Assembly (NCBI RefSeq): GCF_900403705.1
Contig: NZ_OUNR01000021.1
Span: forward strand, 55,001 to 119,000
DNA from: Nitrospira lenta
Lineage (GTDB): Bacteria > Nitrospirota > Nitrospiria > Nitrospirales > Nitrospiraceae
Direction: 5' to 3'
Length of the DNA stretch: 64,000 nt
This document shows, in pieces, positions 1 through 64,000 of the stretch (within the stretch, counting starts at the first letter, position 1; the number at the start of each line of letters is the position of its first letter). The position numbers and the translations under genes were made by a program. The notes below the pieces were generated by a model. The model ran no database searches and was not told the DNA's origin. It worked only from the letters and a program-made list of their open reading frames with translations.

Positions 1-2
1 AT

Positions 3-845
3 TCCGCCGTCTCGATATCACGCGAAGTGAATATCGAGCAGTGGAAAGTGCACGTGAAAGGCGTCGTAAACACCCCGCTTTCACTGGGCTGGCGCGACAT
101 TTTGAATCGCGACTCCTACGATCAAGTCTCCACACTCATGTGCATCGATACCCTCCCCGGCGGAGACAGCCTGGGCACGGCCACCTGGCGCGGCATTTCA
201 TTGAAAAAGCTACTTCAGGACGCTGGCGCAGATGAAGAAGCCGCACGCGATGTGATTTTTCGCGGCATCGACGGCTATGACGACAGCATTCCATTTTCAC
301 GCGCCATGCAAGACGATGTGATGATCGCCTTTCTGATGAATGGCGAAAAACTCCCTAAGGAACACGGCTTTCCCATCCGCCTCATCGTCCCCGGCCTGTA
401 TGGCATTAAGAACGTAAAATGGATCACCGAGATCGAAGTATATCCGGGTGATTACCTAGGATATTGGCAGCGCAAAGGTTGGACCGACGACGCCACCATC
501 AAGATCTTCTCCCGCATCGATTCCCCCGGCCACTATCAAACCCTGCGCGGGCCCGTGCAGAAATTTCGCGGGATCGCCTTCGGTGGCCCTCACTCCATCA
601 GCAAGGTAGAGCTCAGCTTCGATGCGGGCCGCACGTGGAACGAATGCGAGATTGAACCGCCGATGTCTCCCTATTCCTGGGTGATTTGGAACTACGCCTG
701 GGCCGCGCCGAAGGCAGGGAAATTTCAAACAGTGGTGCGGGCGATCGACACAAAGGGACAGCTGCAGATAGCTGAAATCGTCCGGCCACAGCCAGCTGGC
801 GCAAGCGGACTCCATACAATTATTTCTGAAATCGCTGAGCTCTAA
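3..845 (+). CDS. Sulfite-oxidase-like molybdopterin oxidoreductase, 5' partial
   Basis: The reading frame is open from base 3, so the gene very probably starts upstream of the window; the first possible in-window start is a GTG at 27. The N-terminal half matches the oxidoreductase molybdopterin-binding fold (sulfite oxidase/YedY superfamily), with the conserved Cys in the run TLMCIDTLPGGD as the expected Mo ligand. The C-terminal part (GPVQKFRGIAFGG, VELSFDAGRTW) resembles the Mo-co dimerisation immunoglobulin-like domain, which points to a sulfite-oxidase type rather than a plain YedY. The substrate cannot be told from the sequence. The missing 5' end would show whether it carries a Tat signal. 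Confidence 0.85.
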   Translation, partial: SAVSISREVNIEQWKVHVKGVVNTPLSLGWRDILNRDSYDQVSTLMCIDTLPGGDSLGTATWRGISLKKLLQDAGADEEAARDVIFRGIDGYDDSIPFSRAMQDDVMIAFLMNGEKLPKEHGFPIRLIVPGLYGIKNVKWITEIEVYPGDYLGYWQRKGWTDDATIKIFSRIDSPGHYQTLRGPVQKFRGIAFGGPHSISKVELSFDAGRTWNECEIEPPMSPYSWVIWNYAWAAPKAGKFQTVVRAIDTKGQLQIAEIVRPQPAGASGLHTIISEIAEL

Positions 846-1003
846 CACCATAACTCACACCGCAAGATTCGGGAGCAGAACTCACCTCCCAGCCTCGGCT
901 CTACCAGCCTCACAGTTTTCCAATTTTTCTCCCTCTTGAACTTGCTTCCCGCCGAAATTCCCGCTACTGATAGCTTCTCCACTGTCTCTTTCTGGAGGGC
1001 TCC

Positions 1004-1921
1004 ATGACTCGATATTTCTTCCTAGCCTCGTCACTCCTTCTCGGCATGACGGGTTGCGACCTGCACTCCCCGGCTCTGCAACAAGACCGGCTGACGTCCC
1101 TGGGATCGGCACAAATCCACGCAACAGCCACACGCGTCAACGGGGAAATCACACGGCGGTCTGTGACGATTGACGGCGTTTCGCTCAGTATCCTAGAAGC
1201 CGGCACCGGCGATCCGATTATCTTCGTCCACGGCGTCGTCACCACCAGCAACATTTTCGCGAAATATCTGGATGCCTACTCGCCGGACTTTCGTGGCATT
1301 GCCGTCGACCTCCGCGGATATGGCGATTCGCAAAAACCGGACAGCGGATTTACCATCGCCCAGTTTTCCAAAGATCTGATTGCCCTGGCGGACAAGCTGG
1401 AAATCGAGCGGCCGATCTGGGTCGGCGTCTCCATGGGCGGCATGATCGTGCAGCAATTGGCTCTAGATTACCCCGATCGCGTACGGGCACTCGTGCTGGT
1501 GTCCACGACCGACGGAGCGATGGTACTGGACAAAGATCTCCCGACCATCGGTAATCCGCGCGATTTTCACACCGTCTCCAAGAACATCATTGTCGAGAGC
1601 TTCCCCCCGAATACGCCCGCCACGCTGTATCAGCCATTGTTGGACCGCATTCCGAGCTGGAACGGCACCGTGCTGCGTGAAGCCCTGACCAGCATGGCCC
1701 AGGCCAACGTGCACGGACGGATCAACGCCATCGCCGCGCCGACACTGGTGGTGGTCGGAGCCAAAGATGATGTCGCTACCCCCGCCATCGCACAAGGGAT
1801 CCAGACACAGATCGCCGGCGCGCAACTCGTAGAGTTCAACACCGGCCATTTCATGATGGCGGAAGATCCGGAGCGGTTTCGGAACGTGCTGGGAGATTTT
1901 TTGCAGAGCTTGAAGAAGTAG
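1004..1921 (+). CDS. Alpha/beta-hydrolase lipoprotein
   Basis: A 305-residue protein with a lipoprotein signal: hydrophobic N-terminus followed by GMTGC, so Cys18 is the likely lipidated residue. The rest is an alpha/beta-hydrolase fold: oxyanion region VHGVV (about 75), nucleophile elbow GVSMGG with Ser143, acid in GAKDD (about 254-255) and His282 in TGHFM. All three catalytic positions are present. Family knowledge allows esterase, haloperoxidase-like or lactonase activity, and the substrate is unknown. A GGAGG-type ribosome site (tctggaggg) precedes the ATG. It converges on the pseudouridine synthase gene with only 15 bases between the stops. Confidence 0.85.
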   Translation: MTRYFFLASSLLLGMTGCDLHSPALQQDRLTSLGSAQIHATATRVNGEITRRSVTIDGVSLSILEAGTGDPIIFVHGVVTTSNIFAKYLDAYSPDFRGIAVDLRGYGDSQKPDSGFTIAQFSKDLIALADKLEIERPIWVGVSMGGMIVQQLALDYPDRVRALVLVSTTDGAMVLDKDLPTIGNPRDFHTVSKNIIVESFPPNTPATLYQPLLDRIPSWNGTVLREALTSMAQANVHGRINAIAAPTLVVVGAKDDVATPAIAQGIQTQIAGAQLVEFNTGHFMMAEDPERFRNVLGDFLQSLKK

Positions 1922-1936
1922 CGGACGAGCCCTGCG

Positions 1937-2629
1937 CTATTCGGCGGAACGGCGGAAGATCCCTGGCAAATCCTGCCGCCGTGGCTTGATACCAGCAGCC
2001 GTTTCGCTTCCCTGAATCGACTGTACCTCGCCGGAAGTCAATTCTCTCCAGACACCGGGCGCAAGATTCCCCAACAAGATGGGACCAATCGCCACACGAA
2101 CCAACCGTAATGTCGGATGCCCCACCGCCGCGGTCATGCGACGCACCTGCCGATTCATCCCTTCGCGAATCGTCATCTCAATCCAACAGGTCGGCACGGT
2201 TTTCCTGAACCGAATGGGCACCGGTCGATCCGGCAATGCCGGTGGCTCGTCCAGCAAGCGAACGTCCGCCGGCCTTGTCTTCGTTCCGCTCAGTACCACA
2301 CCCTGGCGCAATTGCCGGAGCGCCTGCTCATCAGGAATGCGCTCCACCTGCACTAGATAGACCTTCGGAAGCTTGTGTTGCGGATCGGTGATGCGGTGCG
2401 ACAACGTTCCGTCAGATGTCAGAAGCATCAACCCTTCACTGTCCATATCCAGCCGCCCTGCGGCATAGACACCGGGCAACTCGACATAGTCGGCAAGCGT
2501 CGACCGTCCCTCAGGATCGGTAAAACAAGGCAGGACACCATAGGGTTTATGCAACGCGATGGTGTAGGTCGGCGCAGACGGCCGGTGCGCATGCGCTGAC
2601 AACCGAGGACGCACAGGCTCAATAGCCAC
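1937..2629 (-). CDS. RluE/RsuA-family 23S rRNA pseudouridine synthase
   Basis: Isomerises a uridine in rRNA to pseudouridine in the cytoplasm. The catalytic motif [17 protein letters not shown] with its Asp is intact, as is the family motif EGMNRQVRRM. There is no S4 domain at the N-terminus, which fits the RluE (23S U2457) subgroup. The frame is open further upstream, but that part overlaps the Slp lipoprotein gene. I therefore prefer a GTG at 2629 with GGAGGG seven bases before it, giving about 230 residues and an 11-base overlap with the preceding stop. The two genes are probably translationally coupled. Confidence 0.8.
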   Translation of the reverse strand: MAIEPVRPRLSAHAHRPSAPTYTIALHKPYGVLPCFTDPEGRSTLADYVELPGVYAAGRLDMDSEGLMLLTSDGTLSHRITDPQHKLPKVYLVQVERIPDEQALRQLRQGVVLSGTKTRPADVRLLDEPPALPDRPVPIRFRKTVPTCWIEMTIREGMNRQVRRMTAAVGHPTLRLVRVAIGPILLGNLAPGVWRELTSGEVQSIQGSETAAGIKPRRQDLPGIFRRSAE

Positions 2630-3179
2630 GGCCGAACCCTCCGCCGATTCGTCCGCCGCGTCCCACCCCCATCCCGCCGAATACGCCGATTGAAAATCCC
2701 GAGCGCGGCTCCGCCCCATAGTCGGGCGGCCATACATAGAGATGCTTCACGCCAAAGGTAGGGTACCGATACTCCACCTCATCCAGGCGATCCGTGCGAA
2801 CTCCGGTCACTTCGCCGACCAGCGTGACCGCCGTCCCCTCTCGGATCGTCGCCGGATCGAGCAACTCTTGAGTGAGCGCTAGAAATCGGCCTTGCGACTC
2901 CGTCCTGACAACCGTCGGTTCATAGTCGCCGTCCAGCGGGAGCTGCAATACTTCTAGCAACATGCCGGCATCGGTCCGTTTGGCCTTCAGCACCTCCCCG
3001 CCGACCACGATCCGTTTTCCGACCAAGGACTCCGGTGCCGCCAGGACCTGCGCGAACGTCACGTCCTTGTCGAGTTGAGCCTCAAGCGCCTCCGGCACAG
3101 CAACGTGGGAGGCACAGCCAGTCATCATCACCGCGCTCCACCACAGCACGGCGGCTCCTCTGATCCACTTGATGTTCAT
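2619..3179 (-). CDS. Slp-family outer-membrane lipoprotein
   Basis: A lipoprotein of about 186 residues when started at the ATG at 3179 (MNIKWIRG). The signal ends MMTGC, giving a lipidated Cys. The middle (TFAQVLAAPESLVGKRIVVGGEVLKAK ... EGTAVTLVGEVTG) has the beta-barrel/OB-like pattern of Slp (starvation-inducible outer-membrane lipoprotein). The C-terminal 30 residues are extremely Gly/Arg-rich (GVGRGGRIGGGFGRGY), typical of an unstructured tail in this family. The role in E. coli is poorly defined (carbon starvation, acid stress). It lies upstream of, and overlaps, the pseudouridine synthase gene. Confidence 0.8.
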   Translation of the reverse strand: MNIKWIRGAAVLWWSAVMMTGCASHVAVPEALEAQLDKDVTFAQVLAAPESLVGKRIVVGGEVLKAKRTDAGMLLEVLQLPLDGDYEPTVVRTESQGRFLALTQELLDPATIREGTAVTLVGEVTGVRTDRLDEVEYRYPTFGVKHLYVWPPDYGAEPRSGFSIGVFGGMGVGRGGRIGGGFGRGY

Positions 3180-3215
3180 GCCGCCACTATACCCGAGCCC
3201 GCATCTCACCCTCAA

Positions 3216-3530
3216 ATCTCACCCCCAGTGTAGAATCGTAGGTATTCCCCTTCAAATTTCAGAACGACTTCATGCGCTCTTTGAGCCACAGCTCTCTTGC
3301 CAGGAGGGAGCCCGGCACCCTGTTCGCCTGTAGACTGCGAGACTTAGAAGATGCGGCCATCGCCGTAATGGTGGATCTCGCCCGTCATGTTCGCACGGCA
3401 CCAGGCTTGCTCTATCACCCGGCATGAGAGCTGTCACTACTCTCATCGGATTCATCCAATGTTGCCAGCGGCCATAGCATCGCAGATGACCGTGGCCTAT
3501 TTCATCAACTCCCTACCTGAGGAGGTTCCC
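3216..3530. other. Intergenic region without a supportable gene
   Basis: The space between the divergent Slp gene and the small secreted protein at 3531. Open frames here are short and lack ribosome sites or family features. It should contain both promoters, but I cannot place -10/-35 boxes with confidence. Confidence 0.5.
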
Positions 3531-3710
3531 ATGACTCGCGTTGCCAGCTTCATCGCACTCGCCGCGTTCTTGACGTTTGGTCTCGGCACGGCCGTCTCCT
3601 TCGCAAGTGATCCGGCACCGGTCGAGCAGAAGGACAAGAAGGATATGAGCGGTTCCAAAGCCGACGATGACAGCAAGAACAAAGATGAGAAGAAGGAGAT
3701 GGGCAAGTAA
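3531..3710 (+). CDS. Small secreted Lys/Asp-rich protein
   Basis: A 59-residue protein. A strong ribosome site (ctgaggagg) sits seven bases before the ATG at 3531. The open frame extends further upstream, but that extension has no ribosome site. Residues 1-25 form a clear Sec signal (MTRVASFIALAAFLTF ... SFAS). The mature part of about 34 residues is almost wholly charged (KDKKDMSGSKADDDSKNKDEKK) and likely disordered. No family recognised. A 10-bp perfect hairpin follows, so it is probably a single-gene transcript. Function unknown. Confidence 0.65.
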   Translation: MTRVASFIALAAFLTFGLGTAVSFASDPAPVEQKDKKDMSGSKADDDSKNKDEKKEMGK

Positions 3711-3721
3711 GCCTGCTTTCC

Positions 3722-3745
3722 GGGGCGCAACTATTGTTGCGCCCC
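3722..3745 (+). terminator. Perfect 10-bp hairpin after small secreted gene
   Basis: Arms GGGGCGCAAC (3722-3731) and GTTGCGCCCC (3736-3745) around a TATT loop, 11 bases after the stop codon at 3710. The T-tract is weak (TCATT), so it may end transcription inefficiently or protect the 3' end. Confidence 0.6.
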
Positions 3746-4085
3746 TCATTCCCCCAACCGAGTTCAATCTCCATCTGCCGAATCTGTCAGCCTATCCGTA
3801 TAGCACCATCGCATCGCCAGTTCAGTCCTCTGAGAAACCAGTGCTTCCCGCACTTTCCATGAGCCACTTACATCCGAAAGATCTCTCCAAAATCACCGAC
3901 CAACTATGCTCCTTCGGTCTGAACGGGAACTACGCCCACGCATCCACATCGTGGCGGCCGCCTCCCCTCACGCCGCGCATTTGGAGACTTCCCCTCGCTC
4001 TTCGCTTCCGCTATGATGCCGGCGTGCCGCCGAAATCCACAGCGATTCGTAAGCACTTTTATGGATCTTTCAGCATGAGGACATC
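3746..4085. other. Intergenic region, no gene seen
   Basis: The 143-codon frame that crosses this stretch has no ribosome site, no signal and no recognisable motif, and it runs through the preceding coding region and hairpin, so I do not accept it. The region probably holds the promoter of the DUF2959 lipoprotein gene at 4086. Confidence 0.5.
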
Positions 4086-4742
4086 ATGGTCAAATTGATC
4101 GGGCTTGCCGTCATCGCCTCGCTCTTTCTCGGACTGACCGCCTGCGACACCGCGTACATGGCCACGATGGAGAAGATGGGCTATGCCAAACGCGACATTC
4201 TGAGCAGCCGAGTCAAATCAGCGCGCAACGCACAGGAAGACGCCAAGAAAGAAATCCAAAGCGCACTGGAGCAATTCGGCAAAGTCGTCGGCTATCAAGG
4301 CGGCGACCTGGAAGCCACCTATAAAACCCTGAACAGCGAGTTGGAAAACAGCGAAGACAGTGCCGAGGCCGTCCGGAAACGAATCAAGGACGTCGAAAGC
4401 GTTGCGGATTCGCTATTCGCCGAATGGAAGACCGAACTCGGGCAATATTCCAGCGCCGATCTGCGGCGCAAGAGTGAAGAAAAGCTGACGCAGACAAAAG
4501 CCCGATATAACGAAATGCTGGGGGCCATGAAGAAGGCCGAACAACGCATCGACCCGGTCTTGAAGCCGCTTCGCGATCAAGTGCTGTACCTCAAGCACAA
4601 TTTGAATGCGCGCGCCCTGGCCGCCATCAAAGGCGAACTCGTGAAAGTCGACGCCCAGGTCGATCAACTGGTCAAGGACATGAATAAATCCATCGCCGAA
4701 GCGGATAAATTCATCCAATCAATGGAAAAGGAACCGGCCTAG
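4086..4742 (+). CDS. DUF2959-family coiled-coil lipoprotein
   Basis: 218 residues. The N-terminal signal ends LGLTAC, giving a lipidated Cys20. The remainder is nearly all helical with long heptad-like charged runs (DAKKEIQSALEQFGKVV, SEEKLTQTKARYNEM, DQLVKDMNKSIAEADKF), matching the DUF2959 family. The sequence YMATMEKMGYAKRDIL just after the Cys is characteristic of that family. It is probably an inner- or outer-membrane-tethered periplasmic helical protein. The biochemical role of the family is not known. Confidence 0.8.
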   Translation: MVKLIGLAVIASLFLGLTACDTAYMATMEKMGYAKRDILSSRVKSARNAQEDAKKEIQSALEQFGKVVGYQGGDLEATYKTLNSELENSEDSAEAVRKRIKDVESVADSLFAEWKTELGQYSSADLRRKSEEKLTQTKARYNEMLGAMKKAEQRIDPVLKPLRDQVLYLKHNLNARALAAIKGELVKVDAQVDQLVKDMNKSIAEADKFIQSMEKEPA

Positions 4743-4807
4743 CCAGGATTATTCATGAATGGTCATGGCTAATTCGATAGGCACGAGAGTTCGTCAGGAG
4801 GATCGCG

Positions 4808-5671
4808 ATGCGGTGGGAAGGACAACGGGAAAGCAACAATATCGAAGACCGCCGTGGAATGGGCTCGGCCGGGGTCGGCAGTGCCGGCGGACTAGGAATC
4901 GGCGGGATCGTCTTAGTCCTCGCCGTGAGCTACTTCACCGGCACCAATCCTCTGACGCTCATCAATATGCTGAGCGGAGTCCAGAGCATGACGGACTCTT
5001 CCGCCCCATCCACACCCGCTGCCACGGGAGCGCCCAGCGACCAACTCGGCAAGTTTGCCGCAGTCGTCCTCGCGGATACAGAAACAACCTGGAAGCAATT
5101 GCTGGGACCTGACTATGAGGAGCCCCGACTTGTCCTCTTCAGCGGCGCCGTCCGATCCGCCTGCGGAACCACCTCATCCGCCGTCGGGCCGTTTTATTGC
5201 CCGGGTGATCACAAGGTGTATCTCGATCTGACATTTTTCAACGAGATGGCTCAGCGCCTCGGCGCCCCCGGAGACTTTGCGCAGGCCTATGTCATCGCGC
5301 ATGAGGTGGGACACCACGTGCAGAATCTGACGGGTGTGGCCGGAAAAGTTACGCGTCTCCAGCGCCAGTCCTCAGAGAAAGATGCCAATGCCTTGTCCGT
5401 CCGCATGGAACTGCAAGCCGATTGTTACGCCGGAGTATGGGGATATCATGCCAACCGCACGCGCAATCTGATCGAACCGGGCGATTTCGAAGAAGGGCTC
5501 AAGGCCGCCGCCGCCATCGGCGACGATCGCTTACAAAAAATGGGACAGGGATATGTCCAACCGGAAAGCTGGACACACGGCTCATCCGATCAACGGATGA
5601 CCTGGCTCAGGCGAGGCCTGGAAAGCGGCGATCCCAGTGTGTGCAACACCTTTGAAGGTCTCCGCTTATGA
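4808..5671 (+). CDS. YpfJ-type neutral zinc metallopeptidase
   Basis: 287 residues, the usual family length. A short cytoplasmic N-terminus (MRWEGQRESNNIEDRRG) is followed by one Gly-rich membrane span (about 28-45) and a periplasmic catalytic domain. The zinc motif HEVGH (165-169) is intact, and the downstream ELQADCYAGVW supplies the third ligand, as in PF04228 proteins. Cys pairs (CGTTS ... FYCPG) look suited to a disulfide. A ribosome site aggagg precedes the ATG at 4808. It overlaps the FUN14-like gene by 4 bases (ATGA), so the two are translationally coupled. Confidence 0.9.
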   Translation: MRWEGQRESNNIEDRRGMGSAGVGSAGGLGIGGIVLVLAVSYFTGTNPLTLINMLSGVQSMTDSSAPSTPAATGAPSDQLGKFAAVVLADTETTWKQLLGPDYEEPRLVLFSGAVRSACGTTSSAVGPFYCPGDHKVYLDLTFFNEMAQRLGAPGDFAQAYVIAHEVGHHVQNLTGVAGKVTRLQRQSSEKDANALSVRMELQADCYAGVWGYHANRTRNLIEPGDFEEGLKAAAAIGDDRLQKMGQGYVQPESWTHGSSDQRMTWLRRGLESGDPSVCNTFEGLRL

Positions 5672-6114
5672 GTTCAGACGAGCAGGATGCCACGCAGCAT
5701 CTGACAAGCAGCGCCCTTGAAACGCTCTTCGTCGATCCTCCATGGGATTCGAAATCCTTCCTCGGCGCAGGCGCCACGACCCTGGCCGGACTCGGAGCCT
5801 GGATGAACGACATGATGTCCCCGGCTCTCGCACGCGGAGGGGCCAGCTTTATGGGAGGGTTCTTGATCGGCTGGGCGATTCGTCGGACCGTCAAACTCGC
5901 CGTCATTGTCACGGGCCTGCTGTTGACGCTGCTGGCTGCCGTGAAAATGACCGGCATCGTCGAGCTCGACTGGACGGTGATCGAAACAAATATTGTGCAC
6001 AGTCTCGCCTGGGCACAGGGCAAAGCCGAGGGCTTCAAGGAAGTCCTCACCGGCTATCTCCCTTCAGCCGGAGCAGGCGGCGCCGGAGCTTTCTTAGGGC
6101 TTCGGAAGAAATAG
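5668..6114 (+). CDS. FUN14-like membrane protein
   Basis: 148 residues with two to three membrane segments (GASFMGGFLIGWAIRR; LAVIVTGLLLTLLAAVKMTGIVELDW). The Gly-x-x-x-Gly-Trp-Ala-Ile-Arg-Arg step followed by a hydrophobic span and a 'GIVELDW' end matches the FUN14 family pattern. The family function in bacteria is unknown. Its start overlaps the stop of the metallopeptidase gene, which suggests a shared membrane role. Confidence 0.65.
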   Translation: MSSDEQDATQHLTSSALETLFVDPPWDSKSFLGAGATTLAGLGAWMNDMMSPALARGGASFMGGFLIGWAIRRTVKLAVIVTGLLLTLLAAVKMTGIVELDWTVIETNIVHSLAWAQGKAEGFKEVLTGYLPSAGAGGAGAFLGLRKK

Positions 6115-6149
6115 CCTCGCGATTAGCAGCCATCAGGCGAGCGCACGGC

Positions 6150-6440
6150 TTAGTCGTTTAACTTTTCCTTGATCTTATTTCCGGCCTTTTCGAACCCTTC
6201 AGCAGTTTTAGTCGCAGCCTTCTTGAGCTTCTCGCCGACCTTGTCCACAACGTGCTTTTCTTCAACCTTTTTCACCACCGCTTTGGTCTTACTCTCAATT
6301 TGTTCGCCGATATGTTTCGCCGTCGTCTCAACTCGCTCCATCATCCCTTGCGACTCTTCGGCAAAGACCGGACTGGCCGCGAACAGCACCACCGCCGACA
6401 GTACACAGAGAGCCCGTCTCCGAACGATCGCAATTGACAT
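6150..6440 (-). CDS. Small secreted amphipathic helical protein
   Basis: About 96 residues from the ATG at 6440, which has aaaggagt eight bases upstream; a longer in-frame start lacks a ribosome site. The Sec signal is MSIAIVRRRALCVLSAVVLFAASPVFA. The mature part is a Lys/Glu/Thr-rich amphipathic helix (KAVVKKVEEKHVVDKVGEKLKK, KAGNKIKEKL) resembling LEA/apolipophorin-like or YtxH-like stress proteins. No specific family recognised. Function unknown, possibly envelope stress protection. Confidence 0.65.
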   Translation of the reverse strand: MSIAIVRRRALCVLSAVVLFAASPVFAEESQGMMERVETTAKHIGEQIESKTKAVVKKVEEKHVVDKVGEKLKKAATKTAEGFEKAGNKIKEKLND

Positions 6441-6568
6441 CACGCACTCCTTTTTATAGACAGCAGCCCGGGTGCCCCCACATCTTATCTCTACGCCCCC
6501 CGTTCCTCTTCCCCGGCACTCTGGATTATACTGGACCATCGACCCATTCTGACATGAAAGGATCCTGC

Positions 6569-7594
6569 ATGCGACGCACTGCTCTCATTCATTCATGGCT
6601 TCGTGGCTTCGCCCTCTGCCTGCTTGCACTCCCGATACTCGCGCTGGCGGTTCCAGCCCAGGCTGAACTATCTCCTGCGGCGCTCGACCGCGCCAAGCTT
6701 GCGACCGTCGGAGTGCTCGAAGACACACAGGATCAGCGGACGCCGGACAAACCGGGGAAAATCTTGGTTCGCGGTACCGGCTTTCATCTGCGCGACGGCT
6801 ACATCGTCACCGCCCGGCATGCCGCGGAGAAGCATGATGTCACCACCGGCACCATCATTGAAAAACAGATTCGGATCCTGACGACCGATCTCCACGAACT
6901 CACCGCCGATCTGGTCGGCGACAGCGCCTTCATGGATGTCGTCGTGTATCGCGTCATCGAAGCCCAACGATCCAAACTCCTCGCGTCCGCATTTTTCGCC
7001 GGTGGCGATGTGCAACCCGGCCAAACCGTCTTTACCGTCGGCTATCCCATGGGCTGGGGCCCGACCATGTCGTTCGGTCACCTGGGCAATACAAATACGT
7101 TTCTCCAAACCGTGGACACCAGACTGATCCAAGCCGACGTCGCCGCCTGCAGCGGCAACTCCGGAGGCGGACTCTTCAACGAGAAGGGCGACGTGGTGGG
7201 CATCATGCACGCCATCATCCAGACCGAGCGGGACGACTCCACCGCCCACTGCAGCCGCATGGCCTTTGCGATTCCGGCGTTGTTGGCTGAACGAATCGTG
7301 AAAGCGGCCATTGAGGGAAAGCCGATGACCTTCTCCAAAATGGGCATTCACATGATGGCCGTCAAAGACGGGACGAAATGGCGCATGGCGGTAAAGGAAG
7401 TCAATGAACCGTCCAAGTCAGCCGGCATCCAAAAACACGACATCATCATCGCCGTAGACGACACTGAGATCAACGACGCGGCGCACTTGAAGAATTATCT
7501 GATCGAACGCACCACCCCAGGGCAACAAGTCCGGGTGAAAGTCCGCCGCATCGACGCGGATCTGACCTTTACAGTGACGCTAGGAGGGGGATAG
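6569..7594 (+). CDS. HtrA-like periplasmic serine protease with one PDZ domain
   Basis: About 341 residues from the ATG at 6569 (MRRTALIHSW), preceded by AAGGA; the open frame upstream overlaps the divergent gene. The Sec signal ends AVPAQA. The chymotrypsin-fold catalytic triad is visible: His84 (TARHAAE), Asp123 (FMDVVVY) and Ser198 (SGNSGGGLF). A single PDZ domain occupies about 250-341 (SAGIQKHDIIIAVDDTEI). A Cys pair (ACSGN, AHCSR) may be a disulfide. Role by family: degradation or sensing of misfolded periplasmic protein. Confidence 0.88.
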   Translation: MRRTALIHSWLRGFALCLLALPILALAVPAQAELSPAALDRAKLATVGVLEDTQDQRTPDKPGKILVRGTGFHLRDGYIVTARHAAEKHDVTTGTIIEKQIRILTTDLHELTADLVGDSAFMDVVVYRVIEAQRSKLLASAFFAGGDVQPGQTVFTVGYPMGWGPTMSFGHLGNTNTFLQTVDTRLIQADVAACSGNSGGGLFNEKGDVVGIMHAIIQTERDDSTAHCSRMAFAIPALLAERIVKAAIEGKPMTFSKMGIHMMAVKDGTKWRMAVKEVNEPSKSAGIQKHDIIIAVDDTEINDAAHLKNYLIERTTPGQQVRVKVRRIDADLTFTVTLGGG

Positions 7595-7597
7595 GAC

Positions 7598-7624
7598 GGC
7601 GCCTCCACTGGATATCCAGCGCCA
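7598..7624. terminator. Palindrome between convergent genes
   Basis: CTGGATATCCAG (7608-7619) is a perfect 12-bp palindrome flanked by GGCGC/GCGCC-like bases, in the 32-base gap between the convergent protease and OB-fold genes. It could act as a weak bidirectional terminator; no T-run is seen. Confidence 0.3.
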
Positions 7625-7626
7625 CG

Positions 7627-8016
7627 CTAGTTCTTCGTCACCGAGCGCACATCAAGAATGCCGGAGAAATGGGCGTCGATCGTCACGCGATCGCCGTTTC
7701 TAAGCATGACCACGCTCGTATCGCAGAGCGTCGCATAGGTGGCATTGATGGTACCGGTGTCGTCTGCGACCGCGAATTCTTGAATACACTTCTCCAGCTT
7801 ACTGCGAGCGCCGATAAACTGTTGCATGCGATAATGGCTTACCGTGCCCTCAACCCGCACCAATTTCATATTGTACGACTGAGGATAGGCCAGCAACGAA
7901 TTGACCTTCACCGGATCTGCCGCCCACGCAAGGGACAGCACCGAGCTGCACGCGAACGCCAGCATGCCCGCCAAACCGACCAGCCGTTTTGTCGTCTCAG
8001 TGTGATGCCGCATCAC
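7627..8016 (-). CDS. Secreted OB-fold-like protein
   Basis: 129 residues with a Sec signal (VGLAGMLAFACSSVLSLAWA). The mature domain shows the beta-rich pattern of small OB-fold (tRNA_anti-like/BOF) periplasmic proteins: LLAYPQSYNMKLVRVEGTVSHYR ... FAVADDTGTINATY ... RNGDRVTIDAHF. Two Cys (KCIQE, TLCDT) may pair. It lies 19 bases downstream of the secreted Lon-type protease gene in the same direction and is probably cotranscribed. Ligand and role unknown. Confidence 0.6.
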   Translation of the reverse strand: MMRHHTETTKRLVGLAGMLAFACSSVLSLAWAADPVKVNSLLAYPQSYNMKLVRVEGTVSHYRMQQFIGARSKLEKCIQEFAVADDTGTINATYATLCDTSVVMLRNGDRVTIDAHFSGILDVRSVTKN

Positions 8017-8035
8017 TTCTCCTTTTCAGTGTGTG

Positions 8036-8932
8036 TTAATGACCCGCTTGCCGCAGCACTTGGCCGGTTGCAGCGCTATAGGCCTCAGCCAGCGTATGTA
8101 CCTCAATGACATGGATCGCCTTTTCGGATCCCGTAAAGCTGAGATGGCTATTGTCCAATCCGTCGGGCACGATCATCGTGGTTTTTTTAAGATCTCTACA
8201 GGCATTCATCTTATCCACCAGTCGGCCAACTGGCTTAATCTCCAGCGTCGGTTCAATTGTTCCCGACATGCAAATGTCTTGTCGAATGGGATCGCCGAGG
8301 AGCGCCGCAGCGATCCCGACCGCCATGATGCCACCGGCACTCGGGCCATCCATCTTTACCGGAATCAGCAGGCGAACGGTCACGTATCTCGAATCGTATC
8401 CCACAGCCCTCGCCGCAACGGCTACAGCCGTGCGCAAGGATTCAGCCGACACCGGCATCAAGTTCATATTGGGCACAACGTCCGGCCCCTTTCCATCGGC
8501 TCTATATCCGACTATGAGGCGGGCAACCAGCCCGCTCCATGAACCGGTAATAGACCCTGCCCTGGGCCGAACCAATATGCTGAGTACAGGCACGGTCAGA
8601 GAAACATCAGAGAAAGGAGCGGGCTGACTCAGTATCTGGGCTGGCGCACGAACAGCCGTCGTCTTCGACTCCGGCGGAAGAACGGCTTGAGACTGCGGCA
8701 AAATGGGGGCCGGAATAACTTCCAACGACGAATACGTCTGCGGCTCCCTCATCTCTCGACAGCCCGGTCCACTATGGTCTGTGTACAGATCTGAAAGGCC
8801 TGCCCGTGGACAGACCCAGATCTCTGCCCAAGATAACTCCGCGAATGCTCCCCCTCCGTATTGAACAAATAGGAGACAGAATAGCCGGAGCAGCATGCAC
8901 CTCGCTGATTGAGCTGTAACCTTGTTGCACAT
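8036..8932 (-). CDS. Secreted Lon-type (S16) protease domain protein
   Basis: 298 residues. The C-terminal half is a Lon proteolytic domain: MDGPSAGGIMAVGIAAALLG carries the catalytic Ser, and KPVGRLVDKMNAC carries the Lys of the Ser-Lys dyad. There is no AAA+ module. The N-terminus looks like a signal peptide (MLLRLFCLLFVQYGGGAFA), with possible starts at 8932 or 8896. It is followed by a Pro-rich linker (about 60-110). An ATPase-free, apparently exported S16 domain is unusual. It probably cleaves without unfolding or acts as a signalling protease. The downstream partner is the OB-fold protein. Confidence 0.75.
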   Translation of the reverse strand: MCNKVTAQSARCMLLRLFCLLFVQYGGGAFAELSWAEIWVCPRAGLSDLYTDHSGPGCREMREPQTYSSLEVIPAPILPQSQAVLPPESKTTAVRAPAQILSQPAPFSDVSLTVPVLSILVRPRAGSITGSWSGLVARLIVGYRADGKGPDVVPNMNLMPVSAESLRTAVAVAARAVGYDSRYVTVRLLIPVKMDGPSAGGIMAVGIAAALLGDPIRQDICMSGTIEPTLEIKPVGRLVDKMNACRDLKKTTMIVPDGLDNSHLSFTGSEKAIHVIEVHTLAEAYSAATGQVLRQAGH

Positions 8933-9165
8933 AGAACATTCGTGTCGAATAAGTAACCCTAGCCCAGCGTCCCAGATCCTCAGCGGAGTTACCCTCTACC
9001 AAGCCAACGCTATCGGTTCTTCCATGAGGAACACTTACACGCGAAAGGTACCGTGAAGGACTGCCTTCGTCAAAAGAAAGAGCGGTTCAGGTAATGGCAG
9101 TGAATTCGGGGATAGGGAGAGCGTGCGGCAACGAAAGCAATTCGAACGAGATACGCCGAACAGCG

Positions 9166-10458
9166 CTAGCCTGGCAGCGCCTGATACCAGCCGTTAGCTC
9201 GAACCAGGGTTACGGGCTGATCGAAGAGTCGGCTGAGGTTGATGTCTGTGAGCAGGTTGGCTTTGCTGCCGTCCGCAACAATCTGCCCTTCTTTGAGCAG
9301 GACCACCCGCTCAACCTCCGGCGGAATCTCATGCAGGTGATGCGTGACGAGCAGGACGGTCTTTCCTTTGCGGATCTGTGCACGCAAGAGGTCGAGATAC
9401 TGAAAGCAGGCTTTCAAATCGAGACCGCTCGTCGGTTCATCCAGGACCAGCACCGAGGGATCATGCACCAGCGCGCGGCCGAGAAGAAAGCGGCGTTGCT
9501 CGCCGGTTGAGAGATGCCCGAAGCGGCGGCCAGCCAATGACTCAATACCCAACTCCTTCATCACCTCGCGCGCCCGTGCGATCTGCGCCTCGCGGAACTC
9601 TTGATACTCGTAGGTGTCGTTGCTCGCATAGTACCCGGATAAAATAACGTTCAACCCTTCCGCACAAATCAGATAGTCCTTCTGGAGATCGTGCGAGACA
9701 ATTCCCAGTCGCTTGCGCACCTCCCAGACACTCCCGCCCTCTTCACCGAACAGACGAATATGGGTTTCATCTAAGGGAAGCGGATGGACTCCGCCGGCTA
9801 AGAGCTTGAGCAGAGTCGATTTGCCGGCACCATTAGGGCCGACGATCGCCGCATGCTCGCCCTCTTGCAAAGCAAAGGAGAAGTCCGAGAAGACGCAGGT
9901 ATCCCCCCGATAGACGGTCGCATGTTGAATATCGAGGATGGGACGAGAGGCTGCTATCGCGCCCCTCTCTTTGACAGGAGCGGTGATCGGCGCGGCCGCG
10001 GCAACCTGACCGCCGACTTTCTTACCAGCGCTGCGCGATTGTTCGAGGCCGGCGCGAGCCAAGGCGTCCACCCGTTCGTTGTCAGGATGGCCGTTATGTC
10101 CCCTCACCCAGTGCCATTCAAGCTTGTGGCCGGAGGCCAACGCATCGAGGCGACGCCACAAATCCTCATTCTTCACCGGCTCTTTACTGGCTGTCTTCCA
10201 GCCGCGCCGCTTCCAGCTATGAATCCATTCGCTGATGCCCTTCTGGACATACTGCGAATCAGTATAGACCCGCGCTTCCACCGGCTGGGCAAGCGACTGT
10301 AACGCTTCGATCACCGCCAGCAACTCCATGCGGTTGTTTGTCGTCGCCGGCTCCCCGCCGCAGAGCTCCGTTTCAACACCGCCGATACGCAGTAAGGCGC
10401 CCCAACCCCCGGGACCTGGATTTCCGCTACAGGCACCATCTGTATAGATTTCGATCAC
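9166..10458 (-). CDS. RNase HI - ABC ATPase fusion protein
   Basis: A single 430-residue frame. Residues 1-140 are a complete RNase HI: Asp7 ([11 protein letters not shown]), Glu45 (RMELL), Asp67 (YTDSQY), His121 (RGHNGHPDN) and Asp131, all spaced as in E. coli RnhA. After a linker of about 30 residues ([14 protein letters not shown]), residues 172-430 form a soluble ModF/YlmA-type ABC ATPase with Walker [10 protein letters not shown] (207-215), signature LSTGE (316-320), Walker [13 protein letters not shown] and H-loop THH. No transmembrane partner lies nearby. By family, the first half removes RNA from RNA:DNA hybrids. The purpose of tethering an ATPase to it is not known. Confidence 0.88.
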
Positions 10459-10634
10459 GCGACTGCTCTTTCTATCAAGTTGAACCGTCCGGCTGGCATC
10501 CGGATTGTACTACGGCACCTTCTTCACGAGCCAGAGCCAGCTGCCACTCACATCCACGAACGACGTGACTCCATCACACAACTTACGTACAATGCAGCCG
10601 CACTAACGCCCTACACCTTCACCCAAGGCACATC

Positions 10635-11018
10635 CTGCGTACGTTACTCCTTATCGGCACAGGCGGGTTCGTCGGCTCGATCCTCCGCTATCTCATGAGC
10701 GGATATGCGCAACAGCTCAGCAAGAGTATTCAATTCCCTTTCGGCACGCTGGCGGTTAATGTCCTGGGGTGCGCGGCGATCGGATTCCTCGCAGAACTCG
10801 CAGATCATCGCGGCGCCATCTCAGGAGAGACCCGAACCTTCCTCATCGTCGGGATACTCGGCGGATTTACCACCTTCTCGGCATTCGGAAATGAAACGAT
10901 GAATCTTCTGCGAGACGGAGAACTCTTACTGGCCTGCGGAAACATTGTCGGCCACACAGTCCTGGGCCTTGCCGCGGTCTGGCTCGGCTATTCAACCGCC
11001 TATCTCATATGGAAATGA
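10635..11018 (+). CDS. crcB: CrcB/Fluc fluoride channel
   Basis: Exports fluoride through a dimeric channel in the inner membrane. The typical CrcB core is present: GTLAVNVLGCAAIGFL (Asn in the pore helix), ILGGFTTFSAFGNE (Phe box and Na-site break) and a fourth span at the end. The first ATG in frame (10695) would cut off the first helix LLLIGTGGFVGSILRYL, which clearly continues upstream. I therefore place the start at a CTG (10635) with AAGG seven bases upstream, giving 127 residues, the normal length. No ATG or GTG is available in that frame. It lies 3 bases before the DUF190 gene. Confidence 0.8.
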   Translation: MRTLLLIGTGGFVGSILRYLMSGYAQQLSKSIQFPFGTLAVNVLGCAAIGFLAELADHRGAISGETRTFLIVGILGGFTTFSAFGNETMNLLRDGELLLACGNIVGHTVLGLAAVWLGYSTAYLIWK

Positions 11019-11021
11019 CCC

Positions 11022-11363
11022 ATGCGCGCTGAAGACGGATGCCTGCTCAGAATCTTTGCCGGAGAAGGCGACAAACACGAGGGACGGCCGCTCTACGAAT
11101 GGATTGTTGCGCAAGCACAAGAGCGGCAGCTCTCTGGCGCCACAGTCTACCGGGGGCTCATGGGCTTCGGAGCACACACCCGCGTCATCCACACATTCAA
11201 GATCGAACGCCTGGCGGAAGACCTCCCCATCGTCATCGAACTCATCGACACACGTGACAAGTTGAATGGGCTTCTCACCTTCCTCGAACAGCACACCACC
11301 TCGGGCCTCCTAGCCACTTTACAACCGATTGAAATCCGCATGATTCAGGGACGCCCCAAGTAG
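11022..11363 (+). CDS. DUF190 protein, CrcB partner
   Basis: 113 residues matching DUF190: LLRIFAGEGDKHEGRPLYEWIVAQAQERQLSGATVYRGLMGFG ... VIELIDTRDKLNGLL. Its ferredoxin-like fold resembles PII-type proteins. Such genes are frequently adjacent to crcB, as here (3-base gap), so a role in fluoride export or its regulation is inferred. The exact activity is unknown. Confidence 0.85.
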   Translation: MRAEDGCLLRIFAGEGDKHEGRPLYEWIVAQAQERQLSGATVYRGLMGFGAHTRVIHTFKIERLAEDLPIVIELIDTRDKLNGLLTFLEQHTTSGLLATLQPIEIRMIQGRPK

Positions 11364-11435
11364 CAGGAATGTCCGTTTACCAGCCAGCCAGACATCCCTA
11401 CCCCAGGAACGTTGTCAGAAAGAGAGTCCGACTCG

Positions 11436-12599
11436 TTACGCTTCGGTAGGATTCTGATCGATCTTTGCGGTCGATTTCTTGCCCGTGGAAGTGGCCGCCT
11501 TCTTTGATGAGCCTGAAATCTTCGGAGTCGAGGTCTTCACATCGGCGTTCTGCGCACGATGCAGCAAGGCGTGATCCATCAGCACGAGGGCCAGCATGGC
11601 TTCGGCGATCGGCGTGGCTCTGATGCCCACGCAGGGGTCATGACGGCCATTGGTTTCGACGGTGACCGGCTGGCCTTGCTTGTCGATCGACCGGCGCGGG
11701 ACACGGATGCTGGAGGTCGGCTTGATACCAATCGTCACCACCACATCCTGACCGGTCGAAATACCACCGAGGATGCCGCCGGCATGGTTGGTCACAAAGC
11801 CTTCGGGCGTCAGTTCGTCGCCATGTTCGGAGCCACGTTGGGCGACTGAGGCGAAGCCTGAACCGATTTCGACCGCCTTCACCGCGTTGATGCTCATCAT
11901 CGCGCCGGCCAGGTCGGAATCCAGCTTCGCATAGACCGGGGCTCCCCACCCGACCGGCACATGTTCGGCCACCGTGGTGATCTTCGCGCCGACGGAATCG
12001 CCGGACTTCCGCAAGTCATCCATGAACGCTTCGAGCTTCACAACGAGGTCGGCATTAGCGGCAAAGAACGGATTGGCTCTGACGACGTCCCAGCTTTGAA
12101 ACGGTACCTCGATCGGTCCCAACTGGCTGAGATAGCCTCGAATCACGACCCCATGATTCTCGTGCAGCCACTTCCTGGCGATCGCCGCAGCCGCCACACG
12201 GACCGCTGTCTCGCGCGCCGAGGATCGTCCCCCGCCGCGATGATCGCGGATGCCGTACTTCTGCCAATAGGTGTAGTCGGCGTGGCCCGGACGGAACGTA
12301 TCGATGAGGTTGCCGTAATCCCGGCTGCGTTGATCTTCGTTACGGATAAGGAGGGCAATCGGAGTCCCGGTCGTCTTCCCCTCGAAGACACCGGAAAGAA
12401 TTTCGACGGTATCCGATTCCTGCCGTTGCGTGACGTGGCGTGACGTGCCCGGCTTGCGTCGGTCCAAATCGCCCTGAATGTCTTCGATCGAGAGCGCCAT
12501 CCCCGGCGGGCACCCGTCCACGACACAGCCGATCGCCGGCCCGTGGCTCTCGCCAAAGGAGGTAACGGTGAAGATGTGTCCGATACTGTTGCCAGCCAT
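11436..12599 (-). CDS. aroC: Chorismate synthase
   Basis: Converts EPSP to chorismate with reduced FMN, the last step of the shikimate pathway. The N-terminus [33 protein letters not shown] is diagnostic, and the FMN-binding block [21 protein letters not shown] and the late motif [10 protein letters not shown] are present. At 387 residues it is about 25 residues longer than usual because of a Lys/Ser/Thr-rich C-terminal tail ([23 protein letters not shown]). It lies 20 bases downstream of aspS in the same direction. Confidence 0.95.
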
Positions 12600-12619
12600 G
12601 GCAGATTCACACGTTGGGG

Positions 12620-14383
12620 TTATTCGACAAGATCCAGCTTAATCCTCAACTCCTTCAACTGTTCGGTACTCACGGCCGACGGCGCGTCGGTCAACGGACA
12701 TTGCGCACGCTGCGTCTTGGGGAATGCGATGACGTCGCGAATGGAATCCGCGCCGCCGAGCAACATGATCAAACGATCGAGACCGAACGCGATGCCTCCG
12801 TGCGGTGGCGCGCCATACTCCAGAGCCTCCAACAGAAACCCGAACTTCGCCTGCGACTGCTCTTTGTTGATACCGAGCAAATCCAGAATCTTGAGCTGGA
12901 TATCGCTGCGGTGGTTCCGGATGCTGCCGCCGCCGATCTCGCTCCCGTTCAACACCATATCGTAAGCCTTAGCCCGTACTTTCAACGGCTCTGAATCCAG
13001 CAGCGCCAGGTCTTCATCCATCGGCGCAGCAAAGGGATTATGCATGAAGATATAGCGCTTCTCTTCCGGCGAATAGTCCAATAGCGGGAACTCGGTGACC
13101 CAGAGCGGCTTCCAGGCGTTCTTGTCGATCAGGTTCAATTCCTCGCCCAGTTGGAGCCGGATACGGCCCAGGACATCGTGCACGACCGCCGGCTTGTCGG
13201 CGCCGAAGAGCACGAGATCGCCGGGCTTCGCCTCCGGCAAGGCCGCGGCAAAGGCTTTGGCATCGAGGAACTTCGCAATGACTGATTCCAACTGCCCTTC
13301 AGGCGTGATCTTCAACCAGGCCAGGCCCTTGGCCCCGAAGCTTTTGGCTGTTTCGCCCAAGGCATCGATGCGGCTGCGCGGCGTCGCGGCGCCACCCTTC
13401 ACGATCAGCGCCTTGACCAATCCACCCTTCGTGGCGGCATCCTTGAACACCTTGAACTCGCTGGCCGCTGCGAACGCCGTGACATCGTACAGGGGCATGT
13501 CAAAACGCAGATCCGGCTTATCCGATCCATAGCGCCCCATCGCTTCGGCATACGTCATCCGCGGAAATGGCGTCGGCAATTGCACGCCGCCGGCCTCACG
13601 AAACACGGTGACGATCATCGTTTCCATCAACGTCATCACATCCAGCCGATCGACGAACGACATCTCCAGATCGATCTGGGTAAACTCGGGCTGGCGATCA
13701 TTACGCAGATCTTCGTCGCGGAAGCAGCGGGCGATTTGATAGTACCGATCCATGCCGCTGACCATGAGCACCTGCTTGAAGAGCTGCGGCGACTGCGGCA
13801 GCGCAAAGAACGTTCCGGGATTCACGCGGCTCGGCACCAGATAGTCTCGCGCCCCTTCCGGCGTGCTCTTCGTGAGAATCGGCGTTTCGATTTCGAGGAA
13901 CTCTTCCTTATTGAGAAACCCGCGCACTGCCTGCGCAATATCGTGCCGGGTCTTCATCAGCTTCTGCATGCGGGGACGCCGCAAATCCAGATATCGGTAC
14001 TTCAGGCGGATCGCTTCCGTCACTTCCGCATCATCCTCGATGACGAACGGCGGCGTCTTCGATTCGTTCAACACCTCGACGGCGTCGACAAAGACTTCGA
14101 TCTCCCCGGTCGAAAGATTCGGGTTCTTGGACTCATCCGGACGCGCCATCACCTGGCCGGTGATGGACACCACGCATTCGCTCCGCAGCGTATGGCCGCC
14201 TTGATGGACTGCGGCGTTGCGCTCTGCATTGAAGACCACTTGCGTGAGACCGGTCCGGTCGCGCAGGTCGATAAAGATCACCGTACCGTGGTCGCGCCGC
14301 CGTTGCACCCAGCCGTTTAATACCACGGTCCGGCCGACATGGGTCTTATTCAATTCGCCACAGCGATGCGTTCTCACCTTCAT
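12620..14383 (-). CDS. aspS: Aspartyl-tRNA synthetase
   Basis: 587 residues, the bacterial AspRS length with the GAD insertion domain. The N-terminal OB-fold anticodon domain ([22 protein letters not shown]) is followed by class II catalytic motifs: motif 2 ([15 protein letters not shown]) and motif 3 ([13 protein letters not shown]). It charges tRNA with aspartate. It overlaps the rluB-type gene by 4 bases (ATGA) and probably belongs to one transcript with it and aroC. Confidence 0.96.
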
Positions 14384-15228
14384 GCCACGTGTCTCGCTTT
14401 CTTCGTCGAGTGCCGTTTCGTCTTCGAGGGTTTCGCCCAGCCCGGGCGCCGGGGAGGCTTGGGCGGCCGGACGCCGGGGTCCTTCCCTTCCTTTTCCAAT
14501 GTCCGTCGCTGCTCGACGATGTCGCGCAACGCATTCGCTTCCCGGTCCGTCAGGAACCGGAACTCGCCGGAACCCAGATCGCCCAGTGTAAGCGGGCCCA
14601 TCTTGACGCGGGTCAATTTGATCACCGGATGGCCGACGGCTTCCAGCATCCGCTTCACCTGATGCTTGCGGCCTTCATGAATCGTAATTTCCACCCAGGA
14701 ATTGGCTTCGGCCTTACGCACCTTTTTCACCGTGGCCGGACTGGTCATACCGTCTTCGAGCTTGATCCCCTTCTCAAGCTGGGCGATCTCTGCATCCGTC
14801 AGGACGCTCTTCACCTTGATGAGATAGGTCTTCGGGACATGATAGCGCGGATGCAGCAAGGCCTGCGTCAAATCGCCGTTGTTCGTCAGCAGCATCAAAC
14901 CTTCGCTGTCGAAGTCCAACCGGCCGACCGGAAACACCCGCACCGACACCCCATGCAGAAAATTCTTCACCGTCGGCCGTCCACCCGGATCGTCCAGCGT
15001 AGACATGACATTCTTCGGCTTATTCAGGATGAGATAGACGAAGGGCTGTGCGTTTTCGAGGTGCTTGCCGTCTACCTTCACGTGATCACGATCAGGATCG
15101 ACCTTGGTGCCGAGTTCCGTGACCACCTTACCGTTGACGGTGACGCGACCGCTCGCGATCAACATCTCCGCCTTCCGGCGCGAAGCCAGCCCGGTCGTTG
15201 CAATAATTTTCTGAAGCCTGGTTTCCAT
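14380..15228 (-). CDS. RluB-type pseudouridine synthase with S4 domain
   Basis: An N-terminal S4 RNA-binding domain ([24 protein letters not shown]) precedes the catalytic domain with [17 protein letters not shown] (catalytic Asp) and [18 protein letters not shown]. It makes pseudouridine in 23S rRNA (RluB-like). The C-terminal 45 residues are very basic and Pro-rich ([26 protein letters not shown]), a probable extra RNA-binding tail. The start is ambiguous: the ATG at 15228 begins exactly at the S4 domain, and an in-frame ATG at 15279 adds 17 residues. Its 3' end overlaps aspS by 4 bases. Confidence 0.88.
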
Positions 15229-15288
15229 ATAGGTACTAGGAGCCTTTACGTCTGACCATCCGGTCCGAGATTCGTCCATTCTCTCTTT

Positions 15289-15406
15289 TAGGAGCGGGCC
15301 TATTGACTCTCACTGCGCGCATCCAGTGAGCACCGCCCGACAATCACAACACTAAGAAATCCGCGTGCGCACTGGGCGAGCAAGAGAGGCGATAGGCCCG
15401 CTCCTA
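15289..15406. repeat. Intergenic hairpin element, copy 1
   Basis: Lies between guaA and the rluB-type gene. Perfect 15-bp outer arms TAGGAGCGGGCCTAT (15289-15303) and ATAGGCCCGCTCCTA (15392-15406), continued by CTCTC/GAGAG after a 3-base mismatch. The interior holds two imperfect direct copies of a TGCGCGCAT...GAGCA motif (about 15313-15332 and 15365-15382). The same interior recurs in the elements at 63326 and 63702, while the outer arms differ. Confidence 0.7.
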
Positions 15407-15410
15407 TTCC

Positions 15411-16967
15411 CTACTCCCACTCGATCGTACTTGGCGGCTTCGAGCTGATGTCGTAGACGACGCGATTCACGCCCTTCACTTCGTTGATGATCCGGCTCGA
15501 CATCCGCGCCAGTACATCGTTCGGGATCCTGGCCCAGTCGGCGGTCATCCCGTCTACGCTGGTCACCGCGCGAATCGCTATGACGTTGTCATACGTTCGT
15601 TGATCGCCCATGACGCCGACCGTGCGGATCGGCAAGAGCACGGCAAAAAATTGCCAGATTTCACGATACAGTCCCGCGCCGCGGATCTCCTGATCGACAA
15701 TCGTTTCCGCTCCACGGAGAATCGCCAATCGCTCCTTCGTCACGGAACCGAGCACCCGGATTGCGAGACCGGGACCGGGGAACGGCTGCCGCCAGACAAT
15801 CTCATCCGGCAACCCAAGTTCCGTCCCCAACACCCGCACTTCGTCCTTGAACAATTCGCGAAGCGGCTCAATCAACTTCAACTTCATCCGCGCGGGCAGC
15901 CCACCGACATTATGATGGGTCTTGATCGTGGCCGACGGCCCCTTGAAGCTCACGCTCTCGATGACGTCGGGATAGAGCGTTCCCTGCACCAGATACTTGA
16001 CGCTCTTCAGCTTCTTGGACTCGACGTCGAAATTCTGAATGAACAGGCGCCCGATGATCTTGCGCTTCCGCTCGGGATCGGTCACGCCCTTCAAGCCGTC
16101 CAGGAACTGTGTTGTCCGATCGAGTACCCGAAGATTCAGATGCATCTGCGACGCCAAGGTCTTCTTCACCTGCTCGCGCTCGCCGGCCCGCAGCACCCCA
16201 TTGTCGACAAAGATACAGGTCAGCTGATCTCCGATGGCCCGATGCGTGAGCGCGGCCGCCACGGAGGAATCAACGCCGCCGCTCAGTGCGCAGATCACCC
16301 GATCTTTCCCGACCTGCTCACGGATCTGAGTCACTGCCTGATCCACATAGGACTGCATGGTCCAGGTCGGCGTACAGCCGCAAATCTCATAGACGAAGTT
16401 GCGGAGAATCTTCGCCCCTTCCGGCGTATGTGCGACTTCCGGATGGAACTGCAGACAATAGATCCGCCGCTGTTTGGTCTCCGACTTCATCGCCGCGACC
16501 GGCGAATTACTCGTATGGGCGATGGATCTGAATCCCGGCGGCATGCGCTCAATCCGGTCTCCATGAGACATCCACACCACCGCCGAACCGCCGGTGCCGA
16601 TCCCTTTAAAGAGATCGCTGCGGTCGTCGATCAGGAGATCCGCCCGGCCGTATTCCCGATGCGGCGCTTTTACGACTTTGCCGCCGGACAGGTGCGTGAC
16701 CAGCTGCATGCCGTAGCAGATGCCCAGAATCGGAATGCCCTGATCGAATAATTCTTTGGCAACGGACGGGGCCTTCTTTTCGTAGACGCTGGAGGGCCCG
16801 CCGGAAAGCACGATGCCTTGGGGGCGATAGGCCAGAATGGTCGCCAGTGACGCCGTGCAAGGCAGAATCTGCGAATAGACCTGCGCCTCGCGAATGCGCC
16901 GGGCGATCAATTGGGTATATTGCGATCCAAAATCGAGGACGAGAATGCGGTTATGCCAAAGTTCCAT
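15411..16967 (-). CDS. guaA: GMP synthase (glutamine-hydrolysing)
   Basis: 518 residues. The N-terminal class I glutaminase has Cys84 in GICYGMQ and the His/Glu pair in [10 protein letters not shown]. The ATP-pyrophosphatase domain has the PP-loop ALSGGVDSS (about 228), and the C-terminal dimerisation domain ends in the conserved [10 protein letters not shown]. It converts XMP to GMP. It lies downstream of guaB with about 150 bases between, which contain an inverted-repeat element, and upstream of the intergenic hairpin element copy 1. Confidence 0.97.
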
Positions 16968-16970
16968 AGT

Positions 16971-17105
16971 GTTAGCTTTCAGCTGTCAGCATTCAGCCGT
17001 CAGCACCCGATCAGATAAGGATAATCGTACACATGCTCATGACAAGATCTGAACCGAGGTAGGAACGATTCGAGTCCTGCTGAAAGCTGATGGCTGAGAG
17101 CTAAC
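16971..17105. repeat. Long imperfect inverted repeat between guaB and guaA
   Basis: The left arm beginning GTTAGCTTTCAGCTGTCAGC and the right arm GCTGAAAGCTGATGGC... (ending CTAAC near 17105) match over about 27 bases with about 4 mismatches. The left side also contains internal tandem copies of a TCAGC(C/T)GTCAGC-like unit. It is unrelated in sequence to the 15289/63326/63702 family. It is likely a REP/MITE-like element or a processing hairpin in a guaB-guaA transcript. Confidence 0.6.
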
Positions 17106-17114
17106 GGCTTTCGA

Positions 17115-18599
<1,485 letters not shown>

Positions 18600-18620
18600 C
18601 TACGGCCCGTTCGTCAGGCC

Positions 18621-21584
18621 CTATCGCGTCTGTTGCGCTTTATCGAGCTCCGCCATCGCTTCGGCATTTTCCTGCAGCCGCTCGCTGCCTTCATCGGCCG
18701 GCATGAACTGTTGCACCCGCGTATTCCCGCTATCCACGACGAACACGCTCCCCCGGGCATCCACCGCGAGACCATAGGGGAAATTGAATTGCCCGTCGCC
18801 GTTGCCGTAGCCACCCCACTGCGTAATGTAATTGCCTTCTTTGTCGAATTTCTGCACGCGCTGGTTGCCGGCATCCGTCACATACACATCGCCGGCGCCG
18901 TCCACCGCCACGCCCCAGGGATTCCGCAACTGTCCGGCTTCCTGCGCATGCGGGCTGCTCGCATGACCGGCCTCGGGGCTGCCTCCCCACTTGGCCAGCA
19001 ACTGCGGCAACACGTTGGTGCTGGTGTCGAACTTCTGAATACGGTGGTTGCCCATGTCCACAACATACACGGCGCCGTCGCTCTGATCGACAGCCACGCC
19101 ACGCGGGAAGTAGAACTGCCCGTCGCCGCTGCCGAAGCTGCCCCAGGCCATGATGAACTCGCCGGCCATATCGAACTTCTGCACGCGGAAATTCGCGCTG
19201 TCCACGACGTAGACGAAGCCGCGCACGCGATCGACCGCGATGCCCCATGGCGCATTGAACTGGCCTTCGCCGTTGCCGCGCGACCCGAACTTCATCAGGT
19301 ACCCACCGAGCTTCCCGTCGAACTTCTGCACGCGATGGTTGTTGGTATCGACCACCCACACATCGCCCTTGCCGTCGCAGGCGATACCGGTCGGGTTATG
19401 GAAGTTCGCGTTGGCCGATCCGAAGCAGCCCCAGAGGATGATGAAGTTTCCGGCGTTATCGAATTTCTGGATGCGATTGTTGCCGTTGTCGACGGCGAAC
19501 AACGAACCCTGCTGATCCACACACAAGCCGTACAGCGGCGCCATGAACTCGCCTCCGTGCAGGAGCGACGCGCCGCGGCCAGGCTGTCCCCACTTGGAGA
19601 CACAGACGTACCCGGACGTGTTGACGAGAATGCTGGCGCTGGCCGGAGTCGAGACGTTATTGCCCACGTCCTTGAACCAGACATAAATGGTCTTCGGTCC
19701 ATCGGTCGGCGACAGAATGAAGGGAATCGTGGCGCCGAACTTGATCGCCGTCGTGACATCGACCCATCCCGGCGTGCCGCCCATCGGCGTCAACGGACTT
19801 TCCGAAATGAAATAGGCCGTCACACCGGTATCCAAATCCGTCGCGGAAATCGTGACGACGACTTCCGGCGAATTCGTCATGAACGCGCCGTGATTGATGA
19901 CCGCATACGGATTCTGCGGAGCGGTAATGTCGATGAGCACCGGCGTCGAGGTGACTTCCTCCGATACCTCGCTCTCAGTACCGTCTTCGAACACCGCCGT
20001 GATGGCATAGAAATACGCCGTGTCGTTGGTCAATCCGGCATGCGTGTAGGGACTGGTCACCCCTTCGACTTTGGTCCCGGACTGAATGGTGACGCCCTGC
20101 GCGGTATTGAAATACAAATTGTAGGAGACCGCGCCCTGCACATCCAACCAGCTCAGATAGATTTCCGTGTCGCCCGGCTTGACCGCCACGCTGCGTGGAG
20201 GCTGGACCGCACCCGCCACTGGAGCCGGCAACGACTGCTCTTTCCCTCGATTGATTTCCTCTTCCGTCGGTACATATTTCACGACGCGGCTGTTGCCGCT
20301 ATCGACGACAATGACCGCGCCCTCTTTATCGACGGCGATCCCGGACGGGAAGTTCAATTGCCCTTCTGTCTTTCCGCGGTTCCCGAAGGAGCAGAGGAAG
20401 GTGCCGTTGCCGTCGAACTTCTGGACGCGATGGTTGCCGTTATCCACGACGTAGACATTGCCGAGCGCGTCGCACGCAATCCCCCAGGGCGATTTGAATT
20501 GGCCGGGCCCGTGCCCTTCACGCCCCCACTTGGTCAGGAAGCTGCCACGCGCATCGAACTTTTGAATCCGGTTATTGCTCTCATCGGCTACGAAGATGTT
20601 GCCGACGAAATCGACCGCGACGCCGCGGGGAAAGAAAAATGCACCGTCGAAACTGCCGTCGCGCCCCCACTTCAGCAGCGGCTGGCCGTCGGACTGAAAC
20701 TTCTGAATGCGGGCGTTGCTCGTGTCGGACACGTAGACATTGCCTTCTTGATCGGTCGTGATCCCCCAGGGCACATCGAACTTGCCCATGTCGGCACCGC
20801 GCCAGGCGAACCCGAACTTGCCCCAGGCCTTCATGGCATTGCCTTCGAGATCGAACTTCTGCACGCGGTTGTTGCCGCTGTCGGCAATGTAAATCACATC
20901 GTCCGGACCGACCGCCAACCCGCGCGGATAGTAAAACGATCCTTCTTGTGAGCTCGGTTCGCTGCCCCATCGGGCGATGAACTTCCCGTCTTTTGAAAAT
21001 TTCTGAATCGAATGATTGTCGGTATCGGCGACATACATGTTGCCGTCTTTGTCGAGCGTCAGCCCGGTCGGCGAGCTGAACTCTCCATCGTCCGGGCCTT
21101 CCTGCCCGAAGGCCATGGCCAACAGATAGGGTGAAGGAATCGCCATCACTTCCTGCGACTCCAGACTCTCCCCCTTCTGCGTGACGACGGTCACAACATA
21201 GTGGTAACAAGTCCCGTTAGCGAGATCGTCGTGAAGAAAAGGAGCGGTCGCGCCTTCGAGGCAGGTCGCCTTTTCCTTCTTCACTCCGATGACGGATTTG
21301 AAATCCTCGGCGCTGGCAATGGGGCGCGTGAGTTCTGAAAACTTGATCTGCACGCCCTTCGTGGTCTGGAAATAGAGGTTGTAATACATGGCGTCGGGCA
21401 CCGCATCCCACACGATGGTGACCCGGCCATTGCCTGCTTTGGCCTGAACGTTTTGCGGCGCGGGAGGCAGCTCTTCATCCGCGGCGACCGAATCGCCGGC
21501 GCCCCACTCACTCTGGGTGCCTTCGGCGGACAAGATCAGCCGGTCGAACTGGAACATTTCGTCAAAAAGCCATGCCTTCATCAT
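18621..21584 (-). CDS. Giant NHL-repeat beta-propeller protein with fibronectin-III-like domains
   Basis: 987 residues. The layout is a Fn3-like domain (about 40-150), a six-bladed NHL propeller (about 150-450; blades end with patterns such as VYVVDNGNHRVQKFD), a second Fn3-like domain (about 465-555), a bacterial Ig-like segment (about 560-660) and a second NHL propeller (about 665-965). No signal peptide is seen (MMKAWLFDEMFQFDRLIL), which is unusual for this kind of protein, so export would need another route. The DNA is internally repetitive because each blade reuses the same codons. Likely a protein- or carbohydrate-binding scaffold; ligand unknown. Confidence 0.8.
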   Translation of the reverse strand: MMKAWLFDEMFQFDRLILSAEGTQSEWGAGDSVAADEELPPAPQNVQAKAGNGRVTIVWDAVPDAMYYNLYFQTTKGVQIKFSELTRPIASAEDFKSVIGVKKEKATCLEGATAPFLHDDLANGTCYHYVVTVVTQKGESLESQEVMAIPSPYLLAMAFGQEGPDDGEFSSPTGLTLDKDGNMYVADTDNHSIQKFSKDGKFIARWGSEPSSQEGSFYYPRGLAVGPDDVIYIADSGNNRVQKFDLEGNAMKAWGKFGFAWRGADMGKFDVPWGITTDQEGNVYVSDTSNARIQKFQSDGQPLLKWGRDGSFDGAFFFPRGVAVDFVGNIFVADESNNRIQKFDARGSFLTKWGREGHGPGQFKSPWGIACDALGNVYVVDNGNHRVQKFDGNGTFLCSFGNRGKTEGQLNFPSGIAVDKEGAVIVVDSGNSRVVKYVPTEEEINRGKEQSLPAPVAGAVQPPRSVAVKPGDTEIYLSWLDVQGAVSYNLYFNTAQGVTIQSGTKVEGVTSPYTHAGLTNDTAYFYAITAVFEDGTESEVSEEVTSTPVLIDITAPQNPYAVINHGAFMTNSPEVVVTISATDLDTGVTAYFISESPLTPMGGTPGWVDVTTAIKFGATIPFILSPTDGPKTIYVWFKDVGNNVSTPASASILVNTSGYVCVSKWGQPGRGASLLHGGEFMAPLYGLCVDQQGSLFAVDNGNNRIQKFDNAGNFIILWGCFGSANANFHNPTGIACDGKGDVWVVDTNNHRVQKFDGKLGGYLMKFGSRGNGEGQFNAPWGIAVDRVRGFVYVVDSANFRVQKFDMAGEFIMAWGSFGSGDGQFYFPRGVAVDQSDGAVYVVDMGNHRIQKFDTSTNVLPQLLAKWGGSPEAGHASSPHAQEAGQLRNPWGVAVDGAGDVYVTDAGNQRVQKFDKEGNYITQWGGYGNGDGQFNFPYGLAVDARGSVFVVDSGNTRVQQFMPADEGSERLQENAEAMAELDKAQQTR

Positions 21585-21720
21585 AGATGTTGCCTCGTGT
21601 TGCTAAAGCCGTCCCGCGCCAAGAACCAAGGGTCTTTCAATCACTTAGAATTGGATTGGCGAGTCTAACAAAGCGCTGGAAAGAGAGTCAAGGAGCGGGA
21701 AAACAGTGCGCGGCGACAGC

Positions 21721-21903
21721 TCACGCCATTATTGCACTCGTGCCGGAGCCGCCGGGATTGCGTGTGATAGAGGGCAAATTGTCGACGGCGTCATACACAT
21801 ATGTCGCGCCATTCCCCTGCCCGTCGATCACCCGCAACAGACGGTCCAAGTCGTCGTGGATATACTGCGCCAGGTCAGCCACCGCCAGGGTTGATAGCAA
21901 TGA
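21721..21903 (-). pseudogene. YD-repeat (RHS-like) fragment
   Basis: On the minus strand the frame between a TAG at about 21904-21906 and a TGA at 21721 reads ...LAQYIHDDLDRLLRVIDGQG then NGATYVYDAVDNLPSITRN. This is the classical YD/RHS repeat (YxYDxxxNLxSxT). There is no proper start, and the protein would be only about 60 residues where RHS proteins exceed 1000, so it is a leftover of a larger gene. Confidence 0.7.
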
Positions 21904-22105
21904 CTAGAGCACCAGCACGCAGGCCACAACTGTCAGCACTTTTGAGAACAACATCTGCTTCACCACAGGTCTTACGTCACCGACTTGAACACAATCGTGC
22001 TTCAGCTAGATCGCACCATCCTCATTTGTCTTTCTGAGTGCACAGTCAAGAACCAACCCCATCTTTCGCTTTCATGTTCAACTGGCTTTAGCAAGGACCT
22101 AGCCG

Positions 22106-23137
22106 TTATGGCTGTTTTTGTAGAGAGTTCTTAGCACCAAACGCGAGGAAGGCCAAGGGGACACTAGAGGCAACAAGCGGATATGCAAAGAATGCGGTAA
22201 CTAGCACTACGAAGAAAGAAATAATGTTGCTAAAGTCGTCATTTACGCTCCATAGCATCCGCCGAGCTGGGCCTGAAATCGTAAGGATTGCTCCTGCCAT
22301 GAGGAAAACAAGATATGATCGTTCGCCAAGCATCCCTAGAATGCGCCCAATTTTCCAGTCTTGAATCCATGCTGAGATTGCAAACAAAAGAATAATCCCT
22401 AAACTCGCAGAAATTATGAAGCTGCCGTAGTTTGAAATCTTTAAGACGGCTAGTGAGACTTCTTGGGTCCGTGAGAACATACACACCACTACTATCAGGG
22501 GGAATATAAAATAAGGGGTTACTCTATAGAAATAGTTTCTTAGCTTACAGAGATAGACGAATGGAAGAGATGCAAGAGCAATGTCTATCCCCCAATATGA
22601 AAAGGGCCGAGATCCCAGAAGATCATTGAACAGGACAATGCTGAAGGAGAGTAGATAGCAATAGCCTAGGCTGGCAATGAGGCCTTGGCTATCAGACCAT
22701 TTCGCCAATAGGCGAGTAATAATCACGGTGCTAAATAAGGCCGGTAAGAACCAAAGGTCGACATAAATTCCCGTTGCATCAAGAGAATACCAATCCCCAT
22801 GAAGAAGAACGGTTAGGAGCTTAGGTGCGAAACCAAACGTTGGTGTTCCCAGGTCGTTCTTTATGGCTTGGATAAAGAAGGCAAGGCAGAGGTAAAACAA
22901 AGACCAAGATATGAATGGAACGACCAAGCGGATGAGCTTAGCTTTAATAAATGCTACGAGTGGTCCGTCGGCTCGAATATACATGCCTCCCGACCCGAGA
23001 AAAAATGGCATGTGGAAGGAGTAAATGAATTTATATAAAAGCTCGTGACCGCTATTCCAGCTCGCAATTGTATGTCCTGCGACAACAAGTAATATGCCAA
23101 GCCCTTTGGCAATATCAGTGGGACGTTCTCGATTCAT
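22106..23137 (-). CDS. Acyltransferase family 3 (OafA/WecH-like) membrane protein
   Basis: 343 residues, about ten membrane spans. The start TDIAKGLGILLVVAGH contains the conserved active-site His of acyltransferase_3 proteins, and the SFHMPFFLGSGG that follows is typical. Such enzymes O-acetylate sugars of LPS, capsule or exopolysaccharide. The gene is visibly AT-richer than its neighbours and lies between a YD-repeat relic and a decayed IS3 OrfA, all signs of lateral acquisition. Confidence 0.8.
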   Translation of the reverse strand: MNRERPTDIAKGLGILLVVAGHTIASWNSGHELLYKFIYSFHMPFFLGSGGMYIRADGPLVAFIKAKLIRLVVPFISWSLFYLCLAFFIQAIKNDLGTPTFGFAPKLLTVLLHGDWYSLDATGIYVDLWFLPALFSTVIITRLLAKWSDSQGLIASLGYCYLLSFSIVLFNDLLGSRPFSYWGIDIALASLPFVYLCKLRNYFYRVTPYFIFPLIVVVCMFSRTQEVSLAVLKISNYGSFIISASLGIILLFAISAWIQDWKIGRILGMLGERSYLVFLMAGAILTISGPARRMLWSVNDDFSNIISFFVVLVTAFFAYPLVASSVPLAFLAFGAKNSLQKQP

Positions 23138-23189
23138 ATATTATTGATATGGATTCCGCTTCAAGCTTTGTCAAGAAATTCAGTCCTGA

Positions 23190-23505
23190 GCGTCCACAAT
23201 ATCTGACGTCTCTTCGGCAATCGATGGAATCTCTGAGTGGCGAATCTGAAAAAATCCGCTGCTGGCCGTCTGGCCAAGAAGATCTGTCGGCACTACAGCG
23301 TCAACTCTGCCACGTACTACAAGTGGACCGCCTAGTACCGGAACTGGAAGGGCCGGATGTGAAGCGCCTCAAAGAGCTGGAACACGATAACAGCCCGCTT
23401 AAAAGGACCAGAATTCAGGGTCTCAGAATCCTGAGTCAGCTCTTGAGCTCGCACTCTGTCAGCACCTGCCCGTTGCTAGTCAGCTTCGTGGAACACGCGC
23501 GGTAA
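23190..23505 (+). pseudogene. Decayed IS3-family transposase OrfA
   Basis: Two reading frames together recover an IS3 OrfA. One frame reads AKKICRHYSVNSATYYKW (helix-turn-helix end) with stops on both sides. After a frameshift, the other reads DVKRLKELEHDNSPLKR, the leucine-zipper part (typical RLKELExENxxLKR). Several in-frame stops make it non-functional. No OrfB or terminal inverted repeats were found nearby. Confidence 0.75.
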
Positions 23506-23619
23506 AAAGACTGGCTCCGCACCCGTTTATGGGAGGGATGGGAGATGAGAGGAGCGATGCGATTTAATCAGGACTTGCAAATAGCGTTGGAGGAAACGAC
23601 ACGACCGATGAACCCTGGC

Positions 23620-24618
23620 TTAGCCCTGTTGAGCGGATTCCTCAACGAGCACATCTTCAGCTTTTAACTCGATCTCGACTGTGACTTCCGCCTCAGCGCT
23701 GAGCTCGACTTGCACCTCCGCGGCCTCCGTCACGGATGACTCTTCTCCGCTCAAGGCCTTGATTGCCTCAGTCGTGCTGTCGATCACTGCCGCTTCAGCA
23801 GCCGTTGGCACAGCCACCTCCATGGAATCCATCGGCAGCAGCGATTGATCGGACTCACCCAATTCCGTGAACTCCCGCAACGGCGGCAGTTGCGTCAGAT
23901 CGTTCAAACCGAAATGCTCCAGGAAGAACTTGGTCGTGCCGTACATGATCGGACGCCCCGGCACTTCCTTCCGGCCCACGATGCGCACGAGCTTCCGCTC
24001 AAGCAAGGTCCGAACGACCCCGGAGGTTTCAACGCCGCGAATCTCTTCGATCTCTGAACGAACAATCGGCTGTTTGTACGCAATGATCGCCAGGGACTCC
24101 AGGGCGGATCGGGACAGCTTCGCCGCCGACTTGGTTTTATCAAGGCGCTTGATCCAGGTGGCGTATTCCTGCTTGGTCACCAGACGGAACCCACCGGCGA
24201 TTTCGACCAGCCTGACCCCGCGCCCTTCCTGATCCAACTCCTCTCCAAGCCCGCGCAAGGCTTGTGCGACATCCGCCTTCGTTACATCGCCCATGATCGC
24301 CACCAGGCGCTGCACGGACAACGGCTCAGGGGAGACGAACAACAGCGACTCGATGATGCCGCGCAATTCACGATCGGCAATCGCCTGTACCGCGCCCTCA
24401 TTCGCCGGCGCGGCCTCTACGGAGGCGGCTTCCGTTGGTTCGGATTCAGCCGATACATCCAGTGCCGCCGAAGGCTCAGGCCCCTCAGAAATCGCTTCGC
24501 CGGCCGAGAGGTCGCACGCTGCGGTGTCGATGGATTCCACCGATTCAGAAACCTCAAGCTCAACCTCAACCGAGGTCATGTTTATATCGTCGGTGATCGG
24601 CGTCATGCCCCCCTCCAT
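23620..24618 (-). CDS. scpB: Segregation and condensation protein B
   Basis: 332 residues, against about 180-200 in most ScpB. The winged-helix core is at about 85-245 (LRGIIESLLFVSPEPLSVQRLV ... LESLAIIAYKQPIVRSEIEEIRGVETSGVVRTLLERKLVRIVGRKEVPGRPIMYGTT is continuous family sequence). Both ends carry long acidic Glu/Ala/Ser/Val-rich tails (about 80 residues each side) that look disordered. It binds ScpA and bridges the SMC dimer in chromosome condensation. It overlaps scpA by 16 bases. Confidence 0.92.
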   Translation of the reverse strand: MEGGMTPITDDINMTSVEVELEVSESVESIDTAACDLSAGEAISEGPEPSAALDVSAESEPTEAASVEAAPANEGAVQAIADRELRGIIESLLFVSPEPLSVQRLVAIMGDVTKADVAQALRGLGEELDQEGRGVRLVEIAGGFRLVTKQEYATWIKRLDKTKSAAKLSRSALESLAIIAYKQPIVRSEIEEIRGVETSGVVRTLLERKLVRIVGRKEVPGRPIMYGTTKFFLEHFGLNDLTQLPPLREFTELGESDQSLLPMDSMEVAVPTAAEAAVIDSTTEAIKALSGEESSVTEAAEVQVELSAEAEVTVEIELKAEDVLVEESAQQG

Positions 24619-25463
24619 TCGGCGTCTAAATCATCGAGCTCCGCTGGATCCGGCACGAGCGAGAACGTCCGTGAAACCAGAATCGGCCCGAAGGTCTCGC
24701 TCTGAAAGACGTGCGCGACCCGCAACCGAATCAGCTCCAGCAAAGCCAGAAACGTCACAATAATCACCAGCCGGTGGCAGGAGCCGTCAAAGAGCGCGGC
24801 AAACGAGACCGAGTCCTTGCCTTCCAGCGTTTCCAAAATCACATTCATCCGTTCTCGCACCGTGAGATTGTCCGGCACGATTTCAATCAGCGTCTTTCCT
24901 CCGCCCGGATTCCGTTCGACGATCGCCTTCAGCGCATCGACCAGATCGAAGAGCGACACATTGTCCATGGACGTCTCATCCGACTCGACTTCAACAACGA
25001 GCGGCTCCGGCTCGCGGCTGAAGATTTCCCGCCACATTTTTTCCTGGCCATCGAGCTGACGCGCGGCTTCTTTGTACGTCTTGTACTCCAGCAGCCGCCG
25101 GACCAATTCCTCACGCGGGTCTGGCCCGTCTTCTTCGTCCTCCGCCGCCTCGTCCGCCGGCAGCAGCATCTTGGACTTGATCTGCAACAGAGTGGCGGCC
25201 ATGACCAAAAACTCCCCCGCCACGTTCAGATTCAATTCCTTCATCGCCTCGACATATTCGAGATATTGCTGGGCGATTATGTTGATCGGAATATCGTAGA
25301 TATTGATTTCACTCTTCTTGATGAGATGCAGAAGCAGGTCCAGAGGGCCTTCAAAATTCTCGATACGGACCTGATACGGCAGCTCGGTCTGTTCGAACCC
25401 ACTGGTCTGTTGGTTGGGCTGATCCACGAGGGCGTTATAGCAAGTTATAGGGGGACGGGGCAA
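24603..25463 (-). CDS. scpA: Segregation and condensation protein A
   Basis: 286 residues. The kleisin N-terminus is clear (YQVRIENFEGPLDLLLHLIKKSEINIYDI PINIIAQQYL in two parts), with the C-terminal winged helix at about 205-265 (FAALFDGSCHRLVIIVTFLALLELIRL). A GTG start about 12 codons downstream of the first ATG is an alternative. It works with ScpB, encoded next, and SMC. Confidence 0.93.
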   Translation of the reverse strand: MPRPPITCYNALVDQPNQQTSGFEQTELPYQVRIENFEGPLDLLLHLIKKSEINIYDIPINIIAQQYLEYVEAMKELNLNVAGEFLVMAATLLQIKSKMLLPADEAAEDEEDGPDPREELVRRLLEYKTYKEAARQLDGQEKMWREIFSREPEPLVVEVESDETSMDNVSLFDLVDALKAIVERNPGGGKTLIEIVPDNLTVRERMNVILETLEGKDSVSFAALFDGSCHRLVIIVTFLALLELIRLRVAHVFQSETFGPILVSRTFSLVPDPAELDDLDAEWRGA

Positions 25464-25502
25464 GCCTGAAACTATATGTTGGGGGTCAGAGACTTCAGGG
25501 AA

Positions 25503-26594
25503 TTATTTCAATTTTACGGCGTAGGCGGCGAGAAACGCCGCCACGAGCAGGATGCCCAGCGTAATCGCATATTGCTGAAAGGTAGACTGCCCCCTCGTCC
25601 CTACCCCTTCCTGCGCGATCCCTTTCGTCCCGTTGGTCAGAGGCTTCTGATCGAAGCGGACTTTGGCCAAGTCATCGCCCCGCTTAAAGTCAGCATTGGA
25701 GAAATCCACGGTCTGGAGAAACTGCGCACCGGCAAACCGCGCCTCACCGGAAAAGACCGCGAACGCGAAGAATGCCTCCCGGCTGAAAATGGCGTCGGAG
25801 AAATTCACCAGCTTCTTGAATTGCGCGCCGGAAAAACCGGTCCCCAACCCGAAGCGCGCCCGCTCAAAATTCACCGGCGCCTCACAGACGATTTCTAGAA
25901 ACTCTGCCATCCCATCGAACAGACTCTCTTGGCAGTCCACCGGTCCGCGAAAGACCGAACGATGAAAGCGAGTATGCGGACCGAACCTGGTACCGGCGCA
26001 GCTAAGTCCCTGGGCAAAATGCCCTTGAACGAAATAGGCCTCTCGCTCAAACAGGGCGCGATCCATCGTCAACGCCCGCTGAAAGACCGACCGTGACAGA
26101 TCCACGCCGTCCGTGAATCTGGTGCCATGAAAATCGACCGTGCCCTCGAATTCCAGCGTCCCCTTGGCCGATCGATGACGGAGTGCGCCTTGCACCACCG
26201 AATCGCGGATGATCAGATTCCCCGCCACGCTCCGCTGCTCTTCATTGTTCAACGCGCTGAGCGCCGCCTGCTGCTCGAGTGTGAGGCCTTTGGGAATTTG
26301 CGATGTCCGAACCGGCAGTTGATCGAAAATCAGATCACCCTGCACCACCACGCCGACCAGGTCCACCGCCTGCCCCTGCGTGAGCGCCTGCATCACGCTC
26401 GCGGCAGGAACAACCTGCGCGTCGCGCTCGGCTTTCGTGCAATCCGCGCTTAGGTGCTTCATGAACGGACCGGACTTCCCGCCGGGTGAAGATTCAACGG
26501 TGCAGGCCGCTTCAGCGGCGCCGGTGTGACAGAGCCCGCCTATCAACAGCACACACAACAGTATTAGTCCGCATGGTCGCGTCATATTCATCAT
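25503..26594 (-). CDS. Membrane-anchored pentapeptide-repeat-like protein
   Basis: About 363 residues from the ATG at 26594; an upstream in-frame ATG at 26630 is possible. Sec signal at the N-terminus (CGLILLCVLLIGGLCHTGAAEA), then from about 125 to 310 a beta-helix-like series with A/F-x-x-A/F periodicity (FHGTRFTDGVDLSRSVF, FERARFGLGTGFSGAQF, FSGEARFAGAQFLQTVDF). A single C-terminal membrane span follows (AITLGILLVAAFLAAYAVKLK). It is probably anchored in the inner membrane with the helix in the periplasm. Binding partner unknown. Confidence 0.7.
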   Translation of the reverse strand: MMNMTRPCGLILLCVLLIGGLCHTGAAEAACTVESSPGGKSGPFMKHLSADCTKAERDAQVVPAASVMQALTQGQAVDLVGVVVQGDLIFDQLPVRTSQIPKGLTLEQQAALSALNNEEQRSVAGNLIIRDSVVQGALRHRSAKGTLEFEGTVDFHGTRFTDGVDLSRSVFQRALTMDRALFEREAYFVQGHFAQGLSCAGTRFGPHTRFHRSVFRGPVDCQESLFDGMAEFLEIVCEAPVNFERARFGLGTGFSGAQFKKLVNFSDAIFSREAFFAFAVFSGEARFAGAQFLQTVDFSNADFKRGDDLAKVRFDQKPLTNGTKGIAQEGVGTRGQSTFQQYAITLGILLVAAFLAAYAVKLK

Positions 26595-26653
26595 GGTCGC
26601 CGTTATACGAGATGCGTGAGGTGAAGACAAGGCTGGAGTTTGAACGGATCTCG

Positions 26654-27097
26654 CTAAGGAAGGCTGCTTAGAATGGCCCGATACTCATCGTCCGTCAGCC
26701 GATGCATTCCCAGGCTCAGCCGCCGAGTCAGTTCCGCCTGATCCTGAATCTGAAGCACCGACTGCAACAGGCGGTGACTCTCCTGCGGGGTCGAGGTCCA
26801 TTGTTTCGTCAGCGCGACGCGCACGAATCCGAATCGCGCTTCCGTCTTAAAATCTTCGCGCAGAAACTCATCCATCTGCTGCACAGGAAGGACCCCGGAC
26901 ACGATCTTCACATCGGCACAGATTCCCGCCTTCAGCACATAGACCAGCGCATGTGAATCGGGAGTCAGGAACGTGGTCAGGTTGTCACGAATCAACGCCG
27001 AGCAACAGCCCCACAACCCGTGGGTCAATTGGAGCGAGGCGCTTTCAGGTGAGCTGCGCTCGCGGAGAGTACCGGCCACAAATAAAAAATGACTCAT
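26654..27097 (-). CDS. Hypothetical protein, 147 residues
   Basis: No family recognised. Cytoplasmic-looking, no signal or membrane span. It has a Cys-rich patch (WGCCSAL, AGICADV) and a C-terminal part suggesting a helical domain (ELTRRLSLGMHRLTDDEYRAILSSL). The frame is long and uninterrupted with normal codon usage for the region. It lies about 110 bases downstream of the histone-like gene in the same direction. Confidence 0.5.
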   Translation of the reverse strand: MSHFLFVAGTLRERSSPESASLQLTHGLWGCCSALIRDNLTTFLTPDSHALVYVLKAGICADVKIVSGVLPVQQMDEFLREDFKTEARFGFVRVALTKQWTSTPQESHRLLQSVLQIQDQAELTRRLSLGMHRLTDDEYRAILSSLP

Positions 27098-27205
27098 GGA
27101 GATTCGGGATCAGAACCCAGGAAGGAAAGTGACAGTCACCACACTCATTTGTGCCGATCCTTCTCGATCTCCGGAAGAACCGGCACATGCAGCAGGGACC
27201 GTCCG

Positions 27206-27775
27206 TCAGTTATTACGATAGTCGTCGGTGTCGTCCAGCAGGTCTTCGGACTTTTCGAGGAAGTCGGCCGCTTCGTCGTCATCGGTGAGTGCCAAATCGC
27301 CCTGCAACTCTTCTTCGATGTCGCCTTCCGCTTCGGTCTCGACCTCTAATTCCTCGTCCACCAACTCTTCATCCACATCATCAATCTCTTTGGGCATCGG
27401 CACCGGAGCCGGCCTGGCGGCCACGACGGGCCTCGGAGCCTCCTCCACCGGAGCAGCCACGGACTTCACCGGAGCCACGGGCTTAGGAGCGACAGGCTTC
27501 TTCGCCGCGACGGCTTTTTTGACGGCTTTCTTGGGCGCAGGCTTGGCAGACGCCTTCTTTTTCACTGCCGGCTTCGCGGCCTTCTTGGCCACGGCCTTTT
27601 TCACAGGCTTCTTCGCCACTGCCTTCTTAGCCGATTTCTTCGCCGGCTTTCTCGCGACGGCTTTCTTGACCGACTTCTTCGCGACCGCCTTTTTAGCCGG
27701 CTTGGCGGTTTTCTGCTTCCCAGACGACTTCTTGACGGCCTTCTTTGCGACGACCTTCTTCTTAGACTTCGCCAT
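27206..27775 (-). CDS. Histone-H1-like basic protein with acidic tail
   Basis: 189 residues in two opposite halves. Residues 1-95 are tandem AKKAVKK/AKKPVKK-like repeats, as in eukaryotic H1 tails and bacterial Hc1/AlgP-like proteins. Residues about 130-189 are strongly acidic (DDVDEELVDEELEVETEAEG). A Pro/Ala/Val-rich linker joins them. A ribosome site aggaggaaat precedes the start. It probably binds and compacts DNA, with the acidic tail modulating binding. Low complexity makes homology assignment unsafe. Confidence 0.75.
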   Translation of the reverse strand: MAKSKKKVVAKKAVKKSSGKQKTAKPAKKAVAKKSVKKAVARKPAKKSAKKAVAKKPVKKAVAKKAAKPAVKKKASAKPAPKKAVKKAVAAKKPVAPKPVAPVKSVAAPVEEAPRPVVAARPAPVPMPKEIDDVDEELVDEELEVETEAEGDIEEELQGDLALTDDDEAADFLEKSEDLLDDTDDYRNN

Positions 27776-28102
27776 CAGATTTCCTCCTGATCAAGTGCAC
27801 AACGCATGGCGGACCGCATTGCGGCCTCCATCTAGCATGATCCCATAGCCTCTTGCAACCGGTAGATTTATCGACCGAAACTTGCGCAGTTTTGGCTAAG
27901 GTGCCACCCAGCCCGTTCAACCGCCATCCAAGCAATACCCCCCGTCCCGGTGCATCCCTATGGCCTCCTGATCAGGCAGGGCCTATCCTCGCAGGGAGGG
28001 CGTCATGATAAACTGAAGGTGAACGCCTAGACCGTGCAATGAATCGTTGCTCCTGAATTCGGCCCTCAGACTATGCAGAAACGACAAAGGACCCGACAGC
28101 CC
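27776..28102. other. Divergent intergenic region
   Basis: Between the divergent histone-like and cupredoxin genes. It should contain both promoters. I could not assign boxes, and no RNA structure stands out. Confidence 0.4.
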
Positions 28103-28480
28103 ATGACACGCGCCGTAACTATCGCCTTCGTCAGTCTCTTCATCACCAGCCTGGCCTGGCCGACGACGGCCATGCCCATCGCGACACAAATCATCATCGA
28201 AGACGGCTCCCCCTACTTTGCGCCGTCGAAAGCCATCGCCACCAGCGGGAGTCCCATTCGCTGGGACAACCCGACACCCACCGACCATACGGTCACACAT
28301 AACGGGTGCGTTGAAGACGGCACCCCCTGCCTCTTCGATTCAGGCATTATCCCCCCCGGAGAGCAATTCAGTGTTTCAGGGCTCCCCCCCGGCCGCTATC
28401 TCTATCACTGCCGCATCCACCCCATCATGCGCGGGGTCCTCACCGTGACGGATGCCGCCACCATGCCGTCCCAGCTCTAA
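28103..28480 (+). CDS. Periplasmic cupredoxin (plastocyanin-like)
   Basis: About 125 residues from the ATG at 28103, with AAAGGA about 11 bases upstream; an in-frame ATG at 28073 lacks a ribosome site. Sec signal, then a single cupredoxin domain: first copper ligand His in DHTVTH, then Cys-x-x-x-His-x-x-Met (YHCRIHPIM) near the C-terminus, a complete type-1 copper site. A second Cys pair (GCVEDGTPC) may be a disulfide. Role: small electron carrier or copper handling in the periplasm. Confidence 0.85.
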   Translation: MTRAVTIAFVSLFITSLAWPTTAMPIATQIIIEDGSPYFAPSKAIATSGSPIRWDNPTPTDHTVTHNGCVEDGTPCLFDSGIIPPGEQFSVSGLPPGRYLYHCRIHPIMRGVLTVTDAATMPSQL

Positions 28481-28622
28481 TGCGCCGTTCATCGCTCGGC
28501 GCACCAGCCCCGCGCAATACCCATGAGGGGCCTGTCACGAATCACACGGCGCTGCATTGGTCTTGCGAGATCACGGTCCGCTCAGGTAGGCTGCGCCTTC
28601 CTACGGGGTAGAAACACAGGCC

Positions 28623-30113
28623 ATGAAGCCCGTTGCCGCAGTCCAAGAACCGCTCCAGCTTACCGGCGAGACGCTGAATCTCCTCGCCTGGCACATTCCC
28701 GATCTGGTCGCCTATCAACATCGCGAAGATGAATATTGGCTCGCGCCGCTCGACGACAACTTTCCCTTGATCCGGCTCAACCTGACCGGCATCGAAATGC
28801 TGAAATCGATGAGCGGGCATATCACCGTCGGCGCCCTGCTCGAAAAGTACGGCAACAAAGTCTGCGGACCGGACGGGCAGCCGGGTCAATGGCACCTAGA
28901 ACGCTGGGCCACCCCGAACTTCTCTCTCTGCTACTTCGGTACCGAACCGCCAGGCGGGCACCGACACCAAGCCAAGTGGGACATTCTGCTGCAACAGATC
29001 CGCGAAGGATGGTCAGGGCAGGCAGGGTTTGAGGGCGAAGAACATCTGGAAGATTTTCATCATCACGAATTGACGGAAAGCGCCGAAGACGACGGCCACT
29101 TCGATCTGATCGAAACCACCGTCTCACATCTGTTCCGTGAACCGAACGAGGCGTTGAACGGCCTCACCTATGGCCGGCTCCTCATGCGGCAACTCCGTCA
29201 GCTCGGCTGGTTTAACCCCAAACCTAAAGTCATCGTAGAAGTCGGTGGCGGGCTGGGTTATGTGGCGCGCGAACTCGCCAAAGAGCTGCTACCGTTCGAG
29301 CGGCAGAGCATCCGCTACATCTCCCTCGACATCACCAGCCCGTTCTTAAAACTGCAAACCAAACGGGCCAAAGAAGGCGGCTGGGGTGGCCTTGGAACCA
29401 GGGCCAATGCCGAAGCCCTGCCCTTCACGGATAACTCGGTCGATCTCGTCATCGATAACGAAAACATGGCCGACATGACACCGGTCAAGCTGACACGCCA
29501 GGAGTTGCTCAGCAATACAGGCGAGACCGAGCAGCATCAAGAAGCGCTGGATTGGATCAGACGCATCCGCCTCCCGATCGAAGCCAATCCGCCGGACGAT
29601 GTTATCTTTAATCTGGGGCCGATCCGCTTCGTGGCTGAATTGTGGCGGGTGCTAAAACCAGGCGGACATGCATTCTTGACCGAATTCGGCGTAGAAGAAG
29701 GCTGGCCGGCCTCAGTCAAACTGCCCGGCCATACCGAATATGAAGTGCAATACAGCCACCTGCGGCAGGCCGTGCGCTGGCTGGGATTTCAGGAACGCTA
29801 TCTCTCGCTCCCCCAGTTTCTGGCCATGAAGCCGGACACGAAGGTCCTCTGCACCGGTGCGGCCTATACGATTCAACGATTCTGCCAGGCCATGAACAAG
29901 CCCTTCACCGTCCGCGCCTACACCGAGGGCGAACTGAAACAGACTCTCGACGACATGCTCCCCAAGATCCACGGTGCGCACTATCACGACGTGGTCGATC
30001 CCGCCTGGTTCGGCCTCATCGATTTCAAAGTACTGTTATTGGAAAAACCAGGCGGCGCCCCGAAAGCCCAGTTCACAGAGAACAACGGCTATCGGTGGTA
30101 TTCGCAGAAGTAA
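28623..30113 (+). CDS. SAM-dependent methyltransferase with PqqD-like N-terminal domain
   Basis: 496 residues. Residues 30-90 (EYWLAPLDDNFPLIRLNLTG, then IEMLKSMSGHITVGALLEKYG) have the pattern of a PqqD/RRE-type winged helix: a 'text' line of beta strands, LN-x-TG, then a helix and '-tv-ell--y'. A class I methyltransferase follows with motif I VEVGGGLGY (about 201-209), motif II ISLDIT, and the post-I block NAEALPFTDNSVDLVIDNE. The C-terminus ends KPGGAPKAQFTE. A second copy of that tail lies at 32407. It may methylate a peptide or protein bound through the PqqD-like domain (inference). Confidence 0.75.
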   Translation: MKPVAAVQEPLQLTGETLNLLAWHIPDLVAYQHREDEYWLAPLDDNFPLIRLNLTGIEMLKSMSGHITVGALLEKYGNKVCGPDGQPGQWHLERWATPNFSLCYFGTEPPGGHRHQAKWDILLQQIREGWSGQAGFEGEEHLEDFHHHELTESAEDDGHFDLIETTVSHLFREPNEALNGLTYGRLLMRQLRQLGWFNPKPKVIVEVGGGLGYVARELAKELLPFERQSIRYISLDITSPFLKLQTKRAKEGGWGGLGTRANAEALPFTDNSVDLVIDNENMADMTPVKLTRQELLSNTGETEQHQEALDWIRRIRLPIEANPPDDVIFNLGPIRFVAELWRVLKPGGHAFLTEFGVEEGWPASVKLPGHTEYEVQYSHLRQAVRWLGFQERYLSLPQFLAMKPDTKVLCTGAAYTIQRFCQAMNKPFTVRAYTEGELKQTLDDMLPKIHGAHYHDVVDPAWFGLIDFKVLLLEKPGGAPKAQFTENNGYRWYSQK

Positions 30114-30133
30114 CCGCACCTCCGCTCACCAGA

Positions 30134-32317
30134 CTACGGCTGTTCTTCAACGACCTTTTCCGTGATTGCCGATCCGCCGGCCGGCGCCTCGGACTCTTTC
30201 GGAGGCAGGATGAATCCGAGCGGGTCACGGACAAACTCCCGCAGTAACCGGCCTAACAATTCCACCACATCCCGGCGCGGAAAATCATACGCACGCAACG
30301 CCGTGTACAGCGACAGAAGAAAACTGACGCCCAAATTCAGCACAAACATCACGGCCACGCCGGCGGTGGCATGGAGAAACCATCCGTCTCGATACCATTC
30401 CGCCTGCAGCGAGGCGCTGGCCAGCGCCAGCATGCCGCTCGACAGGGTGACGTGACGGACATCCAGGGGAAATCCGAAAAACATCCCGACGGCCGGGGTC
30501 ATACCCAGCATCATCCCGAGCGACACATTCGTCCCCCATCCGGCAATGTTGCGCGAGAACCGATCGCCCCACAGGGCCATCCGCTCACGCCCGAAGACCC
30601 GGACCCCCCAGGAGTGTTCCGCCAAGGACTGCGGCACATTGTGATAGACGGCCCAGTTTTCGATCCACCCGCCGACCAGACTCGACAGCCACAGAGTGGC
30701 CCCGGTCAGCGCGGCGAAAATCACCGTCCCGCTGTTCACCGGGCTGAGCGTTTCATACACATGTTCGGCTGTGTGCAAATCAAGAATCGGCGAGCCGGTG
30801 ACTGCCCGCCAGCAGGCATCGAGCAGATAGGCCGACGCCGAAACGACCAACACATTGCTGACCGCCGCCGCAATCTGAGAATAAGAAATCCGCTTGATGA
30901 ACGCGACGACCTCATCCAACCGCGCCGTCCCTGGTTGCTCACGCATAATCGTCGCGAGCGTGGCCGCCGTCATCGCCGGCTGCTTGGTGGCGAGAATCAA
31001 GTGGAAGGTCTGCATCAAAAGAAAACTAACCGCATAATTGACCCCGTAGCCCAAGCCCGCCAGAAACGGCGCCAGCCCCAGCGTGAAGATCGACATCTTG
31101 ATCGCCGCAGTGAAGGAGGTGAGCACGCCGCCACCGGCCGCCGCCGCCCAGATCTGCCGATACTCGCGCCGATCTTGCGCGATGTAATGCTCACCCGTCA
31201 CACCCGACCGGTCCACGATCTTCCGATGTAAGAGCCGTGTGTTCGTTTTGAGCAAATGGCCGACGCTGCTCTCCTGCAAACTAGCTTCCACCAGGGCAAT
31301 GAGAAAGGCCTGAATGGATTTGGCAGAGGACGCTTCGTCGCGGCTCGCCATCACTTCGGCCATCGTTTCCATGCGCTTGAGACAATGCGTCAGGACTTCC
31401 AGGCCGTAGACAATATCGAGGCTGACGCCGGCCACTTCCAGTCGCCGGCGGATCCAGCGGATTTCGTTCTGACACTTTGCCACGGCCTCTGCCCAGACCG
31501 GCTCCAGAGAGTCGACTTCCTCGCCCGATTGCCAGCGACCGGCGAGTTGCTCGCTGACGCTGGCCAGCCGGTAAAACGGTGATTCCATAATGGCCGCCGG
31601 CCGTCGGCTCCTTGCACGAAGCTTGTCCGACAAACCCTGCGCCTGCACACGAATCGCCAGCAGACGAAACCCGTCAGTAAACGCCCGGCCGAGCGGATTG
31701 GGCCGGTCAGGAGTCGACGGCGGAGTCAGCGCGGCGAGGATTCTGCAGAACAATCGGGCAGGAAGCTGCGCAAACCATTTCACCTCGACGGTGCTCCGAT
31801 ATTGCCGTTGGAAGAGGTGCGTCAGGTCCCGATCGTTTCTCACGGCCGGCAGGACCTTATGCAATGTCCGATTCGCCACCTCCACCAGCAGGCCACGCTC
31901 GCTGGGCAACCCGGCCTCACCCAGCAGATTGACCGCATCGGTCTCCTGAAGGATCAGCCAGACGGCGTCCTGCACGCGCTGCCTGACATCGGGAACGCCT
32001 TCAAGCACATCCAGCAAGAGCTCCCAATAGAGATAGGCCTCGCGCCAGCGCATGCGGACTTGCAGCACACGCAACGACGGGCTCGTCCCTACCCGCGTCC
32101 AATGAATCAGACGCAGCCAAGTATCGAGCCGGTCACCGAGCGTGCTGGCATCGACAAAGTTCTGCAGCGCCTCCGCGAGAGCTTGCCGCGTGGCATTATC
32201 TCCGCGGGAGGGTCCAAAAAACGCCAGGACCTGGTCACGCACCGTCCCTACAGCAGGCGGAACATTCCCCTGGCTGAAATCTACTGACACATCTTCAGGT
32301 TGGTCAGTCACGCACAA
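30134..32317 (-). CDS. 'Site-specific recombinase' (Gcr, PF10136-like) membrane protein
   Basis: 727 residues matching the long proteins usually annotated as site-specific recombinase Gcr. The N-terminal 380 residues are helical and soluble. The C-terminal half has about six membrane spans (AGGGVLTSFTAAIKMSIFTLGL, FLLMQTFHLILATKQPA, LGMMLGMTPAVGMFFGF, AVMFVLNLGVSFLL). No Ser- or Tyr-recombinase active site is visible, so the database name is probably misleading; a membrane function is more likely. It lies on the opposite strand between the methyltransferase and the duplicated methyltransferase tail. Confidence 0.75.
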   Translation of the reverse strand: MCVTDQPEDVSVDFSQGNVPPAVGTVRDQVLAFFGPSRGDNATRQALAEALQNFVDASTLGDRLDTWLRLIHWTRVGTSPSLRVLQVRMRWREAYLYWELLLDVLEGVPDVRQRVQDAVWLILQETDAVNLLGEAGLPSERGLLVEVANRTLHKVLPAVRNDRDLTHLFQRQYRSTVEVKWFAQLPARLFCRILAALTPPSTPDRPNPLGRAFTDGFRLLAIRVQAQGLSDKLRARSRRPAAIMESPFYRLASVSEQLAGRWQSGEEVDSLEPVWAEAVAKCQNEIRWIRRRLEVAGVSLDIVYGLEVLTHCLKRMETMAEVMASRDEASSAKSIQAFLIALVEASLQESSVGHLLKTNTRLLHRKIVDRSGVTGEHYIAQDRREYRQIWAAAAGGGVLTSFTAAIKMSIFTLGLAPFLAGLGYGVNYAVSFLLMQTFHLILATKQPAMTAATLATIMREQPGTARLDEVVAFIKRISYSQIAAAVSNVLVVSASAYLLDACWRAVTGSPILDLHTAEHVYETLSPVNSGTVIFAALTGATLWLSSLVGGWIENWAVYHNVPQSLAEHSWGVRVFGRERMALWGDRFSRNIAGWGTNVSLGMMLGMTPAVGMFFGFPLDVRHVTLSSGMLALASASLQAEWYRDGWFLHATAGVAVMFVLNLGVSFLLSLYTALRAYDFPRRDVVELLGRLLREFVRDPLGFILPPKESEAPAGGSAITEKVVEEQP

Positions 32318-32406
32318 TCCTCGTTAGAATAAAGCCAGAAACGACTGTACAAGACTCGCTGCCAAAGAGGCAATCTGAACACGGATCACATCGACGTCAA
32401 CAGGCT

Positions 32407-32484
32407 GTATTGGGAAAGCCCGGAGGCGCTCCGAAAGCCCAGTTCACCGAGACCAAAGGCTATCAGTGGTATTCGCAGAAATAA
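32407..32484 (+). pseudogene. Orphan copy of the methyltransferase C-terminus
   Basis: Reads VLGKPGGAPKAQFTETKG then YQWYSQK-stop, matching the last 25 codons of the methyltransferase gene (ending at 30113) almost residue for residue. DNA similarity is high over about 80 bases. No upstream remainder of the second gene is present. It is the surviving 3' end of a former tandem paralogue. Confidence 0.85.
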
Positions 32485-32511
32485 TAAGCAACTAGGACTA
32501 ATGCACCTGGG

Positions 32512-33390
32512 CTAGTTATTCGGGTAAAGAAACTCAGAAGTAATTCCTTTCCCCAACAAATACTCTTTTGCCTCAGATTCAGTGCCGGAAGGGAGTACTA
32601 GCTTGAGAACAATCGTTTCGCCCGCCAACTCTTTCTCCTGCTCTCGCCAAATGGTTTCAAGATCAACTCTGAGCTCCATCTGCGCAAAGTAAATGGCCTG
32701 CTGGTTTTTTGCTCTTTGGTTTAGAATTTGGTTGGCTGGATGAAACATTAGCGGAATGCCAAGAGCCTTCCCTGCATTCCCGTCCTCATTCATCTTCTCA
32801 ATAATTTCGCCAACCGGAATAATCTGCAACGTTTTTCCCGTTGCTGTTGCGTCACAGATATAGACCGCCCCGTCTCCTATCCGGTTATCATTTGCAAAAT
32901 ATAGCGCTATGTCGGACGACTTCGTCCAATCAAGCATGTTCGTTCCTCTTAAAAGGAAAGGACCGTCCTGCATTTCATCAGGATGTTGCTGAATTCTCTT
33001 CATAAGCTCAAACCAGGGATCAATGCCACGCGCAGTCTCAAGGTCAGTAAGCTCTTTTGAAGGGTGACCCAAAGTGCCAAACTTCAGCAGAAAGAGATTC
33101 AGAAGGGCCCGATGCAAATCCATAGAATCAGAAAGACGTCTCGAAAACTTTGAATGCTCTTCGAGACCGAACAACTTTGACTTAATAGATCTTACGAATG
33201 TCGAATCCACCAACCACTCTCTTTTTCGATGGCCTCGAAAAACCAACAAGTTATCTTCACGATTAAACAATCGTTCAAGGCGCTGCAACTCGTGAAGAAA
33301 GTCCCCAAACGATCTAGGAACCCACTCCTTCGCGCTTTCATTAACAACTGTAGTTGAAAGAGCTGGAACTACGTTTTTCATAAAACTCAC
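32512..33390 (-). CDS. FRG-domain protein
   Basis: 292 residues. FRG-domain hallmarks: LLVFRGHRKREW near residue 50 and LLRGTNMLDWTKSSDIALYFA in the middle, matching the family's 'hLLDWT-s---ALYFA' signature. The family is named for a conserved F-R-G motif and often occurs in phage or defence contexts; its activity is unproven, with ADP-ribosyltransferase relationship suggested. The gene is AT-richer than its neighbours and uses different codons, so it is likely acquired. No partner toxin/antitoxin gene is adjacent. Confidence 0.78.
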   Translation of the reverse strand: MSFMKNVVPALSTTVVNESAKEWVPRSFGDFLHELQRLERLFNREDNLLVFRGHRKREWLVDSTFVRSIKSKLFGLEEHSKFSRRLSDSMDLHRALLNLFLLKFGTLGHPSKELTDLETARGIDPWFELMKRIQQHPDEMQDGPFLLRGTNMLDWTKSSDIALYFANDNRIGDGAVYICDATATGKTLQIIPVGEIIEKMNEDGNAGKALGIPLMFHPANQILNQRAKNQQAIYFAQMELRVDLETIWREQEKELAGETIVLKLVLPSGTESEAKEYLLGKGITSEFLYPNN

Positions 33391-33404
33391 CTACCTGGAT
33401 TGCG

Positions 33405-34355
33405 TCATCTCATTGCTGAGCCCAGATGCAAAAGTACTCCTTCTCGCAACCCCAAATCGCTCACCAGCACAGCCGACATCCCTAATGTCTCCATCACCGT
33501 TCGGATGATGATCGCGCCGGCGGCGATGACTTCTTCGCGATTCTTTTCCAAACCAGGGAGGCCGACACGGTCGGCTTTCTTGCGAGTGAGTAGCGTCTGT
33601 TCGAGTCCCTGCACCGTCGCGAGAGTCAGCCGATAGTTGTGGATGCGGGCCGGTTCGTAAACAGATAGTTTCTGAGCCATGGAGGCAAGCGCCGTAATCG
33701 TTCCGGCGGTCCCGACGAAGGTTGCGGCTTCATAGCCTGTCATCTCCGTAACGGCCGCCCTGGTTTCCCGCGCAATCCAATCCCGCGCCTGCCCAACTTC
33801 CTCGCTCGTCGGAGGATCGTGATGAAGCAGCCGTTCACACAAGCGCACGACGCCGATGTCGATGGAACGGACAACCGGCTGCTGGTCCGGCCGATCCAGA
33901 ATAAATTCCGTGCTGCCACCGCCGATATCCAACGCCAGCATGTCGCTCACGCCGTCTGGCAAGCCTGAACGAATCCCTAGAAGTGTGCGCCGCGCTTCTT
34001 CGTCGCCGGTGATGACTTCGACATCGAATCCGGCTTCGCGCTTCACCTTCTCCAAAAACTCGGCACGATTGGCGGCATCGCGGACGGCGCTCGTGGCAAC
34101 GGCCGTACAGCCATCGACCCGATAGGTCTCAATGACCGCCTTCCACTCCTGCAAGCACTGGATCACCCGATCCATCGCCGCCTGGCTCAAGCGCTTGTGC
34201 TGATCGACGCCTTCACCGAGACGAAGAATGCGCCGCTCGGATCGGAGTTCTTTGAGAGGTGTTTGCGGAGAACAATCGGCGATGAGGAGCCGACAGGTGA
34301 GGGTGCCGATATCGATACCGGCGAGCCGGCGCGGGCGAACGGAGGAGGCGCTCAT
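33405..34355 (-). CDS. Ppx/GppA-family exopolyphosphatase
   Basis: 316 residues, the short Ppx/GppA form. An ASKHA fold with phosphate-1 motif GIDIGTLTCRLLIAD, the phosphate-2 block LALDIGGGSTEFIL and the adenosine-type motif AATFVGTAGTITALASM. It hydrolyses polyphosphate and/or pppGpp. Its start overlaps the preceding coiled-coil gene by 4 bases. Confidence 0.9.
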   Translation of the reverse strand: MSASSVRPRRLAGIDIGTLTCRLLIADCSPQTPLKELRSERRILRLGEGVDQHKRLSQAAMDRVIQCLQEWKAVIETYRVDGCTAVATSAVRDAANRAEFLEKVKREAGFDVEVITGDEEARRTLLGIRSGLPDGVSDMLALDIGGGSTEFILDRPDQQPVVRSIDIGVVRLCERLLHHDPPTSEEVGQARDWIARETRAAVTEMTGYEAATFVGTAGTITALASMAQKLSVYEPARIHNYRLTLATVQGLEQTLLTRKKADRVGLPGLEKNREEVIAAGAIIIRTVMETLGMSAVLVSDLGLREGVLLHLGSAMR

Positions 34356-34675
34356 TGCTCGTCCCGGATCTCGTCCATCTCGGCGTCGAGTTTCTTCCGA
34401 GCGTCTTTCAACTGCTGAATCTCACGGACCACACGGCCGATTTCTTCGTCGTAGGTCACTCGTTCAGCTGTCTCGCCCCGCTCTTTCATTTCAACGGCCC
34501 GTTCACCAATGTCTTTATAGAGATCAGACAATTGCTGATCGATTTTCCTGACCTCCAACCGTATTCGGAGGAGCTCAGTCTCTTCCAGCGCACGGCCCGC
34601 GACATGCGCCGTGCCCAATCGCAGTGTGGCGAGCCCTGACCGAAAATCGTCTTTCAACCGCTGCAATAATCCCAT
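34352..34675 (-). CDS. Small coiled-coil protein
   Basis: About 107 residues from the ATG at 34675 (MGLLQRLKDDFRSGLATLRLG); the open frame continues upstream but lacks family sense there. The protein is largely a charged coiled coil (EETELLRIRLEVRKIDQQL, EIGRVVREIQQLKDARKKLDAEMDEI). It sits 8 bases after recG and overlaps ppx by 4 bases, so it is likely in one operon. Function unknown. Confidence 0.6.
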   Translation of the reverse strand: MGLLQRLKDDFRSGLATLRLGTAHVAGRALEETELLRIRLEVRKIDQQLSDLYKDIGERAVEMKERGETAERVTYDEEIGRVVREIQQLKDARKKLDAEMDEIRDEQ

Positions 34676-34683
34676 GCCTCTCC

Positions 34684-37215
34684 TTAACTGATCGACCCCA
34701 ACTCCAGCTTCTGCTCCCACTTCCTCAACATCGCTTCTTTCAATCCCTGATGCCCCGGCGCGCTCAACTGAGGATCCTGCTTGAGCAATGAAAACGCTTC
34801 CACTCTGGCCTGCTGCAGCAAATCGCCGTCCCGCACGATGTTGGCCACGCGAAACTCCGGCATGCCCCATTGGCGAAACCCGAAGAATTCTCCCGGCCCC
34901 CTGATGCGCAAATCTTCTTCCGCAATCACAAAACCGTCATTCGATTGCACCAGAGCATCCAGCCGCTCTCGCGCGTTCGACTGCGGCTCTTCCCCGCCGA
35001 GCGGATGCCGTCCCAATGTCGGACGATTCCGCCCCAGTCCGGCCGCCATCAGCAAACAGTACGACTGCTCCGCACCCCGCCCGACCCGGCCGCGCAGTTG
35101 ATGCAGTTGCGCCAGGCCAAAGCGCTCGGCATGTTCAATCATCATAATCGTCGAGTTCGGTACATCGACGCCGACTTCGATCACCGTCGTGGCGACGAGC
35201 AGATGGATCTTCCCGGCCTTGAAGTCGGCCATCACCGCTTCCTTCTCCGCCGATTTCATGCGGCCATGCAACAATCCAACTTTGAAGTCGGCAAACTCGC
35301 CGCTCTGCAACTGCTCGGCCCCTTGGATAGCCGCCTGCAAATCCGTCTTCTCTGACTCCTCAACCAACGGATAGACGACATAGGCCTGCCGCTTATTCCG
35401 CAACTCATCTTTGAGAATCTGATAGGCCCGTCGTCGCTGGGCATCGCCGAACAGGAACGTCCGCACCGGCCGGCGTCCGGGCGGCAGCATATTGATGACG
35501 GAGACATCCAGATCGCCATACACCGTCATCGCCAACGTGCGCGGGATCGGCGTCGCCGTGAGCACCAGCACATCCGGCTTGTACCCTTTGTCGATCAGAT
35601 TTTTCCGTTGCATCACACCGAACTTGTGCTGTTCGTCGACCACAGCAAGTCCGAGGTTCTTGAAGGTCACGCCCTTCTGGATCAAGGCGTGGGTCCCGAT
35701 CGCGACCTGCACTTCACCGGAAGCGAGCTGCGCCGCCTGCGTTTTCTTGACGGCCGCCTTATCGCTCCCGCGAAGCAGCGCAACGCTCAACCCCAGCGTC
35801 TCCAACGTGCTTTTCAGATTGCGATAGTGCTGCTCGGCTAGGATCTCTGTCGGCGCCATGAGCGCGGCCTGGTAACCGGAGCCGCAGGCCATAACGATGG
35901 CATGCAGCCCGACCACCGTCTTCCCCGACCCGACATCGCCCTGCACCAGCCGGTTCATCGGCTTGGACGAAATCATGTCCCGATAAATCTCGCGAATGAC
36001 TTGATCCTGCGCGGCCGTCAAGCGGAACGGGAGCAAGCGGCTCAACTTATCGACGATCGGCGCCCGCGGATTGAACTTGAGCCCCTTCGGCTGTTCCTGC
36101 ACGGACCGTTGCCTGGTAGCCAAGGCCATCTGCAATAGAAACAACTCTTCGAATGCGAGGCGGCGATGCGCCGGCGTCTTGCCTTGCTCTAACAAGCGGG
36201 CATCCGCCTCCGCTTTGGGGAAGTGCGCATCTTGAATGGCCTCTTGAATCGGAACCAACCGTTGACGGGCTCGCAGGGTTACTGGCAAATTGTCGCGCAA
36301 TTCCCGCGCATACTCATCCAGCAATCCCTTCACCAGCACGCGCGATTGCCGGGATGTCCAGCCCTTCGTCTCATGGTAGATCGGCACGATACGCCCCACA
36401 TGCAGCGCCGACTCCGCGGCCTCGCCCACCACTTCATACTGTGCCACGTCCATGCGCGGGACCATCCACCCCTGCTTCCCCGCAATGACGCGACCGCTCA
36501 TCATGACGACTTTACCGACCGCCAGGACATCCTCAAGATAGGCCTGATTGAAGAACACCACCTGCATCTTCCCCGTCTCGTCCTCAACGCCTACCTCCAG
36601 CACGGAAAGCCGGCGATTCCTCGTGCGCTTCGCGTCGCATTTCGCGATGGTGCCGCAGATGGCCGTGACCATACCCGGCACGAGATTGCCGATGGGAGTC
36701 ATCACGGATCGATCTTCGTAGCGCCAGGGAATCGTCCACAAGGCATCCTCTATGGTCGCCACGCCAAGCCGTTGCAACAGGGCCATGCGTTTCGGCCCGA
36801 CCCCTTTCACAAACTGGACAGGAAGATTCCAGACGTCACCGCGCGTCGATCCCGTGGCTGAGGCCGCATCGCCGATCTGCTCCTCGTCAGGAGGCACAGA
36901 CTCCGGCGTTGTGTCACGCAACCGTCCGAGAATCACGCAGGCGGCTTGCAGCCGCCGCTGCTGTTCGCCGATCGGGAGGGCTTGTTGGAAATCGATGAAG
37001 AGTTCACGGAGCGAACGCAGACGCGACTCAATCGCCGGAGGAATCCATTCCTGAGCGAGCGCGGACTGGACCTGGGTCGACACGAAGCTGCTGAGATTTT
37101 TCACGGCCCCGGCGTGGGCGCAATCGTCCTTCGTCGCAAACTCAATCGGCCGCGCAAGGCGATCGAGCCACTCGTGAAACGTCGCAGGCAAGCTGGACTC
37201 GGCGGGAGGCTCCAT
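34684..37215 (-). CDS. recG: ATP-dependent DNA helicase RecG
   Basis: About 843 residues from the ATG at 37215 (MEPPAESS), longer than the usual 690 because of an N-terminal helical extension of about 130 residues. The wedge/OB domain is at about 155-260, helicase motif I GDVGSGKT, motif II DEQH (VVDEQHKFGVMQR), motif III TATPIPRT, motif VI QLRGRVGRG and a C-terminal TRG hairpin region (GPGEFFGFRQWGMPEF). It remodels stalled replication forks and branched DNA. Confidence 0.94.
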   Translation of the reverse strand: MEPPAESSLPATFHEWLDRLARPIEFATKDDCAHAGAVKNLSSFVSTQVQSALAQEWIPPAIESRLRSLRELFIDFQQALPIGEQQRRLQAACVILGRLRDTTPESVPPDEEQIGDAASATGSTRGDVWNLPVQFVKGVGPKRMALLQRLGVATIEDALWTIPWRYEDRSVMTPIGNLVPGMVTAICGTIAKCDAKRTRNRRLSVLEVGVEDETGKMQVVFFNQAYLEDVLAVGKVVMMSGRVIAGKQGWMVPRMDVAQYEVVGEAAESALHVGRIVPIYHETKGWTSRQSRVLVKGLLDEYARELRDNLPVTLRARQRLVPIQEAIQDAHFPKAEADARLLEQGKTPAHRRLAFEELFLLQMALATRQRSVQEQPKGLKFNPRAPIVDKLSRLLPFRLTAAQDQVIREIYRDMISSKPMNRLVQGDVGSGKTVVGLHAIVMACGSGYQAALMAPTEILAEQHYRNLKSTLETLGLSVALLRGSDKAAVKKTQAAQLASGEVQVAIGTHALIQKGVTFKNLGLAVVDEQHKFGVMQRKNLIDKGYKPDVLVLTATPIPRTLAMTVYGDLDVSVINMLPPGRRPVRTFLFGDAQRRRAYQILKDELRNKRQAYVVYPLVEESEKTDLQAAIQGAEQLQSGEFADFKVGLLHGRMKSAEKEAVMADFKAGKIHLLVATTVIEVGVDVPNSTIMMIEHAERFGLAQLHQLRGRVGRGAEQSYCLLMAAGLGRNRPTLGRHPLGGEEPQSNARERLDALVQSNDGFVIAEEDLRIRGPGEFFGFRQWGMPEFRVANIVRDGDLLQQARVEAFSLLKQDPQLSAPGHQGLKEAMLRKWEQKLELGSIS

Positions 37216-37373
37216 AACTGGGCGGGATCGTAACATACCGCCGCAAGTCACTCAATGAAGTCCTCCGGCCCTCGCGCGCACCGCGATAACCTTGCTCCGA
37301 CCGGTCGTCCACATTGTGCCGATTGCTTGGCCCGCTCCCCCTCGGATGTTACACTGAGCCAACCTAACCAGCT

Positions 37374-38804
37374 ATGTATCGCCGCAACATCCAACACGTT
37401 CTCATTCCCCTGGCCGTAGGGTTGATCCTCTTCCTGGCCTATCAGCTCTATTTCAAAGCGCTGTGGGTCACCGTACCGGTTCCGCCCGCCCCCGCCGAAG
37501 CTACCGGCAAGCCGACAGCCTCTCATACGGCTGGATTGCTGGCTGAGCCGCCGCCGACCGACGAAGAGATCAAACAAGTTCGCGGGATTGATTCCACCAT
37601 CGTGCCTGCCACCGATTCCCGTCAGCTGTTGGAAACCATTCGCGACGACATTGAAAAGAAGCAGCTCCCCGCCGCTGAACAACGACTGAAGAATTTGGCC
37701 CCTTCAATCCTTGCCGATGCCAAGGCCAAACCCTATGTCGCGATTCTCTGGAACAATCTGGGGTTGGAACAGGAACGCATCGACGGGACCAAGGTGTCCG
37801 TTAAAGCGTTCAAACAAGCCGCCGCACTCGACGACACCAATCCAATCATCCAACTGAACCTCGCCCACGCCTATTGGGAACTGCGTGACCCGGCCCTCAA
37901 TCAGGACTTCCTGGCCGGTTTGATCACGCTCGCTCCGAACGAACCCTTTCCCCATCTTGCAATGGCCGATCTGCTCTACGAACAAGACCGGCTGCCTGAA
38001 GCCACCACGCACCTGACTCAGGCGACGGAACGGGCCGGCAAAGATCCGCGCGTCCAATCCTACCTCGCGACGGTGACGGAGAAAGTACGCCATACCGGCG
38101 CGGTAGAATCCCGCATGAACGCCAGAAGCAGCAGCCACTTCCTGGTGAAATACGACGGAGCAGAAGACCAACACACCTGGGCAACGGTGCTGGAAATCTT
38201 AGAGGAGGCCTATCGAGAAATCGGTCAACGGCTCGGCCATTTTCCCGCCAAGCCGATCGTAGTGGTCCTGCATACCAAAGACACCTTTCAGACCGCTACC
38301 GGCAGCCCAGCCTGGGCCGACGGCCTCTACGATCCGACGCTCGGCCGCATTCAAATCCCGACACAAGGCGCCACGACCGATACGAAGTGGCTCACCCATG
38401 TCCTGCGCCATGAGTATGTGCATGCCCTCTTACACGATCGGCTGGAAGGTCAGATCGGCTCGCTACCGGTATGGCTCAATGAGGGCCTGGCGATGCAACT
38501 GGCCGGCGATCCCTGGCCGGATCTCGACCAGGCCATGCCGAATGGTGGGTCAGTCCTGCACTTGCGCTATTTGGAAGGTGGATGGGGGCAGATGCCGCAC
38601 GACGTAGCAACGCTGGCCTACCTCGAAGCCAATTCCGCCACGCACTACCTGATCGACCGATTCGGGATGAGCCGCGTGGTCGATCTCCTCGATGCGTTTA
38701 AGGGAAAAGCCACCGTCGCAACGGCACTCCAGGATAAAATCTTTTTGACCTACGATCAGTTTCACCAACAGTGGCTGGATACGTTTCTGCAAAAACGCGG
38801 ATAG
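37374..38804 (+). CDS. TPR-containing peptidase-MA-like metalloprotein
   Basis: 476 residues. A membrane anchor at about 10-28 (LIPLAVGLILFLAYQLYF), TPR-like helices at about 80-220 and a C-terminal gluzincin domain with HEYVH (346-350) and the downstream Glu in LPVWLNEGLAMQL, as in peptidase MA family proteins. It probably faces the periplasm. Substrate unknown. It is divergent from recG, with about 160 bases between the starts. Confidence 0.82.
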   Translation: MYRRNIQHVLIPLAVGLILFLAYQLYFKALWVTVPVPPAPAEATGKPTASHTAGLLAEPPPTDEEIKQVRGIDSTIVPATDSRQLLETIRDDIEKKQLPAAEQRLKNLAPSILADAKAKPYVAILWNNLGLEQERIDGTKVSVKAFKQAAALDDTNPIIQLNLAHAYWELRDPALNQDFLAGLITLAPNEPFPHLAMADLLYEQDRLPEATTHLTQATERAGKDPRVQSYLATVTEKVRHTGAVESRMNARSSSHFLVKYDGAEDQHTWATVLEILEEAYREIGQRLGHFPAKPIVVVLHTKDTFQTATGSPAWADGLYDPTLGRIQIPTQGATTDTKWLTHVLRHEYVHALLHDRLEGQIGSLPVWLNEGLAMQLAGDPWPDLDQAMPNGGSVLHLRYLEGGWGQMPHDVATLAYLEANSATHYLIDRFGMSRVVDLLDAFKGKATVATALQDKIFLTYDQFHQQWLDTFLQKRG

Positions 38805-38816
38805 TCCCGCGAGTCC

Positions 38817-39704
38817 TTAGATCAGTTCTTCCTGAATCTGCCGCCCCATTTGCCCGGACCAAGTCGGCAACTGCAGCGCCTTCTCCTCCACGGCTTCCGA
38901 TTCAGCGACTTCCTCGGCGTCAGTCTGAGCGAACTGATCTTCCCAGAGAATATGCCGCCCCTCGTCCTCGGACATCCGAATCCTGAAATCAAAGGAGCGG
39001 CTGGCTCCTGCGTTGTCACGATCCTCGCTCACCCGCCGATCGGCGATACGATTCATCCTGGCGCGGGTGTTGCCATCCGTTGAAAATTCATCTTGCCACA
39101 CCAGCCCGCCGGTTTCAGGATCGAGCGCGCGAAGCAAGAAAGACGGTTGGGGAGACAAAACCGCCGTCTCGCGGACTCTGGTCACCGTCGCCCGCCGCGG
39201 CACCAGGGTCGAGACCAGCTGCCCCAAATCCTCCGCATCGCGGGGCGTCAGATTCAAATTCCCTTCCCATTGAAACTTTCCAGTCGTCGCATCATAGACA
39301 CGCAATACGAAATTGGAGAGGTCTGTGGCGCCTGGGCCGACCCCGCCCGCAAAAATCCGAGCCTGTGACTGCGACCCTTTCGCCGCACTCTCTTCCTTCA
39401 CATTCAATTCATAGGTGTCATCCGACAACACCTCGCCGCTCTGCGGATCATAGATCTTCACGGTGATCGTCGAGACATCCCCGACCTGATAGCCGAACCC
39501 GGCCGCCACAATCCCCGCTTTGACGGGAGCCGCCTCGGCCCACGCCAACGACGGACCGAGCATGATGCCCACGAGGCCCCAGGCCAGACTTTTTACGGAA
39601 TGCCGAAAATGGCGGGACGAGTGGAGCTTCTTCACTTGAAGCTTGGGAGACATGGCTCCGGTCATTGACTGCAGAAGACGGCTGATCCAAGAAATGATTG
39701 GCAT
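38817..39704 (-). CDS. Secreted hypothetical protein
   Basis: 295 residues with a signal region that starts late (SVKSLAWGLVGIMLGPSLAWAEAAP), so the true start may be an internal ATG near 39660. The mature part contains three similar beta units built on a VYDATTGKFQWEG/ALDPETGGLVWQD-like motif, recalling PQQ-propeller blades, but too few to close a propeller. No family assigned. Confidence 0.55.
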   Translation of the reverse strand: MPIISWISRLLQSMTGAMSPKLQVKKLHSSRHFRHSVKSLAWGLVGIMLGPSLAWAEAAPVKAGIVAAGFGYQVGDVSTITVKIYDPQSGEVLSDDTYELNVKEESAAKGSQSQARIFAGGVGPGATDLSNFVLRVYDATTGKFQWEGNLNLTPRDAEDLGQLVSTLVPRRATVTRVRETAVLSPQPSFLLRALDPETGGLVWQDEFSTDGNTRARMNRIADRRVSEDRDNAGASRSFDFRIRMSEDEGRHILWEDQFAQTDAEEVAESEAVEEKALQLPTWSGQMGRQIQEELI

Positions 39705-39777
39705 GGCCCCTCCGTGATGTTGGGGTCATTCTGCCTGCGTTGTAGTAGCCGCGTATATTCCCCACTGTGGGAGGATT

Positions 39778-39793
39778 CCCCTCGAAAGAGGGG
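39778..39793. terminator. GAAA-loop hairpin between DCC and secreted-protein genes
   Basis: CCCCTC-GAAA-GAGGGG, preceded by a second small hairpin CCCACTGTGGG, lies between the two minus-strand genes. No T-run follows, so a terminator role is uncertain. A similar CCCTCTAAAGAGGG lies near 58030. Confidence 0.35.
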
Positions 39794-39830
39794 GGCAGGA
39801 TGAGACAATGGGGCTAAGAATAGACCGCCA

Positions 39831-40241
39831 TCACGTGTGAGGAGTGACTGCGCCAAACAAGCGATACCGATGCCTGGCGATCCAACGGTAGACCCCTTCA
39901 GCCAATCTTCGCGCGATGGACCATTGCAACATCCACTGGACGAACTTCCCTCCAGGAAGGCCGTGCATCAACGGGAGAAACGCGTCAATTCCTTGCGACA
40001 CGCCGCCTGCCGGACTGATGAGATACGCCATGGATGGAGGACCGGGTCGATACTGCTCCCCTAGTGCGCGCATCGCTTGCTGACTTTCGTAGGGAATCAT
40101 CCGAAGGCCGGATTCTGGCAAGCCCATTCCGGCCCGGTCGAGTTGCTCTTTCGCTGCAACACAGAGCCGGCAGTTTCCATCGTAAATGAGCAGACAGGGC
40201 TGTTGAGGATCAAACTGGCTGACTGGCAACGGCGCTCCCAT
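39831..40241 (-). CDS. DCC-family thiol-disulfide oxidoreductase (DUF393)
   Basis: 136 residues. The motif YDGNCRLC near residue 20 is the DCC-family D-x-x-C-x-x-C type site, with LRMIPYESQ, SMAYLISPAGGV and a C-terminal YRWIARHRYRLFG also typical. Probably a cytoplasmic or membrane-associated thiol oxidoreductase. It is divergent from the small membrane protein at 40323. Confidence 0.85.
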   Translation of the reverse strand: MGAPLPVSQFDPQQPCLLIYDGNCRLCVAAKEQLDRAGMGLPESGLRMIPYESQQAMRALGEQYRPGPPSMAYLISPAGGVSQGIDAFLPLMHGLPGGKFVQWMLQWSIARRLAEGVYRWIARHRYRLFGAVTPHT

Positions 40242-40322
40242 GATGCGAGCAGGCTACCACCCAGGGATTTCTCTCATCAAGACACCGTTGTTGCCGCTGC
40301 AAGAACAGGCTATAGTGCCCGC

Positions 40323-40742
40323 GTGACACACCCGTGGGGACTACTGATCAGTTTGATCGGCTTGACCGCCGTCGGAATGGCGACCTTGTTTCTTGTCGGC
40401 CAGCCGGACCAGGCAGAGCCAAGCCGCTTCCTCGTCGGCTTTCTCATCGGCCTGCCGGTGCTCCTGCTGGTCGCAGTGCGATTGGGGTATCGATGGGCAA
40501 TGATGGCGGCTGTGATCTACGGAACCGTGGGGCTGGCACTGGACTTATCGACAATGGTTCAGCTGATTACGAAAGACCAGCCGACCGTGGCCACGCTGAC
40601 GGCCAACGGCTTCAGCGGGATTTTGAACTTCCTTGTGATTGCGTTCGGCGGGCGCGCATTCCTGACAATCTCCCAGGCGCCACCGCCTCCAGGATCCCGT
40701 CCTCCCAATCCTCCGTTCCCGGCTTCATCCGCAACACCCTAG
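40323..40742 (+). CDS. Small four-span membrane protein
   Basis: About 139 residues from a GTG at 40323 (VTHPWGLLISLIGL); the upstream open frame overlaps the divergent DCC gene. Four hydrophobic spans (LLISLIGLTAVGMATLFLV, FLVGFLIGLPVLLLVAV, AMMAAVIYGTVGLALDL, FSGILNFLVIAFGGRAFL) and a Pro-rich tail. No family recognised. The last 131 bases overlap the convergent methyltransferase gene. Confidence 0.6.
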   Translation: MTHPWGLLISLIGLTAVGMATLFLVGQPDQAEPSRFLVGFLIGLPVLLLVAVRLGYRWAMMAAVIYGTVGLALDLSTMVQLITKDQPTVATLTANGFSGILNFLVIAFGGRAFLTISQAPPPPGSRPPNPPFPASSATP

Positions 40743-41679
40743 TCGTCGCAAATCCGGCCTCCTTCAGCCAGACACTCGTCTCCTTCGCCGAATACGTATT
40801 GCCCTCTTCCGTGAAGAGCAGCATCGAGACGGCAAAGAGACTCGCTTCGGCGGGATTCAGACCTTCGCGATCGTGCAGAAACGCATCTTGAATCAGCAGG
40901 CGTCCGCCGGGATTCAACGCCGCAAGTGCGCGCTGAAAAACGGCGCGATTCGTTTTGGGCGAATAGATGTGCAGCACATTGGAATACCAGATGACATCGT
41001 AGGTGCCTGGGATCGACTCCTGCGTAAAATCGACCGGCACATAGCTGAGCCGGGACTCGGCCTTATGCGTCGCGGCAATTTCCCTGGCCACTTCAAGAGC
41101 AGCCGGTCGGTCACCGACCGCCGCCCGCAACCGCGGATTTTTGGACAGAAACGCCATGGCATAGGTGCCGGGTCCGCCGCCCAGATCGAGCAACGTCGTT
41201 GCCCCGCGCAAATCCACTTGCGCGGCAATCTTCGGCGCGGTCTCCAACGTCCGGTAGTGCATCGCCCACGTGAATCCTTGGCGATAACCCGGCTCTTCCG
41301 GCACATCTTCATCCAGCGGGCGGCCTGATCGCACAGACTCGCCCAGGCGGATCCAATCCTGCCAATGGCTCGTCATAAGTTTCAGATAGTCTTTGCGATA
41401 GGCGGCATGTCGGGCATTCAATGCCGTCGCCGCCAACCGGCTGTTTCGATAGACCTCACCGGCTTTCATGAGCAGGCCGGACATGGCCAGGTTGCGACAG
41501 AGAATCGAGAGCCCCCGCTCGCTAACGGACAGGGCCTTGGCCAATTGGGGGATCGTCCAGCGGCGCGTGCCGATCTTCGTAAAAAGATCCAACTCCAGCG
41601 CCGTGAGGAGAATACGCGGCAATCGATAGGCCGACACCGCGTCACGAAACTCATCGAAGTTGGTGATGCGCAACTTCAC
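40612..41679 (-). CDS. O-methyltransferase (COMT-like, with winged-helix dimerisation domain)
   Basis: About 355 residues from a GTG at 41679 that overlaps the previous stop (GTGA). The N-terminal winged helix (LLTALELDLFTKIGTRRWTIPQLAKALSVS) is followed by SAM motif I LLDLGGGPGTYAM and the late motif LNPGGRLLIQDAFL, as in plant-like and polyketide O-methyltransferases. Substrate unknown. The 3' end is antisense to the small membrane protein gene over 131 bases. Confidence 0.85.
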   Translation of the reverse strand: MKLRITNFDEFRDAVSAYRLPRILLTALELDLFTKIGTRRWTIPQLAKALSVSERGLSILCRNLAMSGLLMKAGEVYRNSRLAATALNARHAAYRKDYLKLMTSHWQDWIRLGESVRSGRPLDEDVPEEPGYRQGFTWAMHYRTLETAPKIAAQVDLRGATTLLDLGGGPGTYAMAFLSKNPRLRAAVGDRPAALEVAREIAATHKAESRLSYVPVDFTQESIPGTYDVIWYSNVLHIYSPKTNRAVFQRALAALNPGGRLLIQDAFLHDREGLNPAEASLFAVSMLLFTEEGNTYSAKETSVWLKEAGFATTRVLRMKPGTEDWEDGILEAVAPGRLSGMRARRTQSQGSSKSR

Positions 41680-42113
41680 GCGGCCCCGCCGATCTGCCGC
41701 AGACACCATCGCATGAGATCCTGCACCTTGGACGGATTCGAGACATCGACCGGGCGCGCAAACGTCGCCGCGACAAACTCGTCGTTCATCTCGGTCTCTT
41801 CCTCAAAACCGGACTGGAGCAACAGGGCGCGGTATTTCCCGACCGCCGGCTGAATAAAGTACTTCGCCTGCTTCGCCACTTCGTCCGTGCCGAGATCTTC
41901 CGGCGTGCCATCCGACATCAGCGCCATGACATCGTCCATCGCAATCCCGTACTGACACAAGACCGTCCCCTCCGGCTTGACCTCCAACAGCCAGCCGTCG
42001 GACCCGAGATCCATCGCCAAGGATCCGCCCGGCTCCAATTCATACAGCTGTGGAAAGGCCTGCATCAACGCCGTACGCAGCGACAACCAGGCGGACACCG
42101 TCGGATCACTCAT
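41676..42113 (-). CDS. Hypothetical protein, 145 residues
   Basis: No family firmly recognised. The pattern of acidic, aromatic-poor beta strands followed by helices (SLAMDLGSDGWLLEVKPEGTVLCQYGIAMDDVMALM) is somewhat like secretion-chaperone-type folds, but I do not assert this. It overlaps both neighbours by 4 bases (TPR gene upstream, methyltransferase downstream), so the three genes form a translationally coupled set. Confidence 0.55.
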   Translation of the reverse strand: MSDPTVSAWLSLRTALMQAFPQLYELEPGGSLAMDLGSDGWLLEVKPEGTVLCQYGIAMDDVMALMSDGTPEDLGTDEVAKQAKYFIQPAVGKYRALLLQSGFEEETEMNDEFVAATFARPVDVSNPSKVQDLMRWCLRQIGGAA

Positions 42114-42934
42114 GCATGCGACTCACGATAGGGAGGAATGGAATCGGTCTCCGCCAACCTGGCGCGGAGCCGTATCAGACGATTCGTATTCTCTTCCAGC
42201 TTGGGCAGCTGATACTTGCGGTCCATATGCACGACCAGTTCAAGCAGATCCGCCGCCTCCTGCAACCGGCCGAGATCTTCATAGCACTGCGCCAGCACAA
42301 ACCGCGCGCCGCCGGTCCGCAGCTCATCACGCGACCGTTCGGCGATGGACTGGCTGGTCTGACAACAAGCAATCGCATCGTCGTAGCGCTTCTGAAGCAG
42401 GAACGTCCGGCCGATCATCCGCCAGGCATCGGCCACGCCGCCTTGATTGCCCAGACGCCGCATCAGCACGAGCGAATGTTCGTAGTATTGAATCGCCTGA
42501 TCGAATTGTCCGTTCTCCCGCGCAACCAGCCCGAGATCCGACAGCAGCACCGCCTTGGCCGCTTCGTCATGCGTCTTCGTCAGAAGATCCAGCGATTCGA
42601 GATAGTAGGCGCGGGCACGATCCCATTCGCCGGCATCCGCGCGCAAGTTGCCTAGGTTCCCGAGCGTCGTCCCGATCCCCTTCTCGTCGCCGAGAATTTT
42701 TTGCAGCTCCAGCACTTCCTGATAGTACGTCTGCGCCGAATCCCGCCGGCCGCTCACCGCGCAGATATTCCCAAGATTCCCAAGCGTCGCGGCCATCGCG
42801 CGCTGATCCCCAGTCATCCGGTCACATTCCAGCGCCTTGGCGTAACAGGTATAGGCTTCGGTATAGAGGCCGCGCGCAAAATGCTCGTTCCCCTGGCGAT
42901 TCAATTCTTCGGATAGCCCATTTCGTAATGGCAT
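42110..42934 (-). CDS. TPR-repeat protein
   Basis: 274 residues, about six tetratricopeptide repeats with the canonical W/LG-Y-A-P spacing (GNEHFARGLYTEAYTCYAKALECD; LGNLGNLRADAGEWDRARAYYLES; YYEHSLVLMRRLGNQGGVADAW). No signal peptide; cytoplasmic scaffold. It is the first gene of the coupled set leading to the O-methyltransferase. Confidence 0.85.
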   Translation of the reverse strand: MPLRNGLSEELNRQGNEHFARGLYTEAYTCYAKALECDRMTGDQRAMAATLGNLGNICAVSGRRDSAQTYYQEVLELQKILGDEKGIGTTLGNLGNLRADAGEWDRARAYYLESLDLLTKTHDEAAKAVLLSDLGLVARENGQFDQAIQYYEHSLVLMRRLGNQGGVADAWRMIGRTFLLQKRYDDAIACCQTSQSIAERSRDELRTGGARFVLAQCYEDLGRLQEAADLLELVVHMDRKYQLPKLEENTNRLIRLRARLAETDSIPPYRESHA

Positions 42935-42946
42935 AAAAATATTCCG

Positions 42947-43540
42947 CTACTGCAGCGCCTGCTCCAGAATGGGCTTCGCGCCGGTCATGATGGAGGCGCC
43001 ATCGCCGACCAACACCGAATCGAATTGATACTTCAGCAACCGCCGCAACCCCTCTTTGGCCTTCTCGCGATCCGCATATTTTTCAGCTGGCAACATAGAG
43101 AGCGCGCCGGCCGGCTTCCCGATCAAGGCATCGCCGAGGATCAAGACGCCCTGGCGTTGCTGGATAAAGAGGGCGGACTCTCCGGGAGACTTCTGATCTT
43201 TGAGTTGGATTGCCCAAATCCCCCCGACCAACAATTCTCCATCTTTAAACGTCTTCGTCGGCTTGAGATCCATCTGCGGAGCGTCCACCTCCGGCACATG
43301 CAGCTGACAGTGGAACTCATCCTGATAACGTTTCGCTTCGCGGACATGGTCCCGATTCGTCACGATAATGTAATCGACGGGTCCGTTGCGCAATACCACC
43401 GCGCTCGCATCGCCGGTCATCGGCGGAGGGTCCACGAGAATTTTGTGCTCGCCCACCGTCAGGAAGAGCCCATTGAAATCGATCTGCTTGTCCTCAGAGA
43501 ACCAGGACCATTGCCAAATACCGGGAAGAATGTTTTTCAT
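42947..43540 (-). CDS. Metallo-beta-lactamase-fold protein with reduced metal site
   Basis: 197 residues with an MBL-fold course (GEHKILVDPPPMTGDASAVV, DYIIVTNRDHVREA, PGESALFIQQRQGVLILGDALIG). The canonical HxHxDH is reduced to TNRDHVRE, keeping Asp-His but lacking the first two His, so it probably binds one metal or none. Similar short proteins are annotated as MBL-fold hydrolases or DUF4336-like. Reaction unknown. Confidence 0.65.
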   Translation of the reverse strand: MKNILPGIWQWSWFSEDKQIDFNGLFLTVGEHKILVDPPPMTGDASAVVLRNGPVDYIIVTNRDHVREAKRYQDEFHCQLHVPEVDAPQMDLKPTKTFKDGELLVGGIWAIQLKDQKSPGESALFIQQRQGVLILGDALIGKPAGALSMLPAEKYADREKAKEGLRRLLKYQFDSVLVGDGASIMTGAKPILEQALQ

Positions 43541-43586
43541 AGTTGTGGACCGATGGCGCTTTGCCGATCACAGATGATACGAAACG

Positions 43587-43829
43587 TCACAGTGCGGCCA
43601 CGGCATCCTTTACGACTTTCGTCACCTTGGTGAGAATGCCTGCGTCATTTGGGAGATCCAGGATATCGTCTTCGGATACCGTGATGAATTTCCTGTTCGG
43701 CCCCTTGGTGAGAGAGATTAAAAACATGCTGTTCGACGGAGTGACCGGAATCACAACCTGTACGGCCCCGTCCACACCCTTAATCACATCCAAAAACTTC
43801 TGCTTCCCCGCTTCCATCTCATCCATCAA
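43587..43829 (-). CDS. Hypothetical protein, 80 residues
   Basis: A short cytoplasmic protein without recognised family. It has an alternating beta-strand core (AVQVVIPVTPSNSMFLISLTKG) flanked by helices. The frame is clean and preceded by a ribosome-site-like gggtgatg. It lies between the MBL-fold gene and the TlpA-like gene, both in the same direction. Confidence 0.5.
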   Translation of the reverse strand: MMDEMEAGKQKFLDVIKGVDGAVQVVIPVTPSNSMFLISLTKGPNRKFITVSEDDILDLPNDAGILTKVTKVVKDAVAAL

Positions 43830-43882
43830 TCATCACCCTTTTGTTCATCGGCCCCGTACCGCCATCGAATCCCGGAACAGCC

Positions 43883-44419
43883 TTACATCTTCGCGGGAGC
43901 CGCCAGCAACTTCTCAACCTCTGCGACAATTTCATTCGCTCCGGCAAGATCGATGTCCATGTTGCCCACCCGCTGCCACCGAATGACTCCGGCCTGGTCG
44001 ATCACGTAGACATTCGGGATAAATTTTCCGCCCCCATAAAGCTTATCGGTGATTTTCCCAGGATCGAGCAAATAGGGATAGGTCACTTTCACGGGAAACA
44101 CCGACAAGAACTCGCCGACGTCTTTCTTTGAATTGCCCGATGAATTGACCCCCACGACCGCCACATCTTTCCCTTTGGTGAGTTCAGATACTTTCTGCAG
44201 GTTTGATCCCTGCATCATGCAGGGGTCGCAGATATGAAACAGCCCGAGAACGATGACTTTCCCCTTATAGCTGTCCAGCGACACCGTCTCGCCGGTAATC
44301 GCCGTCAACGTAAACGACGGCGCCTTCTCCCCCACTTTGAAGAATCCGGCCGCCAGCGCCAGATGCGCCGCGAAGACCGGAACTAGTAGTGCGCCGAGCA
44401 CCCACAGAGATCGCTTCAT
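43883..44419 (-). CDS. TlpA/ResA-like thioredoxin-fold protein
   Basis: 178 residues. Sec signal MKRSLWVLGALLVPVFAAHLALA, then an AhpC/TSA-Redoxin type thioredoxin fold: APSFTLTAITGETVSLDSYKGK, active site HICDPC (C-x-x-C) and the cis-Pro loop FIPNVYVID. It probably reduces or forms disulfides in the periplasm, for example in cytochrome c maturation. A ribosome site (aaggaggctgtc) precedes the ATG. Confidence 0.88.
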   Translation of the reverse strand: MKRSLWVLGALLVPVFAAHLALAAGFFKVGEKAPSFTLTAITGETVSLDSYKGKVIVLGLFHICDPCMMQGSNLQKVSELTKGKDVAVVGVNSSGNSKKDVGEFLSVFPVKVTYPYLLDPGKITDKLYGGGKFIPNVYVIDQAGVIRWQRVGNMDIDLAGANEIVAEVEKLLAAPAKM

Positions 44420-44558
44420 GACAGCCTCCTTCGTCTTCGATTCGAATCACCGAATGCGCGATAATGGGTATCCTACCATGCAGAATTTTTCTGGAGCAAC
44501 GGCAGCCCGCAGTTCCGACGTCCCCACGACAGTCCCACGCATGGGGTGGCGGCTCAAC

Positions 44559-45815
44559 TCACCGATGGAATAGGTGACGGATCGACGCCGGAGGCGAGCA
44601 CCATCGCGAAAGCGTATGCACAGGACTCACTCCGCACGCGAGCCAGTGCAACGACCGGCGCCCGCGACACCAATCCGGCAGCGTCTGAACAATGGGATCA
44701 TGACTGCGACACAACGCAATCCCGTATCGCCACCGCGCCTTCCAATCATCCTGAAGCGTAAACAGCAACGCGCCGACATCGTGCTGATCGAGTCCCTCTC
44801 GCTGCTGCAGAAGTAGGCTTTTCGGCATACGCCGGGCCAAGCATACAACATCGGCATCGACCTCAATCAGGCTCAGGATCTGCGGAGGGATCGGTACGTC
44901 CATGACTCGATGCGCCAGCGCCAGGCCGAGCAGCAGCACCCGATAACATTTCCATTCCAGCGCAGTCGTGACCACTCGTTTCCAATTCAACCGCCGGGCA
45001 CAGATCAGTCCGGCTGCCTCCGTCACCAGGCTGAGTTGCTCCCACGCCTGATGCGCGCCGTGCACACAAAGTACGAGTACCGCTTCCTCAGGAGCCAGCC
45101 CCTTGATCGTCCGGCCGTCCAGCGAAACCGACCTGGCCCATCCCCACACCTCCGGCCGATCAATGGGAAAGATCACCCACGCAGGGTTTACCGCCCACAG
45201 CAATTCGATCTGACGCGACGTGGTGCCATGAAGGTAGACCGGCGGCCGCTCACGCGCACCGGCATCGGCGGGGGGCTCACTCGCACCTCCTCGCAGAGAA
45301 TACCCCAGTGACACCACCACGCGATGTGCAGCCTCACGTTGATTCCGGCGCACCAGCATAACCAGATCGGCGGGAGTACAGAGTGTGAAATCCCCATAGA
45401 TCATAGCGGCCAAGCCGACCCCCCGAAAAGGAAGCGCCGAAACCCCGGCCGCATGAAAGGCGCGTGACAACTGAAGCAGATCAACCGCTCCGGCTCGATT
45501 CGCGGCAGCCGCCGCCTCGACCCGTCCACGAAGCGCATCCAAATCCGCCGAAGGAACCAGGTCGGCGCACAGTTCGGTCAGCGTCCTGGCCAGCAGAGAT
45601 TCGACCCCATGGCTCTTGGCCAATTCCAGCAGTAACGGCCAGTTCAAACCGGATTGTGCGACATCGAGAATTCGTCGACGAAGAGACTCCGGTACCGCCG
45701 CCCGGGCGCACCAGATGAGAAATTGAGCCTCACGGAAACGCACCGGATTCACCCAGCCATCAGCCGCAGAAAAAGGTGTCTCCTCATTGGTCGTATGTCG
45801 GAGAGACAGTTTCAT
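44559..45815 (-). CDS. PF14907-type nucleotidyltransferase-like protein, active-site Asp missing
   Basis: 418 residues, paralogous along its length to the gene at 53909. The nucleotidyltransferase block is altered: where the paralogue has IKGATLALSAYGD...FSDLDLL, this one has FRGVGLAAMIYGDF...PADLVML. The second catalytic Asp is Val152 and the conserved Lys is Arg131. Family members transfer nucleotides and occur in lasso-peptide clusters. This copy is probably inactive or acts as a binding protein. It is the last gene of the peptide cluster, 2 bases after the second hydroxylase. Confidence 0.75.
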   Translation of the reverse strand: MKLSLRHTTNEETPFSAADGWVNPVRFREAQFLIWCARAAVPESLRRRILDVAQSGLNWPLLLELAKSHGVESLLARTLTELCADLVPSADLDALRGRVEAAAAANRAGAVDLLQLSRAFHAAGVSALPFRGVGLAAMIYGDFTLCTPADLVMLVRRNQREAAHRVVVSLGYSLRGGASEPPADAGARERPPVYLHGTTSRQIELLWAVNPAWVIFPIDRPEVWGWARSVSLDGRTIKGLAPEEAVLVLCVHGAHQAWEQLSLVTEAAGLICARRLNWKRVVTTALEWKCYRVLLLGLALAHRVMDVPIPPQILSLIEVDADVVCLARRMPKSLLLQQREGLDQHDVGALLFTLQDDWKARWRYGIALCRSHDPIVQTLPDWCRGRRSLHWLACGVSPVHTLSRWCSPPASIRHLFHR

Positions 45816-45817
45816 CG

Positions 45818-46882
45818 CTAGGCCCTCCTCTCAAGGAACCGAGTCAGCACGTGAACAGAGCTGGCCAACGGCCTGACGTACAGGCTCCGAACCGTCTCAA
45901 ACTCGCGCGGCGGCGCATCAAGCAGCCCGACCCGCAGAACCTCAGGATCCCCAGGGTGATAGTGCGTGCCGAACAAGCTGTCCCAGATCGACAGCTTCCC
46001 CCCGAAATTCTTATTCCAATGGCGCGGATCGACACTGTGATGGATCTGATGGTGGGCCGGGCTCATGAACAGCCGATTGACTACCGAGCCATAGGAAAAC
46101 CAGATATGCGAATGGCGCAAATGCGTACCCAACAGCCCGAGCACAAACCCGACGATACTCACGCCGAAGATCATCGTGATCTGCTGGTCACGGCCAAGAA
46201 TGTTCTCATAGAAAACCGCGGAGAACCCGACGACCGGGGCCCGTAGCATCGCGAAACCGATGAGCTCCACCGGATGGACTCGATACGCGGTCGCAGGGGT
46301 CAGCACCTCGGCCGAATGATGCACCCGATGAAACACCCACAGCGCCGGCACCTTGTGGAACAACACATGCGTCCAATAGTTAATCAGGTCCTGCAGCAGG
46401 AGAAACCCGGCGGCCGCAATGACGATGGCCGTCGGAGAAAGAGAACGCGGGGGCTCCCATCCCAGATGCCCAACCAATACCCACGATATCCCTTTGACTC
46501 CCAGCAATCCGATCCCTGTCATGATGGGGACATAGAGAAGAAACGTCAGCACGATGTCGATGGCCGCAAACCGAAAATCCAGCAGAGTCGACCGATGGCG
46601 ATACAGCCGAGCGGGAAAGGCAAATTCTTGAAAGGATACGCCTGTCAATCGGCCTGCTCTCTTCGCGAAGGCATAGATCCCCCAGGCGAGAGCCACGTTG
46701 GAAAGGAGATACGGCCAGGCCAATCCGTATGAGAAATTGATGAAGACCTGAGGAATCTGTCCGACAGCGGCGAGAAAACTCGGCCAGGAGAGGAACGACG
46801 CAAAAAGATACTCTCCAACCCGATCGACAAACCAGATGAACGTCTCAATCATGAGGGACACCGACTTCCATCCTTGCGGCAA
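45818..46882 (-). CDS. Fatty-acid-hydroxylase/sterol-desaturase family di-iron enzyme 2
   Basis: 354 residues, several membrane spans and the eight-His di-iron pattern: HVLFHK, HRVHHSAEVLTPATAYRVHP, HLRHSH, HQIHHSVDPRHWNKNFGG. All His motifs are intact. By family it hydroxylates or desaturates an alkyl chain at the membrane. It is closely paralogous to the gene at 47082. In this operon it may act on a lipid attached to, or produced with, the peptide (inference). Confidence 0.85.
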   Translation of the reverse strand: MPQGWKSVSLMIETFIWFVDRVGEYLFASFLSWPSFLAAVGQIPQVFINFSYGLAWPYLLSNVALAWGIYAFAKRAGRLTGVSFQEFAFPARLYRHRSTLLDFRFAAIDIVLTFLLYVPIMTGIGLLGVKGISWVLVGHLGWEPPRSLSPTAIVIAAAGFLLLQDLINYWTHVLFHKVPALWVFHRVHHSAEVLTPATAYRVHPVELIGFAMLRAPVVGFSAVFYENILGRDQQITMIFGVSIVGFVLGLLGTHLRHSHIWFSYGSVVNRLFMSPAHHQIHHSVDPRHWNKNFGGKLSIWDSLFGTHYHPGDPEVLRVGLLDAPPREFETVRSLYVRPLASSVHVLTRFLERRA

Positions 46883-46917
46883 TGGGACCGTTCAACTGCG
46901 CATCCTCCCCGCTGCCG

Positions 46918-47058
46918 TCATCGGTCAACACGAGCTGACGCAAGCGGCATCCGCCGCCTTCTGGCACGACTCCCGGTACTCGCCCCCGCCGCATCGCGCA
47001 GTAATTCATGCGCGACCGACACCGGTTCAGAGCACCCTTCCTTCTTCTGTTGTTCCAT
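46918..47058 (-). pseudogene. Decayed precursor peptide P3
   Basis: A 46-codon frame starting MEQQKKEGCSEPVSVAHELL, the same leader as P1 and P2, but with Tyr9 changed to Cys and Thr(-2) changed to Ala (RDAAGAS). After the leader the frame shifts relative to P2: P2 has 39 bases between the GAT of RD and its core TGC, P3 has 29. The P2-aligned frame of P3 would read CQKAADAACVSSC-stop, with the same Cys-Gln-x6-Cys-Val spacing as P2 (CQSTSALNCVL-stop). The homologous 3' flank continues past the stop. It is a frameshifted precursor, or carries a one-base sequence error. The ribosome site aaggagtt is weaker than in P1/P2. Confidence 0.75.
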
Positions 47059-47081
47059 TCTTCTTCAACTCCTTCCCACCA

Positions 47082-48161
47082 CTAGAGGCCCTCGGAACGC
47101 ACAACATCCTGAGCGCGAGTGCGTGGGCCGGAAGCGAGGCTTCGCCGAATGAGCCCTCCGGCGCGTTGAAGCGGCCCGACATACAGCTTCCCAACCGTTG
47201 CAAAATCGTCCTTCTTTATGTCGACAAGCCCGAAGCGAAGTGGTTCCTGCCGATCCGGCACGCAGAGCGTCCCGAACAACCAGTCCCACAGCGCAAATTT
47301 CACGCCGAAATTCTTTCCATGATGTCGCGGATCGAGACTGTGATGCGCCTGATGTACGATCGGAGAGATCACCACGCGGTTCAGCAAGGGGCCATAGGAA
47401 ATTGGCAGATGCGAATGATGCAAGTGAAATCCGGAGAGTCCATAGACAAACCCCACGAGGCTGATACCGAAAATCGTCGTGACGGCCAAATCCTGCGGCG
47501 AGAGATGCTCGTAAAAGACAAAGGCCAACCCGATCACCGGCGCACGCAGTAGCGTCGTTACGAAAAACTCCAATGGATGCGCGCGGTACGCTGAAATCGG
47601 CGTCAACACATCAGCCGAATGATGGACCTGGTGAAAGGCCCACAAGAGCGGGACCTTGTGGAGTAACACATGCGCCCAATAACTCATGAAATCAAACAGC
47701 AGATAGAAACCCAGCGCGGCGGTGAACAGCAGGGGTACGGACAAGGTCGTAGGAGGCGCCCACCCGAGATAGCCGACCAAGACCGCGCTCCCCATCTTCT
47801 CGACGATGACCCCAACACCGATCAACATGGGAAAAAACAGCAACACATTGAGCAATGTGCTCACGAGATAGAATCGGTAGTCCAACATTGCAGAAGGATG
47901 ACCGTACACACCCCGAGGAAACAGAAAGGCCTTGAAAGATGGCGCAGACGACAGCCCGCTCTGCTTGGACACAGAGTACGCCACCCCGGCGATCGTCAGA
48001 CTGGCAAGCAGATAGGGCCAGGCCAGGCCGTTCGTGAGCTTGGTGAACGTTCCGAGAATTTGTCCAATTGCCGCCGTGAAGCGGTCCCAGGAAGAGACGG
48101 CAGATAAGGAATATTCCGCCACGCGCTCTAGAAACCATCGTACGGCGTCAATCACCATCAC
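47082..48161 (-). CDS. Fatty-acid-hydroxylase/sterol-desaturase family di-iron enzyme 1
   Basis: 359 residues. Membrane spans at about 45-65, 95-120 and 135-160, then the His clusters HVLLHK, HQVHHSADVLTPISAYRAHP, HLHHSH and HQAHHSLDPRHHGKNFG, all intact. Paralogue of the gene at 45818; the two are separated by the decayed precursor P3, suggesting that a precursor-hydroxylase unit was duplicated. Reaction on the cluster's product is inferred, not shown. Confidence 0.85.
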   Translation of the reverse strand: MMVIDAVRWFLERVAEYSLSAVSSWDRFTAAIGQILGTFTKLTNGLAWPYLLASLTIAGVAYSVSKQSGLSSAPSFKAFLFPRGVYGHPSAMLDYRFYLVSTLLNVLLFFPMLIGVGVIVEKMGSAVLVGYLGWAPPTTLSVPLLFTAALGFYLLFDFMSYWAHVLLHKVPLLWAFHQVHHSADVLTPISAYRAHPLEFFVTTLLRAPVIGLAFVFYEHLSPQDLAVTTIFGISLVGFVYGLSGFHLHHSHLPISYGPLLNRVVISPIVHQAHHSLDPRHHGKNFGVKFALWDWLFGTLCVPDRQEPLRFGLVDIKKDDFATVGKLYVGPLQRAGGLIRRSLASGPRTRAQDVVRSEGL

Positions 48162-48220
48162 CCTCTAGATGTTCTGACCCCACTGAACAATTCCATTACT
48201 CGTCCACCACCCAGTGCTAC

Positions 48221-48257
48221 CTGTGGGCTGGCCGGCATCAGCCAGCCAGCCCACAGA
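48221..48257 (-). terminator. Hairpin overlapping the stop codon of precursor P1
   Basis: Perfect 12-bp arms CTGTGGGCTGGC (48221-48232) and GCCAGCCCACAG (48246-48257). It spans the end of P1 (stop at 48238), so the last codons are inside the stem. It shares a GGCTGGC core with the hairpins after P2, P4 and P5. Probably an attenuator or 3'-stabiliser. Confidence 0.65.
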
Positions 48258-48408
48258 CACGGCTACAGCCACATTAGATGGCTGGGCCTTCGCTGCCGGC
48301 CTTCGGCGTCGGGTTCTTCACGCCGGACGCGCCACCCGTCACATCGCGCAACAATTCGTGCGCGATCAATACGGGCTCTGCGTATGACTCCTTCTTCTGT
48401 TGTTCCAT
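48238..48408 (-). CDS. RiPP precursor peptide P1
   Basis: 56 residues, too short for routine calling. Preceded by a perfect ribosome site (gaaaggaggtgaagaagc). The leader MEQQKKESYAEPVLIAHELL continues RDVTG and has the lasso-type Tyr-x-x-Pro and Thr(-2). The predicted core starts GASGVKNPTPKPAAKAQ and ends NVAVAVSVGWLA. It has no Asp or Glu, so the usual Gly1 to Asp/Glu isopeptide ring cannot form. The C-terminus is strikingly hydrophobic and Val/Ala-alternating. Leader DNA is nearly identical to P2 (127-bp repeat). It is followed by a 12-bp hairpin and then hydroxylase 1. Confidence 0.8.
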
Positions 48409-48447
48409 GCTTCTTCACCTCCTTTCTATTGTTAAAAGTCCCTCGTG
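48321..48447 (-). repeat. 127-bp direct repeat, copy A (P1 leader cassette)
   Basis: Identical to 48670-48796 except for two bases that I can see. It contains the last codons of a B1 gene (HEGLLTIERR-stop as untranslated relic), the ribosome site and the full leader of P1. Coding similarity stops at the core. Confidence 0.9.
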
Positions 48448-48541
48448 TCCTTACGGCAACACGAGAGCGTATCCGCATCGCTTTTGTCATCCCCGGCCGG
48501 ACTCCTCGATCGGCCTCAACGCTCACACCTCGTCCGGTCAA

Positions 48542-48579
48542 GATGGGTTGGCCGGCTTATTTCAACCGGCCAACCCATC
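48542..48579 (-). terminator. 14-bp perfect hairpin between precursors P2 and P1
   Basis: Arms GATGGGTTGGCCGG (48542-48555) and CCGGCCAACCCATC (48566-48579), loop of 10 bases. It lies 40 bases downstream of the P2 stop. No T-run follows, so transcript stabilisation or attenuation between genes is more likely than full termination. Confidence 0.7.
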
Positions 48580-48619
48580 CACACTGCGCGCTTCCTCCCT
48601 ATGCCGTCATAGGTCAAGA

Positions 48620-48757
48620 CTATAGGACGCAATTGAGAGCCGACGTGCTCTGGCACTGCCCGCCGGACACGCCGGACGCGCCACCCGTCACATCGCGCAA
48701 CAATTCGTGCGCAATCAATACGGGCTCTTCGTATGACTCCTTCTTCTGTTGTTCCAT
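48620..48757 (-). CDS. RiPP precursor peptide P2
   Basis: 45 residues. The start lies 6 bases after the stop of the third B1 gene, whose final codons encode the ribosome site GAAAGGAGGTGA. Leader MEQQKKESYEEPVLIAHELL-RDVTG; core GASGVSGGQCQSTSALNCVL with two Cys (C-x7-C) and no acidic residue, so no lasso ring by the usual chemistry. A disulfide or thioether is possible. P3 preserves the same Cys spacing in a shifted frame. Confidence 0.82.
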   Translation of the reverse strand: MEQQKKESYEEPVLIAHELLRDVTGGASGVSGGQCQSTSALNCVL

Positions 48758-48796
48758 GCTTCTTCACCTCCTTTCTATTGTTAAAAGTCCCTCGTG
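48670..48796 (-). repeat. 127-bp direct repeat, copy B (B1 tail plus P2 leader)
   Basis: The source-like copy: here the first part is the true 3' end of the B1 gene at 48764. The second copy at 48321-48447 differs at two positions. Confidence 0.9.
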
Positions 48797-49222
48797 GTTC
48801 AGATGAGTCACGAGGGCGAACAGATCATCGGCAATCCGCTCCGACGGAGCGTCAAACCGCCCACACAAGATGGTGTGGATGGCCTGGAGCGACTGCGTTC
48901 CCGTGCAAGCGTCCCACATCGCCGTTCCCACTCGATTCAAGGTGTAGTAGCGCCCGGTCCCCAAGTGGAGTAACACCGTCTCGCCATCCAGCGTTGTTCC
49001 CTGGACATCCGGATTGGGGCGCGGCACCGCCGACAGGAGGTCCTGCCGAGTATCCTGCCTCCCCCGTTCAATCTGCTGCTGTTCTGCTTCAGACAATACG
49101 GCACGAGCCGCTTCGGCCAGTTGCGCGGTCGTCGAGGAACCCGCCGGTGACGTATGTCCGGGATCGGACTCCACGGTCATATCCGGCCTCAAATCGGCGG
49201 TGATAAACGGCTGTCTTCCCAT
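48764..49222 (-). CDS. PqqD-like B1/RRE protein, third copy (with N-terminal extension)
   Basis: About 152 residues from the ATG at 49222 (MGRQPF), which has GGGAG six bases upstream; an upstream in-frame start is less likely. An N-terminal extension of about 70 residues with an Ala/Glu-rich helix (AQLAEAARAVLSEAEQQQIER) precedes the PqqD-like domain (VQGTTLDGETVLLHLGTGRYYTLN ... IHTILCGRFDAPSERIADDL), which in lasso systems binds the leader. The C-terminus ERR-stop is encoded by the ribosome site of P2. Confidence 0.85.
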   Translation of the reverse strand: MGRQPFITADLRPDMTVESDPGHTSPAGSSTTAQLAEAARAVLSEAEQQQIERGRQDTRQDLLSAVPRPNPDVQGTTLDGETVLLHLGTGRYYTLNRVGTAMWDACTGTQSLQAIHTILCGRFDAPSERIADDLFALVTHLNHEGLLTIERR

Positions 49223-49263
49223 GATGACGCTCCCTTCGTTGTGACTCGACCTTTCCACACGCA

Positions 49264-50163
49264 TTACGCTCGTCCGGCACAAAGCAAATCGGCCAAGGCA
49301 TCGCCGATTCGCTGCCCCGTATAGTTCTCGAAAAAGGGAAACGCCGGGCTGGTATTGACTTCAAAACAGTAGTAGGCCCCCTCCGGTGTCCGCCGAAGAT
49401 CGATCCCACTCAAGCTCAATCCCAGTCCCTTGGCAAGATTGCGGCAGCGGGTCTGAACGCTTTCCTCCAATTCGACCGCCCGCATCGTGCGTTGCTTGTC
49501 TTCGCGCTCGGCATACCGATAATCCGCCCCGTCCGACAACACTTCCGTCGCGAACAGGCGATCCCCCACCGTGTGGACACGCACATCAGCACCGGTAATG
49601 GTCTCTTGTAATTGCACCGGGCAGCTCCGGATCTGTTCCAAGCGAGGAAAATCAGCCGGCGTGAGCGGCCTCACGATCGATCGCTCCGCGCTGATGGATT
49701 TGTAGATGACGCGCCCCTGACAGGCGTCGTAGAAACGGCGCGCTTCCTCCGGCACCATCGTGATCAGCGTCTTCGGAACCCGAAAGCCATACGGTTCAAT
49801 CAACTGCTGCTGATAGGGCTTGGACATGTTCGTATGCGATGCCTGGCGCCGGTTCACAACCAGGACCGGAAGGCTTTCGGCGAACTCCCACAACGCCGTC
49901 GACACCATGCGCTCATGCGGCGTTGAGGCTGACCGGGCGCCGACTCCACGGAGATACACCGCCTCGATGCTTGCGGTATCGACGACCCGCTGGCCGAAAC
50001 GAATGCGCCCCGCGGCGCTCCCGTCTTCCGTCGACCAGGATACGTCCCAATCCTGTCCTTCCGATTCCGGATGGACCAGCATGAGATCAGCGTTCCGGAC
50101 TGCGAGTCGGGCGCAAACGTTCGCGAGTACTGGATCGGCCATCGGCCCCATGAGAAGAATCAT
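49264..50163 (-). CDS. ATP-grasp ligase 2
   Basis: About 299 residues from the ATG at 50163 (MILLMGPMADP), overlapping the preceding ATP-grasp gene by 77 bases. ATP-grasp features: GRVIYKSISAERS (nucleotide-binding Lys), QLQETITGADVRVHTVGDRLFATEV and the metal motif YYCFEVNTSPAFPFFENYTG (Glu and Asn present). It resembles MvdC/MvdD-type and RimK-like peptide ligases, which join a carboxylate to an amine or hydroxyl through an acyl-phosphate. A possible substitute for the missing lasso cyclase, or a C-terminal tailoring ligase (inference). Confidence 0.82.
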   Translation of the reverse strand: MILLMGPMADPVLANVCARLAVRNADLMLVHPESEGQDWDVSWSTEDGSAAGRIRFGQRVVDTASIEAVYLRGVGARSASTPHERMVSTALWEFAESLPVLVVNRRQASHTNMSKPYQQQLIEPYGFRVPKTLITMVPEEARRFYDACQGRVIYKSISAERSIVRPLTPADFPRLEQIRSCPVQLQETITGADVRVHTVGDRLFATEVLSDGADYRYAEREDKQRTMRAVELEESVQTRCRNLAKGLGLSLSGIDLRRTPEGAYYCFEVNTSPAFPFFENYTGQRIGDALADLLCAGRA

Positions 50164-51079
50164 GCTGCGAAAGACTCCTCCGTTCGGAAAGATGTTCGAA
50201 CAGATGCGCCACAATCTGCTGCTGGGCATCCTGCGGACAGCGCCAGAAATTCGGCGCGCTGCTGACATCGAGGCAATAGCTGTCTCCATCGGGGGTGATC
50301 ACGATCTGACACTCGGCGAAGACCAACCCCAACGCGCGCACGAGACGAAGGCACTGCGTGGCGTGAGCCGACAGCACCTCCATCGGCTTAGACACCGCCT
50401 CACCGGGACGAAGCACCGTAGCGGCCACGTGCTCTCCCACCACGTAGACTGTTGCCTGCTGTCCGAGCGGAACCATTTGGAGTGATACGGCCTGCTGTTC
50501 CATCACCTGCCTGATCTGCTCAACCCCATCGTGCGATTGCAGGAACTGACCCGGCTCCGTTGACCCGAGGGGCTTGAGATAGGCCGACTCGCCCCATGCC
50601 TTGAATTGTTGCAGGGCATCGGCCTGACTTGACGTACAGCGGGAGGCCGGAAAGAGCACCCCATGATCCTGAGCGATCTTCGCCAGCAGCGGGCTTCCCG
50701 AAAGAAGCGTGGGTCTGCCGCCCGGAACCGGTCGGTTGATCACGGAGCAGGGCATGCCATTCAAGAAGGCCAACCAGGCAGCGGTGGCCTCCTTCGTCAC
50801 GTATCCGGCATCTAAATCCGATAGCCCCTCAAGATCCAAACGGAGAGGAAACGGGAGCCGGGCAAAGATCCCAGTCAGGTCATCGAGAGGCATCGTTCGG
50901 CCGTCGAGGTCCAGCGATCCGGGAACAACCGACTCCCCGGCTGCGACCGGCCAATTGAGGAGCACCTGATCCAACAGCCGCAAGGGCTCAACCCAGCAGA
51001 CCTCACCACCCGTCCGTTGGGCTTCCCGATGGACAAGCGTGGCCCAAGGATCGGTTGAATCGGCAAGAATGAGAATCAT
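50087..51079 (-). CDS. ATP-grasp ligase 1 (divergent)
   Basis: 330 residues. N-terminal Rossmann-like start MILILADSTDPWATLV, then the ATP-grasp region with AYLKPLGSTEPGQFLQ, LQMVPLGQQATVYVVGEHVAATV and YCLDVSSAPNFWRCP. At the metal-binding position the normal Glu-x-Asn is Asp-Val-Ser, so activity may be reduced or it may be a regulatory partner of ATP-grasp 2. First gene of the second half of the cluster, after a 325-base gap. Confidence 0.75.
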   Translation of the reverse strand: MILILADSTDPWATLVHREAQRTGGEVCWVEPLRLLDQVLLNWPVAAGESVVPGSLDLDGRTMPLDDLTGIFARLPFPLRLDLEGLSDLDAGYVTKEATAAWLAFLNGMPCSVINRPVPGGRPTLLSGSPLLAKIAQDHGVLFPASRCTSSQADALQQFKAWGESAYLKPLGSTEPGQFLQSHDGVEQIRQVMEQQAVSLQMVPLGQQATVYVVGEHVAATVLRPGEAVSKPMEVLSAHATQCLRLVRALGLVFAECQIVITPDGDSYCLDVSSAPNFWRCPQDAQQQIVAHLFEHLSERRSLSQHDSSHGADGRSSTRERLRPTRSPER

Positions 51080-51404
51080 CCCAGATAACTCCTCTCCGGC
51101 GCGTACAGCTGCAGAATGCCTGCTTGGGAAGCAGTGCGGTGCGCCACGCCTGTGAGAAGAGTACCCGCGGCCTCAGGTTCTGCCTAGATCACTAAAAGCG
51201 GGGGGGGCCTCCATACGTAAGTATGTAGGTAGCGCTACGTGCCCAGGAAGGCTTGCCCGGAAAGGCAAACAGCAGCTCGCGGGATTCAACCTGCACAGCG
51301 TATTGTAAATGAACATACTGGCCGGTCAGCCGGTCACCAGGCGCGACAGGGCAAGCTCGACGGTTCAGTTGTGGCAGGAGAACGGAGCGATCGGAGTGAA
51401 GAGG
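51080..51404. promoter_or_regulatory. Gap dividing the peptide cluster into two transcription units
   Basis: 325 bases between the ABC transporter and ATP-grasp 1. No gene is supported. Visible structure: an 8-G run near 51200 and a small inverted repeat CATACGTAAGTATG at about 51212-51225. The size suggests a promoter for the ATP-grasp/B1/P2/P1/hydroxylase unit, but I could not place boxes reliably. Confidence 0.4.
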
Positions 51405-53216
51405 CTACTGATAGTGCTGCGCTTGCGTGAGGAATAACGAGGCATAGAGACCTTGGCGGCCCATGAGATCGTCATGAGTGCCCTGTTCCACGATCTGACC
51501 TCGATCTATCACGAAAATCCGGTCGGCCATTTTGACGGTGGACAACCGATGGCTGATTAAGATGGCCGTCCGTCCTTGCGCGAGTTCGTGGAACCGTTCG
51601 AACAGTTCCGCTTCCGCCTTCGCGTCCATGGCACTGGTCGGTTCGTCGAGAATCAGGACTTGAGAATTGCGGAGAATCGCTCTCGCCAGCGCCACCTTCT
51701 GCCACTCCCCGATGCTCAACTCATGCCCCCCGTCGAACAACTTACCCAGCAAGGACTCATAGCCCTTGGGCAAACGCTCGATGGCCTCATGGACCCCGGC
51801 TTGCTTGGCCGCCTGCGCCACCACCGGAAGCGCAACCTCCGACGCGTTCACTCCCAACGCAATGTTGTCCTTGGCGGAAAACTGAAACTTCACAAAATCC
51901 TGAAAAATCCCGCTGACCGCCCCGCGGACATCGCCGATGGCATAGTCGCGAAGATCCGTCCCGTCGATCGTAATCCGGCCGCTCGTGGGATCGTAAAGAC
52001 GGCACAACAATTTCACCAACGTGGTCTTCCCAGCGCCGTTGGCTCCGACGAAGGCCACATGCTCACCGGGTTTGATCGTAAACGTGAAGTCGCGGACCGC
52101 CACCCGTTCTTCATGGGGATATTGAAACGAGACCTGCTCGAACGTAATCCCCTGCCCGAGTGAGGCAGGAAACGGCCGGGGCCGGACCGCTTGAGGCAAT
52201 TTCGAACGAATCGCCAGGAATTCATTCAGCGTCGTCAGAAAGAGATTGCTCTCATACAAATTCGACACACTCCAGCCCAACCCTTCAAGGAACCCCGAGG
52301 CTCGCTGAATAGCCTGAAAGAACATGACCAGGTCGCCCACGGTCAGGAGCCCATGAAATGTCCGCACCGCGACGAAACTGTAGACCCCGAAAACTCCTAT
52401 CACCCCCACAATCTGCGCCGCCAACCCAGCAAGCGCCCATCGCCGCTCTAGAGCGATCCGCTCTTGCCGCAGCACCGTTCGCGCCTCGCGGAACCATTTC
52501 TGCAACCGGGGGCCGAGATCGAACAGACGCACCTCTTTGGCCGCGGTGGCCTGCGTCAGCAGCATATTCACGTACCAGGCCTTCCGCTCCAACGGCGTCC
52601 GCTCACGCTCCCATGCAAACAGCCGGTTGGCCTGCTGCAGGCGGACAAAGAAATACGGAATCGCCGTCAGGGCCAGGACCGGAATAACCGCCCAATGCAA
52701 CCACCACAGAATACCCGCCATCGCCAACAGCGAGATGCCATCCTGAAAACATTGCAAGAGCGCGTTGAGAATCGCGGTGGGACGATACGGCGCTTCCTGC
52801 TGCGCCCGATGCAGCGTATCTTGGTAGCGCGCATTCTCGTAATACTCGAGGTCCACCTCAACCGACTTGGCTTGCAGTAGCGCATGCATATGATCGGTGA
52901 CGACTTGGGCGTGAATCCGGGAAATCAGAGAGGCGCCCACAGTGAGCATGGCACTGATCACAGCGGCCCCCGCCAGGCCCGCGAGAATCGTTGCGATGGG
53001 GGTCAACGAGGCCTCTTGCGAGGGAACCTTGAGCCCCTCCGTCACCGCATCGATCAACAGTTTCGTCAGATACAGCACGGCCAAGGGAAGCAGCCCCTGG
53101 ACCACCCGTACGGCAATACTGCCGACCGCAAGGCTCGGGCTGCTCTGCCAGACAAACGCCAGGGCATACCGAAGCGTCTGAAGGAAAGGACGTATGCGGA
53201 GCAGCAGACTATTCAT
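51405..53216 (-). CDS. ABC transporter, fused permease-ATPase (peptide exporter type)
   Basis: 603 residues. An N-terminal transmembrane domain with about six spans, then the nucleotide-binding domain: Walker A GANGAGKTT, signature LSIGEW, Walker B VLILDEPTSAMD and H-loop ISHR. There is no N-terminal peptidase-C39 domain. In lasso clusters such LasD-type proteins export the mature peptide and give immunity. It lies 26 bases downstream of the B2 gene. Confidence 0.88.
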   Translation of the reverse strand: MNSLLLRIRPFLQTLRYALAFVWQSSPSLAVGSIAVRVVQGLLPLAVLYLTKLLIDAVTEGLKVPSQEASLTPIATILAGLAGAAVISAMLTVGASLISRIHAQVVTDHMHALLQAKSVEVDLEYYENARYQDTLHRAQQEAPYRPTAILNALLQCFQDGISLLAMAGILWWLHWAVIPVLALTAIPYFFVRLQQANRLFAWERERTPLERKAWYVNMLLTQATAAKEVRLFDLGPRLQKWFREARTVLRQERIALERRWALAGLAAQIVGVIGVFGVYSFVAVRTFHGLLTVGDLVMFFQAIQRASGFLEGLGWSVSNLYESNLFLTTLNEFLAIRSKLPQAVRPRPFPASLGQGITFEQVSFQYPHEERVAVRDFTFTIKPGEHVAFVGANGAGKTTLVKLLCRLYDPTSGRITIDGTDLRDYAIGDVRGAVSGIFQDFVKFQFSAKDNIALGVNASEVALPVVAQAAKQAGVHEAIERLPKGYESLLGKLFDGGHELSIGEWQKVALARAILRNSQVLILDEPTSAMDAKAEAELFERFHELAQGRTAILISHRLSTVKMADRIFVIDRGQIVEQGTHDDLMGRQGLYASLFLTQAQHYQ

Positions 53217-53242
53217 GGAGATCAGTGGCGCAGGTTCCCATG

Positions 53243-53719
53243 TCAGATGGCCGCCGTCGTCCCATTCCGGGGGCGCATCGGCGAGACCAGATCAGCGTTG
53301 ACCGGCTGATCGGGAGGGAACGAATAGGTGACGGTAAAACGCTGCCAATGCTGGCCGGGCTCGTGAAACGGCTGACGATCCAGCATCAACCAAGCATGGC
53401 CGTCAAGGCCGGCCCCGTCCTTTCGCACCCCGCAGTGAAATGACACCGGGTAACCCGATCGCGTAGCGAACCAATACAAGGCCAACGACCGGGGAAAGCA
53501 ATTCCCTTTCGCATTGTAGGGAAAGAGTCGGAGCCAGCAATCCACATAGTAAACCAGGTCTTCGAACCTCGCCGGATCAGGCCTCCCGGACAGAGCGCCT
53601 GGGTTCAGCCGCTTCAGCACCGCCGGCAGACTCTCCCCACGCAGCCGAAGACGAATCCAGGACACCACCGCAGCCACCTGCAGTACCATCCGATATTTTC
53701 TCACGACTCGTTTCATCAT
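53243..53719 (-). CDS. Lasso-type B2 leader peptidase (transglutaminase-like)
   Basis: About 158 residues from MMKRVV at 53719; the open frame continues a further 18 codons upstream. The Cys-His-Asp triad is visible: Cys74 in KGNCFPRSLA, His108 in DGHAWLMLD and Asp114. This matches the lasso-peptide B2 family (transglutaminase-core-3-like), which cuts the leader after Thr-x. Only one B2 is present for all precursors. It follows the nucleotidyltransferase gene after 190 bases. Confidence 0.9.
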   Translation of the reverse strand: MMKRVVRKYRMVLQVAAVVSWIRLRLRGESLPAVLKRLNPGALSGRPDPARFEDLVYYVDCWLRLFPYNAKGNCFPRSLALYWFATRSGYPVSFHCGVRKDGAGLDGHAWLMLDRQPFHEPGQHWQRFTVTYSFPPDQPVNADLVSPMRPRNGTTAAI

Positions 53720-53908
53720 GGGCTCAGTGTAACAAGTCGTCTGGACAATTCCTGCATCCGCCCCCTGGGTCACTCGCCCATTCTCCCCACATACACGCCA
53801 GTGGCCAAGACCACGAGTGGGGGTGCGCCGGATGTTCTGGGCCTGGCCGCCAAGTTTCGGCGCGCGCGGAGATGGGGTGGCTTGGAAGGAATGGGCTGGA
53901 TGAGCCCC

Positions 53909-55138
53909 TCAGCCTCCGTGCTCCACCCATCGATTGAGTGCACCCCGGATTGAAGATGGCACCAGATTCCTCACCGCTTGCTGGCACGGCCGAACGAGGT
54001 GCGATAATCTTGCGAGCCCCCTACCCTGGGAAAACCAGCTTGGCGGATTCGCCACAACTGAGGCGCCGTCCCGACACAACACCAGACCAAATCGCCATCG
54101 TTCCCACCAGGTGTCTTTCAACATGAAGTAGAAAGCCGCCGCCTGCTCCTCACTGATGCCGTTTCGAGGACTCGCCAAGAGACTAGCCGGCATACGCTCG
54201 GAGAACATCCGGATGTCGGCGTCGGCCGAATAGCGAGCACGGACGGCTTCAGGAATCGGCGCATCCAACACCCGCTGGGCCAGCGCCAGGCCAATGTACA
54301 CCAGCCGTTGACACCGCCAGGCCTCCGCATGGGAAAAGATCCGCTCCCAATCAAGACCCGGATGTGAGCGGAGCACTTCAGCAACATCGCAGACCCACTT
54401 GAGCAGCTCCCAGGCATGCTTCGACCCATGCACGCAAAGAAGGATCAGCAGTTCCTCCGGCGCCAACGCGTGAACCGTCGAATTCCCCAGCATCACAGGC
54501 GACCGATGTGCCCAGAACTCCGGACGATCCATGTGAAAGGCAAAGTGTTGATGCGCCATGATCCACTGAAGATCGACTCGAAACAGGCTGCGCTTCTTGA
54601 CAAACACATGATAGGGCCCTTCTTCGTGCTCGGCTTCCGCAGGGTCGGTCGAAGGGTCTTTCCGCTCATATCCCTGAGCGTACAACACCGCTTGCGCGGC
54701 CCCGATCGCAGATTCTGGAATCAGGAGATCGAGATCGCTGAAATCGCGAAGCGCCAGATCTCCATAGGCGGATAGCGCCAAGGTCGCGCCTTTGATCGGC
54801 ACAACCGGGACATGATCCGCGGCAAACGCGTCACACAAGCGCCCAAGTTCCTGCGCAAGCGAGCGATTCAGCAAGGCACAGGCTTGCGTTTTCTGGCGCA
54901 GCTTCGTCAATATCTCGGCCGGCACAAGAGCAGGGCAGCTCGTCGATAGACTCCGGTAGAGTAATGGAAGCACCCCGTGATACGCGGCAAGGTCCAGTAT
55001 CAGCCCCCAATCCAGAGGCTCCTGGACGCGCGCGCAGATCTGCGCGCGCAGCTCCTCAGTGACGCACGTGCGGGCGCACCAAATCAGCAGTTCCGCTTCT
55101 GGCGACCATGGAAACTGCCGCGCAGCCGTCATCGTCAT
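53909..55138 (-). CDS. PF14907-type nucleotidyltransferase
   Basis: 409 residues. The nucleotidyltransferase site is intact: IKGATLALSAYGD and DFSDLDLLI with Asp136 and Asp138. Members of this family occur in lasso clusters beside HprK-like kinases and modify the phosphorylated peptide. It overlaps the kinase gene by 4 bases (ATGA), so the two are co-translated. The paralogue at 44559 has lost the active site. Confidence 0.88.
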   Translation of the reverse strand: MTMTAARQFPWSPEAELLIWCARTCVTEELRAQICARVQEPLDWGLILDLAAYHGVLPLLYRSLSTSCPALVPAEILTKLRQKTQACALLNRSLAQELGRLCDAFAADHVPVVPIKGATLALSAYGDLALRDFSDLDLLIPESAIGAAQAVLYAQGYERKDPSTDPAEAEHEEGPYHVFVKKRSLFRVDLQWIMAHQHFAFHMDRPEFWAHRSPVMLGNSTVHALAPEELLILLCVHGSKHAWELLKWVCDVAEVLRSHPGLDWERIFSHAEAWRCQRLVYIGLALAQRVLDAPIPEAVRARYSADADIRMFSERMPASLLASPRNGISEEQAAAFYFMLKDTWWERWRFGLVLCRDGASVVANPPSWFSQGRGLARLSHLVRPCQQAVRNLVPSSIRGALNRWVEHGG

Positions 55139-56148
55139 CGTCCCTTTTCCAGCAACGGAGTGATCAGTTTCGGCAAATCCAGAATATCGCGACCGAAATG
55201 CAAGCGGTAGCAGTCGACTTGCTGTACGAGTTTCGCCAACACCTTAAATTCACGTCTGGCGACCTCCTGATCGTAGACCAGCAAGGCTTGCGGTAAGAGC
55301 GCTTCCAAGGCCCGGCTCTTGGGAAGCAACTCAAGGTGGCTCTGAGGCGCATCCACGACATGAGGGAAGAGCACCATAGCCGGAGAGCAGCGCTCCCCGA
55401 CCGCCGTCGGATAGAGATCTTCGGCATAAAAAAATCGCTTGGGCACTCCCGGATGGAGCACCTGCTCAGACGCCGACCGCAGCTCCGGAAAGAACTGCAC
55501 CGTGGCATCCGTGACATTGATCTTAATCGGGAACGGCAACACCTCCACATGCGCCCCGGAGTCCTGCAGAAGCGGATGATCGTCCGACAGATAGCGATAG
55601 CCGGACCGGAGCAAGGAGATAAACGACGTCGTCTTGCCGCGTCCGCTGTTGCCGGGAATCAAGATCGCACGCCCGTTGTGTTCCAAGGCCGTCGCATGGA
55701 TCGTATAGAGCCCGCCTCGCCGCAGCAATTCAATCAGCGCCAGGTGAAACAAATATTCAATGAGATTGGAGGGCAGGCGGTCGGGATTGATCAAATACCC
55801 GTCGGCCCGACTCTGCGCGCCGTCGATCACCAACACCCCGATCCCATCAAACTCCGCGATCAAGATCCCCTGATCCAGCAGCACGCGATAGGGTAATCCG
55901 GTGGCCCGCCGATCCCCGACAGCTTCACCCGTACCGGACGCCAGTTGCCGAACCGATGCGGATATTGTGAGCGGGACCGATTCCCGATCCTTCACCTGAT
56001 GAAACCGCAGGGCCAGAGCCGGGCCGGATTCGAGTCCATCATCACGGCGGAAATGCCGCAGCAGCTCGTTCACCGGGTCAGCCAGAACCGGCACATCCGC
56101 CTCGTACCTGACCGCCGTGCCGTACAGCGAATAGCAATACTCAGTCAT
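55135..56148 (-). CDS. HprK-like kinase of lasso-peptide clusters
   Basis: About 337 residues from the ATG at 56148 (MTEYCYS); in-frame TTG and ATG codons up to 56178 are alternatives. P-loop GNSGRGKTT (about 166-174), preceding His-Ala (TIHATAL) and SDDHPLL match HPr-kinase-like proteins. In paeninodin-type clusters such kinases phosphorylate the C-terminal side chain of the precursor. None of the intact cores here ends in Ser (they end in Ala, Leu, Asp and Lys), so the target residue is unclear. Confidence 0.85.
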   Translation of the reverse strand: MTEYCYSLYGTAVRYEADVPVLADPVNELLRHFRRDDGLESGPALALRFHQVKDRESVPLTISASVRQLASGTGEAVGDRRATGLPYRVLLDQGILIAEFDGIGVLVIDGAQSRADGYLINPDRLPSNLIEYLFHLALIELLRRGGLYTIHATALEHNGRAILIPGNSGRGKTTSFISLLRSGYRYLSDDHPLLQDSGAHVEVLPFPIKINVTDATVQFFPELRSASEQVLHPGVPKRFFYAEDLYPTAVGERCSPAMVLFPHVVDAPQSHLELLPKSRALEALLPQALLVYDQEVARREFKVLAKLVQQVDCYRLHFGRDILDLPKLITPLLEKGR

Positions 56149-56216
56149 ACTCGTTTCTACCATGTCCTTGAGATTCAACCGACATATTTTCTTCTACCGT
56201 CCGTCCGCAAGAGTGA

Positions 56217-56256
56217 GCCGAGCTGGCCCGCTCATTCAGCGAGCCAGCCCCTCGGG
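56217..56256 (-). terminator. Hairpin after precursor P4
   Basis: GCTGGCCCGC (56222-56231) pairs with GCGAGCCAGC (56239-56248) with one mismatch, extended by CCGAG/CTCGG. It begins one base after the P4 stop codon and shares the GCTGGC core of the other precursor hairpins. Confidence 0.6.
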
Positions 56257-56388
56257 TTAGTCGTTATTCCACCACCGGCGATCCTTCCGGTCTTCGCAAT
56301 TGTAGCCGGATTGACCCGCCGTAATGTCACGCAGCATTTCGTGCTTCACCACCATCGGCTGAACGTATGACTCTTTCTTTTGTTCCAT
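56257..56388 (-). CDS. Lasso-type precursor peptide P4
   Basis: 43 residues. Ribosome site gaggaggtaac is 6-7 bases before the ATG. Leader MEQKKESYVQPMVVKHEMLR-DITA: Tyr-x-x-Pro and Thr at -2. Core GQSGYNCEDRKDRRWWNND, with Gly1 and both Glu8 and Asp9, the exact spacing for an 8- or 9-residue lasso ring. The tail is rich in Arg and Trp, unusual bulky plugs (Trp15, Trp16) that could lock the thread. One Cys (Cys7) lies in the ring. Confidence 0.85.
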   Translation of the reverse strand: MEQKKESYVQPMVVKHEMLRDITAGQSGYNCEDRKDRRWWNND

Positions 56389-56423
56389 GGTTCCGTTACC
56401 TCCTCAATGTTGAATACCGACGA

Positions 56424-56489
56424 AATTCTCAGATACTTGCTGCTTATTGAGACCATCTGCTGAACGTACAGCGCTTACGTTTGCCCCAT
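56424..56489 (-). pseudogene. Relic precursor gene P6
   Basis: Starts in the normal place after a B1 gene and its ribosome site (ggaaaggaggtaacgaacag). It aligns codon for codon with P4: ATG GGG CAA ACG TAA GCG CTG TAC GTT CAG... against ATG GAA CAA AAG AAA GAG TCA TAC GTT CAG. The fifth codon is a stop, the Tyr-Val-Gln-x-Met-Val part is preserved, and similarity fades after about 13 codons. Confidence 0.75.
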
Positions 56490-56496
56490 CTGTTCG

Positions 56497-56838
56497 TTAC
56501 CTCCTTTCCTGTTGCAGTAGCCCTTCCTGGATCAATTCATTGATCAGATCGATAAGGTCATCAAGAGCACGTGACGGCACGACATCAAACCGATCGCAGA
56601 TCGCCGCATGAATATCGGCAATCGTGTTCTGTCCGGTGCAATGCTCCCAGATCACGCTCCCTAATCGGTTCAACGTGTAGTACCGTCCGCTGCTGAGGTT
56701 CAAAAGAACGGTTTCTCCGTCCATCGTCGTACCTTGCACATCAGGACTCGACCGCAAACCGATGCGATCGAGCTCCCTCCGGTCGATCGAAGTCCCTGTC
56801 GTACCGGGCACTGTCATCGTAGATACACAGTCGGCCAT
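56497..56838 (-). CDS. PqqD-like B1/RRE protein, second copy
   Basis: About 113 residues from the ATG at 56838, which has GGAGGAG six bases upstream. The PqqD-like domain is VQGTTMDGETVLLNLSSGRYYTLN then LGSVIWEHCTGQNTIADIHAA, nearly the same as copy 1. It binds the leader (family knowledge). The C-terminus QQERR-stop is encoded by a ribosome site that now serves only the P6 relic. P4 follows about 110 bases later. Confidence 0.87.
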   Translation of the reverse strand: MADCVSTMTVPGTTGTSIDRRELDRIGLRSSPDVQGTTMDGETVLLNLSSGRYYTLNRLGSVIWEHCTGQNTIADIHAAICDRFDVVPSRALDDLIDLINELIQEGLLQQERR

Positions 56839-56862
56839 GGGTTCTCCTCCTCGGTCAGTCAT

Positions 56863-57231
56863 GTCCGTATGCCCCTCTCTTGCCAGCCGCTTACCCGGCG
56901 TCTCATTTCTGCGCCGGTCTCCGCCTGGCCCGCCCAGACCGCATCGGCGTCTTCAAGAAAGGTAGCCTGACACTGGGTTCCTGCCTATACCGCCAAAGGC
57001 CGGTCACGGCACCCTTCCTTCGTAGGGGCCAGGAACAAGACCGCGTGCATCGAGAGCAGCGATTTCTAGTTTTAAGGGTCATGCGAATAAGCGAGAAGGC
57101 CCAGTCTCGCGCACCCGAAAACTCTGGGATTAGACATAAATCGGAAGAGAAAGAAGCCACGAGACATGAACCAGAGGGGAGCGCCGAGACGCGCACATAC
57201 CCGGAATAGCAACGAGAGCGAGGCTGAAAAA
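56863..57231. other. Stretch without a supportable gene inside the cluster
   Basis: About 370 bases between the P5 hairpin and the second B1 gene. The short frames here lack ribosome sites, and none carries the precursor leader. It may hold a promoter for the B1-P4-kinase unit. Confidence 0.4.
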
Positions 57232-57269
57232 GAAAGGCTGGTCGATCCTCACGAATCGGCCAGCCTTTC
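57232..57269 (-). terminator. 15-bp hairpin after precursor P5
   Basis: Arms GAAAGGCTGGTCGAT (57232-57246) and ATCGGCCAGCCTTTC (57255-57269) with one mismatch and an 8-base loop, starting 10 bases after the P5 stop. Same GGCTGG core as the others. The minus-strand transcript would read on into TTTTTC, so this one could terminate. Confidence 0.7.
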
Positions 57270-57278
57270 AGACCGCGA

Positions 57279-57389
57279 CTACTTATCGCAGTCCCTGCAC
57301 ACGTTGCCAGACTGCCCCGCCGTAATGTCGCGCAGCAACTCGTGCTTCACAACCACCGGCTGAACATACTGCTCTTTCTTTTGTTCCAT
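57279..57389 (-). CDS. Lasso-type precursor peptide P5
   Basis: 36 residues, 7 bases after the first B1 gene; ribosome site gaaaggaggtgaag. Leader MEQKKEQYVQPVVVKHELLR-DITA. Core GQSGNVCRDCDK: Gly1 and Asp9 have lasso spacing, leaving a tail of only three residues (Cys10, Asp11, Lys12), very short for a stable threaded lasso. Cys7 in the ring and Cys10 just after it could form a disulfide that holds the structure. Confidence 0.85.
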   Translation of the reverse strand: MEQKKEQYVQPVVVKHELLRDITAGQSGNVCRDCDK

Positions 57390-57396
57390 TTGTTCT

Positions 57397-57735
57397 TCAC
57401 CTCCTTTCTTGTTCAAGTAACCCTTCCTTAATCAACTCATTGGCTAACGCCAGAAGATCGTCGAGTGCTCGTTCCGGCGCAACGTCAAATCGGTCACAAA
57501 GCACTGCGTGGACCTCACGAATAGTCTGAGTTCCCGTACAGTGCTCCCAGATGACGCTACCCAATCGGTTCAATGTGTAGTACCGCCCGGTCCTCAGATC
57601 CAGCAATACCGTCTCCCCGTCCATCGTTGTGCCCTGCACATCGGGACAGGCTCGCAAGACAGTCCCGTCCAAAGCTGTCGGATCAAGCACTGGTACTGAT
57701 TCAGAAGATGACGATGGGATTGCAGGCTCAGACAT
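57397..57735 (-). CDS. PqqD-like B1/RRE protein, first copy
   Basis: About 112 residues from the ATG at 57735 (MSEPAIPS), with AGGA seven bases upstream; a TTG at 57759 is an alternative. PqqD-like fold: CPDVQGTTMDGETVLLDLRTG, RYYTLNRLGSVIWEHCTG, ALDDLLALANELIKEGLL. First gene of the cluster in transcription order. The last codons (QERR-stop) double as the ribosome site of P5. Confidence 0.87.
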   Translation of the reverse strand: MSEPAIPSSSSESVPVLDPTALDGTVLRACPDVQGTTMDGETVLLDLRTGRYYTLNRLGSVIWEHCTGTQTIREVHAVLCDRFDVAPERALDDLLALANELIKEGLLEQERR

Positions 57736-57759
57736 AGGCCATTCCTGTATCGATTCCAA

Positions 57760-58222
57760 ACGAGTCTGGCAGACGAATCCTGTACCCGCCGTCCTTGGGC
57801 AGAAACGCTACATACTCAGCATGGATAAGAACAAGATTTCTCAGCTTAAACTGACCGAGGCTCCACATGAATACGCATCTGGCAAAGACAGCTAGCGGAC
57901 GAGACTGACACCTGAAGACCATAGACAGAATGCCTCCTCACCAGCGTGGAGATGACGATACCATCACTTAGGAAATAATCAGTCTGAGAAGACCAGAGAG
58001 TATCCTAAGTTGAGTCCATCACATCACCCCCTCTAAAGAGGGATTGGACAGCCCCACACACTGGTCGCTTTTGCATGAATAGATCAGGCGAATTCGTGAG
58101 GGGCTGCCGAGAATCGGCACGCTCACGACGATTCAAATTGAAGCAGGAAGTGGATTTCGGGAGAGAACAACGAGGAGAATCTTACGGGAGAGGCAGCTGC
58201 ACGCGCAGGAAATGTAATCTGT
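57760..58222. other. Upstream flank of the peptide cluster
   Basis: 463 bases between the PilZ gene and the first B1 gene, both on the minus strand. No gene is supported. A small CCCTCTAAAGAGGG hairpin near 58030 may end the PilZ transcript. The promoter of the peptide cluster should lie here; I could not place it. Confidence 0.45.
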
Positions 58223-58543
58223 TTATAAAGACGACGCGGTGTCGCTCTGATTCAGCATCTCTTCCAATTGCGCTTTGGCGTTGCTTTCGAACCGGACAAA
58301 CTCCACGCCAAACCGATGGTCTCGTTGCCAGCGAACCGTTGCAATCGCAATGTCGATAGGGTTCCGTGCGCCGGACAAATGAATGTGCACACGAAAATGA
58401 GCGCCGATTGCAGCGGAGAGATCCGATTCGATCTCTCCACCGGTAATGGTGAGATTCGTCATCGTCCCGGTTCCGTCGCCCCCCTCGCCGCTCAGCGTGA
58501 CGGGATAGTCCACTTCAATCCTTGGTCGGCCGCGTTCATGCAT
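58223..58543 (-). CDS. PilZ-domain protein
   Basis: 106 residues, a single PilZ domain. The start RGRPRIEVDYPVTL is Arg-x-x-x-Arg-like but incomplete (RPRIEVDY), and the second motif NLTITGGEIES takes the place of the usual D/N-x-S-x-x-G with Thr for Ser. The signature is thus partly degenerate and c-di-GMP binding uncertain. It lies between purF and the peptide cluster. Confidence 0.7.
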   Translation of the reverse strand: MHERGRPRIEVDYPVTLSGEGGDGTGTMTNLTITGGEIESDLSAAIGAHFRVHIHLSGARNPIDIAIATVRWQRDHRFGVEFVRFESNAKAQLEEMLNQSDTASSL

Positions 58544-58586
58544 AACGAACCACTCTCCTGTGAGGCGCGGGTGACACAGTGACCGA

Positions 58587-60041
58587 CTACATCACCTTCT
58601 TCACATCGGCCGATGGTCCAAATAACCCAAGCTGCATTTCTTCGGCACGCGTAAAGGCAATCGGGTATTTTTCAGTGAAGCAGGCATTGCAATATTGAGC
58701 CGGGACGCCCGGCGCCGATTGCAGCATGCCGTCTAGACTCAAATAGGCCAGCGAATCCGCGGTAATGTATTTGCGGATTTCCTCGGTGGAATGATTCGAC
58801 GCAATCAGCTCTTTTTTCGTCGGCGTATCGATGCCATAGAAACACGGCGAGACGATCGGCGGGGAACTGATTCGCATATGGACTTCTTTGGCGCCGGCGT
58901 TCCGCAGCATCTTCACGATCTTCCGGCTCGTCGTCCCGCGGACGAGCGAATCGTCGACCACTACGACCCGTTTGCCCGTCAGCACTTCAGGCACCGCGTT
59001 CAGCTTGACCTTCACGCCGAAGTGACGGATGGACTGTTCCGGCTCGATGAAGGTGCGACCGACATAGTGATTGCGAATCAACCCCGTCTCGAAAGGAATC
59101 CCCCCGCCCTCGCTATAACCCAGAGCCGCAGGCACACCGGAGTCCGGCACGGGAATCACGATATCCGCATCCACCCAGGATTCTTTGGCCAATCGACGGC
59201 CCAACGCCTTCCGCGTCGAATAGACCGCGTTCGCACCATAGATTCGGCTATCCGGTCTGGCAAAGTAGACATACTCAAATACACACATGGCCGGATCGAC
59301 TTTGGGGAACGGCCGGTGGCTGTCGATCCCCTGATCGCTCAAAACCACCAATTCACCCGGCTCGATTTCGCGAATGTACTCGGCATCCAGCAGGTCGAAC
59401 GCGCAGGTTTCCGATGCCACGACCCAACTTCCGCGCACACGCCCCAAGCACAGCGGCCGCAGGCCATGCGGATCGCGCACCGCGATCAACCCGTTATCCG
59501 TCATCAAGACCAGCGAGAACGCGCCCCGCACCTGATTCAAGGCATCCATCACACGCGCTAGAAACGTGCTGGCGCGTGAATGGGCGATCAGATGGATGAT
59601 GACTTCGGTATCGGACGTGGATTGAAAGATCGCGCCGTAGGCTTCAAGCTCGTTGCGCAAAACCTGAGCGTTGATCAGATTGCCGTTGTGCGCCAGCGCC
59701 AGATTGCCGAAGGCGAAGTTGACATTGAAAGGCTGGACATTTTTCAGATCGTTCCCGCCTGCCGTGGAGTACCGATTGTGGCCGATGGCCATCCGTCCCG
59801 GCAATTTCTCCAGCGTCGTCTTATTATAGATATCCGCAACCAGCCCCATCCCCTTCTGGATATAAAACTGATCGCCGTCGCCGGACACGATACCCGACGC
59901 TTCCTGCCCGCGATGCTGCAGCGCATAGAGTCCCAGGTAGGTCAGATTCGCGGCCTCTTCGTGGCCGTAAATGCCGAACACAGCGCATTCGTCATGAAAC
60001 TTGTCCGGCGAAATGATGGGAAGTTCTTTGTGCATAATCAT
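58587..60041 (-). CDS. purF: Amidophosphoribosyltransferase
   Basis: 484 residues. Catalytic Cys19 in [11 protein letters not shown] is preceded by an 18-residue propeptide, as in the Bacillus-type enzyme. The glutaminase half has HRGQEASG and [10 protein letters not shown]. The PRTase half has [16 protein letters not shown]. Cys residues (SPCFYG, YCNACF) fit the structural 4Fe-4S cluster of this type. It makes phosphoribosylamine, the first committed step of purine synthesis. Last gene of the operon, 10 bases after purL. Confidence 0.96.
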
Positions 60042-60051
60042 ACGAACCAGC

Positions 60052-62292
60052 TTATTCCTGGCTCAATCTCCGTTCCAGCGAAAGGCCCCAGCGATCGGCA
60101 ATGGTCGCGACCGGCAGATCGATCGTCTTCGTCGTCGACCGCTCGTCTCCCACATACATGACCAGCGCCGCGCCCCCCACCGCCCCGACCACTCCCGCCG
60201 GGACTCCCATCTGCTGGGCCTGATCAAGAATGGCCTGCCGCTTCTCGGGCTTGGCTGACACGACAATCCGTGACTGGCTTTCTCCGAACAACATTGAATC
60301 GATCCTCTGACGGCCAGGCGTTAATCGTACCACAGCGCCGTGCGTCTGACCCGGTCCCGACATGCAGCACTCGGCGAGCGCAACGGCTAACCCTCCATCG
60401 GAACAATCATGGGCAGACTGAACAAGCCCGGCACGAATTAGCTGCAACACACAACGCTGCACCGCCTGTTCCGTCTCCAGATTGAGATACGGCGGCGAGC
60501 CCTGTTCGCGAGAATGCTGCACCTTCAGATATTCCGATCCGCCCAGATCTTCACGCGTCGCCCCGAGCAGAATGATATCGTCGCCGTCCTCCCGGAACCA
60601 TTGCGTCATCGTCTGATCGACGGACTCGATGAGTCCCACCATCCCCAGCATCGGCGTGGGATAGATCGAGAGCCCATTGGTCTCGTTATAGAAACTGACA
60701 TTGCCGCTGACGATCGGGATCTTGAAATGCTCACAGGCATCCTTCATCCCCTCGATCGCCATCACAAACTGCCACATGATGTCCGGCCGTTCGGGGTTGC
60801 CGAAATTTAGGCAGTCCGTCAGCCCGATCGGTTCCGCACCGGAACAGGCCAGATTCCGCGCCGCTTCCGCCACCGCCAGCCGCGCGCCTTCATAAGGGTT
60901 GAGCAGGCAATACCGGCTGTTGCAATCCACCGTCATCGCCACCGCTTTGTTCGTGCCCTTAATGCGCACCACGGCGGCATCCGAGCCCGGTCGCACCATC
61001 GTATTCGTCCGCACCATGTGGTCGTACTGCTCGTAGACCCAGCGCTTGCTCGCGATCGTCGGCGATTCCAACAGCGCCAGCAAAGCCGCATTCGCATCTT
61101 TCACGTCGGGCAAGGCGTCGTAATTCAGATTCGTGAGCATGTCCTGATAGCCGGGCGGCGAATAGGGACGCTCATAGCGCGGCCCGTCATCGGCCAGCGA
61201 CTTCGCCGGAATCTCCGCGACGACTTTGCCCTGATCGAACACGCGCAGAATGCCGTCGCCCGTCACCTTGCCAACCACCGCCACATCCAGATCCCACTTC
61301 TTACAGATCCGGATGCACTCCTCTTCCTTACCGGCTTTGGCTACCATCAGCATGCGCTCTTGCGACTCAGACAGCATGAGCTCATAGGGCGTCATGCCGG
61401 GCTCGCGGCGCGGCACATGGGTCAGATCCAGATCAATGCCATTCCCGGCCCGCGACGCCATTTCGCAGGACGAACTTGTCAGCCCGGCCGCGCCCATGTC
61501 CTGAATGCCGACGAGGAGATCGCCCGCCATCAGTTCGAGACAGGCTTCCAGCAGCAGCTTTTCTTGGAACGGATCGCCCACTTGCACGGTCGGCCGCTTC
61601 TTTTCCGATTGGTCATCGAAGGAATCGGACGCCATCGTCGCGCCATGGATCCCGTCGCGCCCTGTCTTCGACCCGAAGTAGATGACCGGATTGCCGACGC
61701 CGGCTGCGGTCCCGAGGAAAATCTTGTCCTTCTGCGCGACACCGAGACAGAACGCATTCACCAGCGGATTGAGCGAATAGATATCGTTGAACACGACTTC
61801 GCCGCCCACCGTCGGCACGCCCATGCAATTGCCGTAACCGGCGATGCCCGCGACGACGCCTTTCACGATGTGGCGATTCTTCGCCGTATCCAGTCCGCCG
61901 AAGCGCAGTGAATCCAGCAGGGCAATCGGCCGCGCCCCCATCGTAAACACATCGCGCAGAATCCCGCCCACACCGGTCGCCGCGCCCTGATAGGGCTCGA
62001 TGAACGACGGATGGTTGTGCGACTCCATCTTAAAGACCACGCAGAGTCCGTCGCCAATATCCACCACGCCGGCATTCTCGCCGGGGCCCTGAATGACGCG
62101 CGGCCCCGTCGTAGGCAGCTTCTTCAAATGCACGCGCGACGACTTATAGGAGCAATGTTCCGACCACATGACGGAAAACATGCCGAGTTCCGTCAGATTC
62201 GGCTCCCGCCCCAAAATCTCGACGATCTTCTTGAACTCGTCGTCAGTAAGATTGTGTTGAGCGATCAGTTCTTTCGTAATAACAAGCGACAT
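60052..62292 (-). CDS. purL: Phosphoribosylformylglycinamidine synthase, large subunit
   Basis: 746 residues, the small PurL form that works with separate PurS and PurQ. Starts [19 protein letters not shown]; has the ATP-binding stretch [25 protein letters not shown] and [22 protein letters not shown]. Converts FGAR to FGAM. About 66 bases downstream of purQ. Confidence 0.97.
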
Positions 62293-62358
62293 CGACCCAT
62301 TCCTCTATTTGGCCATCAACTCGTCAGAGACTTACTGCACGCCATTCGCGGTGCCGGT

Positions 62359-63057
62359 TCAGACCTTCACCTTCATCGCTTTGAGCAGCGACAGAAAAAT
62401 CAGCTTCCCATCCCGGTTCCCCAACACATCCTCCGCACAACGCTCCGGATGCGGCATCATCCCCAGCACGTTGCCTTCCGGATTGATGATCCCGGCGATG
62501 TTGTCCAGCGACCCATTGGGGTTCGCCTCCGGCGTCACCTTTCCCTCCGGCGTGCAATAGCGCAACACGATCTGGGCATTCGCCTGCATCGCCGCCAACG
62601 TCACCGGGTCGGTGTAGTAATTGCCGTCCGCATGGGCGACGGGAATTTTCAACACCTGACCAGACTCGCAGGCCTCCGTAAAGGCCGTGGCCGCGTTCTC
62701 CACCTTCACGTGCACATCCTTGCAGATGAAGTGGAGCGATCTGTTCCGCAACATCGCCCCGGGCAATAGACCGGCTTCGAGCAGAATCTGAAACCCGTTG
62801 CAGATGCCGATGACCGCCCCGCCGTCCTTGGCGAACGCCTTCACGGCGCCCATCACCGGCGAGAAGCGCGCAATCGCACCCGTGCGGAGATAGTCGCCAT
62901 AGGAAAACCCGCCGGGAAGAATCACCGCATCGATTCCCGCGAGCGACGTCTCCTTGTGCCAGATCATCCGCACCGATTGGCCCAGCACATCCTGAAACAC
63001 GTGCCGGCAATCGTGATCACAGTTACTACCTGGAAAAACGATGACTCCAACATTCAT
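62359..63057 (-). CDS. purQ: Phosphoribosylformylglycinamidine synthase, glutaminase subunit
   Basis: 232 residues from the ATG at 63057 ([16 protein letters not shown]), the conserved PurQ start. Catalytic Cys in [19 protein letters not shown]; His and Glu in [12 protein letters not shown]. It supplies ammonia to PurL. Two bases separate it from purS. Confidence 0.97.
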
Positions 63058-63059
63058 GG

Positions 63060-63299
63060 CTAGACCAATTCGTAGCGATATTCTTCGATGATGGTGTTGG
63101 CCAGCAGCTTTTCGCACATCTGCTTCACCTGCGCGTCGGCTTTGGCCTTATCCGTTTCCTGCACGTCCACTTCCATGTACTTGCCCACCCGCACATTCGC
63201 CGCATTCTTGAACCCGAGCGAATCAAGCGCATGCTCAATCGCCTTCCCCTGCGGATCCAGAATCCCCTGCTTCAACGTCACATGAATCTTAGCCTTCAT
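63060..63299 (-). CDS. purS: Phosphoribosylformylglycinamidine synthase subunit PurS
   Basis: 79 residues from the ATG at 63299 ([20 protein letters not shown]); the open frame upstream runs into the hairpin element. Contains the typical [11 protein letters not shown] and ends IEEYRYEL. It bridges PurL and PurQ. Confidence 0.96.
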
Positions 63300-63325
63300 A
63301 CCATCCCTCTCTTCTTCTCTCTCAC

Positions 63326-63443
63326 GGATTCGGTCAGACGCGCTGTTTGACTGCGCGCATTGACCGAGCACCGCCATTATCTTCCCTCTCATTGATCCCG
63401 CGTGCGCGGTCAGCGAGCAAAAACAGCGCGTCTGACCAAATCC
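63326..63443. repeat. Intergenic hairpin element, copy 2
   Basis: Arms GGTCAGACGCGCTGTTT (63332-63348) and AAACAGCGCGTCTGACC (63421-63437) are a perfect 17-bp match, extended to 23 bases (63326-63348 and 63421-63443) with one mismatch. The interior has CTGCGCGCATTGACCGAGCA and GTGCGCGGTCAGCGAGCA, the paired motif also seen in copies 1 and 3. Located between purS and the small membrane-protein gene. Confidence 0.75.
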
Positions 63444-63447
63444 ATCC

Positions 63448-63666
63448 TCACGCCCCTGTATCCGGCGGCTTCGACAACTCCGTTATATGCTTCCTGGCCC
63501 AGATGATGCCCGCCATCAGCCCCACGCCCAACAACACCAGCGCCAGAAATCCCAACTTATGCAACGTCGATTCAGTCAGCAATGCAAAGGCCGCGACACA
63601 CGTCGTCCCAATCCCAAGGGAAATAATAGGGCCGTTGTCACGCACAAACATCACGAAGCGTCTCAC
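63448..63666 (-). CDS. Small two-span membrane protein in the purine operon
   Basis: 72 residues with two hydrophobic spans (ISLGIGTTCVAAFALL; LGFLALVLLGVGLMAGIIWA) and a short cytoplasmic-looking tail (RKHITELSKPPDTGA). No family recognised. It is placed between purC and purS with a hairpin element on each side, and its relation to purine synthesis is unknown. Confidence 0.6.
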   Translation of the reverse strand: MRRFVMFVRDNGPIISLGIGTTCVAAFALLTESTLHKLGFLALVLLGVGLMAGIIWARKHITELSKPPDTGA

Positions 63667-63701
63667 ACTCTTCTCCCCTTTTCTCTCCTCTTACCCTTCA
63701 C

Positions 63702-63824
63702 GGGTGAGACGGGGTTGCTGCGCTTCCCTGCGCGCATGCACCGAACATCCCCCACAATCTCGTTTCCAATTGAGTCCGAGATGCGCGGGGCGCGAGCAAG
63801 AAGCGTAGTAACCCCGTCTCAGCC
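63702..63824. repeat. Intergenic hairpin element, copy 3
   Basis: 24-base arms (63702-63725 and 63801-63824), paired except for one true mismatch and two G-T wobbles. Interior CTGCGCGCATGCACCGAACA and GATGCGCGGGGCGCGAGCA are the conserved paired motif. The right arm overlaps the purC stop codon (63819-63821). Confidence 0.72.
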
Positions 63825-64000
63825 ACACACCCGTTTCTGCACTTCCTGATACGCCTCTTCGATCTTCCCCATGTCTTTGCGGAACCGGTCCTTGTCCATC
63901 GAATCGCCGGTCGTCATATCCCAGAGACGGCAGGTGTCAGGAGAAATCTCATCGGCCAGGACCAGCTTGTTGTGGAATACGCCAAACTCCAGCTTGAAAT
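63819..64000 (-). CDS. purC: SAICAR synthetase, 3' end (5' beyond window)
   Basis: The minus-strand frame from 64000 reads [20 protein letters not shown] then [21 protein letters not shown] and ends QKRVCG-stop at 63819. This is the conserved C-terminal part of PurC ([20 protein letters not shown]). First visible gene of the purine operon. Confidence 0.93.

Follow-up and report, generated by a model that had tools for sequence, protein, structure and literature searches.

Genes of the cluster

The window analysed here is a stretch of 64,000 nucleotides from Nitrospira lenta that sits on a 142-kb contig and carries a cluster of peptide precursor genes and associated enzymes, all on the minus strand. 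The P4 precursor (56257-56388) is 43 amino acids long, has the core GQSGYNCEDRKDRRWWNND and is assigned by its leader family and by the conserved P4 class to which it belongs. The P5 precursor (57279-57389; core GQSGNVCRDCDK) has the same kind of leader, with Tyr, Pro and Thr in the register Y-17, P-14 and T-2. It comprises 36 amino acids when counted from the ATG at 57389, and a TTG start at 57416 gives a longer frame. Good ribosome-binding sites precede the ATGs of both precursors. Because homologues of the P4 and P5 classes are found in several other Nitrospira genomes, both are real genes.

Each of these precursors is paired with a PqqD-type RRE. The B1-like RRE next to P5 (57397-57759; PF05402, E 8.9e-18) has the lasso B1 protein TbiB1 as its best PDB match, and that of P4 occupies positions 56497-56862 (PF05402, E 1e-17). 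Between the latter and P4, at 56390-56489 (the downstream end is approximate), we detected a ribosome-binding site and an ATG followed by a stop after four codons (MGQT*ALYVQQMV), in which YVQ is still legible. Comparison of translations reveals an intact precursor at this position in two relatives (L041 and L042), and the element is probably the decayed remnant of a sixth precursor.

The other genes of this part of the cluster encode an HprK-like kinase (55135-56178; TIGR04352, E 5.6e-17), supported also by its motif and structural model and placed by the kinase tree in the clade called S3 below, an NTP_transf_5 nucleotidyltransferase-fold enzyme (53909-55138; PF14907, E 4.4e-64) with D135 and D137 intact, a B2 transglutaminase-like leader peptidase (53243-53773) and an ABC exporter (51405-53216; PF00005 and PF00664). 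The B2 protein scores 43.2 bits with the lasso_biosyn_B2 model, passing the curated NCBIfam cut-off of 33, and its C92 and H126 are invariant. A PDB sequence search returned nothing informative for B2 or NTP_transf_5.

A second module includes an ATP-grasp ligase related to graspetide synthetases (49264-50289; 7drm, E 2.7e-25; AMdnB, CdnC), its conserved partner without a Pfam match (50087-51079) and a further PqqD-type RRE (48764-49282; PF05402, E 1.8e-16). Here lie the precursors P3 (48620-48757; core GASGVSGGQCQSTSALNCVL), P2 (48274-48408; core GASGVKNPTPKAGSEGPAI) and P1 (46918-47058), which together span 46918-48757 and have the same leader as P4 and P5. The module also contains a fatty-acid-hydroxylase-family membrane protein (47082-48161; PF04116, E 1e-23), a second protein of that family (45818-46882; PF04116, E 2.1e-24) and a second NTP_transf_5 protein (44559-45815; PF14907, E 3.3e-38). 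The DxD motif of this last protein is degenerate, reading ADLVML versus SDLDLL in the enzyme with the intact motif, and it may therefore have lost catalysis.

Leaders and cores of P4 and P5

Features typical of lasso peptides, namely a YxxP leader with Thr at -2, an RRE and a B2 peptidase, are all present. Of 99 precursors, 97 have Tyr at leader position -17, 98 have Thr at -2 and every one has Pro at -14, and the leader positions of P4 and P5 are in the same register as those of lasso leaders processed by B1 and B2 (PMC10368454). This register, together with the B1 and B2 genes, supports cleavage before GQSG, which the first-pass annotation had proposed and which published homologues also lead us to predict.

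With a cut after T(-2)-A(-1), the P4 core has G1, S3, C7, E8, D9, W15 and W16, and the P5 core has G1, S3, C7, D9 and C10, with three residues beyond D9. The translated ORFs agree in these respects with the earlier description, which had named Gly1 and the acids of both cores, the shared GQSG start and Cys7, the short P5 tail, the adjacent Trp residues of P4 and the absence of a C-terminal Ser from both cores. Cys7 and the acids at 8 and 9 are conserved in P4-class cores. P5-class cores keep two Cys residues 3-5 positions apart in 12 of 12 cases, and a Cys7-Cys10 disulfide in P5 is possible, if speculative.

Kinase and nucleotidyltransferase

An AlphaFold model of the kinase (pLDDT 88) has PEP carboxykinases as its best PDB matches; HPr kinase and PEP carboxykinase share one kinase fold. 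Residues H161, G176, G179, G181, K182, T183, D199 and D200 match the motif of BsfK with the same spacing. BsfK phosphorylates Ser3 of its precursor and accepts Thr but refuses Tyr (PMC10368454), and LppK, from the pathway of linear polyphosphorylated peptides (LPP; Popov et al. 2026, PMC13381572), (poly)phosphorylates Ser3 and tolerates neither Thr nor Tyr in its place. It had been remarked in the first-pass annotation that such kinases normally act on a C-terminal Ser. This is true of paeninodin-type kinases, but the missing C-terminal Ser is no obstacle here, since BsfK and LppK target core Ser3, a residue found in P4 as well as in P5. Phosphorylation of a C-terminal Ser was itself ruled out as a candidate, since just 6 of the 81 cores have Ser or Thr as their last residue. 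We predict that the kinase phosphorylates core Ser3.

D135 and D137 of the NTP_transf_5 enzyme are invariant across 20 aligned homologues, and its model shows modest-scoring similarity to MenAT1, ANT(2'') and FKRP. In the pseudomycoidin pathway, PsmN has been linked to a hexose on a phosphorylated lasso peptide (PMC9266682), and deletion of lppN caused no change in the LPP study (PMC13381572). As a guess, NTP_transf_5 may transfer a sugar or a phospho-group onto the peptide phosphate.

Kinase clades and core residues

The kinase tree contains three well-supported clades, which correspond to the core motifs S3, S4 and Y3. Duplicate loci were removed before clades and gene content were counted, and loci were placed in clades by hand from the tree. 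Where an S3-clade kinase occurs alone, Ser3 is found in 46/46 intact cores, a count that leaves out P1 (the 47th) because it is frameshifted; loci of the S4 clade have Ser4 in 23/23 cores and those with only a Y3-clade kinase have Tyr3 in 5/5, and since kinases within a clade are related to one another, these counts represent few independent co-variation events. Where S3 and Y3 kinases occur together, the loci have 14 S3 cores, 9 Y3 cores and no other type. Tyr3 is the sole invariant hydroxyl residue of Y3 cores, one of which has no Ser or Thr.

Among loci with the ATP-grasp module, those with a Y3 kinase have 14 Tyr and 4 Ser cores, versus 0 Tyr and 7 Ser in those without (Fisher p 0.0007; with the decayed P1 removed, 0 Tyr and 6 Ser, p about 0.0016 by hand calculation), in a comparison of sequences that are related and not independent. 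The window belongs to the latter kind, having neither the second (Y3) kinase nor an intact Y3 core. An alternative frame of P1 reads EYRESCQKAADAACVSSC (score 65 versus a shuffle maximum of 31) and resembles QKYKEQCQKAVDAVCVS of relatives. The window has lost its Y3 kinase, and P1 is a frameshifted Y3-type precursor. P1 was also considered as a Thr3 core, an assignment dropped once the frameshift and the Y3-type core in the other frame were found.

We tentatively propose, at less than even odds, that these peptides form a linear Nitrospira RiPP family in which each of three HprK-like kinase clades has its own fixed target residue, Ser3, Ser4 or Tyr3. That the Y3 clade is a Tyr-phosphorylating peptide kinase of the HprK type is an equally tentative suggestion.

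Alternative explanations

Ser3, Ser4 and Tyr3 might instead be kept because the B2 peptidase or the RRE recognizes them, without phosphorylation, and residues 3 and 4 are indeed near the cut site. We consider this improbable, because five loci combine S3 and Y3 cores in one cluster whose maps have a single B2 and a duplicated kinase, and because intact Y3 cores are missing from ATP-grasp-module loci that lack a Y3 kinase (p 0.0007 in the comparison of related sequences above). The other alternatives concern rings. No gene for an Asn-synthase-like lasso macrolactam cyclase is present on the 142-kb contig. The ring spacing described in the first-pass annotation does exist, but this absence had gone unmentioned there. 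Near the clusters of 15 relatives we found no full-length Asn synthase except in one genome (G099), which has a canonical AsnB ending about 4 kb away from the RRE, and there is no AsnB-like match inside the 30 loci that have RRE, B2, kinase and NTP transferase. None of 12 genomes has a match at or above the 525-bit cut-off for lasso cyclases (best score 304; best in the host 215). Ring residues are not conserved family-wide, though P4 and P5 themselves have them: Gly1 with an acid at 7-9 occurs in 17 of 98 unique cores, 20 of the 98 have no acid whatever, and Gly1, or every acid, is missing from many homologous cores. When residues 5 to the end are shuffled, an acid falls at 7-9 in 64% of shuffles, for P4 and P5 alike, so their ring spacing is weak evidence. 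The acid is found there in 4 of 12 P5-class cores versus 5.6 expected, and in 11 of 11 P4-class cores versus 6.4 expected. Gene content and missing conservation led us to reject a lasso ring for P4 and P5. The leader, B1/B2 and HprK-like kinase of the original lasso reading stand; its macrolactam ring and threading are not supported, given the missing cyclase gene and a ring acid that is unconserved in the P5 class and the wider family.

A cyclase from another part of the genome could nevertheless close the ring of P4 and P5, or of P4 alone, and make them true lasso peptides. Their leader, B1 and B2 are of the lasso type, the P4 class retains what a ring would require, with Gly1 in almost every core and acids at 8 and 9, and the four full-length Asn synthases of the host, all on other contigs, could act in trans. 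However, those synthases reside in glycosyltransferase loci, begin with MCGI as glutamine-dependent enzymes do, and fall short of the lasso-cyclase cut-off, and the same gene set often serves homologous cores that lack Gly1 or any acid, which makes this explanation very improbable. We regard as the least probable of the three the idea that the cores, chiefly P1-P3, are graspetides whose side chains are joined into rings by the ATP-grasp ligase. This ligase is related to graspetide synthetases, and module cores in relatives bear Lys, Ser or Thr and Asp or Glu (for example, QKYKEKTSDKVVDVVGN), but P3 has no Asp or Glu, the ligase is absent from most loci, and one locus without it (L084) has P4-class cores.

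Proposed pathway

With no ring-tying gene in the cluster, the products of P4 and P5 are most likely short, linear and phosphorylated. We assign a probability of about three in four to the interpretation that they are linear, leader-cleaved, Ser3-phosphorylated peptides of a RiPP pathway without a cyclase, with phosphorylation and cleavage predicted from published homologues. The YxxP leader would be bound by the PqqD-type RRE, core Ser3 would be phosphorylated by the HprK-like kinase, and B2 would cut after T(-2)-A(-1). NTP_transf_5 may then decorate the phosphate, and the ABC protein would export the peptide. The end products would be linear phosphopeptides of 12 residues (P5, with or without the disulfide) and 19 residues (P4).

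Relationship to known systems

LPPs are the closest known kind, and apart from the LPP paper (PMC13381572) our literature search yielded no account of cyclase-less lasso clusters. The LPP pathway yields a linear Ser3-phosphorylated peptide, and shares with the present clusters the lack of a cyclase, a discrete RRE, a YxxP leader, an HprK-like kinase acting on Ser3, an NTP transferase, an exporter and variable cores (PMC13381572). However, LPPs have an SpI-like peptidase and were reported as restricted to Bacillota (PMC13381572), whereas the present host is a Nitrospira and the peptidase role is filled by a lasso B2; no SpI gene was noticed among the genes identified in these loci. The leader end LRD[IV]T[AG] also differs from that of LPPs, and some clusters here add the ATP-grasp/hydroxylase module and Ser4 or Tyr3 cores. 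The cluster would work like an LPP pathway with a lasso peptidase, and it lacks the defining lasso gene.

The Bsf pathway of Bradymonas (PMC10368454) is similar in its YxxP leader (Tyr -17, Pro -14), B1, B2, kinase motif spacing and Ser3 phosphorylation site, and some Bsf clusters have an N gene. Bsf clusters were described as lasso, with a conserved Asp8 for the ring, in contrast to the unconserved ring acid and absent cyclase here, and residue -2 is Ile in Bsf but Thr here. For paeninodin and pseudomycoidin (PMC8498205, PMC9266682), B1/B2 processing, an HprK-like kinase and a nucleotidyltransferase gene are likewise described, but the phosphate is on the C-terminal Ser of a ring-closed peptide, a position at which few cores of the present family have Ser or Thr. 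Like graspetides (plesiocin and products of microviridin-type ATP-grasp ligases), the second module has a related ligase, but leader and peptidase here are of the lasso type, and P3 has no acid acceptor.

These clusters combine lasso-type leader machinery, including a B2 peptidase of their own, with the lack of a ring-closing gene. They occur outside Bacillota, in a genus of nitrifiers to which the sequenced Candidatus Nitrospira defluvii also belongs. The correspondence of core residue and kinase clade yields rules for phosphorylation sites that can be tested directly, and, if it is borne out, the Y3 clade may represent a Tyr-specific HprK-like kinase, unlike BsfK and LppK. There is also a warning that lasso calls made from leader, B2 and ring spacing alone may be wrong.

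Distribution among relatives

Relatives of the cluster are nearly all from Nitrospira, and RRE, B2, kinase and NTP transferase occur together in 30 of the 35 precursor-bearing loci that are untruncated and non-redundant. The five exceptions are two orphan precursors with no partner genes within about 10 kb (L069, 9784-9993; L076, 9471-9644), a locus with an RRE that scored under the threshold (L086), a locus in a Chloroflexi MAG (L125) and a spurious match (L132). The Chloroflexi locus (7112-11092) lacks B2 and NTP transferase but has ATP-grasp-like genes alongside an RRE, a precursor and a kinase, and may reflect either a binning error or gene transfer. In Syntrophomonas (L131 and L132), PqqD-, B2-, HprK- and NTP-transferase-like genes adjoin a DUF362 protein. 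For Candidatus Nitrospira defluvii, a phosphorylated form of IQLSRVLDRTPA is predicted. The cluster lies between purF and a redoxin gene in 22 of the 35 untruncated loci (57397-58587 in the window, and relatives), a fixed chromosomal place and not a mobile one.
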